64,000 bases of DNA from Ascidia mentula (Eukaryota > Chordata > Ascidiacea > Phlebobranchia > Ascidiidae). Shown here piece by piece: positions 1 through 64,000 of the stretch (the first letter of the stretch is position 1; each line of letters starts with the position of its first letter). The translations under genes and the position numbers were made by a program. The notes below the pieces were generated by a model. The model was not told where the DNA came from. It saw nothing but the letters and a program-made list of their open reading frames with translations, and searched no databases. Where the stretch lies: positions 11,289,001-11,353,000 of the forward strand of contig OX387205.1 in assembly GCA_947561715.1 (NCBI GenBank), given 5' to 3'.

Positions 1-3000
1 AACAACAACGTTTTTTAAAGATGATTTCAAACCAATACTCCACTTTTTTAAATGCCTGTATAACAATAATAAAGTATGTTGTAGTTTTGCACATTTAAAT
101 ATTAATTTACCAGACCGTTGCAAAATGTTCTCGGCATCACATATTGGAGAACGCAGCAACGCCTTCCCTTGATACAAATGCACCACTGCATGATCGTTAT
201 AACGTTTACATCATTTTAACGTTTGACGAAATTACTGCGGCAACGGGGTTGTCGATTGCACCTGTTGTTCATTGCGACACATTGGCCGCAACAAAACCTC
301 TTTGGTACAAATATTTGTCCCGTTAAGTGCAAACGTCCGCCAACTTCTGCCGAAGGCCACCTTATCTCCCGTTTATATACAACCAAGGGCACGCCTACCG
401 CGAAACCCACGTGACATTTCTTTCTCGTAACCGAACCATTGACGGCGCAGACAAGCGTGTTACGGTTTAATGATTTTTGTTTGCGCGTGAGTGTAACGTG
501 TGGTTGGGTGACTCGCGGCCTTAAAGTAGAACAACACAGAAGCCGTACTGTGCGGGTTCGGTTGTGACGCTGCTTTTGTGGAAAGTTATTGTGGTATTCT
601 TCAAGATTCTTCACCTTTGTTTGTAACCGTGTCTTCTGTAGAGATTTGCCGACACAAAAATCTTTGACTGAATACTTGCTGGCCTTGCTGCAAATATTTA
701 GGGTTTTGATGCCATTATAAATTTTAGTCTTGTTTGCAAAAACTACAAATAACAGTTTAATTTATTGATGTTGCGACATAATTCGTTATACATGCTCTTA
801 GTTTAAACCTTACTTGAAGCGAATTTGAGTTAAAGCACGTTGGCTGTAGAACTCAGTTTCAATATTTTGATAATTTTATATGGTTTTATGCGATATCATT
901 TCGGGCTTTGACTGAAAAAACGTCCCCTTTACCACCATCTGTCACACAAGACAAACAAACGCTTTCGATTTTAGCAGTCGGCAAATAAGCCCCGTTTCAT
1001 CCTAGTGTAAGATTATACCAATATATTTGACTCTGGTTTCATATAAATGGAAAATAGTCTTAATTGTTGAGAAATTGTGGTAACATTTTTTCACTTCTCC
1101 AATCGGACTTGTGGTGGAGTTAGGGATGGGCAATATAGAATATTACACTATTCTAAAACATTCTAGAATAGTTAAATCGAATCCGGAATACCGAATCCTG
1201 ATCTGTTTTTGTTTTAGCTTGTGCACTGAAGCACAATAAACGTAAAATATGTTTTTACATGATTCCAACAACAAAGCACAATCAAAGAATATTTATTGCA
1301 CTGTAAGATATTTAGGCTCTCTATGTGCTTGCCTGCCTAGTGATAACGAAATTTTGTGGCTGTCAAACCTGCACGTCACAACCGTAGCAGAAGATTGGCG
1401 AAAAACGATACGCATCGTATTTATTCGATTGTGAGCCGCGGCTTATAAAGTTGTTTAAGCTACCGTTTGTGATGCTTACAATTGAGGGCGACTTATTTTA
1501 TTTAATGTCAAGCCGATAATTTGTATGCGGCTCTAAGTTTCAATGAAACTCGCCTTTAACTCGCTCTGCCGTAGCAATGCGTTTTATCAATGATGTCGGA
1601 TGTCATACGCATTTGTCTGCACTTTCTCCACAAAAGAAACAAGGTTGTTGTTTCCTTATCCTATGACGTACAATGCAGATAAGAAGGGTCCTAATATTGA
1701 CGGGGCGTATCAACCACAATTGTCTGAGTATTAAACCGGACACCGTTGTCATTTAGTCATGACCCTCAAACCTGTGTTGAAATCTTAGGATTATAGTTAG
1801 GCATCAAATCCCGTCGTGAGTCAATTTTCAACTGGCGGCCCACGCACGTATGTGTTTACAGGCACTTGTTAGACTGCAATTACTTTCTTTTCGCTTAGGA
1901 TTCGAATCTTAACCTTTATCACGTTTTTTTTTCTATGATTGGTTTATAATTTACATAATACAGTTGGTCGCCAAGGCATTCTCACATGTACTGCGTTTCG
2001 TGACCCCCGGGAGGTGACGCTAGTAAGTCGCTAGTAACCGTTTGTTAAAGCTGTGGTTCCGAACCGTTCAGGAGTCCCTTTCATAAAATTGTTAAGCCAT
2101 CTGAGCCGCACGTAACATTCACCTGATATACTTTGGACGATCCAAGTTGTACAACCTGTGCAAGATATAGGGGGTGACGTCACAATTAGCAAAGATCAGA
2201 AGCCCTAAAATAATACAAAAATAGGGAAGCAGGAGAAGAACAAAATGTTTGTAAATTTTAATGGGAAGACAGCTCCCGCTTTTTCACCGATCCCCTAAAT
2301 TATCTCACAGACCCCTTGGGTGCCGCGAACACCAGTTTAGAAATCACTGTAGTAAGTTGTCCACGGGAGATTTTTAAGCTTGCGATGACTCTTTTCGACT
2401 GAAGAAAATAAAAATACTACACTGCGCTGTTGTTTAATTACCATTGGTGCTAAACTGCCAAAATCTCTATAAAACCGCGCAGTTTTGTGAACTGATGTAG
2501 GCTAGCTGTCATTTGAGATCGCTTCTTGAACTGATCATAGAAAGCATGTGCTTGGCGAATGTCACGTTTTCACAGAAAGGAATCCACAACTCTGTTGTCC
2601 AGGGGGGATACGAAACCTCTTTTCGATACAACAACCATGTTATTCTGCGTCCGTCTGTGTTACTGTGTAAAAGATGACATTGCAAAGTTCAAACCGTGTT
2701 TTACCAAGTTGCTGTAGGATTCCCAAATTTTTTTTCATCCGCTGAGACCCCGCCCCATTGTGCTAATGGCATGTAACTGTGGTGTAACTTAGGTAAACGC
2801 CCTTGTTCACGCCCCTATACTATACGCGCACTCGACACATCGTCCTCGAAGAGTCGAACTTTGTCCCCTGCGTTCTATTGACTCGTGGTAGAAATATGGG
2901 CGTACCACGAGACTGTTTGAAATACGACACCACGATGCCATTTTACCTACCTTGCTTCCCAGGAATGTTTTGAACTGAATGATGTTTTATCACGTTGGTC

Positions 3001-4437
3001 GCGAATTTTGACCATTATGTAATAATTCAAGGAAATCAAATTGATGTGTGTGGCTGATTCATCGTTAAATGGTTTGCTTCTTGTGTAAAACCTTCTTTTT
3101 TCTCGTTGATTTCCTAATTTGAGAACTAAATCAATGTTTTAAAAATGTCACAATAATCAGGCATTCGCATGGGATGGACGCTATTATTTCCTCACTAGAG
3201 GGCCTTACAAGTTTTTTCTTCAATCTTCAAATACCACGCTCTATTGTTTGGCCGACAATGTAATGAGGCACTGAGGATTTTCCCTGGTGACATTCTGACT
3301 GACGACGAATAAACATTCCACGTTCGTCCAAGAATTCCTGGAAACAATCCCATCACATCTTGGTTAAAGATTGTTGTCTACATTGGTTTGTTTGTCTCAG
3401 GTTGCGTGCGTAGAATGTTTGCCGATGTAGCCGAGCAGACTTCTGCAGAAGATGTTTTTGGTGCGGTCTGTTTGTAACCTTTCGAATCGAAGTTATGCGT
3501 GACATTCTGAGAACCAGGCGAGCATTCGATTTGTTGCTGTCCCTCCCACCCAGGTTGTCCCTCTGGTTTTCTGTGACATTTTTAGCTTCATGACGGGTCA
3601 TTGACACCTTACGACACAAGAATTCTTCCTAATCGGAATTGCTCTTCTGGCACTTAGTTTCCAAAGTGTTTATTGGAAACCAACGTTTCGTCTGCCATCC
3701 GGAGAGACTTCTTCAGGGTAGAGGACCCTGTTTTGAAATGGGAAACCTTGCGTGATGTTTCGAACTCCATGGTTACGTCGCAGCATAATATTACTTTTTC
3801 CAGAACTTTCTGCCAATATGTGGTTTATTCGTTTGACAACTTTACTACTAGTTTTTGTTTTTTTGTTGAGGAACATTTTTTCAAACTCTCCCTTTGGTGT
3901 TTGTGATTAAGTCTTTTGTTTTGTACCTTGGTCACGCAGTTATAGTTGTATTTTGTTGAAAAAGTTTTATTAAACCAGCCTTTTTGGCCGTTTTGACTAT
4001 ATTTTTCCCTGACTACTGTTTTCTGATAACTGTTCAAAAGCTGACAATTGGTCAGTAATACAAGTATCAACATACAGAACTTTAATAAATAAAAACATTT
4101 AAAAGCAATGAATAAGAAAGCGAAACACACAAAAACTTGCATTGATAAACTAATAAAAAAAACAAGACGGAACGGCGAAGTCACAAAAATCAGCTCATAA
4201 TAAAGAGTATGAAACAGAAATATAAACGACGAACTTCGTCAGGTCAGTGTAACAGTCCCTCTCATAACGCGATATGACTGGTGCTGTGTAATGTGTTGTC
4301 ACGTGGTTTCAAGGTCACCATGACCTTGTATAATGTGAGTAAAAGCGCGGGATGATATTAGTGCTACGCGCAGATTAAGCTGTAAGGTTTTTTCATGGAG
4401 ATATGGATTGGAACGCTTGGAAAATCATTCTTGCTCC
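1..4437. other. Unit 1 spacer between gene A and the next gene to the left
   Basis: No gene that I can defend. The stretch holds the duplicated 5' flank (1-1030), a segment shared only with the partial unit (about 1030-1900) containing a MITE relic, and then sequence shared by all units. Several frames recur in the other units (around 2570-2710, 2410-2640, 3400-3560 and 3830-4180) but are interrupted in at least one copy, so I treat them as non-coding or decayed. The corresponding spacers are 6178-9884 and 11675-15455. Confidence 0.6.
1416..1495. mobile_element. Degraded copy of the CGTATTTACTCGATTGTAAG MITE
   Basis: CGTATTTATTCGATTGTGAG, then CCGCGGCTTATAAA and ACAATTGAGGGCGACTTA, match the better-preserved element at 41929-42030 with scattered substitutions. 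It lies in the segment unique to repeat unit 1, so insertion came after, or was lost in, the other units. Confidence 0.6.
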
Positions 4438-6177
4438 TTATTTATTATTATTGCAGTGAAGTGGTTTCTTGTATCCGGTTTTGAACGTTTTAAGTATACA
4501 GTTATCACTCTGGGTCGATGCTGCTTGTCTGAAAAATAACATGAGAATAATAAATTCATGTAATTGGCAAATTGGGACAACGTGCGGATGAATGAAAAAT
4601 AAACAATGAACGAAAGAAGTATTTCTGAGTAATCGCAATATCGTAGATTCTTAAAAAAATCTCAGAAAATCCCTGTATCTTCTCTAGCTATTAAGTTTGT
4701 GCTGTAACTTGTCTGAATCTTTCCTGTCATGATTTGTCATCCTACATCTTGCAAAAATCCGGGAGGCAAGTGGGAGTTATCGCCTTCATTCCTGCCCATA
4801 CTACGCCTCTATTGTCTCCAACCTCGACCCAATGAAACCACGCTGAAGAATTCACGCCCTTTTATTCCCCTGTGCTGTCTGGCTTTGCGTTGGCAACCCG
4901 AATAATTGCGGGATTCGCACCGTCTTGGATGCTTATTGTACGCAGGTGGCTAATGGCATCAATAGTGGTGTCAAATTTGAATGCTCTGGTACTGTTTACT
5001 GCCTGACAAACATTCGCTAATATTAGGGTGTCTTTGTTTCTGGTGTTAAACGTATGTAGCATCTTGCCCTGGTGGTCCTAGGGTCGTAGGCGTTTGACGC
5101 AGTTTCCTATTGGGTGGATCAACAGTATCATCATATTGCGCAATCGCTTTATTTGCCAAACTGAAAACCCTTATTTGGGCATTTTTAATTACGGGGCGAA
5201 TTAGAGATCGTGAAACGCCAACAGACTTTTTTCATGGTTTCAACATTCACTCCTAAATTACGTTTTTAGCACATTAGTTTATTTTCCGAATATTTCATTG
5301 TACGTTTTGGTTGTCGGAATTGTATTGTTTTGCAGACAATATTGCCATTGACTCGATCTTTTTAAGTGAACCCTGCACAGACTTGTCAATATGTGCTGGC
5401 ATCAAGAAGTTTGCTAATTAATACAAAACTTCCGGTAATTTACGTTGCTTTTAAACAATGGAGGGTAATAATTATTATTTTAAAATGTTATCAACTGGAC
5501 TTACAACATGAAGAATTTGACATCAGGCCTGCTTAGTTCCTCCTTCATTTTTGTCAACTCAGTTTCAGACGAACTCCTTTTTCGCATTACCCTGTTTTTT
5601 CTTGTGTTCCGGAGCTCCCGGAGGAAAGCGCGCTCAATGCGACGAAGGAAGGCACGCTCTTCCACATGGTGCGGTTGTAGGACTTCGATTCTAGACAAAT
5701 AATATCCTATGTTACAAACGTTGGCATTTAAAAGCATCAACCATTGAGAGGTTTAGTTGAGTAAAAGGGTGTGCGTGGAATTTGTTTTATTCGGAAGAGC
5801 GGTGACAGAACAAGTTGATGTTGAGGCAATTTCTTTTTCACTGGAAGGTTCTCTACGCCAGCAAAATAATTATACGTTTTTTGCTTACAATTTCGAGATG
5901 GTCTTCAAAACGTCACTGTGACTTGAGGTCGTTTCTCCGTGGCTCGTTTCATCTGATCTGTGTGAAAATGCAACATGTTTTCTTGTATTTAAAAATAACT
6001 TTCGTACGTTTTAAGGACAAAACTTGTTTTAAAGAACGTGAAGCACTTTGTGGTTGATTTTGTGAGAATTTCAAATGTATTTCTTAATTTCAACACATAC
6101 CTCGACGTAGGGGCGGTGGATGTACACAAGACGGACGCAAAAATCAATGCGGTAACGAGTATCCAAGCTTTCTCCAT
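4438..6177 (-). CDS. Array gene A: small secreted two-cysteine protein
   Basis: Three exons, 117 residues, function unknown. Exon 1 (6101-6177) encodes 25 residues of signal peptide beginning MEKAWILVTALIFASVL and ends at donor GTATGT. Exon 2 (5505-5690) follows acceptor TTTGTCTAG. It encodes a strongly basic, helix-prone stretch (VEERAFLRRIERAFLREL), then an RKR site, then a serine-rich segment, and ends at GTAAGT. Exon 3 (4438-4528) follows acceptor TTATTTTTCAG. It carries two cysteines and ends in a stop that overlaps an AATAAA signal. Both introns are phase 2 and the frame stays open. The likely fate is secretion, perhaps with cleavage at RKR to release a peptide. An antimicrobial or signalling peptide would fit the charge pattern, but that is inference. 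An alternative last exon inside intron 2 is listed separately. Confidence 0.72.
5046..5169 (-). other. Conserved block in intron 2 of gene A, possible alternative terminal exon
   Basis: About 400 bp inside intron 2 (roughly 4760-5200; equivalents 10220-10670 and 15780-16240) is far more alike among the three copies than its surroundings. On the coding strand an AG at ATAAG, followed by one base and then VFSLANKAIAQYDDTVDP, would continue exon 2 in the correct phase and stop at 5046. Equivalent frames exist in B (10482-10629, altered at its end by an extra base) and C (16071-16194). The acceptor has a poor pyrimidine tract, so splicing here is uncertain. A second minus frame (10201-10521 in B) runs through the rest of the block, but is cut short in A. 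It may be an alternative exon, a regulatory element or a gene-conversion tract. Confidence 0.35.
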
Positions 6178-9100
6178 ATTTGTTGGTAGTTTTGTCAATG
6201 GCAATAGGAAAAAGGCGAAAACAACAACGTTTTTAAAGGGGATTCAAACCAATACTACACTTTTTTGCGGAATACCTGAATAACAACATTAAAGTATGTT
6301 GTAGTTTTGCACATTTTAGTATTAATTTACCAGACCGTTGCAAAATGTTTTCAGCACCACAAATATTTGAGAACGCAGCAACGCCTTTCCTTGGTACAAC
6401 TACACCACTGCATGATCGTTATAACGTTTACATCATTTTAACGTTTGACGAAATGACTGCGGCAACGGAGTTGTCAATTGCACCTGTTCTTCATCGCGAC
6501 ACATTGGCGGCAACAAAACCTCTTTGGTACAAATATTCGCCCCGTTAATTGCAAACTTCCGCCAACTTCTGTCGAAGGCCACCTCAACTCCCGTTTATAT
6601 ACAACCAAGGCCACGCCTACCGCGAAACCCACGTGATATTTCTTTCTCGTAACCGAACCATTGACGGCGCAGCGTTACGGCTGACTGATTCTTCGTTGCG
6701 CGTAAGTGTGCTTGCAACATGTGGTTGGGCGACGCAGCGAACTTGCGGTTTTAAAAGTCAAACAACACAGAAGCCGTACTGTGCGCGTTCGGTTGTGGCG
6801 CTGCTTGTGTGGAAAGTTAATGTGGTATTCTTCAACATTCTTCACCTGTGTTTGTAACCGTGTTTTCTGTAGGGATTTGTCATCACAAAACCACTTGCTG
6901 GGCTTGCTGCAGATACTTGGGCATTTGATGGCTTTATAAATGTTAATCTTGTTTGCAAAAACTACAAATAACAGTTTAATTTATTGCTGTTGCGACATAA
7001 TTCGTTATACATGCTCTTAGTTTAAACCTTACCTGAAACAAATTTGAGTTAAAGCACATTGGCTGTAGAACTCAGTTTCAATATTTGGATTATTTTATAT
7101 GGTTTTATGCGATATCATTTTGGGCTTTGACTGATAAAACGTCACCTTTACCACCATCTGTCACACAAGACAAACAAACGCTTTCGATTTTAGCATTCGG
7201 CTAATAAGCCTTGTTTCATCCTAGTGTAAGATTATACCAATATATTTGACTCAAATTGTTTCAAGTAAGGTTTAATTTAGGAGATTATATCAAAACGAAA
7301 TTTTATGGCTGCTAAAACGTATGTGTTTACAGGCACTTGTTAGGCTGCAATTACTTTTCGCTTGGGATTCGAATCTCAACCTTTATTACGTTTTTTTCCT
7401 GATTGGTTTATAATTTACATACTACAGATGGTCGCCAAGGCATTCACACATATACTGCGTTTCGTGACCTCCGGGAAGTGTCGCTAGTAACCGTATATTA
7501 AATCTGTGGTTCCGAACCGTTCAGTAGTCCCTTTCATAAAATTGTTAAGCCATCTGAGCCGCACGTAATATTCACCTGATGTTCTTGGGCGATTTAAGTT
7601 GTACAACTTGTTCAAGATATAGGGGGTGACGTCACAATTAGCAAAGATCACAAAATGTTTGTAAATTCTAATGGAAAGACAGCTCCCGCTTTTTCACCGA
7701 TCCCTAAACTACCCCATAGACCCTTTAGGGTGCCGCGAACCCCAGTTTAGAAATCATTAAAGTAAGTTGTCCACGGGAGATTTTTAAGCTTGCGATGACT
7801 GTTTTCGACAGAACAAAACAAAAATACTGCATTGCGCTGTTATTTAATTACCATTGGTCCTACACTTTTAAAATTTCTTGCAAAACCGCGCAGTTTAGTG
7901 AACTGATGTAGGCTAGCCGTCATTTGATGTCGCTTCTTGAACCGATCATAGAAAGCATGTGCTTGGCGAATGTCACGTTTTCGCACAATAGAATTCACAA
8001 CTCTGTTGTCCAGAGGGGATACGAAACCTCTTATCGATACAACAACCATGTTCTTGTCCGTCCGTCTGTGTTACAATGTGAAAGATGATACTGCAAAGTT
8101 CAAACCGTGTTTTACCAAGTTGCTGTAGATTCCCAAAATCTTTTTCATCCGCTGAGACGGACCCCGCCCCAAACAGCATGTAACTTGGGTACACGCCCTT
8201 GTTCACGCCCCTATACTACGCGCACTCGACACATCGTCCTCGACGAGTCGAACTTTGTCCCCTACGTTGTATTGACTCGTGGTAGAAATGTGGGCGTTTC
8301 AGGAGACTGTTTGAAATACGACACCCTGTCGCCATTTTACCTTCCTTGCTTACCAGGAATGTTTTGAACTGAATGATGTTTTGTCACGTTGGTCGCGAAT
8401 TTTGACATTTTGTAATATTTCAAGGAAATTAAATTGGTGTGCTGTGTGGCTAATTTAACGTTAGGTGGTTTGCCTCTTGTGTAAATCCTTTCATATCTTT
8501 TTTCTCGATGATTTCCTAATTCGAGAACCAAATCAATGTTTTAAAAATGTCACAATAATCATGAATTCGCATGGGATGGACACTGTTATTTCCCCACTAA
8601 AAGGTCCTACAAGTTTTTTCTTCAATTCACAAACACCATGCACGCTCTATTGTTTGGTCGACAGTGTAATTAGGCACTGAGGTTTTTCCCCGGTGACATA
8701 GTGACTGGCGATGAGTAAACATTCCACATTCGTCCCTGGATTCCTCGAACATTCCCATCACAGCGTGGTTAAAGGTTCTTGTCAACATTAGTTTGTTTGA
8801 CTCAGGTTGCGTGCGCACTGCGCAGCATGTTTGCCGATGCAGCCGACCAGACCTGTGCATGAGGTGTTTTTGTTGCGGTCTGTTTGCAACCTGTCGAATT
8901 CGTAAAGTTATGCGTGACATTCTGAGAACCAGGCGAGCATTGGAACTGTTGCTGTCCTTCCCACCCAGGTTGTACCTCTGGTTTTCTTTGACAATTTTCA
9001 GCTTCTTGATGGGTCATTGAAATCTTGCAACACAAGAGTTCAGCTGTTGCATAGTATCTACTTTTTGACGCAGGGACTGCGTTTATCGCAGGAGGCTTCC

Positions 9101-9884
9101 GAAAATAGCAACATTGTCACTATTTTGGTCACGATTTAGGGTGCAGCGTTTTGCACGACGTGTGTCAGTGAGGTGTGTTGACAACAGGGTAGAGGACCCT
9201 GTTTTGAAATGGGAAACCTCGCGTGATGTTTCGAACTCTGGTTAAGTCGCAGCATAGTATTACTTTTTCAAGAACCTTCTGCCGACATGTGGTTGAATCA
9301 TTGGACAACTTCACTACTAGATTTTGTTTTTTTGTTGAAGAAACTATTTTAAAACTGTCCCTTGGGTGTTTGTGACTAAGTCTTTTGTTTTGTACCTTGG
9401 TCACACAGTTATGGTCGTATTTTGTTGAAAAAAGTTTTATTAAACCAGGCTTTTTGTTCGTTTTGACTATATCTTTGCCTGATAACTTTGTCAAATTGTT
9501 TTCTGATAACTGCTCAGAAGCTGACAATTGGTCAGTAATACAAGTATCAACATACAACACTTTATTAAATGAAAACAATCAAACGCAATAAATCAGCAAC
9601 CAAAAAACGAAACAAGACGGAACCGCAGTCACAAAAATCAGCTTGTAATAAAGAGTAAGAAACAGAAATATAAACGGCGAACTTCGTCACGTCAGTGTAA
9701 CAGTCCCTCTCATAACGCGACATGACAGGTGCTGTGTAATGTGTTGTCACGTGGTTTCAAGGTCACCATGACTTTGTATAATGTGAGTAAAAGCGCGGGA
9801 TGATATTAGTGTTACGAGCGGTTTAAGCTGTAAGGTTTTTCACTGAGATCTGGGTAGGTTCACTTGGAAAAGCATTCTTTCTCC
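6178..9884. other. Unit 2 spacer
   Basis: The duplicated flank of gene A and the intergenic part of unit 2. A cysteine-rich plus frame at about 8793-8954 (CRCSRPDLCMRCFCCG, eight cysteines in all) sits between an acceptor-like TTTGACTCAG and a donor-like CCACCCAG/GTTGTA. It is kept in unit 3 (about 14310-14470) but interrupted in unit 1. I found no partner exons, so I do not call a gene. Confidence 0.5.
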
Positions 9885-11674
9885 TTATTTATTATGATCT
9901 GGATACTTTTTGCAGTGATCTGCGTTTGTGCTTCCGGCTTTGAACGCTGCAAGTTCGCAGTCTCTACGCGGGGTTGTTGTTGCTCGTCTGAAAAATAACA
10001 TGAGAATTATAAATTCATGTAATTGTAAAATTGGGACAACGTGCGGATGGATGAAAAATAAACAATGAACGAAAGAAGTATTTCAGAGTAATCGCAATAT
10101 TGTAGATTCTTAAAAAAATCTCAGGAAAACCCTGTATCTTTTCTAGCTATTAAGTTAGTACTTTAATTTGTCTGGGTGTTTCCTGTCATAATTTGTCAAC
10201 CTACAGAGTGCAAAAATCCGGGAGGCAAGTGGGAGTTATCGCCTTTATTCCTGCCCATACTACGCCTCTATTGTCTCCAACCTCGACCCAATGAAACCAC
10301 GCTGAAGAATTCACGCCCTTTTCTTCCCCTGTGCTGTCTGGCTTTGCGTTGGCAACCCGAATAATTGCGGGATTCGTACCGTCTTGGATGCTTATTGTAC
10401 GCAGGTGGCTAATGGCATCAATAGTGGTGTCAAATTTGAATGCTCTGGTACTGTTTATTGCCTGACAAACATTCGCTAATTTTAGGGTGTCTGTGTTTCT
10501 GGTGATGAACGTATGAAGCATCTTGCCCTGGTGGTCCTACGGTCGGTAGGCGTTTGACGCAGTTTCCTATTGGGTGGATCAACAGTATCATCATATTGCG
10601 CAATCACTTTCTTTGCCAAACCGAAAACCCTTATTTGGGCATTTTTAATTACGATGCCAATTAGAGCTCGTGAAACGCCAACATACTTTTTTCATGGTTT
10701 CAACATTGGCTTCGAAATTTCGTTTTTAGCAGATTAGTTTATTTTCTGAATATTTCATTTTTTGTTTTGGTTGTCGGAATTGTATTATTTTGCACGCAAT
10801 ATTGCCATTGACTCGATTTTTTTAAGTGATCCCTGCACAGACTCGTCATTATGTAGCTGGCAACAATAGGTTTGCAGAATAATGAAAAACTTTCGGTAAT
10901 TTTTGATACTTTTAAACAATAAAGTGTAATAATTATTATTTTGAAATATAGTCATCTGGACTTACAACATGAAGAATTTGACATCAGGCCTGGCCAGTTT
11001 CTGCTTATCTTTTTCAAATATACTTTCAGACGAACGGCTTTTTCGCAGTAGGTTGCTTTTTCTTGTGTTCTTGAGCTCCCGGAGGAAAGCTCGCTCAATG
11101 CGACGAAGGAAGGCACGTTCTTCCACATGGTGCGGTTGTAGGACTTCGATTCTGAACAAATAATATCCTATGTTACAAACGTTGACATTTAAAAGCATTA
11201 ACCATTGAGAGGTTTAGTTAAATATTAGAAAATGTGTGGAATTTGTTTTGTTTGAAAGAGCGTTGACAGAACAAGTTGAGGTTGGGGCGATTTCTTTATT
11301 TTGCTTGAAGAGTCTCTACGCCAGTTAAATAATTAAGGTGGTTTGTGAATAAAACGATTGTACGTTTTTTTGCTTACAATTTCGAGAGGGTTTTCAAAGC
11401 GTCACTGTGACTTGATATTGTTCCTCCGTGGTTCGTTTCATGTGATCTGTGTTAAAATGCAAGATGTTTTCTTGTATTTAAAAATAACTTTCGTACGTTT
11501 TGAAGACAAAACTCGTTTTAATAAAGGTTGTCAGGCACTTTGTGCTTGATTTTGTTAGAATTTTAAATGTTTTTATCAATTTCATTAGAACACTTACCTC
11601 GACGTAGGGGCGGTGGATGTACACAAGACGGACGCTAAAATCAATGCAATAACGAGGATCCAAGCTTGCTCCAT
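9885..11674 (-). CDS. Array gene B: small secreted two-cysteine protein
   Basis: Second tandem copy, 121 residues. Exon 1 is 11598-11674 (signal peptide beginning MEQAWILVIALILASVL, donor GTAAGTG). Exon 2 is 10966-11151 (acceptor TTTGTTCAG, donor GTAAGTCC). Exon 3 is 9885-9987 (acceptor ATTTTTCAG). Signal peptide and basic helix nearly match copy A. The middle of exon 2 differs strongly: RKR is replaced by RKSR and most residues of the following segment change, before the shared RPDVKFFM. Exon 3 reads RATTTPRRDC, keeps the spacing of its two cysteines, and ends four residues later than in A. An AATAAA signal overlaps the stop. Phases match those of A and C. Confidence 0.72.
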
Positions 11675-14600
11675 ACTTGTTTGTAGTTTTGTCGATGGCA
11701 ATAGGAAAAAGGCGAAAACAACAACGTTTTTAAAGATGATTTCAAACCAATACTACACTTTTTTGCGGAATACCTCAATAACAATAATAAAGTATGTTGT
11801 AGTTTTGCACATTTAAATATTACTTTACCAGACCGTTGCAAAATGTTCTCAGAACCACAAATATTTGAGAACGCAGCAACGCCTTCCCTTGGTACAAATT
11901 CACCACTGCATGATCGTTATAACTTTAACGTTTGACGAAATGACTGCGGCAACGGGGTTGTCAATTTCACCTGTTCTTCATCGCGACACATTGGCCGCAA
12001 CAAAACCTCTTTGGTACAAATATTCGCGTCCGCCAACTTCTGCCGAAGGCCACCTTAACTCCCGTTTATATACAACCAAGGGCACGCCTACCGCGAAACC
12101 CACGTGACATTTCTTTCTCGTAACCGAACCATTGACGGCACAGACAAGCGTGTTACGGCTGGCTGATTCTACGTTGTGCGTAAGTGTGATTGTAACATGT
12201 GGTTGGGCGACGCAGCGAACTTGCGGCTTAAAAAGTCAAACAACACAGAAACCGTGCTGTGCGGGTTCGGTTGTGGCGCTGCTTGTGTGGAAAGTTATCG
12301 TGGTATTCTTCAAGATTCTTCACCTTTGTTTGTAACCGTGTTTTCGGATTTGCCAACACAAAAACACTTGCTGGCCTTACCGCAGATATTTGGGCATTCG
12401 ATGGCTTTATAAATGTTAATCTTGTTTGCAAAAACTACAAATAACAGTTTAATTTATTGCTGTTGCGACATAATTCGTTATACATTAAACCTTACTTGAA
12501 ACAAATTTTAGGTAAAGCACATACTCAGTTTCAATATTTGGATTATTTTATGTTGTTATCCGATATCATTTCGTGCTTTGACTGATAAAACGTCCCCTTT
12601 ACCGCCATCTGTCACACAAGACAAACAAACGTTTTCGATTTTAGCATTCGGCTAATAAGCCCCGTTTCATCCTAGTGTAAGATTATACCAATATATTTGA
12701 CTCAAATTATTTCAAGTAAGGTTTAATTTAGGAGATTATGTCAAAACGAAATTTTGTGGCTGCTAAAACGTATGTGTTTACAGGCACTTGTTAGGCTGCA
12801 ATTACTTTCTTTTCGCTTGGGATTCGAATCTAAACCTTTATTACGTTTTTTCTCTATGATTGGTTTATAATTTACATACTACAGTTGGTCGCCAAGGCAT
12901 TCACACATATACTGCGTTTCGTGACCTCCGGGAAGTGGCGCTAGTAAGTCGCTAGTAACCGTATATTAAAGCTGTGGTTCCGAACCGGTCAGAAGTCCCT
13001 TTCATAAAATCGTTAAGTCATCTGAGCCGCACGTAACATTCACCTGATGTTCTTGGGCGATTTAAGTTGTACAACTTGTGCAAGATAGAAGGGGTGACGT
13101 CACAATTGGCAAAGATCAGAAACCCTAAAATAATACAAAAATAGGGAAACAGGAGAAGAACAAAGTAAAAATAAATTTTAATGGGAAGACTGCTCTCGTG
13201 TTTTCACTGACCCCCTAAACTATCCAACAGACCCCTTGGGGTGCCGCGAGTATCAGTTTAGAAATCACTGAAGTAAGTTGTCCACGGGAGATTTTACGTT
13301 TGTGATTACCTTTTTCGACAAGACAACTTAAAAATACTGCATTGCGCTGTTATTTAATTACCATTCGTGCTAACTGCCAAAATTCCTAATAAAACCGCGC
13401 AGTTTTGTGGACTGATGTAGGCTAGCCGTCATTTGAGGTCGCTTCTTGAACTGAACATAGAAAGCATGTGCTTGGCGAATGTCACGTTTTCACACAATAG
13501 AATCCACAACTCTGTTGTCCAGGGGGGATACGAAACCTCCCATCGATACAACAACCATGTTCTTGTGCGTCAGTCTGTGTTACTGTGTGAAAGATGACAT
13601 TACAAAGTTCAAACCGTGTTTTACCAAGTTGCTGATGTAGGATTCCCAAAATCTTTTTCATCCGCTGAGACGGACCCCCCATTGTGATAATGACATGTAA
13701 CTGTAGTGTAACTTGGGTACACGCCCTTGTTCACGCCCCTATACTACGCGCACTCGACACATCGTCCTCGAAGAGTCGAACTTTGTCCCCTACGTTGTAT
13801 TGACTCGTGGTACAAATGTGGGCGTTCCACGAGACTGTTTGAAATACGACACCACGATGCCATTTTACCTTCCTTGCTTGCCAGGAATGTTTTGAACTGA
13901 ATGATGTTTTATCACGTTGGTCGCAAATTTTGACATTTTGTAATATTTCAAGGAAATCAAATTGGTGTGCTGTGTGGCTAATTTAACGTTAGGTGGTTTG
14001 CCTCTTGTGTAAATCCTTTCATATCTTTTTTCTCGATGATTTCCTAATTCGAGACTTAGGTCAATGTTTCAAAAATGTCACACTAGTCATGAATTCGCAT
14101 GGGATGGACGCTGTTATTTCCCCACTAAAAGGTCTTTTTCTTCAATTCACAAATACCACGCTCTATTGTTTGGCCGACAGTGTAATTAGGCACTGAGGAT
14201 TATCCCCGGTGACATAGTGACTGGCGATGAATAAACATTCCACATTCGTCCCTGGATTCCTCGAAACATTCCCATCACAGCGTGGTTAAAGGTTCTTGTC
14301 AACATTAGTTTGTTTGACTCAGGTTGCGTGCGCACTGCGCAGCATGTTTGCCGATGCAGCCGACCAGACCTGTGCATGAGGTGTTTTTGTTGCGGTCTGT
14401 TTGCAACCTGTCGAATTCGTGAAGTTATGCGTGACATTCTGAGAACCAGACGAGCATTGGAACTGTTGCTGTCCTTCCCACCCAGGTTGTAACTCTGGTT
14501 TTCTTTTACATTTTCAGCATGGGTCATTGAAATCTTGCGACACAAGAGTTTAGCCTCTGTTGCATAGTATCGACTTTTTGACGCAGGGAATGCTGTGAAC

Positions 14601-15455
14601 AACCGTTTATCCCCTGATGCCTCCTAAAATAGCAACTTTGTCACTATTTTGGTCACGATTTAGGGTGTGCCTACTTGCAGCGTTTTGCACGACGTGTGTC
14701 AGTGAGGTGTGTTGACAACAGGGTAGAGGACCCTGTTTTGAAATGTGAAACCTCGCGTGATGTTTCGAACTCTGGTTAAGTCGCAGCGTAGTATTACTTT
14801 TTCCAGAACCTTCTGCCGATATGTGGTTGATTCGTTGGACAACTTTACTACTAGATTTTGTTTTTTTGTTGAAGAAACTATTTTCAAACTGTCCCTTTGG
14901 TGTTTGTGACTAAGTCTTTTGTTTTGTACCTTGGTCACGCAGTTATAGTTGTATTTTATTCAAAAAAAATTGAATAAACCAGCCTTTTTGGTCGTTTTGA
15001 CTATATCTTTGCCTGACAACTTAGTCGAATTGTTTTCTGATAACTGCTCAGAAGCTGATAATTGGTCAGTAATACAAGTATCAACATACAAAACTTTAAT
15101 AAATAAAAACATTCAAAAGCAATGAATAAGCAAGCGAAACTCACAAAAACTTGCATTGATAAACTAATAGAAAAAAACGAAACAAGACGGAACCGCGAAG
15201 TCACAAAAATCAACGAATAATAAATAGCAAGAAACAGAAATATAAACGAACTTCGTCAGGTCAGTGTAGCAGTACCTCTCATAACGCGACATGGCTGGTG
15301 CTGTGTAATGTGTTGTCACGTGCGGTTTCAAGGTCACCATGACCTTGTATAATGTGAGCAAAAGCGCGGGATGATATTAGTGTTACGAGCAGTTTAAGCT
15401 GTAAGGTTTTTCAGTAAGATCTGGATTGGGACGCTTGGAAAAGCATTCTTGCTCC
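11675..15455. other. Unit 3 spacer
   Basis: Same content as the unit 2 spacer. A plus frame at 13713-13895 and its unit 2 equivalent (ending 8367) read RPCSRPYTTRTRHIVL and share a stop. Unit 1 carries a two-base length difference there that breaks the frame. No splice partners or start could be assigned. Confidence 0.5.
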
Positions 15456-17226
15456 TTATCTTCTGTGATCTGGATACTTATTGCAGTGATCTGTGTTCAT
15501 GTTTCCGGCTTTGAACGCTTCAAGTTGGCAGTCTCTACGCGGAGTTGTTGTTGCTCGTCTGAAAAATAACATTGGAATTATAAATTCATGTAATTGTCAA
15601 ATTGGGACAAAGTGCGAATGGATGAAAAATAAACAATGAACGAAAAGAGTATTTCTGAGTATTCGCAATATCGTAGATTTAAAAAAAAAATTCAGAAAAT
15701 CCTTGTATCTTCTCTAGCTATTAATGCTGTAAATTGTCGGGGCCTTTCCTGTCATGATTTGTCATCCTACATCTTGCGGAAATCCGGGAGGTAAGTGGGA
15801 GTTATCGCCTTCATTCCTGCCCATACTACGCCTCTATTGTCTCCAACCTCGACCCAATGAAACCACGCTGAAGAATTCACGCCCTTTTCACCCCCTGTAC
15901 TGTCTGGCTTTGCGTTGGCAACCCAAATAATTGCGGGATTCGCACCGCCTTGGATGCTTATTGTACGCAGGTGGCTAATGGCATCAATAGTGGTGTCAAA
16001 TTTGAATGCTCTGGCACTGTTTATTGCCTGACAAACATTCGCTAATTAGAGGGTGTCTTTGTTTCTGGTGTTAAACGTATGTAGCATCTTGCTCTGGTGG
16101 TCCTAGGGTCGTAGGCGTTTGACGCAGTTTCCTATTGGGTGGATCAACAGTATCATCATATTGCGCAATCACTTTCTTTGCCAAACCGAAAACCCTTATT
16201 TGGGCATTTTTATTTAAGGGGCGAATTTGAGCTCGTGAAACACCAACAAACTTTTTTGATGGTTTCAACATTCACTCCTATATTTCGTTTTTAGCACAAT
16301 AGTTTGTTTTCTAAATATTTCATTTTTCGTTTTAGTTGTTGAAATTGTATTGTTTTGCACACAATATTGCCAATGACTCGATCTTTTTAAGTGATCCCTG
16401 CACAGACTCGTCAATATGTAGCTGGCAACAAGAGGTTTGCTGAATAATGCAAAACTTCGGTAATTTACGATGCTTTTAATCAATGGAGGGTAAGAATAAT
16501 TTTTATTTTGAAATATGGTCAACTGGACTTACATGTAGAATTTGGCATCAGGCCTGTTCAGTATCTCTCTAGCTTCTGCCAATATAGTTTCAGACGAACT
16601 CCTTCTTCGCAGTACGCTGCTTTTTCTTGTGTTCCGGAGCTCCCGGAGGAAAGCGCGCTCAATGCGACGAAGGAAGGCACGCTCTTCCACATGGTGCGGT
16701 TGCAGGACTTCGATTCTAGACAAATAAAATCCTATGTTACAAACGTTAGCATTTAAAAGCACCAACCATTGAGAGGTTTAGTTAAATAAAAAGGAATTTC
16801 TGGTGTTTGGAAGATCGGTGAAAGAACAAGTTGATGTTGAGGAGATTTCTTTATTTTACTAGAAGACGGTTCACGACAGTAAAATCTTTACGACTAACAG
16901 CAAGAGTAGCACCATAATTGAGATAGTATGACACGATTGTACGTTTTTTTGCTTACAATTTCGAGATGGTTTTCAAAACGTCATTGTGACTTGATATCGT
17001 TTCTCCGCGGTCCGTTTCATGTGGTCTGTGTAAAAATGCAACATGTTTGCTTTTTTGAAAACAAAACTCATTATAAAGAACGTAAAGCTCTTTGTGGTTG
17101 ATTTTGTTAGAATTTTAAATGTATTTCTTAATTTCATTAGAACACTTACCTCGACGTAGGGGCGGTGGAGGTACACAAGACGGACGCAAAAATCAATGCA
17201 ATAACGAGGATCCAAGCTTGCTCCAT
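15456..17226 (-). CDS. Array gene C: small secreted two-cysteine protein
   Basis: Third tandem copy, 120 residues. Exon 1 is 17150-17226 (signal peptide beginning MEQAWILVIALIFASVL). Exon 2 is 16533-16715, three bases shorter at its 3' end than in A and B. Because the change is exactly one codon next to the donor, splice phase is preserved, which argues strongly that this is a translated exon. Exon 3 is 15456-15558. Its N-terminal third matches B (RATTTPRRDC) and its tail is unique (ending PDHRR). The basic cluster is RRR instead of RKR, and the segment after it is again different. The AATAAA seen next to the stop in A and B is not kept here. Confidence 0.72.
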
Positions 17227-19200
17227 ACTTGTTTGTAGTGTTGTCGATAGCAATAGGAAAAAAGGAAAAGGCGAAAACAACAACGTTTTGTAAAGGTGAT
17301 TTCAAACCAATACTAGACTTTTTTAAATGCCTGAATAACAACATTAAAGTATGTTGTAGTTTTGCACATTTAAGTATTAATTTCCCAGATCGTTGCAAAA
17401 TGTTCTCAGAACCACAAATATTTAAGAACGCAACAACGCTTTCCCTTGATACAAATACACCACTGCATGATCGTTATAACTTTTACATCTTTTTAACGTT
17501 TGTCGAAATGACTTCGGCAACGGGGTTGTCAATTGCACCTGTTCTTCATCGCGACACATTGGCCGCAACAAAACCTCTTTGGTACAAATATTCGCCCCGT
17601 TCACTGCAAACGTCCGCCAACTTCTGCCGAAGGCCACCTTAACTCCCGTTTATATACAACCAAGGGCACGCCTACCGCGAAACCCACGTGACATTTCTTT
17701 CTCGTAACCGAACCATTGACGGCACAGACAAGCGCGTTACGGCTGACTGATTTTTCGTTGCGCGTAAGTGTGATTGTAACGTGTGGTTTGATGACGCAGC
17801 GAACTTGCGTCTTGAAAGTCAAACAACACAGAAACCGTACTGTGCGGGTTCGACTGTGGCGCTGTTTCTGTGGAAAGTTTATGTAGTATTCTTCAAGATT
17901 CTCCACCTTTGTTTGTAACCGTGTCTTCTGTAGGGATTTGCCAACACAAAAATGTTCGATTGAATACGCTGGCCTTGCTGCAGATATTTGGGCATTTGAA
18001 GTCATTATAAAATTTAATCTTGTTTGCAAAATATACAAATAACAGTTTAATTGATTCATGCTCCTAGTTTAATATTTGGATTATTTTGTGTTGTTATTTG
18101 ATCGGGCTTTGACTGCTAAAACGTCCCCTTTGCCACCATCTGTCACACAAGACAAACAAACGCTTTCGATTTTAGCATTCGGCAAGTAAGCCCCGTTTCA
18201 TCCTAGTGTAAGATTATATCAATATATTAGACTCTGGTTTCATAATAAATGGAAAATAGTCTTAATTATTAAGAAATTGTGGTAGCAATTATTCACTTCT
18301 CCAATCGGACTTGTGTAGGAGTACAGGTGGTTTACAGAATCTTGTTTATGCTTGTCAAACTAAGCCGGTAAGGTCCATATCAGATTGTTGTTGGAAGATT
18401 ATCAATCGTTTTTTTTTGTAAACAAAGTTTAGTGAAACTAACTCTCATAAGAATATTTGTAACGTGCTTTGAACTTTTGTATCTCAAAAAAGGTCGCTTG
18501 TGAATAATATTGCCTATAACCAGGCCTTTACTCAGCTTATGAAAGCTGTGCTATATAATGTTTTCATTGTGTAGCCATGTATAGACCTCCGTAATGGCAT
18601 TCCCTCACGTTGCTTCGTATTTTCGAGCCAGTGAGCAACCGCGGAATATTCCAATTGATGTTTTTGAATCAAAAAATGTACCGGGTGCATCTATCCCTGC
18701 CTCTGACGTCACCCCTCACCAAGTAAGCCCACACCTTTAAGCCCTTAATGGTGAACGTCCGGATGGACAAGCGTGGGGATTACCTAGATGGAACAAATTG
18801 CACTCTTCCTTGCACTTATATTGGCCTTTCTTGATATCATCCGCATTTGTCTGTCTATTCTCCGATATCTCCAACGCACCACGTATGAATCACAAAGAAA
18901 CAAGGTCGTTGTTTCCTTATCCTATGACGTACATTGCAGATAAGAAGGGGTCCTAATATTGACGGGGCGTATCATCCACAATTGTCTGAGCATTAAACCG
19001 GACACCGTTGTCATTTAGTCATGACCCTTAAACCTGTTTGGAAATCTAAGGATTATAATTCGGCATCAAATCCCGTCGTGAGTCAATTTCACCAAGCGGC
19101 CCACGCACGTATGTGTTCACAGACACTTGTTGGCCTGCAAAAACTTTCATTAGTTTCTTTTCGCTTCGTTTAGGTTTCGAATCTAACAAACTTTCTTTAC
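17227..19200 (-). repeat. 5' flank of gene C and partial fourth repeat unit
   Basis: 17276-18200 aligns with 1-1030, 6220-7240 and 11717-12700, the stretch just upstream of each array gene. 18235-18320 and 18880-19200 align with unit 1 (about 1030-1115 and 1640-1910). The piece between differs completely from that in unit 1, implying independent insertion or replacement. Similarity stops near 19200. Several frames of 60-150 codons here are not supported by splice sites and are probably chance frames in duplicated flank. Confidence 0.8.
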
Positions 19201-19553
19201 GCTTTTCAGATTAAAAGAAACACATTTAAAGATTCGAATCTCAGTGGTTTGTTTCCATGGGTGTGGTAGAGTTACAAATAATGATTGTTTTTGCATACCA
19301 TGAGGTAACTATCGTTTAAAATGTTTTACACAAAAGTTTTTCACCTGGCAAATTGCGCTGGCACGTCGTGTTTTGTTAAATCTGTGGACGTCTATTATAA
19401 CATAAAGTTTTATCGTTTGAAGTCAAATTGAAAATAATCTTCCAAAGGCAATCAAACCGTTGTTGTTGAGATGGCAATTTGCATACCCGTTGTGCCGACG
19501 ACAAACGCGCTTGTTATGTTTATTTATACGGATTTCGAGGTTTGACGCTTGAA

Positions 19554-19711
19554 TTATCTAATGCAGTAGCAACCACAGATAGTGCGTTCGTGGGCGCACG
19601 TACCCATGTGGTCGTTTAGTAGATTTTCGCAACATCTGCAAGAAGCTGTGCTGCAAAGCGGCCTCCTTAAAGCGATCATTATCACAAACTGTTGCGCCGA
19701 TGTCCCTGCAT
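19554..19711 (-). other. Possible cysteine-rich terminal exon
   Basis: After a candidate acceptor (GTTAATGCAG) the minus strand reads an open frame with eight cysteines in about 34 residues, including CRCCENLL and CGCYCIR just before the stop. A polyadenylation-type AATAAA follows about 40 bp beyond the stop. The pattern looks like the end of a small disulfide-rich secreted protein, but I found no upstream exon of matching phase and do not recognise the family. Confidence 0.25.
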
Positions 19712-21766
19712 TAACGCACACTCCTTGTTTGTTTTGATTAAACGCTTCAAAGTTAAGGATGTGTGAGCCTTGCATGATCTGCTGCGCACGGCTCTGGGTT
19801 AATGCATATTCGTGTATATTATGTGGACGTCCATCTACTACTACTGCTGACGTGGCAAATGAAGGTTCCGCATATTTGATTTCTTGAAGGTTGCGGCACG
19901 AAAGAGTGTGACGTCACAAATATATTTGCATACCCTACGAAACATGTCGTTGATTGAGATGCGTTTTCATGCTGCAGGAGAGGGGTGCAACCGGTGGGCA
20001 ATGGGGGTCCTTGAATTTCGTTTGGTTTGAAACAGGAATTTCTACCTCAAAGGCTTGTTCTCATGAAAAAAACTATTGTTTCTCAGGGTTAATGTGATAA
20101 TGTCAGTTAATAAACAATAATAGGGCCTACACGAAATGTTCCAAATACACTTCGTTTAAACGAGGCGAGGCACTTTACGCTGTTAGTTAAAATCTCACCA
20201 ACTTGACCTTGCTATAAAAATGTCGCTGTTTTAAGATGACGACCAGAAAGTTAACAGGCCCCAGAATAGACCACCGATTTCCCGCTACCAACCACAAAAA
20301 TAGCCAATTCACCAAAAAAGCATCGAAATGCTGCCATTCAGTGCAGTGACCTGTAGATAAGATCTCGCACACCAATGATGAAAATGTGCGACACATTACG
20401 TATGATATCGTATCGTTACACCACATTGCCCCTTATCCAATGAATCATACCGAAGCAATTTTATCTACAGACTTTGTTTTTGGTGCATTTAAGACAGTCC
20501 ATTGTCTGAGGGTGACTGAGCTCCCTGTGTTTCTGTCCGTAGACATTTCAGACAGGTGCAAGTCTATAAATTCATTATCAGCTTAAAAATCTAAAAAACA
20601 CCGTTTTGACGTCATTTGTTAATTTCAAGCAACCACAGTAAATTCTGGTGGACTTGGTGATTCATACGCCCAAGACTTTATTTGCGCATTGGTGAAGCTT
20701 AACATTTTGGTGTTTTGAAACTTCCAAGTTTACGTCATCAAAAACTAATACAAGCTTGTCTTGTCCCTCACGCAATGTATTGCAATGGTTGTTGCAAATG
20801 CTTAAAATGGCGCCCCAATGGATGAAGATATTTCTGCTTTGAATAATATTAGTGTTAATCGTATAAATATTTTCAATAACATATGCAGAACTAATATCTC
20901 ACACTCTATGTCCCGGTATTTGTATCACATTATTCCTAAACTGTTTGAAGCCAATGCAGCGTAACGCATACGTCAGTTTTATGTATTTGCAAAAGTTTTG
21001 GAGAAAAAGTATTTCACAAGAATAGAAGTGAAAAACACGTACACCAAGTCTAGAAAATCATTAGAAAATTATGTCTTTTTCAAAAAGAACTGGCTTAGTA
21101 GATGTACAGAAATTCCTTGTTTGGTGGTAAAGCTTTTCAACTGCAAATTCCCAGTGCAGCTATAAGATCTTGAGCTGTGCGAACCCTTGTTATCATAGTT
21201 TCCATGCACGGCGAAGACGATCCCATACTGAAAAACAAACGTATTCAGAAACGTTAAAATAACGTTCAATAAATAAACGTTGGTATCGCAACTGGAATTG
21301 CGATTTTTTCAAAAACATTTCACAAAATGTGCAGTGAAAACTTTTGTTTTAGTCTCGGAATACGAAGCTCAGCACAACTGTACGGGTAATAACCCTGTCA
21401 GCATTGCCAGAAAAATACCAAACTGTTGATTGAAACAAGTCTATAGCGAACAAAATAAAGTGTAAATATTTTCCAAGTCGATCCACACGGATGCGAAAAT
21501 AACAGTGCAGTAAAGCGGCTCGGTGTTTCGTTGACATCGTGCCCGAAACCAACAATACGTTAGTGTTAATGACCCAAAACAAAGCTCGCGCAGTGTGCAA
21601 GTATGTTTGTTGCTGTTTACGGGGTAACTTGTGCTTGCATGAGTTGTGATAAGAACTTGTTTGTGGTCAACTGAGTGTGCTGCTGGCATCTGCAGGCAAT
21701 GTCCAACGAGAGCTAATGTTTTGATTTCGCGAAGATCCATTCCATCCCAATTTTTAAGGGAACTGT

Positions 21767-21925
21767 TTATTTTTTAGCAGCATCCTTGAAGTCAGGTGTG
21801 CTTTTGAGGTTCCTTGTTTTTCTGTATACCGTGATACAAATTCAATTATTTCTTGTTTGGCGACGCCGATAAAGTGCAAGTCATAGTTGTAATTTGTGCG
21901 ACAACCTGCCTGCAAGTGTTGCTTT
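21767..21925 (-). other. Possible terminal exon of unknown gene
   Basis: Acceptor-like ACACTTGCAG is followed on the minus strand by an open frame including AGCRTNYNYDLHFIGV and AKQEIIEFVSRYTEKQG. It ends in a stop at about 21767, next to an AATAAA. Composition is protein-like. A longer frame with an ATG begins at 22068. There is no recognised family and no confirmed partner exon. Confidence 0.22.
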
Positions 21926-22423
21926 GGACACGGCAATTGTGGATTTGTTTTGACGGGGTCTTTGCCACGTGTTGTTACGCGCCGAAAGTTTGTTGTCGAA
22001 GTCACGAAGCAAACGAGAAGGGCGCGCGGCTTTTTGACCCATAAACACTTGTTGCTGTGATGTTGCACATAACCTAAACCGATCTCTTTGTGGAGCTTAT
22101 TTCTCCCGCCTACGCCCTCAATCGAATATTATAATCCTGGCAGCAATGCATTAACGAGGAGACGATAAAGTCCGCTGTCGATATGTCGATTTAAAGGCCA
22201 CGTTGTTTCGGAGAATAGTCTACTTTAGTTGTTCCTAAGACTGATTGGCAGTTTTACAGTTCGTTTTCGTCATTGATGTGGTTCGTTTATGGCGCATAGT
22301 AGGGCGCTTGCGTTTAGCAGAATATTTTTATCTATATAGCTTTCACTTCTTCGCGTAGCTTGCGGACGTCAGTGGTTCCCTCTTTAAAGAAAACAAAGAT
22401 GTCATTAAGATATTTACGTCGCG

Positions 22424-23668
22424 TTATTGATGCTTAAAACGGAATGGCGAATGAAGGTTTACGACGGTTTTTCGGTACCATAAAAACGTCTCTTTCTGGA
22501 GAAAGTCAATGATTTGGTCGACTTCTTGCACGGCAGTTAAAGCCTTGGGGCTATGTTTACTGATGTTAGGAGCTTCGGGAAACGTTAACCGGATATTTGA
22601 TTTTCCTATCGTGAAACATGGTTTAATCCATGCTCGTGATAACATCTCTACTTGACAGGTTTCAGTTTTCGCATCATGCTGCTTCTGTTGTTTATCAAGT
22701 TTCCTCATATCCGTAAAACTATCGACACGAATCCAAAGTGGATTAAAATCCATCCTCAGAAGGCCTCAAACCGAATGTTTGAAAAAGCCTGTTTGACGAT
22801 AGCATTCAATTATTCGCCTGAGGTTCGAGTTTACTGACAAATGTATCGTTTAAAAATACCTGTCAGGTCATTTTACACATAGAAAAAAATTACCAAAGTT
22901 GTTTTTCAAAATTTAATCAGTCATAAGATATCGACCGGTGAAGTGTATTTTTGTGACATGAACTTTCGTAATACAGGCTATAGTTTGGCATACCATTTTC
23001 AAACCTTGTCATCCAATGCAACGCACAACACATACCACTAATATTTCACCAGCTAACTTTTACAATAGAAAGGTGTACTAACCGGGAAGCCAAGTGTTTT
23101 GCAAACTTCATTTTCGCCTCTTGGTCTTTAAGTTGTGATGCCATGCTCGTGAAATCCGCCATCGGGTATCGCTTTCGGACAACTTCGTGGCTCCGTTTGA
23201 GGGCGCTGGGGAGTTCATTGGTGTCGATCGTCTCGTGCTCGTCGGCTTGAATTGGGAATTGACCAATAAGGTTTAGGAGGTCTTCGTCGTTGAGGTCCGG
23301 CAACTCTCGCAATAATAAAAGGTCTTGTAGCGTGAGCTGATCTTTCATTGATTCCTTTTGGTCGGGTGCTGCATCGGTATCTGTCACAGGTCTGTGGAAG
23401 AAATAAGAAAAGTTTTAGCTGGACATTGCCATGAACAAAAATCTCTGTTGAGTGTGATTAAAGTGGGCCGTCAATAATCAAGGTTTAAACAAGAAAAATC
23501 TATTTTGTAAACCTTTTTGGGTTACAACCATAAAATAAAACATACAGATACGTTTTGCGCTACAGAATATGAAGAGTACAAAGGTTCTTACCTTGACAAA
23601 ACACCTCCGTGACACATATAAGTAACGAGGCATAAACAAAGACTGATGGAGTACAAAATTGTTGCCAT
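22424..23668 (-). CDS. Secreted prohormone-like protein with a glucagon/secretin-like segment
   Basis: Three exons, 238 residues. Exon 1 (23592-23668) encodes a signal peptide beginning MATILYSISLCLCLV and ends at GTAAGAAC. Exon 2 (23083-23391) follows acceptor TTTCTTCCACAG and ends at GTTAGT. Exon 3 (22424-22754) follows CCTTCTGAG. Both introns are phase 2. After an acidic, leucine-rich propiece comes VVRKR and then YPMADFTSMASQ, with F6, T7, S8, S11, A18, F22 and L26 when numbered from Y1. That spacing matches the glucagon/GLP-1 and GHRH peptide family without gaps, though D/E3 is missing. RKR suits proprotein convertase cleavage; the C-terminal cleavage site is unclear (LASR at the exon junction). 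Exon 3 adds 109 residues that I do not recognise. Family membership is inference. Confidence 0.7.
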
Positions 23669-26600
23669 TGCTTACGATTTTACACAAACTTTGCTCTGAA
23701 CAGGTAACAGATAACTGCGAAACAAATTAACGTTATTCTTTGCTCTATGCAAGCAATGGTCGGTTTGTACAAGTTTTCAAAACCTCCACAAAGTTCTTGT
23801 TGTAACACATTTGTGCTATAGTAAAAAATCTTGGCACGTGCTTTTCTGAATGTTAATTTCTAAACTCAATAAGAAGTCCCCGCCAGCGTCGTTACCATAC
23901 GTTATAAGACATAGCAAGATCATGAACGACGCAATACGATCAATTGCAATGTACCGCTTGAGGTGACAAACGTGTTGTGTGAGTTTAGGCCGCGGGTCGC
24001 TTATTATATTCCCCCAAATCTGCGACGCAAGCTGTGTCGTAATTGACTATCTGTCATACCCCTGTCTTCCGTTAACGCCCCCCATATGCTACGCATGTTT
24101 ATCATTACTGCTCGTCGCCCTGAGCCAATATTTGGCGCCACCGTGATCTTAAACAGTCTTTGTGCCTTGATTCGTGTAGAGAACACATGCTTATCATCCT
24201 CTGATCCTTTAGAGCGAACCGCAGACAACAAAAATGAGCCACTTAAGATTGGAGCGTTTTACGCAAATCGTTTGTCGCGTGCGGTGGGACTTATTTATCT
24301 TCTTCGATAGGTTGTTTATTTCCTGACATCTCCCCCCTCGCGTTTATCGTCAATGCGGATTTTAATCGATTACGACCAAAATCGGGACGTAGCGTTCCCG
24401 CGGCGCATCTGGCACATTATCAGGCGGAATTCTTAAAACAAGCAAGTCGGTTTAAATTTACCTGCGAGGGTTACACGTGACACTATCAAGAGAAACGCAC
24501 AGTGCTGGGATTGCGTGGTTATTACGTTCGTGCATCCGGAAACTAACATGAAAAACAACATTCCAAGGCCGATTTTTGCGTGCCATATCATCATAACACT
24601 GTAACAACATCGTAGATTAGGCGGTGCTAAAAAAGATTTACTAAAACCATTGACGTACGCAGTGACTTTTAGTAGTTTTTCGGTAAACAGGGGGTCGACT
24701 ACCTCTTGCTTTAAATGCCTGGTTTATCGCATATCCCATATGGGTTAACGATACAATTGGTAATTTCATTTTGAAAAGCACGGATTTAATACATTTTGTT
24801 GTAAAAATTTAGAGACATACCTGTTGTTGTCGTATAATATATTAAAGGTTTAAACGCTATTTAAATCTCTAAACAGCACAAACCTCATGATATTTGAGAT
24901 TTTCGTATTATTGGCTTGCGGTTTTGACCATGTCCCAAAAACGTAACTTATACTAAAATTCTTGTAGCTCGAGTGTTGTAATTTGCATTTCGAAATTACT
25001 CTTCCTATCTGAAACGTCGGTAAGAAACTCAACGTTTTCGTCTGGGCATATAGGTTGGATACATACCCCCGTGCCAAACATCAATTTCCGTTAAAGGGCA
25101 AGTTCTCCGGCTGCTTTGAGATGCTGCCACTTTATTAACGTTTATTGTGACGCCTTAGTTCGTCCTCATTAATATTAATCAACTACACATCAAGTTTATA
25201 CCCCGGAAATTTCAAAACATTTATCGCAAACAACTCGTTTACAGGGCACGTCGTTGTTTCTCCAGGTATAGATTTTCTTGGTAAACGACCAAACAAAGAC
25301 TTCCCACAGATTGTTTTGCAATTCAGTGAAAACGGTTCAAATTTCTTACGAAAGCAACAGACAAAAATGTTACCCTTGCCACGAACGTTTTGTCAACATA
25401 ATTCTATGACGTAAATACACTGCGTTGCTATACATTGAATTTCAAGGTAAAACCTTCTGGTCCTTCACGCCGCTTATGCGATGAAACAAAACCAAAAGCC
25501 CCCATTGGCCAATTGCGTCGCATTTCTTAAAAACACGCACATATTTTACCAAAGCAAAATCATTGCCGCTGGACCAAAGCAAAACAAAATTTTACGTATT
25601 TTCAAAAAAAAGTTAAAAAATGAAACCCGATGCACACCAGCATTGCTGCCTGCAAAAAGTCTTTCGCTTTTTCAAAATTCTGGCTTTTCTACCCTCAGCG
25701 TGTTGAAAGCGCAAGTTAATTTACCCAGGAACGTGAGGGGACAACTTATAATTATGATCCACAGGGATGTAGTAGGGCTTGAATTCGGCCTTTCGGTACC
25801 GCGCGCGCTTTTGGGAGGTCAGCGTTAATTATTCATTGCTTTGTTGGCACTTGTACCTGGCGTGACAAGATGACTTTTTATGTGACGATTTGTACCTGCG
25901 ACGCGCGTGGCAATCATATCATGGTTGTCTTGACGTAAGCTTGTGTCTCCCATGGGTTTTATTTGGCAAAAAATTGATGCACCTGCAGAAAGGGCAAATT
26001 GTTTTTCCTCGAATTGCCGTTAAATTGCGTTTTGGACACACCCTAATTTTTTGTGTCTCGTAAACTTTGACCCAATTTGTGGTGGTAGCCAGAATCCGAC
26101 ATACATTCTCATCAAATTTTGCTCTAGTTCAAAATTTATCATTTCATGATTGCGAGCAATTCAAACAGAAAAAATGCGTGAGCAATGCAATAAGTTCCGA
26201 ATATGGGGGAAATAAACAAAAAAACGTTTTCAGGTTCGACTTCACAGTTTTGAATTTTCTGCGGTCACAAGTGGTATTTCGAAAGGTTGAAGTAAACATT
26301 TTTCGTAGAAATAAAGGGGTGTTAAATATGCATGAATGTGTAATTTGATTTTGATTACTGCGATTATATAACCAAATACGATTATCCCGCCGACATTCGG
26401 TTTGTCCTTGCCTTTAATTATTTATTCTCGTTGTATAATTCTGTGCAGCATTTTCACCACACTGCAGCCTTAAAATGATTTCTTAGCATGAACTCCGAAA
26501 TGCCCATCGGATATGTTTGTAAATGCAGAAGTAATGCCATGCTTTCGCATAGCAAGGCAGGATCGCCCCACTGCGCAGGCCCTTTATATTTGGCGATCAC

Positions 26601-28554
26601 AGCTCTAATATTCTGATCATAAGGTTCGCAGCAAAGCTATATAAGCCACTTTTCCCGACAAGTCGGAGCAAGATCTAAAAAATCAAGCTCCCGGTGAGGT
26701 TTGAACTCACGACCCTTGTCTTGTAAATGTATATAGATTACGGCTAGCGGGACCCTTGAAAGTTTGTAATTGTATACAGATTTTCTGTTGTGGAAATTCA
26801 TCAGTTGATTTGTTTGTTTATTAAACAAGTCGTAACTCAATTGTTCCCAGCCTGGGGTGCCATTTAAAGGGTGTCGTTAGCTTTTTTCGGTGTATTCAAT
26901 ATGGAAATGTTTGTTGTATTATCGGTAATATTTCGATGTGGATTCTTTGGTTTGCAAAAATGTATGCTGCGAAATCTTTTGATTTTTTGTGAGGTGCCAT
27001 TAACCATAAAGGGTTTAATAGCACTGGCCTTACCGAACGGTTTCTTTGTGTGTATTGGTGTGTTGCAAGGCGTTTGGTTTCATTGTACTTTGTGCCAGAG
27101 GGACATTCTCTTTCTGTCCTTAGACAAAACTTGAAGCAAGCGAAGCGAGCTTTTATTTAAAACTCATGTACACATGACTTGGTAGTTCACAAGGGGGCAA
27201 ATTTAGGTTTGTAACCATTGTAGTTTCGCCAAACAAGCATTTAATTTCAGATAAAATTTGACAGGTTTACTACGTAAATTGCAAATGTGTTGATACATAT
27301 AAGTGACACATTATACCTGCATAACTTTTGTCACAAACTCCTCTTACACCATTTACGACCAATTGAAATGTTCTAATGCAAAGTGATCAAACCACATCGA
27401 CTATATCAGCGTACGCCCGTTCTTTGATTGGTGTCGAAATAATCGAAGTCACATTAGAGTTACACTGTGGTTGTCTATGTACAGGCTGCATGACGGTACT
27501 ATGCGTAATGATGATGATGATTACAAAATATGCTCTATGTACATGATGCGGCGTTATTTCTTTCCAATGCTTCCAGGAGACAATCCTCTCCATTAAATCT
27601 CACTCTCTGATTCGCTGGAGGACGAAGAAGATGAAGATGATGATGATGAATGCTTATCGCCATCTTCATGTGTGGAAGTTCGTGTCTCAACTGTGGATGT
27701 CCGTTGCATAAGTTACTTTTTATATGAAATTCTAGGTTTGAAATTGCATTTCATAAATGGAAAGTACGGCAAATCCTATCTTGCAAATAACGTTGTAGGT
27801 TTCTTAACGGTTGAACGAATTTCGGTTTTATCGGTATATTATCTGGAAAAATAGATTTAGGCACTTTGGCTTTCTCTTTATTATAAATAGATGAACAAAC
27901 TTTCATAAGTTGAAAAATACTTTCTACAAACCTATTGATCAAATTCTTTGTAGGTTAGAAATTTAACTTGACAAGACCTCTTAGCACAAAGTGACTAAAA
28001 AATTAGTTTCAAAAGAATAACTTTTCGGAAATGAGCATTCAATTTGCCTTACTTAATATTTGTTGCAGCAAAATGAGCGCATTTTCTACAAAAACAGCGC
28101 GTGTAGGCTGCATATAGTTGTGAGGAATTTGTGATAAATTAGGAATTTAAATAATATAATTTATATTGGTGCTAAAATGTCGGCGAAGCAACTACGTGAT
28201 CCAACCGTTTTAAAATCAAATATATTTTTGAATGTGATCTTAATTTCGACATCAACCAATGAGCGGGCGAGCACCTAAGGACTGGGACGGTAACTACTTG
28301 GCACAAGTTTGCCAACACTTCTACTGATTTTGCATAATTCACTATGTGAATAGAATTACAAAAATAATCTAAGTGAATCAAAAGAATTACAGGGTAGATT
28401 ATCAATTCGGATATGAGGTTGTTGGTTTTATCAACGAGCTACAAAGATACATTGCATACGCGCGAGCAAGCAGGCTTCTATAAACACTAATAGTTGCAAT
28501 ATTTCGAATGAAATGAAGTGGTGGATAGTCAAACCATCGATGTATGGTGTGTGG
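23669..28554. other. Intergenic stretch with one SINE
   Basis: No gene recognised. A tRNA-derived SINE lies at 26643-26751 (minus). Frames at 24004-24310, 25481-25828, 26067-26348 and 26871-27134 show no family features or paired splice sites. A short acidic run (SLEDEEDEDDDDE) on the plus strand near 27612 could be an exon, but no acceptor or donor convinced me. Confidence 0.5.
26643..26751 (-). mobile_element. tRNA-derived SINE, family 1, copy 1
   Basis: On the minus strand GGGTCGTGAGTTCAAACC gives a B-box, followed by GGGAGCTTGATTTTT and CTCCGACTTGTCGG. The same order and spacing recur on the plus strand at 43167-43290. The tRNA-like 5' half is degenerate here. Confidence 0.75.
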
Positions 28555-31500
28555 CTATAGAGGGTCACCATTATCACTCGATTCTTGGCCAGAATTCAAC
28601 ACGTCCCTTTCGCCCTGTATCAACACGGAATCATCCACCACTTCGTTAAGCATGTCTACAAGCACATCGTCGACGTAGCCGTCCTGATGGGTGCCGGAAT
28701 CGCTCACAGTTGCATCTTCAAACGACGATAGAGTACTGCGTTGGCGTAGCCTGTTTGCTACGCTCATTTCGGTATCTTTAGGCAGCAGTGTATAGAATTG
28801 TCGCATCATGCCGTAGCATTTCGTTTGCGGCGATAGCGGGTCTACTGAATCAACCGAGCTTAGTGATTGACTTTTAGGCTTACCGGTGACCACTTTCTTT
28901 TCAACGATGAAGCTTTTCCCTGCAACACTGCCGTTTCCCTCGCTGATGGAGATGGACGAAGTGGAGTGAGCGTTGATTCTGCGGACGATTAAGTTATAAA
29001 GAAAAAACTATTCAAACTAAAGATCGAACCATTTTACTTAGCGACGCAAACCACTTTCATAGTCTACCCTCAATCCAAAATAACAGATCTTTACTTGCCA
29101 CAGAAGGCCCCCCATATTTCAGGAGGTTTGGCTATTACACCAACCATTCTTAACGTAAATCATTGAAACTTTATAGATAAAAACTTTATCGCAGAAAGTC
29201 TGTGCAGTTATTTTTAATCTAGAAGTATCCACCTGTCCTCTTCGCTATCCAACAGCCGTCGGTATGTCTGGATTTCCAGATCCAGCGAAAGTTTCAAGTT
29301 GAGCAGCTCGTTGTAGTCCACCATCTGTCTGGCAACTCTGTCCCGAGCATTTACCAGTTCTTCTTCCATGTCCTGAAGGTACGTTTTGTAGTGTTGCGCA
29401 AACCAATGCTGTTCAGACTTACGAACGTTTGGTGGTTTTCCAACAATTTATTGAAAAAACTAGTCGACACGCTTTTCGCTAATACTGACTTTAATCAGAA
29501 TGTTTTGTTGAGCTTTAGCAAAGCCAAGAAAAAACGAAATGTGTGGACGTATGGTGGCGCCAAAGATCCATTTTTATTCTTTGTTTGAGGAAGTAGTGAT
29601 TGGCAGCATTGGTCATACCAAGAAAAAAACCTGATCGGTATTCGTGCCCAGGATATCTTGGGTTCAAATCCTGGTGTGGTCGAAGCAAAGTAATAGCAAG
29701 ATGTTAACCGGTTAAATTCGTGGGCTTATTTTGGATTCGTGCGCAGGATCGTTTTGGTCAACAAATTGGCGTATTTACAAATTCAAAACACAAAAGTTAA
29801 GAAAAAAGTACTTGAATGCGTTGTTGCCAGTTCTGCATGTCATTGGCGTAACGATTTTCCAATTCTTCCATTTGACTTTCCATCGCTGCATTCTACCAAA
29901 GCGTACAATGTGCAGTATTAAGATCATGACCAAATTCACGTTTTGTTCTTACCGATGAGCGCAAACTTTCCATTTCGACTGTGATCGTTTGAATTTGTCG
30001 CCTTGAGTCGTTTACTTCGTTCTTTGTAACCTTGCTTGCGTTGGACTCGTCTTTGAGCTGGCTGTTCAAGTCCGAAATCTAAACAACATCATTATTTATT
30101 TAAGACAATGTTTTTTTAACGTAAAACATAAATTAACCTCCGATAAAAAAATACTTTTGAAATTGATACAATTTTTCACGTAAATAGTAAGATACAAAAA
30201 CATTCTAATGTTGGGCCATTTTGGAATGCGTTACGTGACCAACAACTTTACCTCAAACAAGAGCATTACGGTTTGCGAAGCACTAAAGATAAGCTGATAC
30301 AACGAACCTTGGTTTTATAGAACTGCTCGATCTCGAACTTGTTGTTCTGTGTGAGCTTTTCATAAGCCCCTCTGATGTCTCTCAGCGACTCGGACAAATC
30401 TGCTGACGTGGCATCAATCTGCACTTCTCCGGTATTCATAGCTTCCAGTTGTTCAGTCAAAGCCCTGAAATCCTGAAACAACAAAATGGATTTACCATTG
30501 GGGCAAACACAACAACCTCTTGTCGGCGGCGTGCTGGACATTGTAAAACGAATGTGTTTGACCCAAACGTTTTTCACACGTTTGAGCTGGACATTATCAC
30601 TATTGCTAAGCGGGTTTGACGTGTCTAAATGTGGCATTGGGCGAATACAAAAAAAATAACCCATTGTTAGATGTATCGGGGCAACATTCTTTATGTGGTC
30701 CAACTGTGATTGCTGCGGAAACCCCGACTATAGTTTTTTCTATTAAAATGTTAGGTTCAACCCGAAACCACCGAATAATTAATTATATTAAAGTTGACTT
30801 GTTACACCTCGTCGGCCGAACGTCGAAGTAGATCCAATTCTTCCCTGAGAGTTTCAACCTTTGTCTCAAGCTCAACCCGAGATAGAGTTGCCATATCAAC
30901 ATCTTTACGCAAGGACTTTGCCTCATCCTCTGCATCCATTCGGTACCCTGTCTCTCGGTCAAGTCTGTAACATCACCACATGAGATTATTTTTACCTCTG
31001 ATAAACGATATGTTTTAGAAAAAAGGTTAGATTTCTTAAGATTCTATCGTCATTTCTTGCATATGTGGTAGTTATCGCAACAGTGCTAATTGTATGGGGA
31101 TAGTGAATTACAACTTTGTCGCAAACATCACATTCGTTCTGAATGTCTTTTACATGTGATACTACCGTTTGCGGTGATCGTCCAAATCCAAGCAGCAGCT
31201 CTCGAAGTCAATTTCCAGCTGTGTTTTTTCGACCACAGCTTTCTCAATTTCCTTTTGCATTTTGTGAAGTTGCGCCTCGTACATTTCGCATGCGCGACTT
31301 GGTGTACCTCGTGATGCCTCAAGCTGCACAAAACAATTTCACATAAAATAATGTTTGCCGTATAAGAATGCGTGCAGTAGTTGTATAGGTATATCTCATA
31401 TTAGTTATGGGATTGTTTTGCACACACTGGTTGGAAATTTTTGGTTTACCCATACACTATGACGAAACAAGGTTGGAATGGAAATGTATGTTCTTGTGAG

Positions 31501-34500
31501 ACAAGCAGCGTAACATTTTTGTTGTTTCAAGACATTTAAGGGGGGCTGCCGATTGGTTTTATAGGTGTACTTGTTTTGTTGGAGAATACCAAAGAGATGT
31601 GTAACTGCCATTGTTCAGGAGGTTCTGAATAAGCAATGCACGGCGATACTAAACAGAGAAGTCAAGTTTAAAATTGCTTTCCAAATGGTCAGGGTATTAG
31701 GTTGTATCTTTCAGTACACATACTTGCGCTGTGGCACTTCGTCACGCATCTTACCTCCAAAGTGTTCAGGCCTATACATATTGCTTTTTTAACGTAACTT
31801 GAAATTTGGCGCATCTCGGAACACTAGAATTGGGTTTGTGGCCAACTTCATCTTTTGACGTCATTGTCAATATCGACCAACAAAAAGTCTGCTGACAGAA
31901 TTTCATTTATTCTTTCTGACTCAGCAGGGCCACCATGTCGCTTGTCCCAATCTTTTGTTCACGCAAGCTTGGATATACGATTGGCAGCCACGCCGTTCCA
32001 TACAAACTTATATCTAAATTGTAACGAATTGCTTTTGGCGCAACAAACCTCGCAGCGCCACACAGCAGTTGGTAGCAACATAAAAATGTCAATGACTTAA
32101 GTAGGCTATTTACAAACTTTCTTGGTCATAATTGGAGTTTCTATTTAACTAGGCCTATTTTGTGTTACGTACACTCTACTTTGTGAAGGATTTACTGCAT
32201 GATAAATTGTCCCAATAAACTAATGAAATAGTTTGTGGGCCAGCATGGATTGCAAATCACCAGTATACTTTTAGTAAATATTTAACTGCTGTCTTTTATG
32301 TCTCTGTGTGTTTGTGTAACACCCACATAGGCCAACACATCCAATAATTCATAATAAAGTTCCCAGTAGTAGTAGGCTAGATGTTAGCAAACCGAACCGG
32401 ATACCTGTTACAAGGTCACAGCCCTAACCTTTGCTGTACATCTTATATCAGTTCAGTTCAGTGAGAAAGTAATAAAGGAGGACGGGCGACAAAAAAGAAG
32501 TCACTGATTAACCTTTGGTGACATTTACTGGCCATTTGTCACCCAAACCACAGCAGACGGTTGGTAAACAGCGCCCTTGTTCCCAGTTCCCGGCACGCTG
32601 TGTGAATATACCATGGATGGATGCCTATTCTCCACAACTTCTCAATGTGTGTTATAAGTCGGTAAATATAGGCTTTGCCGGCGTTGCCGGTTTATTATGC
32701 GCTGTGTGAAAACACAGTGGGCGTGGGTTCCCGTTTCCCCTGCGTACACTAAAGTAACTAAAACTGCGAAAAAGGGCTATGTGTGTGCTAAAAATGTCCA
32801 GCATTGTGTCGACACGTACGCCCACATGTCTCGAAAACCATTCTAGATACACTATAGTGCTGCAGTACCTTTGCATTGCCGAGAAAAGTGGATTTGTGGG
32901 ATAAACCGGGTAACATGTCAATACGATTTCGCACATCTTTTGCGTTTTTTCATCCTGCTTGTATCATATGTGGGCAAATAGATATTTATAACGGGTAAAT
33001 AGATTTTTGGTTCCTTAGTTACTTTCAAAACCGACCAAAACAGATGTCATTTCTTGTATTACCGTATATCAAGTGATGTTAAGCTGGTAAAGCGGTTTTA
33101 AAACTGTTTAAAGTCGTGCTGGTGTTCAAACCTAAATCTTAACGAAGTTTGGAACCGCAATTTTACTTAAATTTATGACAAATGCCAGCACAGTTTGTTA
33201 TGGTTGTACCTGCTTCACCCTACAATCCAAGGCTTTGTTCTGCATAACCAGAGCTCGAACTTTGTCGATGTACGATACGAAACGATCGTTTAGCGATCCG
33301 AGGGCTGCCTTCTCCTCTGCACGGGTGCTGATCAGGTTAGGAGTCAGCTCAAGTCCATCGTTTACTGTAACTCTGGTCACGCTGGCTTCCATTCCACCAG
33401 GACTGTAACTAAAACATAACCACATTTGAAGCCAAAAGATCCCATATTTTAAAAACTAATTTTGTATTTTGTGCAAGAGACAAAATTGGTTCAATTCAGT
33501 TTTCCAGTGCATGGTTGAATGCTAAGGTTACCGTTTTACGTAATTTAGCGGAATAAACACCTCTATCGAGAGGTAACGATGCGAAACGTGGTGACTCACA
33601 CACAATTACCCGCGAACGAAGGGGTTTAACAATGAAATAACCCTATGCTGAGTAAGAACCAAACCTCTATACGCTGACGCAAACCGCGGTTGCGAAAATC
33701 AATAGAGACTGTGATGGAAATGCAATTACCCATAACCCCGCTCATTGCCGGGTAACGCTGTGAAATCAAGGCAAAGTGTATTATTACGGCCAGAAGTTTT
33801 AATTTTCTTGATATAATGATCACCAGTATGCATTGATTTGTGAATGGAAGTATGCCTCAAAATTATACGGAATGCGTGTGGGAAAGTGAATTCTGTGTTG
33901 AGAAACGTAAGGGGCCAGTATTATTTCACAGGACTCACTCGTTTGTTTTCCCAAAAACGTTTTATCGCTTTAAGTGTTGGGTGTATTTCATGGGAAAATA
34001 TTGACCTTTTTAACTTTACATCGTCACACGAATATCCAAACCAAGTTGACTGAACTTATACGTTGGCTTTTATAAATCACCCCTCTTCCTGTCAGATTGT
34101 TGGTTTTAAGGGAGTTGCCATTGTAATCATTTCTTCTTGAAAAGTTTTCCAGTCTGGTCTTTACACACGTGTTGTAAATATTGATTTTGCGATACAGATA
34201 CGAGCGACAATGCACTCTTCAACCGTGATATGTTGAACTTGCCACAAGATCAATTACACGATTCAGGGCTGAATTTGAATTGAAAACACAAAGTAAACGC
34301 AAGGAAAGCTTTTAACTCTGTTTGATCACCTTGAGTGCTTTACAAAGGTAAAGGGCGGCTTGCTTTTTAACGCGGTAATCGGTCTTGTTCAATTCAACTT
34401 ACAGTCAGTTTCCACTACGTAACAAAGTGTTTGGTATGTCTAGAACTTTGTAAACAGTTCCATTTCCACTGAACACAGACTTGGGAAACTACTTCTGTTT

Positions 34501-35184
34501 ACCATGGATGTCAGATATCTGTCGTATGTTTCGTAGTTAAGTTCTGTTTTAAGATAGCTTGTTGGTGTTTCCGTTATTGCGCTTTGAATTACGGTGAAAG
34601 AATTGAATGGCAAGTTTCTCTACGATGGTGAAATAAGCTAATGTTATACTGTATGTTTTGATTACGAATAAGGTATTAATAAATTGCCATTGGATCCTGC
34701 AGACATAAACCTAGTTTCAGTTTTATAGGTATTTTTACCAGCCCAATTCGGTCAACAAGCCAAGAGCTTCATACTGGTATGATACAACTTATTCAACTTG
34801 GCGTTGGACTTAATATAACAAAAATCGACCGTTCCATTTACCTTTTGTATGCGCTTCGGTAGGTGGCGCTGCCACCGCTTGGGGAATAACCCATACTGCG
34901 AGAGCGGTTTCCAAAGCGAAGTTGATAGCTGGACGGTGCCACGTTGGATTTGGAAGAGGCGCGGTACTCTATAAGGAACACACACTTTAAAACTTTTCAT
35001 TGTAAGATTTACATTCCAGGTTTAGCTGCGCCCACACTTAACTACCCATTGTGCGTCTACCGCGTCGGTAGCACAAAAAACGAAAACATATTCACTGTAA
35101 ATTCAAGACCATCGTTCACGTTATGCTGGCAAATTTTCTGTAGCAGTGCAATCTACAAATAAGAATACCTGAGTTGGACGACAT
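28555..35184 (-). CDS. Cytoplasmic intermediate filament protein
   Basis: Ten coding exons, 530 residues: 35169-35184 (ATG side), 34842-34968, 33210-33408, 31166-31323, 30808-30964, 30308-30472, 29953-30078, 29812-29892, 29233-29372, 28555-28978. It builds 10-nm filaments through a dimeric coiled coil. After a Ser/Tyr-rich head, coil 1A starts LGSLNDRFVSYIDKVRALV, and the rod ends with LLNLKLSLDLEIQTYRRLLD, both signature ends. Coil 1B is about 100 residues, the short chordate cytoplasmic form, not the long lamin/protostome form. The rod end is closer to type II/III than type I. The tail (about 140 residues) is Ser/Asp-rich. The start is uncertain: the first exon is open upstream to an acceptor at 35255 with IF-like sequence (SRTVQKTVTISSN), so a further 5' exon, or SL trans-splicing just before the ATG, is possible. 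Confidence 0.95.
29594..29685 (+). mobile_element. tRNA-derived SINE, family 2, copy 1
   Basis: Inside an intron of the filament gene, on the opposite strand. It shares TACCAAGAA, AAAACCTGAT and the B-box-like GGGTTCAAATCC(T/C)GGTGTGG with 48043-48146, in the same order and spacing. The sequence differs from family 1. Confidence 0.6.
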
Positions 35185-35255
35185 ACTGCGGTTTGCCGAA
35201 CTGTTTGAACTGATGGTGACCGTCTTCTGAACTGTTCTCGACGCCGTTGCGGATG

Positions 35256-37593
35256 CTGTTTTTACACAAGGCTCAGTTGGGAAAAAAAGGTGATAATAGC
35301 ATGTGAACGTGTCGGAAAATTGAAGAAAAAAATCAACTTTTGAATGCCGTACGTGGTCACGTGGTGGCAGTCTCAAGCATACTTGCCAATCTTTCCAGTA
35401 TTTTTCAAAAATGAAATATTTTACTCCCTAATTGATTACGATTCTTTTCTTAGCTTTTTTCAGTCTGTAATGATATCGCATGTTTTGTTTCATCAAATGC
35501 TGTGTCAGTGTCGACAATTTTCCATGATTAGGATTTTCATGATCAATTATAACAGCTCTGTCCGCAATTCATTAGCTGTGGTTTGTGTTTTTAATCAATG
35601 AAACTTGAAATGAAAACGAAGCAAAAACATGTTATTCGAGGCTTAAATCAAATGCTGGACTGAGAAAAACTAATTTAGAAAAGAATGCACGATCCCACAA
35701 CCCACGTACCTGCTACTTGCTTCTCCATAGTTACAGGTTTTAATGCACTCCTGATGATTCTGCTTCTTACACGTAAATTGATATTCTCCTTCGGCGTTGA
35801 CGTTGAAATAGGCTGCAAGCAACGACCGACAACAGGCATTCACTACACAACACACACTCACAAGTCTTGTTACAAGGCGAGCCCTATTTATGTGCTGGAA
35901 CTCCAGTGGGCGTCAAGGGTTAATATTTCACAGCGTAACAGAGAAAAGGAGCGTTTTGCTGAGCGCCCGGCGTTTGACAAACAAGGAGCGTTCGCGAGGC
36001 GACCGCGAGCCTCTTCTCTGTCCTTCGGCGCCCAACGTAATTGCCTTCAACCCACCGGGTGTGCTTTGTATGCTCGACAGTCAAGCACGAACGCTTCGGT
36101 GCTGTTTTTTTGTAAACGTTAGGACAAAAACTGTAAGATGACATCTTTTCAAAACTGGTGTAAGCAATGGTTATGAAGTATTCTCCTTCATAGAAGGATT
36201 TGATGTCCTTCCCAATGGAATTACCCGTTGTTGGTGTTTTTGGGTGTTTACGTTGGACTGTACTGGGTCCTAAATTCCCATTGAAAAAATATCACAAAAA
36301 AAATCACGATGCCAAGGCTGCTCGTAAAAAATTGCTTTTTTGTATAATGAAAGTCCGATTTATTACCCAAACGATTTTCCTGTTGGTCATACCCCAATAA
36401 GGTAAACTTTATCCCAGCGTGGTATTCTGAAGAGCGCATGTTTGCTATCCTAAATCCTTGTAAGCATTTGAAGTACTGTGGAGTACATGTTGAGGTCTTT
36501 TAGCCAGAACCGTTGTGCCGATATTACAAGCTTATTTCCACCACACGTTGGTTGGCTGGATGATATAACTGCCACAAACCGTCATATGTACATCAAGTTA
36601 TCGAAACCAACATATAGTACAACCCGTTTTATTCGTCAAATACTTCAAAAATTTTGTTGCTATTACCGATAAGAAATGGATTGAATATTTGTGCTACGGT
36701 TTTTAACAATTCGCTTGTTTATTTGAAGATACATTGCTATAATTGCATTATGTTTACAGCGCTGTCCCAGACTTCTGTTAATCCTAAGGTCGTTACACTA
36801 AGTTATAGGTAGCTCATGTCTAGTAGTACGTCTACAAATAGGGCAGTTACATCCTTTACTGGTTGATGCCATTCATAAACGGATGGTCTATTTCCTGAAT
36901 TTGAATTCCCATACGACAATTACCTCACGTTTGATACACGTTCTCCTGCAAAGCTAATCGTAGCGCAGGGGTGGGCAAATGTGTTAACTCAAAGACCAGA
37001 AATTATGAAATTTACCAGGTAACCCCATGGTTTATGCGTATATAGAGGACAAAGGGTGGTCATACTCAAATTTTGCGGTTGCTTGCTCTTATCTAATGTT
37101 GGTTATATAGGTTTATCTCAATTCAATTAACACCCGACAATTCTCCCACAAATGTAGCGCAGACTTAAAAGCCGTGTGTTGCTTTTACTCAGATTATATA
37201 TTTTGCATCCAGTGTATACATTGAGTTGTTCAGTCGTTAGCTGTGATGAGAATGAGGATTGGGAATGATCGAAAAATGTGTTGTCATATTCCTGTTGGGT
37301 GTCGATACACGTCGCTGCTTCAATATGTGGTTTATCAGAAGGGTGCAACCATTGAATCGTTCTGACTGCGGCCCGAACAATACAATTAATCACGCATCCG
37401 GTTGCTGTTTGTATCTTCGCCAACACACGAGATTACAATTGCCCGTCGAGCTCGAGTCGTATGTACTGGGCTGCTTTAGAAAATAAAACGAAGAAATTGG
37501 ATACTTGTTAGTGGTTAGAAATATATATTTGCCGTTTTAATTTGACACGAGTTATAGTCAGGTAAGGAGTCCCGCATCTGGACTCTGGGAATA
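35256..37593. other. Intergenic region between two divergently transcribed genes
   Basis: Lies between the 5' ends of the filament gene (minus) and the ZP-domain gene (plus), so it should hold both promoters. Overlapping frames at 35685-36141 have no family features. No TATA-type promoter could be assigned with confidence. Confidence 0.5.
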
Positions 37594-40500
37594 ATGAAGT
37601 TCTTGTTTTTCGGAGTGGTTTCGGCGGCTCTCCTGATTGGGGCCGTTAGAGGTAAGCAAATATTCGCAGGGTGTCTTGTGCTTATTTTGTAATCTTTTTT
37701 ATCACTACTTGAAAATCAAGAAAAAGCGTGTATTGCGTATTATAATGTCAACGTATTTGCTTTTAAATGGATTATTAACGTCTAAAAATGAATGATGGGA
37801 GGAGATCAGCGTCAGTGCGTTTTTTTAATGGAATGGATAAGACAGCATATATATGGACAATGTTTTTTTTCTCTCTATCGTCAACTGTTTAGAAATACTA
37901 AGGACGATTGTGTTCAACGTAAAAAATATGTTTTCTTACGATACTGTTATATAACGCTTCCTGATGATGTAGGCAGGCTTTTATGGTGACGCACGGTTAA
38001 CACCGAACCTAATTAACTGCATTGATTTTTGAGGCTGAGTCGGGTGCTTCTTTGGTTTCATGCAGTTTGTTTTCGAACGGCAGACTGCAGCAAAACTATA
38101 GGCTTACATTTCTGCGAAAACTACTCTTATTACCTGTCAACCACTTCCAGCTATTTTGTGGTACTCCAAGAATTGGACAGACGTTTCCTTGGAGGCAATG
38201 ATGTGCATAAAATTAGGCGCGAAATCTTTTTTTCATTTCTCATGATGCAGTCTGAAAACTATTTTTTGTTCTCACTCTTTCGTTAAGATCCCATGTTTTG
38301 AAACAAAAAGATAGATGTTTGAGTGGCGCAGTGTTGTCTTTTCACGCAGGTTTACAAGCTTAAATGCTACCGTGTTGCGTGATAAATGAGGTTGTAGTAC
38401 AGACTTGTGACAACAGCCAAATGTACTATTCGTAAACACGATGAATTGTGATTTCTATATTTATTGCGTTCATTTCGATCTGTAGTACTTAAAAAGTATT
38501 TTACATTAGATTAATTGAAGTCAATACAAAATCTATGGGAAGATTAGGACAATTTAAAAAAATATAGAATTTGAATTTATTCGCACAGCAGTCGGCGTAC
38601 GTCGACTAAAGATCCGCTTTAGGAATCGCTTGAAAGCATTCTACTTCTACTGCACTATGTGGTAACTATACACGTCGAATTATTTCAGCCTCCAGGCCAC
38701 ACAAAAGAGACATTCAGGGGGATCGGAGTGCCCTCTGTTCAGCAGTGTCACTATGCATGCAAACTAATTCTGCAAACGCATACGAATGGGGAAGCATCGT
38801 GTCATTTCTCTTCGTTCATTCCTCATGGATTAATAACTACATAAATGCCACGTGCGACGGGTAAGCATGTAATGTTAATCATTTTTTTGTAATTTTGTGA
38901 AACATGGTCAATAGCCAGCGTAACTGCAGGAACTATCACTTGTTACTGTTTCATCGGTATTATTCTGCTATTACCAGGCAGTTTTTCTAATGCATGAACG
39001 CGTTTTGCCAAGTATTCCTGAATGTGTTGCTGATGTTGGTCACGCAGATCACAAATGTGAGAATACCCGTAGGCCAAACTTTTTCGTCGCGATCCTTTTC
39101 AATAATCAAAATTTTCACCGATTAATTTTCAGATATTTATAAAAAAGTAATATTAATAAAACGACTGAAAATAGTTACGAACCTAATTGTAGCCCAATAT
39201 CATTCGTCTCTGGAGATGCAGTTTGAGAAATAATACAGTTTAATGTTGTGTATCTTGGGTAAACTCTTTGTGACCCTTAGACTTCGTCGTGTGAGCCCCA
39301 ACAGGGTTGCGACCCTAGTTTGGCATTCCCTGATGCAGGTAACGATAAAGATCCGGTCTAGCATTCCAATGCACACTAAGTAACGGCATTCCAAAGCACA
39401 TAGTGGTTTTTATGCTTTAACCAGCACCATAGGCGTCGATATTTCAACGTTTTGTAAAATATTAAGGGTGACTTTTCCAGGTTTTAAAAACACGCAAAAA
39501 AACATTCCGTCAGTCGTGTCGCGCTAAACATAGGAAACGACGCAAATTCCGTTTCGTGTCAGTTTCTTTTTACACCGAACCATGCTGTTATAGCACTAAA
39601 TTTTAAACATTTCGATTACGAGCCCCCTTACTGAAAGCGGGACATTTTTTTTTCACTCGGTGAAAATTGCAATTTTAGTAATTATGAAGTAACAAACAAA
39701 TCTATTACGCAACAATGCCGATTACCATTATGTTACAAAAATTGTTGCGCTGCGTGATAATCCACGAGAGGCTTGTGTTTGTCATGATTGTGACAGTAAT
39801 ATTAAAGGTCTTTTTAAACTAGCTTAAAACATGTATAATGTGTGTGGTTTTTCTAACAAAAATTTTTAATTTAAAGGAAATCCAGGGGTGACAATACATA
39901 CGTTGTCACCCCTGTTGGTTTGTGAGGGGTGACATGTCACCCCTGAATCGACGCCTATGACCAGCACAGCAGCGTAGCTTTTATACTACTATCACATATT
40001 TTCAGTCTTGCTACGATTCCTGAACAAGCTACTTGCTGGGGCAACGCTCTGGATGCTTTGATCGACCCAACACTAGGAGATTTGGCCGTAATGAAAGGCT
40101 GTGTGTGTGAACATTTTTCTGTGGTGGCCGGTCAAGTAGTTTGTCCTGCAAGTAAGTCTGTACCCTATGTGTGTTTCGCAGGAATACTTCATGGCCTTTA
40201 TCAATTAATTATGAGTTACGCACGTATTAACTAAAGAAGACCAATTGTGTTTTTTACCTAATCTTTTTGACTTAAATGGACCAACGTCATTTATTGGGGT
40301 GAAAAAAGTTGATACTTTGTTCAAAGTTTGATGCTGTAAAAACTTGCCTCTTGTTATTCTAACTACCAACATGTATCCTTCTTAACGAACACCTAACAGA
40401 CTAAAAAGTAGTGGTGAATAAACACAACACACTTTTCCCGTTGATATCAATAAGGTCCCAACAAAATTATGAATTGCTCAGCGATTGTTGATGCAAACCA

Positions 40501-43500
40501 ACAAGTTTGGAGTGCGGTGATACTCCCAAGCAATTTGATATAATATCATTAACGTACTTACATACAATGCTTAATTTTTGTCGAAGTATAAACGGTAATG
40601 TATGTTTGGTTTCCATCATTAATCCGTACATGGTTTTGCAGATAGGAGAAAGAGAGCAATTCCAGGACGACGTGAGTGCTTCTTTTTTCGTAGCTGGTGT
40701 TGCGCTTCAGTGGTTTGAAACAAAGGCGTTACAGACAGGAAATTATATTTATATACTATATCACGAACAAATGCGATCCACCGAGCCCAGTATACACGTC
40801 ATTTGGACAACTCTTGTATGTTGCTTAAATTTCATTCTTCAGACCACTTACGAAGGATTTAGTTTTTTTAATTTTCTTTTTGCTTATTGGACTAACTATC
40901 ATTAGTCGACGACAAGCTAAATGCAAATTCAAAAGGACAACGATTTCGCGGCTTTGGTCCCTAAAACTTCCATAATTAAAATTGTGTATACCTTTTGCAA
41001 CAGTGGAATCTTTACCATTGCATGTTTAGGGCCCTCGCTTAACCTGAGAGAATGTCCGTACGTGAACCCACAGACCTTTAGTGACCAGCTGGTGGCGGAT
41101 GTGGGCGTGTTGTCGGACCCAATGGACCAAACTTTTGCGGATTTCGAATCAGTCATACAATTTGTCAGCGAACAAGTAGTTTGCCAGGGGTAAGACAATG
41201 TTTTTCATATGCTGGACCATCATCACGTTACATACAAGCCCCGAATATGAATATTTTGTCAATTAATCTCATCTAAAATTTGGGCTGTTATGCCACTATA
41301 ATACGTAACTGACACCAACACTAAATCAACCGATTTTGAATTGTTCCCTTTCGTAAGTTAAAACCAAATATACAAAAACCATGACATTGTTTTCCAAGGT
41401 TATGCGTTTGTTCTGTTTCCTACCACAACGCATTTATGCCAACCGAAAGCTTGATGTGTAATGATTGCTGGCCTACACGTCTACTCGCGTTGACGAGTGC
41501 AAATTCGGAATTACTGTCCAGCATTATAAACCTGGTGACAACGATGGAGTTTCTTGGTAAGCTGTATGTATGATGTATTGCGATGGTTAATGTGCCCGTT
41601 TACAACGTATATCTGTCGTGTGCATGTTCTGCTAAGCAGCAAACAAATTCACACGAATACTTGATTTTTTGATTTCATACATGAGATTAACTCTAAGACA
41701 GGGCCACTGTTTCGATCTATTACGTATCATCAATGCAGTGTGGTGACTATTTCGCTTGGGGCAAGATCATCAATAGACGCTAAGCTGCATTAATAAGAAC
41801 GATTAGGTTGGAACAGTGACGCTGTCTGCAGGCCACTTTAAACATTTATTTGTTTCCATCATTGCAGTGTGATAGCTTCGTTACTCGTATTTTATCGTTT
41901 TTATGCTTTTAATGTTATCTAAAACAAATACCGTATTTACTCGATTGTAAGCCGCGGCTTATAAACTTTTTTAACCTACCTTTTGTGCGGCTTACATTCG
42001 AGGGCGGCTTACAATCGAGTAAATAGGGTAAACATTTCTTGTAGCAACCCGTCCTTGGCACCAAAACATTTGTGAAGAATAAATGCAATATCTTATAAAA
42101 CGGATTTTTACATTGGGGTGAGGCGAGGGCGAAACAAATAATTTTTTCGTTTTGTGCTACAGAACCACCGACTGCTACTGACGTCACGTGTGTGGGAGAC
42201 ACAGTCAACATTAAGTGAGTTCTTGCATTGCCACGTGAAGCTATCGTACCATGTTCACATCAGGATATACTTCTGCTACTTTTGCTGTTTTTTTGCAAAT
42301 GTTTTTTTCCCAAGAAGGTTAACGGCATTTTGAACCAGCTTACGAGCATAATTTCTCCTGTCTATAATGCTGAGCTCCAGCGGTATTATGTAACTGCCTG
42401 CAGTGATCAGTTAGTTCATGCGTTTAATATTGTTGAGAAACTTATTCACTTACCGCATTTACCTCAATTAAACCGAAATTTACTCCGGATTTTTGCCAAT
42501 TCCTGATAAAATTGTTCTGTTTACATCTCGCGGACTTTGGTTTAGGTTTCTTGCTTCAACCGTGTTTTCGTACACCACGTTCCAGCTACACAGTTATACA
42601 TAACAACCGCTTATCAATCGATATTTCCTGAATGGCGGTTAGTCACCTGAGCACATGATTACTGCAATATAACAATGTAGTTAAACACAACGTAGTTAAT
42701 ATCACGCGCTAGGCGTAACAAGCAAATGACATTTTGATCGCCCAGTGTTTTTCTTGTAATCAGTGGGCAAGGTAAAAAATAGCCGTTGGAAGTGATTTTT
42801 TTGAACAGCGAGTTACATAGATATCAAGCTGTACATGTCGAAGCTGCGTTAAATCAAGGATATTTTACTAATCTCGTCAGGCATGAAACAAACGTCTCTA
42901 GGTAATCCAAAACATCGCCTAATCCACATGAAATTGTCTGCCTTATAAAATCCGGTTTAACCGAGGTTCACCTTTCCGTTTAGTTCCACGAACACACAAA
43001 TGTGGTACGATTGTGCTTCTTAAAATAATTGCCATTACATCAAACATTACTTCGTTGTCTGATTATGGTGGTAGAGATTCTCTACGTATATGTGAAGGTT
43101 GCCTGACAAGTTGTGCGCTTGCGCACCAGCGTACCTTGGCCACAATATACCCCGTGAAACCACAGAGCTCCTGTAGTTCAGTTGGTAGAGCGTTTGGCCT
43201 GGTTAGCTTAGGGTCGTGAGTTCAAACCTTACAGGGAGCTTGATTTTTCAAATCTCGCTCCGACTTGTCGGAAAAGTGGCTGATCCAGTTAGGCTGCAAT
43301 GGCCGGGCTGCGATCGGTCACATTTTAAGACAACTTTGCAGGACAAATAATTAACCCATGTTTTACTGCTTTTAGTGTTGGAAGGTTAGATCTTTATTTA
43401 ATCGGGTTCGAGGACGGTGATGACCTCATTGTTTGGAATACAAGCGTCCTCACTGTTGATGAAGTGGATTCTCAGTGTCGGGTTCCATTTAATAACTCCA

Positions 43501-46298
43501 TTGTATTTCCTTTGGGCCACTGCAATCCAAACATTACGGTACAAGATCTTTTCTGTTGACACCCGGTCTTTTAGTCATGGAGGCTATAAAAGGAAAATGT
43601 GTTGAGTGATTTTAGAAAATTTGGTCTCGTCGCGTTTGATAAGAGAATTTTAAATGTGTTCCTTATAAATTGGGAGTTTATTCAAACGAATTACATGCAC
43701 TAAGCATTGCTTTCTTTTTGACTCGAAATTTTCGTTTGTTTTATATGATTATTCCACTGTCTGGGACGTTCGTGTAAATCGGAAGAGCTGACAAATATCT
43801 TTTTGATTTTCAGCACGAGGGGGATGTGGTGACATACCATCACACAGTATGGAAGGTTTTGTATACTGGCGGGTCGGACATCATATCTTTCGCAAGCTTC
43901 GGGACAGTCAACGCAACTTGCTCGTTCAACAGAACCTTCGGAGTAGACTACGTGGGACAAATCCTGCCCTCGATCAGGTATATGTGTAGTTCGATAATAT
44001 GTAATTTACCCATTTGTTTTTATAAAGAACACTGACGGTGTTTTTTGCGAAATATATTTGTCTTACCAATGTGATTAATGAATAAAAAGTGGATCAATAA
44101 GTTGGAGAAACTGATGATGCCTTTTTACGCGAAATATATTTTTCTCATTAAAAAATCCATCTGAGCTGTCCACAGATTGCTATGTGCAATTTAATATATA
44201 ATTATATTTGTCTTACATGATAGTCAACTAATTTTACTTTGGAAACATATCTTTCAATAAATGCAACACTAAAATAGATGTATTAAATTACATGGATAAA
44301 GTTGATTCAATCACCATTAACGCAAGAATGCACTTCTTGAAACATATCTCGCCCCTTGGTTTAAAGCCCTTTGTATCAAGTGATTTTGCCCCAAAAAGTT
44401 CGTGAAAATGTTTGATTACACTTTGTCTTAAGAACCATTTCCTTTAACGAAACCCCGGTCTCGGGAGACTTTCTCTTCACAATGGGGTTTTACGACGCGA
44501 CTTACACCACCGCACTACCGTCCAATTCAGAGGTATTGGTTCCAGACTGGCTCAACGTCCGTGCCAATCTGGATGGAACCCCGTCGCAGATCAAGTTGAA
44601 GGCAAGGAGTTTAGCAATGTGTTCAAAAACTGCGCAATTATAATTTCCTTTTAATAATCCTGGTTGAGCTTTGCTTGGTCATAGTGTTTCCACCTTGTTT
44701 TCTCCGTAATGTTGCACCTAGTTTGGTGCCCAACGGATGATGGTAATTGTATAGTCACTACAAAGTGGAAGTCTTTGATTGACCGTTTGGTCAGCAAATT
44801 CGTCAGATAGTCACACCAGCTGCACTGATGAGACCTTTTAGGTCGAATCAGTGGCCGTCTGTCTGCACCTTATACACAATTCATATTATTGGCTCCACAT
44901 TGTTTATTTAATGATCCTGTTTATCATATCAGGCTATCGACTGCTGGGCAACACCAACAAGCAATGCCTCGGATTTAAATCGGTACGACATCATTCAAAA
45001 CGGGTATGTACAACTTGTTTTCTTTCATGAGGTTGAACTTAATATTGAAAATCAAAATAATATTGCCTGTATTTTCACTACACGAGACACTCTTCAGTCT
45101 AAATAAATTTAAATGAGTTTTTCTTGTATTGTTGACTGTAGTTTTGGCGATGATTATTTTACTGCGTTGTTATTTAGCTATCTTTACCTTTCAAGGTGCC
45201 CTATTAATGAAACCTTAAACGGAGTGAGAGTGGTTGATATCATAGACAACGGAAATTCGGAGAATGTGGATTACAGATTCCGTGCCTTCGTTTGGACTCA
45301 CGACAAACTGTCGGAAGTTTTCGTTCATTGCCTCGTGAGCGCGTGTGATTCTGGCTCACAAACCTGCACCACGGTAAGAAAAAGATGTGTGACAGCTGCT
45401 GGTAAAGTTGTGTACATTTTGTTACAACTCTGCCACAAAACTTTGTGTTGGTCTAAGTAGTTTTGTATACACAAAAGCCTGTAACTGCTGAACGTATTTT
45501 TTTAATGTTGCTTTCTGAATTGGACCATATCTTACGTTAAACTGTTTACTTAGAACTGTGCATCCGGAAAGAAAAGGAGAGATTTATCAATGGAAAAGGA
45601 CGTTGAAATTAGTTTGACAAGCGCTGGACCTATAAAGATGCTAAAACCAGGGGATAAAAATCCTTGCGCCGAGGTAAGATTGACCTTTCTGATATTTCAT
45701 ATTCAGAAATACATTTTTTGAGGTTACTGTTTAAAGAATAATGGCGGTTGCCTGGAGATGTGCGAAGTGATCAGGGATCAAGCTTCTTGCTCATGTTTTC
45801 CCGGAAGACAACGATCAAATGACGGGGAAACTTGTGTGGGTGAGTCGTTGTAAAAATATACTCCAACGTTTCAACATCGATATATGAACAGATAACAGTC
45901 AGCATGAACTGAAATATTAGTAGTGGTTTTTGCTTTGTAGTGTATGTAAAATGTCCAAAATACCCGACAAGACACGACAGATCCGTTGGTACCAATAGCA
46001 AACAGGCTAATTCAAGTTGTTTAAAAATGACATTTTTCGCTTGCACGTGAAATGCTTACTATTTTAATGGTGTGGGGGTATATTTTTTGAAGTATGTCAG
46101 GTAGAAAAATACTAATCTTAAAAAAGCAACAGCAATTTGTATCGATCCACTATTTTGCAAGTTTAATTACGACTGTTTTTAGATCCCGACTACTCACCAG
46201 TGGCGACGTACGGTCAAAACGTAATCGTCGTTTTGCTGATAGTAAACGTGGCAATGATTGCTTGGATTTTGGTGGCTCACGTGCGAAAACAGCAGTAA
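37594..46298 (+). CDS. ZP-domain and EGF membrane glycoprotein
   Basis: Fifteen exons, 619 residues: 37594-37651, 38689-38860, 40006-40151, 40642-40671, 41030-41189, 41399-41556, 42163-42214, 43376-43538, 43814-43977, 44433-44601, 44933-45003, 45196-45373, 45554-45673, 45737-45839, 46183-46298. It starts with signal peptide MKFLFFGVVSAALLIGAV. A cysteine-containing N-terminal region (about 20-240, unrecognised) has an RRKR site near residue 128. The ZP polymerisation domain follows (about 242-510; FNNSIVFPLGHC, then VNATCSFNR, DCWATP and the late cysteines). Then come a KKRR convertase-like site near 512, one EGF module (CAENNGGC to GETCV), a TM helix (VIVVLLIVNVAMIAWILV) and the short tail HVRKQQ. 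Such proteins form extracellular filaments, for example egg coats; ascidian vitelline-coat proteins are one option. Intron 10 starts with GC. Confidence 0.93.
39428..39959. mobile_element. Non-autonomous hAT-like MITE with intact target duplication
   Basis: A 532-bp element with perfect 13-bp terminal inverted repeats (CATAGGCGTCGAT), flanked on both sides by the 8-bp duplication ACCAGCAC. An 8-bp duplication is the hAT superfamily hallmark. It contains no coding frame. It sits in intron 2 of the ZP-domain gene, ending 46 bp before exon 3. Identical TIRs and target copies suggest fairly recent insertion. Confidence 0.88.
41929..42030. mobile_element. Short palindromic MITE, probable TA-target type
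   Basis: TACCGTATTTACTCGATTG opens the element and its inverted counterpart closes it; the termini match over about 26 bp with one mismatch. The outermost TA on each side could be a mariner-type target duplication. It lies in intron 6 of the ZP gene. A degraded relative is at 1416-1495. Confidence 0.75.
43167..43290 (+). mobile_element. tRNA-derived SINE, family 1, copy 2
   Basis: GTAGTTCAGTTGGTAGAGCG forms an A-box and GTGAGTTCAAACC a B-box. GCTCCTG and CAGGGAGC can pair as an acceptor stem. The tRNA-unrelated tail (CTTGATTTTT, CTCCGACTTGTCGG) matches 26643-26751. The head still resembles a tRNA, but the anticodon arm is degenerate, so I do not call a functional tRNA. It lies in intron 7 of the ZP gene. 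Confidence 0.8.
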
Positions 46299-47101
46299 AT
46301 CGTCTCTTTCTGTCCGAATCGGTAACAAAGCTACTGCACATGTTAACTTTCATTCATATTACGATTTGTTGTTAAAGCAGAAATTAATTCTGTTGTTTTA
46401 TCACTAAAAATAACTGAGGAATTAAGTTAAACAAATGAGAAATAATAGCTCCGTCGTGTTTCAAGTTGTAAATATACCTCATGTTACTCAGAATTTGTTT
46501 TAGTTTCAAAACGTGTTCGAAATTGTGCAATAAATACGATACTTAATCACACGTGTATCTTATTTTTGAATGTTCAGCATCACCAAGGCGTAAGGTTGCA
46601 ACACAACTGCAAGTACGAAACAGCGAAAAGAAAAAATGATTTATTTAGCAAGGCAATAATAATGTACAGTTCAGTAAAAAAATGACTGTCTGCAAGCACC
46701 AAGTACAGTTTTTGCAACACACACGTCTGTTTCGAAACAGAAAATATGCTACCAGACACTACAAAAAAAATAATGGACCCGAAGAATGTTATATATATGA
46801 GACTTCTATAGTCGAAAACACGATCATGTTGAAACAAGAAAAGGCAATATGAACGGTAAAAAAACAGGTTTGGTTGGCACTTCAGGCATATAACACCTCA
46901 TGAAGAACTTAATTTGTGTAACGGATATGAAATTGATAGTCATGGAGTTCAAGTAAAAAGGCTACGTTTATACGAAACCTTTTCGCCACGACCATAGCGG
47001 AAAATATCACTTTGCTAACAAGAAATTCTCGTTGTACTTTTGTCACCAGAGTTCGCAATATTACGTGTTTTTATCTACATTTTGAAGATGACTCGAACCA
47101 G
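46299..47101. other. Convergent 3' intergenic region
   Basis: Separates the 3' ends of the ZP gene (plus) and the type I receptor gene (minus). An AATAAA at about 46529 could end the ZP transcript. Nothing else recognised. Confidence 0.5.
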
Positions 47102-50100
47102 TCAGAGGAGGTTATTTGCGTAGGAACTGTCGGTTTTCGGTGCCAGAGCTAACAGAGGGTCGACATCGCTGGTTACAGGTGGTAAGGAAGGGTAGGCGTT
47201 AACCTCAGGGACAAGCTGGGAAAAAAAGTATTTTTTTGCGAATTTTAAAAGCTAAAAGTTGTTTCACACACAGGATAATGGTGAAATCAGTACTTCTTCC
47301 TTAACTTACATGCTGAAAATTGGTAAAGTGACAGTTTTTAATTTTTTTTAGTCGGCAAAATTTCCCCATTTTAATTGTTTCTCTAAAAAAAAAACATTCA
47401 GTTGCACGAACTCCAATAATGAGAACTGAAAATAGGTTTTGACCACCACGTAGTTTTCTGTCTTTCCGCCTGTGCGAATAACCAGACTTCTCCAAGAATA
47501 AAACAATCACAGTAGCGATCCCAAATGCAAGAAAATTACACGACGAAAAAGTACAGGCGTAATTACATTGCCTTTGGGATCGCTACTGTGTTTGTTTTTG
47601 GAAGAACGAACAGCTTCGTAATTACAAACTCCAATACTCCCAAAATGATGCATTTTTCTCACCTGATCCAAAGCTTTCATGAGAGTTTTCTTCACTCTAT
47701 GTATGGGAAGTCTTGAGTACGGGTCCTCACACCAACACTCTTTCATTATCCGAACCATCAGAGACAAGGACTGAAAAAGTGTTACTTTGAGTAAAACAAT
47801 TGTTTGCGTCAGTTTGATCCAAGAGTCTTAAACTAGCAATTCTAGTATTAACGACATTTATGGAAAAATATGTTTCCGGGGTTAAAATCTATTAACTTTC
47901 TAGTAAGACATATATATTTCGCTTTAAAAAGCATCTTCAGTGTTTTATGCATATAGAATCGGTTACCAGGAATTTCTTGTATTAAGATAACGTTATTACT
48001 AAAAAAGAAAAAAGATGAAACAAAATATGTGAGTACATGCGACTGTGATTAGCGACATCGGTCAAGCGCACGACCCGTGTACCAAGAAGAAAACCTGATA
48101 GTGATTCTTGACCAAGATATGCAGGGTTCAAATCCCGGTGTGGAAACAAAATTGCCGAGAGTTTTAAACGCATATTAGGTCAGACTTACAGGGTCGGAAC
48201 TCCAGCGGTTTGGTATGATGGGCCTGTAACCATCAACTGCTACAACTTTACGCATCTCCTCGAAGCTGGGGTCGTAGTTAACCACATCGTAATAAGGGGG
48301 TTTGGCTTCCTCCACAATTCCTACAACACAATACAGATATAAGAGATTTTTGCTCTAAAGATCCTTAAACATATTACTTAGTAAGTTTCCTTGGCATTAA
48401 TACGTTCAGTTTTTTAAGTTAAGTCTAGAGACATAAAATTGCTTGATAGCATGTCAGTAACTAATGCATTGTGAAGATGAATACAGTTAGTGTTTAAAAC
48501 GTCTGAACATCGTGCTGACCAGCAGTTTTCAAGCCTAATTTGTTTTGCAAAAATTACAGCACCAACCCAAGTCGGCTTCATGTAGGAGCCTACGCCAATG
48601 CCACAAATTGAAAAACACGTTTTGCAAAATAACATTCCACCATTCAGCAAACCACCGTCGTGTTTCGCATGGTTGGCACTGGTAATAACTACAAGAAATA
48701 CCTCCACAAACGCAACGCCTCGCCACTTCCCACAAAACCAAAGCGAAGCTGTATACGTCGGCCTGCTTGAAGCATTCGAAGCTGTACGTGTTCAAAGTTT
48801 CATCAAGAACCTAAAAACAGACGATGTTTTTACATAATGAAAGTCTATACAGGTTCAGCAAGTTACATAAGATAGACTTATAGGAATATATGGGAACATA
48901 TTACATCACATACTTCACGCGGTTAAATACACACAACTTACTTCTGGGGGCATGTAGCGCTTTGTCCCCACCCTGTGGTTGTGTTTTGGAATAACAATCT
49001 TGTCGTCAGCTGGTGAATGGGTTACAGCGAGACCTACGTGTGATAACAATGGTCGTTATTTGAGTCTTGCCACCTCACAATTTTTTAATTTTGTTTGCAC
49101 AACAAAAGCAGTGACATATTTGATACCACAATTTAACATTTAATTGTGAAATAAGACCGTTTTTTCTACCAAATAACGCATTAACATACCCACATATACA
49201 TTAAAATTACCTTAAATATTCACATACACTACTGACAAATGCAATATGCAGCTGCAGAACAACAGTTTGCTACATGGGCACACGAACACAATTGAAACCC
49301 ATTTGCTTTTAAATTGAAGTTGAAGGTTTGGTATAACTTACCAAGATCAGCAATACAACAAGTAAGGTCGTCTTTCACCAGAATGTTTTTGCTTTTGATA
49401 TCTCTGTGCGCGATGGCGTTTTTACCCTGTGCAAAAACGACACCATAGAATAAGTTAGGAATTTAGGGGCAATTCTTCAATGAAACTCTTTTAACGCACA
49501 TTTTATGTCATTCTGTTTTCTATGCACGCTTCTTACACTTTGACCTTCAGGTTTTTATAATTATCGTATCAACAGTGTTTGTTGCCGGTTTAAGTTCAAA
49601 TCCACTTTTCTCCGGCACTTAAGCTAGGCTGTGGTTCCACAGCGCACGCATTATCGTGGAGTGATTCAATTTGGCGTGCGAAATTATTTCGACGTTGTTG
49701 TTTCTTCAAACAATTACTGTAAAGTGCACTTACACAAGTTCCCAATATATCGGTGTGCAAGTGTGCGATTCCATTCGCTGCAGTGAGACAGAGTTTAAGC
49801 ATCAAGTTTTTGTCCAACTCCTGACGCTGTAGGAATTCGTAGAGCGATCCCTTTTGGTGGTAGTAAGACACCAACCACATCTAAGAAGTTGTTACATACT
49901 ATTTAGTACTGTTTCACGTAGGTTGTGTGGTGGTACATTATGGCAGAAATATAATGCACATATCAACACTAACTAATGGCTTGGGTGATAACAGAGGAAT
50001 GCCTGCAATAATACATGATAATACGTGTCGAAACTACTTAAGCGTTTTTTTTTTCTAGTGGTTGGTCTGATAACTTTGGGATATCTGCATTATACTTGAA

Positions 50101-52833
50101 AATACATACAATGTTTTATCAGCAATTGGTCCTGATTTTTTTTTGGAAAGAACTTGTCGCTTTGCCGTGCAGACTAATGTGATGTAAAATTGTTTAAACC
50201 TGGACTTATCTTCCCATGTATGAGCTTTGAACAAGATGTTTAATTGATGCTCGTACATTTTCCGTCACCCTTTACCACAACACTGCCTGTACCACGAAAA
50301 CCGCCGCAGAGAGAGGGAAATTATCACTTGGGCGGTTGTAATTGTTCAGACAGAACGGGTGACGCCGTCTGGGCAGAACTCTGGCACCACCACTTCTCGA
50401 TAAACAATGCTTTCCAGACAAGGCGGTGCGTCGAGGGGATGTTAAAGGCCGCTGTTGTCGCCCCAATGACCTGATGTTGCCGTTTCGGTACAATATTTAA
50501 TAAAAGACACGGCACCACGTTTTACAAGTTGTATTTTCTGCCTCATTTTTGTTAAAAAAAAATTTATTAACTGTCACTTGAACTTGTTTGGTTAATTACT
50601 TTTTTAACAAGCGTCTTGGAAGTAGTTGTACAAGCCATTGTAGTATGAATACAACGACCCAAACCCAAGAGTTTTTGACCTTTGCAACAACTTTATTGCT
50701 TAATGAAAATTAAACAAAACACATGAAATATTAACACAACTTTCTTAAATTACATTTGGGCTTATCACAACTTTATTTTTAATCTGCTATATCTTGTTAG
50801 TTATTTTGTGGTTGATGTGACAAAAAAACAATCAACAAACAATTAACACTTATCAAAGATTATGCATTATTGAAATATTTACCTGCGTTTCTGAATTTCT
50901 TGAAGTCATATCAGATGCAATGTAGCCAAGAATATTGGCATGGCGGAGAAGAACTGTATTGTATATCTCAGTTTCTCTGGCCCAAGACTGTTCATCTCTG
51001 GATGCAAAAACCTTTACCGCAACATATTCACCTTGCCACTTTCCTTTCCACACTTCACCATATCGTCCTTTACCTTTGCACATTTAATAAAGAATAGGAT
51101 TTTTTTTAACAAAACATTAAAAACAATATAGTCCTAAAAATTATTGTTATGTAAACACTGACCTATGCAAGAAACAAGTTGAATCTGTTTTGCCATTGTC
51201 CGCTGTACAAGGAATGGAAGTCCAGACCCGCTTCCTGAAGTTGCTGAGTTCATCCAGTCCTATTATTTAACACAAAAATGTTAACTTAATCTAGTGTAGT
51301 TGTATCATCACAAACACCTGCTAACCATATACCTGTCCTATGACACAGATCAAATGGTTGCATTGAAATAAGCAGTGCACCCAACTATTTACATTAACAG
51401 CATGAAACCAATGTGAACTACTTTACTTACAGCCAAGGTGCTATCGCCGATGTTGGTTGTCCTTAATCCACCTTCCAATCTTCCAGCTTCTCTTTGCTCT
51501 TCTATTTCCTGGAAAATAGTGAAAAAGAATTTAAGTATTTAAAATAGAAAAGTATGCATTACAAGTAACATTTTTGTTTTAATGTATGAAACATACCTGC
51601 ATTCTCTTTTGGTGAAAACGTCTCACAAAATATACAACAATTGCAGAAATGATAAAAAACACCAAAAATAATGATGAAATGATTGCAATCGGAGTAGTTG
51701 GAATATCATGGGAAGATTCATTCTCTATAAAGAAAAATTTGTTTTTACAGTTTTTGTTACTGTGTTATATGTAGTTGGTAACATTAGATACCAACTACAT
51801 ACAACACAACTTTATCATTTTTTGAATACAACTCCAAACTGATATAATATTTACTAAAATACCAAAAGTTTACTATCTGGTCTATATGTAACCTTATACC
51901 TTCAGTTGATGTAAGAGTGGGGTGCAAGTGTTGGTTGCACATATGACTTGAACAGCACTTAATTGCAAGTTTGCCATCCACCAAGCACAACATTCTTACC
52001 CGCTCACTAGATGTTAAACATCCTTTGATGACTTTGGCACTAATAAGTACATATATTGTGAGTTTATGCAATGATAAATGGATATGGAAAAGAACTCTAC
52101 ATATGCACTAAACGCCATTGTAATAGAACCTTCCAAAAACAAAGTAATATTAATTTTAAAGCAAAATATAACAAGTGGTGTTTACAGATTGAGGAAACTT
52201 ACTCTGGATTGTCAAGAAATGAATAGCAAGCCGCTTTGGTTTCACAATAACCGTCTTCATGACAAACATGTTGTTGTTCTTCTGTTTGTTCACACACACA
52301 ATGAAATACAACATTCTTCACCTACATGAAGATATGTATACTGTAACTGTATTTCTCAAGCAAACATCCATGTTGCATAATGCACCCAAAAAAAGAAATA
52401 TGTTTATTTATTATTGACTGGTTTAATTATTAACTATTTACAAGTTAACACATTAAAAAAGCAAAACAATATGGGGCATTTAGGCTTTAAACAGTATGGG
52501 GCTTTAAAAATCCCTTTTTCCGATACAGATTAACTCTGCAACCAACACTTACATTTTTATTTGGCTGTGCAATTGAAAGGCTGTTTTTTACAGCAAAAAC
52601 ATCTTGCAAACTGTGACTTTGGTTGTCCACAAAATTTGGAAGGTCTGCATTTGTATCTGAAAAGAACAAATGAGTTAATGCATCCCACTACACAGACATT
52701 AGTTCAAAGCCTTTGTTTATCATTTTCCAAACAAAAGTTAATCTAAAAACTAACCGTTTTGTCCATTCAAGGTTGCAGTCAAAAACGCAAGGATAAAATA
52801 ACAAACAAAATTACGTTGATGCCATCTTTCCAT
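47102..52833 (-). CDS. ACVR1: Type I TGF-beta/BMP/activin receptor, ALK1/ALK2-type
   Basis: Fifteen exons, 573 residues: 52755-52833, 52553-52656, 52203-52321, 51900-52039, 51597-51724, 51431-51508, 51163-51259, 50883-51073, 49734-49880, 49342-49426, 48942-49033, 48702-48810, 48190-48320, 47663-47770, 47102-47215. A single-pass serine/threonine kinase that phosphorylates R-Smads when paired with a type II receptor. Visible in order: a signal peptide; a cysteine-rich ligand-binding ectodomain ending CCSSHMCN; a TM segment ([20 protein letters not shown]); a GS box TSGSGSGLP; a glycine loop [15 protein letters not shown]; catalytic [11 protein letters not shown]; and [16 protein letters not shown]. 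The L45 loop [12 protein letters not shown] is of ALK1/ALK2 type, which signals through Smad1/5/8, so orthology to ACVR1 is likely but not proven against ALK1. Oddities are PPE in place of APE and a separate 37-residue C-terminal exon after the kinase. Confidence 0.95.
48043..48146 (+). mobile_element. tRNA-derived SINE, family 2, copy 2
   Basis: Matches 29594-29685: TACCAAGAAGAAAACCTGAT, a GTGATTC/CAAGATAT core, and GGGTTCAAATCCCGGTGTGG as a B-box. Located in the intron between the last two kinase exons of the type I receptor gene, on the opposite strand. Confidence 0.6.
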
Positions 52834-55800
52834 TTCTTGTTATTATTGTGACAACCAAAATTAACTGGTAACTAATATCTGATTACATCTTCTACACATA
52901 TTGTAAAAACGTTTTATGCAGAGAAGGTACAACTATAAAACCTAAGTAAACGTTGACGCAAAAAAATAGGAAACGTATGCAAGCAGCATGCTAGACAGCT
53001 AAAAGGCTCATTATAGCAAGAGGACAGCAACAGCATTTAAAGGGATTTTTTTCTTGTACCTTTAGTGGTTCCGTAGAGATCGAACATAGTAAAACATCGC
53101 GCTGATTCGATTTTCTGACGCAATTTCATTTGCGGTTTTGTTCATAAACTCCATTACAACTAAACTTATGCGGATTTATATACGAACAAAATGCGTTGGA
53201 ACGAAACTCAGTTTTGCAATGAAGGTAACACACCACCACACGCAGAGAATAACTTTCACTCTAAAAATAGTTATTTAGGACGGCATTTCGCAAAAAATTC
53301 CCTGCACGAATCGAAAAAATCACCGCCTCATTGCCTCTCACAAGTACAAATGACCGAAACACTAATGCCAGCCAATAAATAAAAATACTTTATGGCGCTT
53401 TTATTGTAACATCTCCACCGGTATTGAACCTATATTTATACCAGACTTTGGCAATTTCCCAACTCTTTGGTTTGATCAATTGGCATTGCTCTCGGAAAGC
53501 GGGTTATCACGCCCTGCGGCAGCTGGAATGCCTACTGCAGCAACCACAAGCCCCGGCCAATTAATTATACGTGTGGTATGGGCGAGAGCAACACTGCAGG
53601 CAAACACACGAGTTGAAACGCAGTTGCAAGGATTGCGAACCACTGCCATGTTAAGAACTGGTGGCGAATAAGTTTTTGTCCCATATGTTGTCTATTGATC
53701 GGGCTAAAGTGCATTTGTTAGGTAGGTTTCTAATGTAGCCCACTCAGGTGGTTCAACACCATTTCAACTGGATGGCAACAATTCCGTGACTTGGAAGCAA
53801 TTAACTCATTGGAATTTCAGAAATATTAAAAAGAGGTAAAGGAATAAAAATTTAGATGTGCATTAAAGATGATGGTGATCAAACTATTTCCTTTTGAAAT
53901 GGCGCTTGCGTGACATGCATAAATTAATGTTTGCACGAAACTGTCGTTTGGTTGCAGTCGTGATTCATGTTTTCCTCTCACGCAATTGTGACCCTGTAGC
54001 CGGTGCCACAGTAGTATAGGCTGGTGCAGGGAGTGGTTAATTGAGTTTCTGCGTGACCAACAATTTAAATAAATCTTACGCAGTAGAAAAACGTAATCCA
54101 AAGCAGAAATCGTGTGAGAAAGTTACCTGATGTTGTCGAAATATTCTAGTTCGTTTGAATGAGCTAGAGCTGCAGTAACGGCAACTTATGCTGCCCACCG
54201 ATATATTGGTCGAGTTTGGCTTGTTGACCTAGTCTAACCATTCAACAGCAATACACCGGAAATTTATTCACTAGTCACGCTTTCATTTAATGACTAACCG
54301 CATTTTGCGTTTATGTTATAGTTTGAGGGTATTTTTTGTGTTTGCGCTGCACGCTTTTGCAGTAAATCAGTCAGTTTAGAATAAAATTTGTATAATCATC
54401 TATTAGGTTTGCAAAGAGTCAGCACAGATGCATTGTGTGTATTATTACAATACTTTATATGATGTATAGTAGTATAATTTCTTGTATATCACGTTACAAA
54501 ATTCTCGCTAGCGTCATTTTAAAACAAAATTGGGCCGGTATTTGGTTTTGTATTCTACTGTTCTTGTAAGCGAGACTGATGAAAAACTTTTGTTCCAGAG
54601 TTTAGCGGGTTTAATGCGCATGCCATAAATAATGCAATTCCCAGATGTAATAAATATATAGCCGAACAGTACGGCAGGCTGGTTTAAAATGTGTTAATGT
54701 GTATATTTTGAGTATGAAATGTGGTAATGTGTATATTTTGAGGATGAAATGTGGTGAAGTGTATATTTTGAGGATAAAATGTGGTGATGTGTATATTTTG
54801 AGGATAAAATGTGGTAATGTGTATATTTTGAGGATGAAATGGGGTGATGTGTATATTTTGAGTATGAAATGTGGTAATGTGTATATTTTGAGGATGAAAT
54901 GGGGTGATGTGTATACTTTGAGTATGACTGTCACCAACCACGATTAAAACGTAAATTTCCATTTGTATCAAACTCTTACAAAGACCGTGCTTAATTTTGG
55001 AGGTTATGAGCTTGTGTATTTATATATTTCTGACAACAAAACCCGCCATTGAATGTAGGGGTTTAAGTGGTAACATAAAACGGGCAAAAACACAATTTGT
55101 ATAACGTCTTATTTTGGTTTCGTAATGGATTTGGAATTCACCTACTTATTATTGAGTTTCTGCGTGACCAAATAACCTGTGACAAGTTATAAAAGCAATC
55201 TATAAATAAACGTCACTGCAAACTTACACACCACGAAATGAGGCCACAAAAATTGGTCAACGTGACTTAACATAAATAGAAAGGGTTTGTGAAATGACAT
55301 CGTCCCTGAAGGTGAAACATGGGTCACTTGGCGGACGTGTCAATAACAATTGAACGATCTTACACACTTCCATACAACTTTTCGCATTGAGGATCAAAAG
55401 TTTGACTTATGCTGATATGCATCTCATTGGCTAATTAGGCATTGTCCTGACGAGGCAATCTTAACTTTAAATGTCAAATTTGTCGGAATGCACCTGCAAG
55501 CGACAGCGGGCTCTCACGAGAAGGTTATATGCCAACCACTACGTAAAGCATGTTTTATTCAAAGCATGTGAATTTATACAGTGGAGTATTAGCCGAGCCC
55601 GCAACAATGCATTGGGAAAGCTTGTGTGAAAATACATCTTTATCGTCACACTTTTGCATCAGGTTTCTCGTGGTTTATTCATGGTGTTATTGCCTATTGA
55701 TCCAAGGAGATTTGACACGAATTTATTAACGTTTCATAGAATATATCAGAAAACAAGTGCCAGTAAGCTTTGTATCCGTGGAATGGTGTCGCAGTAAGGG

Positions 55801-56076
55801 TTTTATTGAAAGAGTTGGCAGGCAGCCTGGGGTTTGTGTGAGGGTTCTAAACAGTCTTAGTGTTATTTACATGCAAATAACGTATGTTGTCTACAAGTAT
55901 GTTTTTACCTTCGGCTACCAAGTGCAATTCATCCTGTTAACGTATGAAAAACATGAGTTTCTTTGCCAACAATATGCGCTTATATGTAAAGTTAATCCCG
56001 CAATTGCCTTTACATTCGACTTCTGTGACAATTTTTGTTGCAGTGGAATTAGGCGTAGTTAATAAAACACTGGACT
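52834..56076. other. Intergenic region with a minisatellite
   Basis: 5' flank of the type I receptor gene (minus) and of the seven-helix receptor (plus). It holds the 30-bp minisatellite at 54691-54930. Other frames, such as 53191-53382 and 55757-56062, have no supporting features. The last of these ends next to a possible acceptor (TTTTTGTTGCAG, about 56042) upstream of the receptor start, which could be a trans-splice site or the end of a 5' UTR intron. Confidence 0.5.
54691..54930. repeat. 30-bp minisatellite, eight copies
   Basis: Eight head-to-tail copies of a 30-bp unit built on GTGTATATTTTGAGGATGAA plus ATGTGGTGAT, varying at a few positions (GAGTATG/GAGGATG/GAGGATA, GTAAT/GTGAT). Because 30 is a multiple of three, it gives long repetitive frames on both strands. 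I see no sign they are translated. Confidence 0.92.
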
Positions 56077-57033
56077 ATGCGTCAGTTTGGCCTTAGGTGG
56101 ATTGTGATAGAAGTGCTCAGTTTGCTGGTTTCAGTCACCACCTTATATCTCATCATTGCGTTCTGCATCATGGAGCGCCGATCCTCGTTGCGTGGGAAAG
56201 AAAACAAACGACTGAAAATCGCTGTCAAAGTTCTCATGTTCTTCGGGCTTTTTTTCACATTTACATCGTCCACAAGTTCGCAGCTGGGAATGTGGCTTCC
56301 GTTTGACCCAGACCGAACCGACGCATGCGCTGCCTACGCCTACTTGGTGACGTGGTCTCACTCCTTTTCGATTGGCAGCACTTTCTTGGCATTGTGGGTG
56401 AAGTTAAAGCTATTCTATTATCACCCGATACTCAAGTCAACTTTGAGCAAGAGCTACATTTGCTTTTCCTATACTGTCGCGGTGCTTATTGGAGTTTGCG
56501 CCATTGCCCACGGGACTCTGTTCACTATTCCGAACCACTTTTTCTTCAATGAAACTTTGGGTTGTACGTCGGCGCCAAATCCCGGATTTGATTGGGAGTT
56601 TTTACCTCTGGTTGAGTTCACCGTCATCATGCTGTTCGCCGTGACGTGTGCGGTGTCACTATCTGTACTCCTCGCGTACCCACTTATAAAAACCCGAAGC
56701 CTTGCTAATGAGAGCACAATTGCGGCGAAGAGGAAGCTGATCAAACGGCTTTTCGTGTCAACTTCCGTTTGTGTAATTTCCTACCTCACAGCATCTATTC
56801 TTCTTATTGTTCTCGCGTCCGGGAACCTCAATCAATCAAACCTCATCTTTGATGTTTCGCTTCTCGTCAGCCAGATATCAATTTCTTGTTCCTTTACCAG
56901 TTGGCGGCGTCGCCTTTTTCCTTGTAGCGACTCGTCACCAGATAGCGATAGTGCGCCGTGCAGTCGACAGAACTTCTCTGGCCAGCATAGACCTACAAAC
57001 GTCGAGCATAACTCCAACATAGCTTTAACTTAA
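56077..57033 (+). CDS. Orphan seven-helix receptor, single coding exon
   Basis: 318 residues with seven hydrophobic segments, roughly at residues 8-31, 47-70, 84-108, 127-148, 175-201, 222-247 and 253-273. A cysteine before helix 3 (TDACAAYAY) and one in extracellular loop 2 (LGCTSAPN) could form the usual disulfide. An N-glycosylation site (NET) sits in loop 2. The C-tail is rich in Ser and Asp. There is no DRY or NPxxY, so it is not a standard rhodopsin-class receptor. The helix 3 stretch (LVTWSHSFSIGSTFLALWVK) loosely recalls GABA-B-type class C receptors without their ligand-binding lobe. That is only a suggestion. The ATG is the first in frame after a stop, downstream of a possible trans-splice acceptor at about 56042. 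Confidence 0.82.
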   Translation: MRQFGLRWIVIEVLSLLVSVTTLYLIIAFCIMERRSSLRGKENKRLKIAVKVLMFFGLFFTFTSSTSSQLGMWLPFDPDRTDACAAYAYLVTWSHSFSIGSTFLALWVKLKLFYYHPILKSTLSKSYICFSYTVAVLIGVCAIAHGTLFTIPNHFFFNETLGCTSAPNPGFDWEFLPLVEFTVIMLFAVTCAVSLSVLLAYPLIKTRSLANESTIAAKRKLIKRLFVSTSVCVISYLTASILLIVLASGNLNQSNLIFDVSLLVSQISISCSFTSWRRRLFPCSDSSPDSDSAPCSRQNFSGQHRPTNVEHNSNIALT

Positions 57034-59575
57034 TACTGTATTTGTAAAATGTTTCGGTCTTTTTACTACTTGCAATTCCGCAACGAATCGTGAACTGGTC
57101 CCAACACCGCTATAAATAGGTAAAAAGAACAAGATGAATTAAGTTAAAATATATTTAATCGCTTTTCAAACTTACACGAAGCGAAAATCAAACTTGACTT
57201 CGCGTGTATAAAATAACGAGTATTATTGCATCAAACCTTTTTGCCTGGCTAGTATTCACTAAAAAGTAACGTTTTTCTACGTGACAGTTCGGAAAATGAA
57301 TGAAGAATTTTTTGTTGGAGCAATCAATCGCATGGTCTACAACAGTCTCTTTTTTAAGTTACTATTTTCAACAAATTAAGCTTTCGATTTGATTGTTTTT
57401 CATAATTTCGTCCATTTTACTTGCAAAAAGGAAAGTTCATTTCAAACTTTATTTTTTAATAAAGATCGTCAAACAAAACTGTTTCGATGGTATGAAAATA
57501 AGAGTATTCCAAATCATTTTCTTTGTAATATGGTCGTATACATATATTGTTTTAAAAAAGGAAAGCTTAATTGAAAATCCGTTTAAGTTCGACATCCTTT
57601 TTTCATGGTCCATGCTATTAAATATTGCTAACAGCATTTTCCACCTTCTGTGCGCAAATGCAGTTGTTGCCTCGCATTCATTGTTGGAAAAACCACTTAT
57701 GTAACGTGATAATAATTCGTTAGGGAGAAGGAGACATTAGCACATTAGCAACGCATTGATTACGTCACATTTCTGTCAATCACGCAAAGCGCGTGCGTCA
57801 TTGGTGGATTTAGCGATGCACCTGCGATGGCTCGGGCTCATTAGTAACGTTTACAATCAAACAGAAGTGCAACTTCTACTTCAATTAAAACAGAAGCGGC
57901 AGATTTGTCCCAGTGAGGATAGATAGTGAGAGCTTACATGGTTCCGCTTTGTAGAAACAGGGCGGGGCAACCCGAGCGTGGGACAACCGGAAAGCTAGAA
58001 GCGCCAACTGCGCACTATTTAAGTATTGCATTGTCGTTCACACTGATTTCCACAAATATCCTGAGATGGAACCTTAAGCATCCCAGCCGAAAGCCATTTC
58101 TGTTTCCCAACTGTAATAACTGTATTTGGTATATTATCACATAAACCGCTCAAAAACGCGTAGAACCTTAGGGATTCGCGTTAATATGCAACTCAAAGTT
58201 AATCCGCGGTGTAAAAATTTTGAGGAGACTGTTAAGCACAAACAGCACGACACAGAATAGGCACAATATCTTGTTGAACACGGTCACATAACCATACAAG
58301 TCCAACAAAAAAGTTCCCAAATCTTGAACCTTGAAGGATCGTTGTTTAGGGAAGCACCATACTGGTGACGTAGTCGCTTGACACAAGCGTACACTGGGTG
58401 TAAGCCGAGAGTTGAGTGATCTGAACGGCAAACAGTGCGAGAAACAATCGACACTAGGAAGAAAATGAAGCAAACTGCGCGTTTTAAAAGGCATTTGGAA
58501 ATGAAAAACGTGATGTGTGCGTGCAAATAAAGAAAACATCCAAGTTCCTCAACGCTTCACGTATCATAGAAATACCACAATCGCTGTAATGGCATCAGGC
58601 GATGGAATGAAACCGGTGGTTATTCGGGCAACGTGAAACACCGTACTCATTATTACATGGTTGTAACAACAAAAGTGGAAAACACGCATGTAAATGCACA
58701 CGATGCAAAACACTATGTGTACCGACTGTAACGCTTACAGTGTCGATATAGGTGGTTGAATAAACATGAACAGAATCCGAATACTAAGGTCATTTGCACT
58801 ACTTGCTCCTGTTTCATTATTTTTTCTGATGTAATTTACAGAATGTGTGACAAGCAATACTAGTACGTGATTTTTTGAAATATGCTTAAAACACTGGCTG
58901 TGGTTGTGAGTTCAATCCGCTAGGATGGTCGCGAATACGTCTTCGGTTCAACAAAAATAAATTAGCGACGGTGTAAAACGAGGCATGGTAAAAAAAATAG
59001 GAGAAGAAGATGAGTTGACGTTGGACAACGGGAGTTGCCGATGGAACTGTGCAGGAGAAGGCGGCGCGATAACAAAATACGATTTCGTCATTGGAAATAA
59101 GTTAAAGTCTGTCAAGCCCGAGAGGTTACCGCATACTTCTGATGCATTGAAACAAGGCAAAACAAATGGAATACCCCGAGGGTAGTTTATTTTTTGTCTG
59201 TACCTCGTCTTCAAGCATGTGAGGCTTTCGAAATCCGCAAGCAGCCTGCAGCAGGGGTGCCAGTCAGCGCCGGTTCGTTTGCTTGTGACGGTAACATTCG
59301 GTATGCCATAACTTGTCAACATCTGCCACTTAAATCGCGTTACAAATGCAGATCGTACGAAGATAGACAATTTGACTTTTCGAGAAGGACTTGCAATTTG
59401 GTTTTGCGCGCTCAAACTGCGCCGCATGGGATTATCCGCAAGCGCGGGGCGCCGGATTAAACGCCACTTGTTTTTCTCTTTCGTCCTCAACAGGTTATGA
59501 TATCTCATCTCGCAAATGTCAATACTCGTCGAAAGTTGACATTTTGACCTCAAGGCGCTGGATAAAATCTCCGAT
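57034..59575. other. Convergent intergenic stretch with no recognised gene
   Basis: Lies between the seven-helix receptor and the guanylyl cyclase stop codon, so it includes 3' UTRs. Long frames exist (58948-59616 minus, 222 codons; 58168-58539 minus, 123 codons). The first overlaps the last cyclase exon in another frame, and neither shows family features. Confidence 0.5.
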
Positions 59576-62500
59576 TCAAACTCGGCTTTCGCTCTCGTCC
59601 AACGACTGAACGTCAAAGAAAGATTCTTCCAGCAGCCAGTAGGTGGTTAGCATCCCTTTGCCCTTCATCGGCACTTCTCCACGCAGTTGCAGCTTGAAAC
59701 ACTGGAATCGGTCAAGGAGACGCTTCGTGGACTCTGATACGTGAATCGCCAGTGCTGTAAGTAAGCAAATATATCATGTTAAGCGGTTCTGTGACAAAAT
59801 TTTGTCCAAGTTTTGGGTTGCCAACGATTTTGCGCTCCTTTCTCCGTCACTATAATTTTTACTTATTTACAGGCACATAGAAAACAATATGCTGTTTTCT
59901 CCCTACTAGCCTACTATAATGGACATATACAGTACTTGTTTACAGCTGCAAAGTTGCTGTCCTTACGAGCGCTTTCAAAATAAACAGATTGCCAGTGTTG
60001 CTTACGCTCTAAACATTTCCAAACAATTTGTTTAGGTATTTCCGCAATTTTTTCCGCCTATAACGCTCATCATAACAAAGCCCAGTTTTAATTTAAGGGC
60101 ATAACAATACGTTCCGTTTAATTTGCGTTGTTGTCTCCTCAAAATAAATTCTTAATCGTTTAAGAGGCCAAAGGTTTCTGGGCGAGGCATGCTTTTAACC
60201 ATTTCTGCTGTCAGAAGAATAATATACAAATAGGGTAAGGGCAACCGAATCGCATGGCGGGGCAACTTACGTAATCCACTTGACTCCATTCTAGATGCCG
60301 TGTTTACTGTGTCACCGAACAAACAGTATCGGGGCATCTTTAGTCCCACGACGCCAGCACAACAAGGACCTGAAAATACAAAGAAATAGTTGATCAAACA
60401 CACTGATACACAATATATCCTTCGCTTTGCCACTTTTTGGCGACATGGCGTAGCCTAACCATCATTTTTAAATATACATTAACATAAAGCATTTGACGTA
60501 AGAGCAGAAACAGATTGGGTTAATTCAGGGTTGATGATATTTGAATAAAGAAATGATATTTTCCATAGGGCGAAATATATACCTTTATCGCTCGCTGTTT
60601 ATTGGTTTAAGATCGAAATCATAAAAGCCAGAAATCGCATGAATTACAATAATTGTTTTTTTTTTTATGTAGGTTAGTCTTGTGAGTACATTCACGTGAT
60701 CATGAAAATCGTTTTCTCACCTGTGTGAATTCCTATTCGGAGTTTCAGTTGGTCGCTTGGTCGGTGTCGGATCTTGAAAGTTGTTACTGCCCGCAAAAGT
60801 GCCAGAGCTGTGCGTGCGATTTCAGCTGCATGCCGAATGCCATTTCGCACCGGGAGTCCCGACACCATCATATAAGCATCTCCAATGGTTTCAACCTAAG
60901 AATATGGGATTCAACAGGTTTTGATCACACATTCGGTGCACGGCATAACATTTGGTTAGTTTGAATTTGAATGATAAGTGTGAAAGCGTATATTGCTGTG
61001 CAAAGTGACGGATGATTTTCATGGCATTAATGTATCTGTGTATGCGGTGTTAATTCACTAATTTCATTCCGTTTCTTTGTCTCACTTTGTAAACGTCGTA
61101 GTTGTCGATAATAGCGTCGAAGCAAGTGTATAAGTCGTTGAGCAGGCTCACAATATCCATTGGATTGGACGCAGCGGACAGTGACGTGAAGCCCACAATG
61201 TCGGAGAAACAGATTGTCACATTTTCAAACGCTTCGGCAGGGACTGCGTCGCCGCGTTTCAGTCGATCCACCACCGGACTGCAAAGTAAAACATGTTGCT
61301 ATAAAATATTTTTCCGATTATGTAATACTAGCTTTAAATTCTTTAAATATTGTTGCGTACAGAATGTTCCAAACCAAGCAAGCAAGCAAGTCCAAGGTTT
61401 CAATCAAAGATTGCAAAATACTTACACAGGTAGCATCTGGTAGAGAAGTTCGTCCGCCTTTCTTCTTTCCTCCAAGTACGCCGCGGTTCTTTCTTCAACC
61501 AAACCCTCCAGATTGATCGCATATTGCTCCATTCTGTGCAGGAGGTTCTCCACCAAGTTGCCGGGGTTATCTCTGCTCAAAACGCAGCAACAATTAAGTC
61601 CAGTGCGGTTTTGCGGGCATCAGAATGTGCCCGGTGCAAATTTAATCCATGAATCAATTTTACGCTAAAAAATACAAAAACGCTATGATTTGCCAACGTT
61701 TGTTACTGCACGCATGTAAGGGTGAAAGTGGTTGGCGAATCGGTTGCGCATCATTTATTAGAAAACCGATGATAACCAATCACCAAACGTGGTACCACAA
61801 AGGCCGGAGGGTCAATGGGCCCTCGGGGCATTTGACTCATGACCGGGCGCTTTGTCATTCGCGGAAATAGGCTCGCCAAAGCTCGGGACGCTTATCGTGC
61901 TATTCGCGTTTCGATTTCCGCGAAGACCGCGTTAAAATAGTGCATAAGCGCGGCGTAGTTTCCCGACCGCCTGCAACTATTCAGCTAAATACACGGACAC
62001 GTGGCGCAAAGGTAATATGGTTTAAAGGTTATCGCAAAAGAATCTTCACCTTTAGTAAAAAAAAGTTGAAAGATGACTCGGCAAAACATGTTTTAAACGT
62101 TGTTCTTGCATCACTGAAAGATCAATTAAATGACATAAAAACTATACCAGGGCGCAGTCACATAAACACCCATGTTGAACTATGTATTGTGCCTTAATTT
62201 GCAAAGACAGAATAATTTTTTGTATTAGATTTCTACAGGCAAATCGCTTACTTGTTGAACTTTTCAACAATCTTCTTCACTTGAGTGAAATCCGGTCTCT
62301 CGTTTGGATCTTCCTGCCAACATCTCTGCATCAATCCACACACATCTTCACCCAGGAGCTTGTAATCAACCACAGGTCGGAAATGAGGTCGGAAACCGTT
62401 GCGGACTTTAGCCAAGATTTCTGTTCACAAAAAGAGTTTGTATTTTATTTGAATACAATGGTGATGCATGATGTCGCAATACATATTACACGTTTTTTGC

Positions 62501-63645
62501 TAACGGTTTTATTTATTTTTTTCAGAATTCCGGTGTTGTATTTGTCAATTTTCAAACCGGAATTTCTTATAGGAGACCTGGTTTGTTGCAGAATATGTTG
62601 AAACCTGGCATTAAGAAATGAAATTTCGAGCTTCAGTTTGGTAGGTTGAAGAGGATTCGATCCATACTTATGCGCTTACTCGTTGCTTGGTTTGTTTACT
62701 GTTTTGGTGTATTTAAATATTACATCCTGTGGAAAAGGAATCAGTCGGCATATCACGTTTTCCTATCGATCGTGACCTAGGAAGTCAGAAAACTGTTGAC
62801 GACCTTTTAAATGTTGTTTTAGTGGAAGATATTGTTTGTGGTACTGCACGGTTTGTCGTAAATAACCATCGAAGTATCGCTACGGGAAAATAGACGGCAT
62901 TTCCTAGTAAGAAGCACAGCTTATATTTCATCCACAAAAGATGAAGCATAATGCATACTTCACCTTTATAGTTAAAAAAACGTCCAGTCGAATAACATAG
63001 AATTTTTGTACAAATGTTTCCATACTATTGCATATAAAGTTATGCATAGACAGAAGCTTCACATTGAACCAACCTTTGCATGAAAGTGGGATCCCGCCAA
63101 CGTAAAACGTTCCCTTGCGCAAGGCGATCTCCTGCAGAATAACCCCGAAACTGTAAACATCTCCCTTTTGTGTTCCACCTGCGTGTCGCCCAGATCCACG
63201 CAGAAGTTCCGGAGCGGTCCACAGTTTTTCTAAAGATGTTGGGATTTTGGTTATGATCAGAATTTCAGGCGCCATTAGGCATGAACAGCGCTAGGAAGTT
63301 TGTGTACATCTGTAATTGGATAAAGTGACCTATGTATTTCCTGGCTACAGCTGATGTATAACCAGCAGACCAGGCGTTCAAAATCCACACCAAGCGGCAA
63401 GTCATGACGCTATCGGTTCGTCAAACGGTCCTCAACACTATAACTCGTAATCGTGTAAAACAACACAAAAAAGGAAACCGACTCACTTTCCGAATATTTT
63501 TCCGACTCGTCGTAGGACGGTGAGCTTCGGAAGGATGATAGACCGTAATCCGTTATCTTCAACACGAAACGAGAATCAACGACGCAGTTGGTGGACTTGA
63601 GGTTGCCGTGCGAGTGGAGGGCGCTCCCGTGAAGAAAACACATGC
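59576..63645 (-). CDS. Receptor (particulate) guanylyl cyclase, natriuretic-peptide-receptor-like, 3' part
   Basis: Eight exons are seen: 63487-63645, 63074-63229, 62252-62420, 61426-61572, 61086-61278, 60721-60895, 60271-60369, 59576-59754. The extracellular domain, TM helix and start of the kinase-homology domain lie beyond the right edge. It makes cGMP from GTP at the membrane. The kinase-homology domain has HGNLKSTNC and DYG where active kinases have HRDLKxxN and DFG, so it is a pseudokinase, as in NPR-A/B. A helical linker ([19 protein letters not shown]) follows. The cyclase domain is complete: [11 protein letters not shown] and the second metal-site aspartate in [43 protein letters not shown], and [16 protein letters not shown] in KVET and C in PRYC are the GTP-selecting residues. 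All junctions keep frame. Confidence 0.94.
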
Positions 63646-64000
63646 CTGCCACAGTTCAAAAAAATCCTTGTAATCTGGCTTGTAATGCCTTGATGACATG
63701 CGGCGATTTCCTAGAAAGAGGGTACCCGAGTACAACTGGCGTTGTTGTTGTTGCTTGTTTCGAATCGTAATCGACATACCAGGCTTTTGTATGTTTCAAT
63801 GACGCATTTCTATTGTTCGGATTGTCGAGAGTTTACAATCATCGAACCGCTATTCAGTCAATAAAACCATACGGATATTTTTTATACTTGTTTTGAATTT
63901 TTACCCATCAAGTTTAGCCAAAAAAACGTACGGTTATTGGTTGTGCAAACTGTTAGCAAGAGAAAAAACAATATCGGGTTGTACTTGAAGAGAAACCACA
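63646..64000. other. Intron of the guanylyl cyclase gene
   Basis: From the acceptor (ACTGTGGCAG, just right of 63645) to the window edge I see no further exon of the kinase-homology domain. This is intron sequence upstream of the first visible exon. Confidence 0.55.

Follow-up and report, generated by a model that had tools for sequence, protein, structure and literature searches.

In the Hessian fly the SSSGP-1 genes, which encode small secreted salivary gland proteins, form a tandem cluster of seven genes within 15 kb. Members of this cluster are reported to show evidence of recombination with one another and a dN/dS that exceeds 1 for the mature part; the signal peptide, the promoter, the UTRs and the intron are described as conserved and the mature coding region as diversified (PMC2955719). 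For the conotoxin precursors, a separate exon for the mature peptide is reported, with a three-exon structure in eight of the nine superfamilies studied (PMC3862624). The Ci-MAM and Ci-PAP peptides of Ciona are linear and cationic, were screened at a length of 50–100 residues, are cysteine-free, in most cases with an anionic rear part, and are reported to carry no basic processing motif (PMC7387483).

Here we describe an array of small secreted-looking proteins in a window of 64,000 nucleotides of genomic DNA from the ascidian Ascidia mentula. The mitochondrial code of the host is likewise that of an ascidian, in support of the tunicate origin assumed earlier. Three genes of the array lie within the window, all on the minus strand (6177–4438, 11674–9885 and 17226–15456; Table 1), and each has three exons, GT-AG boundaries and phase 2 at both introns and one stop. 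The array continues to the left of the window, where the partial unit at the edge has its gene just outside; the ATG lies 49 bp to the left of the first base. In total six copies were found between positions 11274326 and 11306226 of contig C73, a count which the genome search labels as a lower bound, and all six are intact. They encode proteins of 112–121 residues. An earlier note on this DNA had reported three full units of 5.5–6.2 kb with intact genes. Its exact coordinates and the intactness of the genes stand, but not the number, as six copies were found, and the unit length is right only approximately, as the spacing of 5497–6526 bp reaches slightly beyond. That start, both splice phases and stop are kept in all three window copies was stated correctly (both introns also keep GT..AG and are in phase 2), and the background divergence of roughly 10 percent agrees with 135 changes at 1386 intron sites between copies 4 and 5 (9.7%). 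When copies 2, 4, 5 and 6 of the six are compared pairwise, with pairs that are not independent of each other, the gap runs are multiples of three in 7/7 cases in the exons and in 19/52 cases in the introns.

Table 1. Positions in the window of the array genes, the array and the single-copy neighbour gene.
Feature	Position	Strand	Remark
Copy 4 exon 1	6101..6177	-	signal-like peptide; 77 nt, ends AG|gt, phase 2
Copy 4 exon 2	5505..5690	-	conserved basic helix, basic cleavage-like site, start of variable region; phase 2
Copy 4 exon 3	4438..4528	-	tail type A; two cysteines, C-x14-C, stop
Copy 4 intron 2 core	4746..5212		lowest divergence among the measured non-coding parts (mean 0.048)
Copy 5 exon 1	11598..11674	-	gene model
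Copy 5 exon 2	10966..11151	-	gene model
Copy 5 exon 3	9885..9987	-	tail type B
Copy 6 exon 1	17150..17226	-	gene model
Copy 6 exon 2	16533..16715	-	gene model
Copy 6 exon 3	15456..15558	-	tail type B
Tandem array, part within window	1..19166		whole array extends from C73 position 11271888, about 17.1 kb beyond the left edge of the window, to 19166
Neighbour exon 1	23592..23668	-	signal-like peptide; 77 nt, ends AG|gt, phase 2
Neighbour exon 2	23083..23391	-	309 nt, basic RKR site, phase 2
Neighbour exon 3	21137..21227	-	91 nt, two cysteines, C-x20-C

Elsewhere in the genome no convincing copy was found, each search yielding a single chance-level match (C72, E 2; C52, E 1.04); with the tail of copy 6 as query the type A tails of the array itself were missed, so equally diverged relatives could be missed as well, whereas the copy 4 query recovered these tails. 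Each unit is likely to carry one gene, as had been claimed, when judged from the 34 ORFs of at least 49 aa in one intergenic stretch. Three of these are open in all six places, and among the eight best-kept of the 34, with a pooled pN/pS of 0.51–1.18, seven are interrupted in one copy or more by gaps that shift the frame. This falls short of proof, as the eighth (8219–8383, minus strand, 54 aa) is open in all aligned copies, with a pN/pS of 0.80. Upstream of the genes the aligned 1500 bp have a mean divergence of 0.193 over 15 pairs, and the proximal 250 columns one of 0.085. A hidden exon in the conserved intron 2 was rejected, as the frames are broken by single-base gaps and stops, and so was a structured RNA, as a 261-bp piece of the intron folds less well than its shuffles, whichever strand is taken (z 0.95 and 1.62). 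In the genome search this piece turned up in the six units and nowhere else.

The N-terminus encoded by exon 1 is hydrophobic and signal-like and, as judged by eye, has a plausible cleavage site; in this sense the proteins do look secreted. Exon 2 opens with a conserved basic amphipathic helix, which had been proposed before and is numerically correct: in all six copies the hydrophobic moment is 0.57–0.60, the hydrophobicity H 0.09–0.12 and the charge +5. A single-sequence model of the copy 4 exon 2 peptide gives one long helix (mean pLDDT 82.5). Behind the helix, all six copies carry a basic run (RRSR, RKSR, MRKR or LRRR) before SS(S)E, which fits a putative furin/prohormone-convertase site. 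The remainder of exon 2 together with the whole of exon 3, here called the rear part, comprises 51–56 residues with two invariant cysteines, the two-cysteine tail of the earlier note, and has a net charge of +2 to +6. The proteins had been said to belong to no recognised family, and this holds in our searches as well: nothing scored above the cut-off when three of the six array proteins and residues 1–129 of the neighbour protein were scanned against Pfam, where two weak sub-threshold names (T5orf172, EMG1) were set aside, and a PDB sequence search gave no match for a single array protein or for a part of the neighbour protein (best E 0.48 and 9.4). Vanabins were set aside as an identity on cysteine number.

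The array proteins resemble Ci-MAM and Ci-PAP in being small, secreted-looking precursors with a basic amphipathic helix; in the Ciona peptides the signal peptide is reported to be conserved within a family (PMC7387483). The helices of all six copies lie within the limits given there for hydrophobicity (0–0.6), moment (0.1–1.0) and charge (3–10). On the contrary, the array proteins are longer than the 50–100 residues screened and have two cysteines instead of none, and the anionic C-terminal pro-region of most Ciona members is replaced by a basic rear part. They also carry a basic site, and in the array it is the helix that is conserved and the rear part that varies.

As judged from the aligned codons, we could show that the front of the protein is under purifying and the rear under diversifying selection. 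Omega is 0.22 for the front (signal peptide and basic helix) and 3.11 for the rear (2dlnL 14.57, p=1.3e-4), in tests that assume one tree, an assumption which gene conversion between copies violates. The rear of exon 2 alone, without type A (copies 2, 5 and 6), yields an omega of 3.49 (p=0.0033), and exon 3 alone (copies 4, 5 and 6) yields 2.95 (p=0.0024). When the split is moved to the basic site, omega of the front rises to 0.57 and can then not be told from 1 (p 0.19). Compared to the next 150 bp of the intron, the divergence of the exon 2 rear is higher at P<0.05 in four of six pairs (the others being copies 4 and 5, P=0.23, and copies 2 and 5, P=0.16); compared to all introns, there is an excess likewise in four of six pairs (copies 2 and 6, P 0.053; copies 2 and 5, P 0.072).

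Exon 3 occurs in two types, A and B, which differ at 29–31% of the sites, whereas the introns differ at 9–10%. The changes between types amount to 26/91, 28/91 and 26/91, against 7–9% in the flanking 300 bp (P 7e-7 to 2e-6), and in the alignment the divergence jumps at the splice site of exon 3 and falls after the stop. Some non-coding windows of 100 columns match this divergence, up to 0.294, the highest lying near the indel-rich part of intron 1. Within the pairs of copies 5 and 6, 2 and 6, and 2 and 5 exon 3 is not above its flanks (P 0.58, 0.24 and 1), and between copies 2 and 5 it is even less divergent than the introns (P 0.0029). Read in this way, the exon 3 signal depends on a single A/B split and a few changes among the B tails. 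When exon 3 is read in a shifted frame, the changes between A and B appear to be under constraint (pS 0.47–0.50, pN 0.24–0.27). A different reading frame was considered and set aside: copy 6 is interrupted by a stop in it, copies 5 and 6 show no constraint there (0.096 vs 0.106) and, in our reading, no donor in exon 2 leads into it. Copy 3 is a chimera in which the front of one gene is joined to the tail of another, and comparison of the copies shows that they exchange segments by recombination.

The array has tandem intact copies and a constrained leader followed by a diversifying mature part; families with these features form a kind and not a family by homology. With SSSGP-1 it shares the tandem arrangement, a conserved front end (with a signal-like peptide in the array), a diversified mature part with dN/dS above 1 and the recombination between members. 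Unlike in these insect effectors, the conserved front of the array includes a helix behind the signal peptide and the variable part spans two exons; the likeness considered is one of pattern. The conotoxins differ in that the array peptides have two cysteines only and come from an ascidian, a relation in sequence being judged by the Pfam and PDB scans alone. The conserved front against the diversifying rear, the A/B tail divergence bounded by the exon and the front-tail chimera go beyond the earlier note.

A single-copy gene adjoins the array on the same strand. It shares with the array genes the 77-nt exon 1, phase 2 at both introns and a 91-nt exon 3 with two cysteines, as in type A, a plan for whose frequency we have no null. 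It differs in its exon 2 of 309 nt, its acidic pro-part (net -8) and its C-x20-C in place of C-x14-C. The protein has 158 residues with a rear part of 58 residues behind the basic site. No similarity in sequence above shuffles was found to four of the six copies or in one profile alignment. A likeness to secretin/PACAP, first noticed by eye, found no support, as PF00123 (Hormone_2) had no match in the first 129 of the 158 residues or at the locus. The surroundings, up to about 40 kb away, also include a receptor guanylate cyclase, with a catalytic exon at 60155–60454 on the minus strand.

We suggest, with a probability of about 45%, that the array encodes six secreted pre-pro-peptides which would release a variable two-cysteine peptide of 51–56 residues, most likely for defence. 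The precursor would be secreted and then cut at the basic run, which would set the rear part free as a peptide closed by a single disulfide loop. The conserved helix might be a pro-part or a second, membrane-active product. Duplication, positive selection and reshuffling of fronts and tails would provide each animal with a different set of peptides against a changing partner, which is most likely microbial in a defence peptide family. Because diversifying selection is confined to the rear and the front is conserved, two of the functions proposed earlier, immune effector and reproductive or allorecognition factor, fit the array; an ordinary peptide hormone, proposed as well, is spoken against by the same pattern. 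That the front helix lies within three limits of the Ciona antimicrobial screen supports defence. Against it stand the rear part, which is only mildly basic, unlike classical antimicrobial peptides, and the published Ciona candidates, which were selected for the absence of cysteines and reportedly have no basic processing motifs (PMC7387483).

The main rival, though in our view a somewhat unlikely one, is gamete or self/non-self recognition, in which the peptides would serve as marks on eggs, follicle cells, sperm or tissues, with their diversity kept up by co-evolution with a partner or by an advantage of rare types. The pattern of selection and recombination is equally expected here, and self-sterility in Ciona depends on multiallelic gene pairs including the v-Themis proteins of the egg coat, but these known recognition proteins are fibrinogen-like and PKD1-like (PMC9265791) and nothing like the array proteins. 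A stronger form of this idea, which we regard as speculative and very unlikely, would make the array an undescribed ascidian locus of self/non-self or gamete recognition, with six diversifying and recombining secreted peptides on one conserved scaffold, copy number and front-tail combinations varying between haplotypes, the neighbour as ancestor and the guanylate cyclase possibly as a linked receptor partner. Both the neighbour with its same exon plan and the guanylate cyclase exon could also speak for a cluster of hormones or neuropeptides, in which a C-terminal cystine-loop peptide would act on a receptor, the neighbour being the conserved member; a signal, a pro-part, a basic site and a two-cysteine peptide is a hormone-like plan. 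We consider this unlikely, and less likely than defence, as an omega of about 3 within the peptide itself runs opposite to the way in which hormones usually evolve, no Pfam hormone family was found among the proteins scanned, the secretin-family profile included, and the rings of array and neighbour differ in length from those of natriuretic peptides. The natriuretic peptide ring has 17 residues (C-x15-C).

Toxin-like peptides for venom, the tunic or the deterrence of predators would share the evolutionary pattern. They are the least probable of these readings, as there are only two cysteines and we know of no venom apparatus in ascidians. Nevertheless, in one study most conotoxin superfamilies showed a three-exon structure, and changes as well as trinucleotide indels clustered in the exon of the mature peptide (PMC3862624). 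It is also very unlikely that the pattern is an artefact of recombination, in which types A and B would be old, conversion would have homogenised their surroundings and the tail would not be specially selected. Segment exchange between copies is indeed observed, the shifted-frame pattern in exon 3 would agree, and for the Hessian fly array homogenisation has been proposed as a cause of the conserved non-coding regions (PMC2955719). However, an artefact leaves unexplained the break of divergence at the exon edges and dN > dS in the rear of exon 2, which is in frame with the conserved front.

Sequence families of this type are usually found where an organism meets microbes, prey, hosts or mates, and their rapid evolution makes them hard to detect by homology searches. 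Tunicates are the closest relatives of vertebrates, and to our knowledge few families evolving in this way have been reported from them. The array supplies exact coordinates, gene models and a testable prediction, namely that the tail would be the active and polymorphic part. In addition, individuals would be expected to vary in copy number and in the combinations of fronts and tails.

The earlier note had proposed, from the sequence alone, three tandem three-exon genes for small secreted proteins, and all three gene models were borne out with exact coordinates on the minus strand, with GT..AG introns both in phase 2 and one stop codon. Exon 1 measures 77 nt, exon 2 183–186 nt and exon 3 91–103 nt. 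A search of the genome (195.8 Mb, 79 contigs) yielded six copies, all located on contig C73, and outside these one chance-level match per protein search (E values of 2 and 1.04). Numbered from left to right, copies 4–6 are the genes of the window and copies 1–3 lie to its left, the nearest with its start codon 49 bp before the first base of the window. In all six copies the reading frame is open from start to stop, and the start codons are spaced by 6376, 6526, 6226, 5497, and 5552 bp. The repeat array ends on the right at about window base 19166 and on the left 17.1 kb beyond the window; no convincing second gene per unit was found (34 ORFs listed, 8 tested). The mitochondrial contig of the same assembly, C79, carries a COX1 gene that fits the ascidian mitochondrial code best, with AGA/AGG as glycine (18 codons), TGA as tryptophan (7), and ATA as methionine (23), and many of the 18 AGA/AGG codons fall at glycines generally regarded as universally conserved.

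Features in and around the window (window positions unless a contig or flanking piece is named)
Feature	Position	Strand	Observation
Six-copy array	C73 11274326-11306226	minus in copies 4–6	
Conserved intron 2 stretch, copy 4	5212-4746		
Single-copy neighbour gene	23668-21137	same as array	exon 1 of 77 nt ending in AG before gt; phases 2 and 2
Intermediate filament-like gene	~28600-35800	minus	exon 30269-30727, PF00038, 27.6 bits, below curated cut-off of 40
Apparent secreted, cysteine-containing multi-exon gene	37594 onward	plus	signal-like start by eye; exon near 39947-40159 without Pfam match
tRNA match, the only one from Rfam	43167-43240		34.3 bits
Tandem repeat	54687-54927		30-base unit, 8 copies, 91% matches
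Receptor-type guanylate cyclase, catalytic domain exon	60155-60454	minus	51.8 bits, above cut-off
Receptor-type guanylate cyclase, exon	62931-63290	minus	below cut-off
Receptor-type guanylate cyclase, kinase-like exon	L022 (flanking piece) 586-933	minus	33.4 bits, above cut-off; gene apparently extends beyond right end of window
CDC6-type ATPase-like ORF, by eye	L018 (left of array) 3220-4362	minus	first piece 3598-4362 without Pfam match
ORF resembling leucine-rich repeat protein, by eye	L019 (left of array) 582-1349	minus	
Insertion between copies 1 and 2	C73 11278950-11279150		~200 bp; parts match 43193-43301 (89%), which adjoins the tRNA match, and 26522-26716 (90-91%)

The encoded proteins have 112–121 residues and a hydrophobic N-terminus that probably directs secretion. 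A basic amphipathic helix follows which is identical or changed by one conservative substitution across all copies, copy 1 lacking five residues ahead of it; the best 18-residue window has a hydrophobic moment of 0.57–0.60 and a charge of +5 in all six. In a single-sequence structure model the exon-2 peptide of copy 4 is predicted as a single helix (residues 6–52, mean pLDDT 82.5). After the helix come a basic run (KRSS.., RSRSS.., RRRSS..), which is a putative cleavage site, a variable stretch and a tail whose two cysteines (C-x14-C) are the same in every copy and may form a disulfide. Sequence searches of Pfam with three copies and of PDB with one copy gave no name above threshold in these two databases.

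The front of the gene (exon 1 and the first part of exon 2) and its rear (the rest of exon 2 and exon 3) evolve in opposite ways. Among copies 2, 4, 5, and 6 the front is less changed than the introns in five of six pairs (P < 0.05; copies 4 and 5, P = 0.096), whereas the exon-2 rear is more changed than the introns in four of six (P < 0.05). In a codon model of copies 4–6, omega is 0.22 in the front part and 3.11 in the rear part, and a rear omega of 1 is rejected (2ΔlnL 14.57, p = 1.3e-4). With the split moved to column 66, which is about the putative cleavage site and falls within the predicted rear part by one or two residues, the rear omega is 3.19 (p = 1.6e-4). The front omega then increases to 0.57, a value that does not differ significantly from 1 (p = 0.19), because the linker that precedes the site also varies. 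Taken alone, the exon-2 rear of copies 2, 5, and 6 gives 3.49 (p = 0.0033) and exon 3 of copies 4–6 gives 2.95 (p = 0.0024).

Exon 3 occurs in two forms, type A in copies 1, 3, and 4 and type B in copies 2, 5, and 6. Between copy 4 and copies 5, 6, and 2 the exon differs at 26/91, 28/91, and 26/91 sites, compared with 135/1386, 126/1347, and 120/1322 sites in the introns, and the alignment is near-identical up to the exon-3 acceptor and again soon past the stop. In the upstream region and the first two exons copy 3 matches copy 2 (0–0.8% different up to exon 2, 29.7% in exon 3), but within intron 2 it switches to copy 4; the exons of copies 1 and 4 are identical except that copy 1 lacks 15 bases, in frame. 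Thus, fronts and tails are being recombined. The conserved stretch of intron 2 with its five counterparts, found in these six units only, diverges less among the copies than any other non-coding part that was measured (mean 0.048, against 0.09–0.155 for other intron parts); it contains no open frame, and a 261-bp part of it did not appear structured by folding. The insertion between copies 1 and 2 has no counterpart in the remaining aligned units and resembles a dispersed element of tRNA origin.

Several observations weaken the case for selection on the rear. Within type B, exon 3 is no faster than its flanks in any of three pairs, and the exon-2 rear is more divergent than the 150 intron bases that follow it in four of six pairs (P < 0.05). 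Some non-coding windows match exon 3 in divergence (up to 0.294, highest near a stretch of intron 1 rich in indels). Over 15 pairs, the aligned upstream flank of 1500 bp has a mean divergence of 0.193 (0.085 in the proximal 250 columns). The A/B differences of exon 3 also look synonymous-rich in another frame (pS 0.47–0.50, pN 0.24–0.27). This frame contains a stop in copy 6, copies 5 and 6 do not display the synonymous-rich pattern, and by our reading of the sequences no exon-2 donor leads into it; the main frame is kept. The exon-3 omega nevertheless deserves less weight than the exon-2 result, for which the conserved first part of exon 2 sets the reading frame.

The neighbour gene encodes a basic RKR site and has an exon 3 of 91 nt with two cysteines. 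The shared exon plan may reflect common descent with the array genes. Local alignment scores against four of the six copies were not above those of shuffled sequences, and a profile alignment returned a 14-column chance match only (E 0.44). By eye the neighbour showed a likeness to secretin-family peptides, but the profile of that family gave this no support.

Among the titles listed in searches of an open-licence library (15 each of 1,193 and of 172 papers), none describes an ascidian family of this kind, which is not proof of novelty. The array falls outside the linear antimicrobial class of Ciona, because that class is cysteine-free and short with an anionic rear part, and none of these features is found here. 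In kind, the array matches the SSSGP-1 cluster of the Hessian fly: both combine a conserved leader, a diversifying part, which in the array would be released, and tandem copies with recombination and conserved nearby non-coding sequence (PMC2955719). The pattern is also alike in kind to that of conotoxin genes (PMC3862624). For the array proteins we rank a putative role as defence peptides first, gamete or self-recognition second and a hormone function third.
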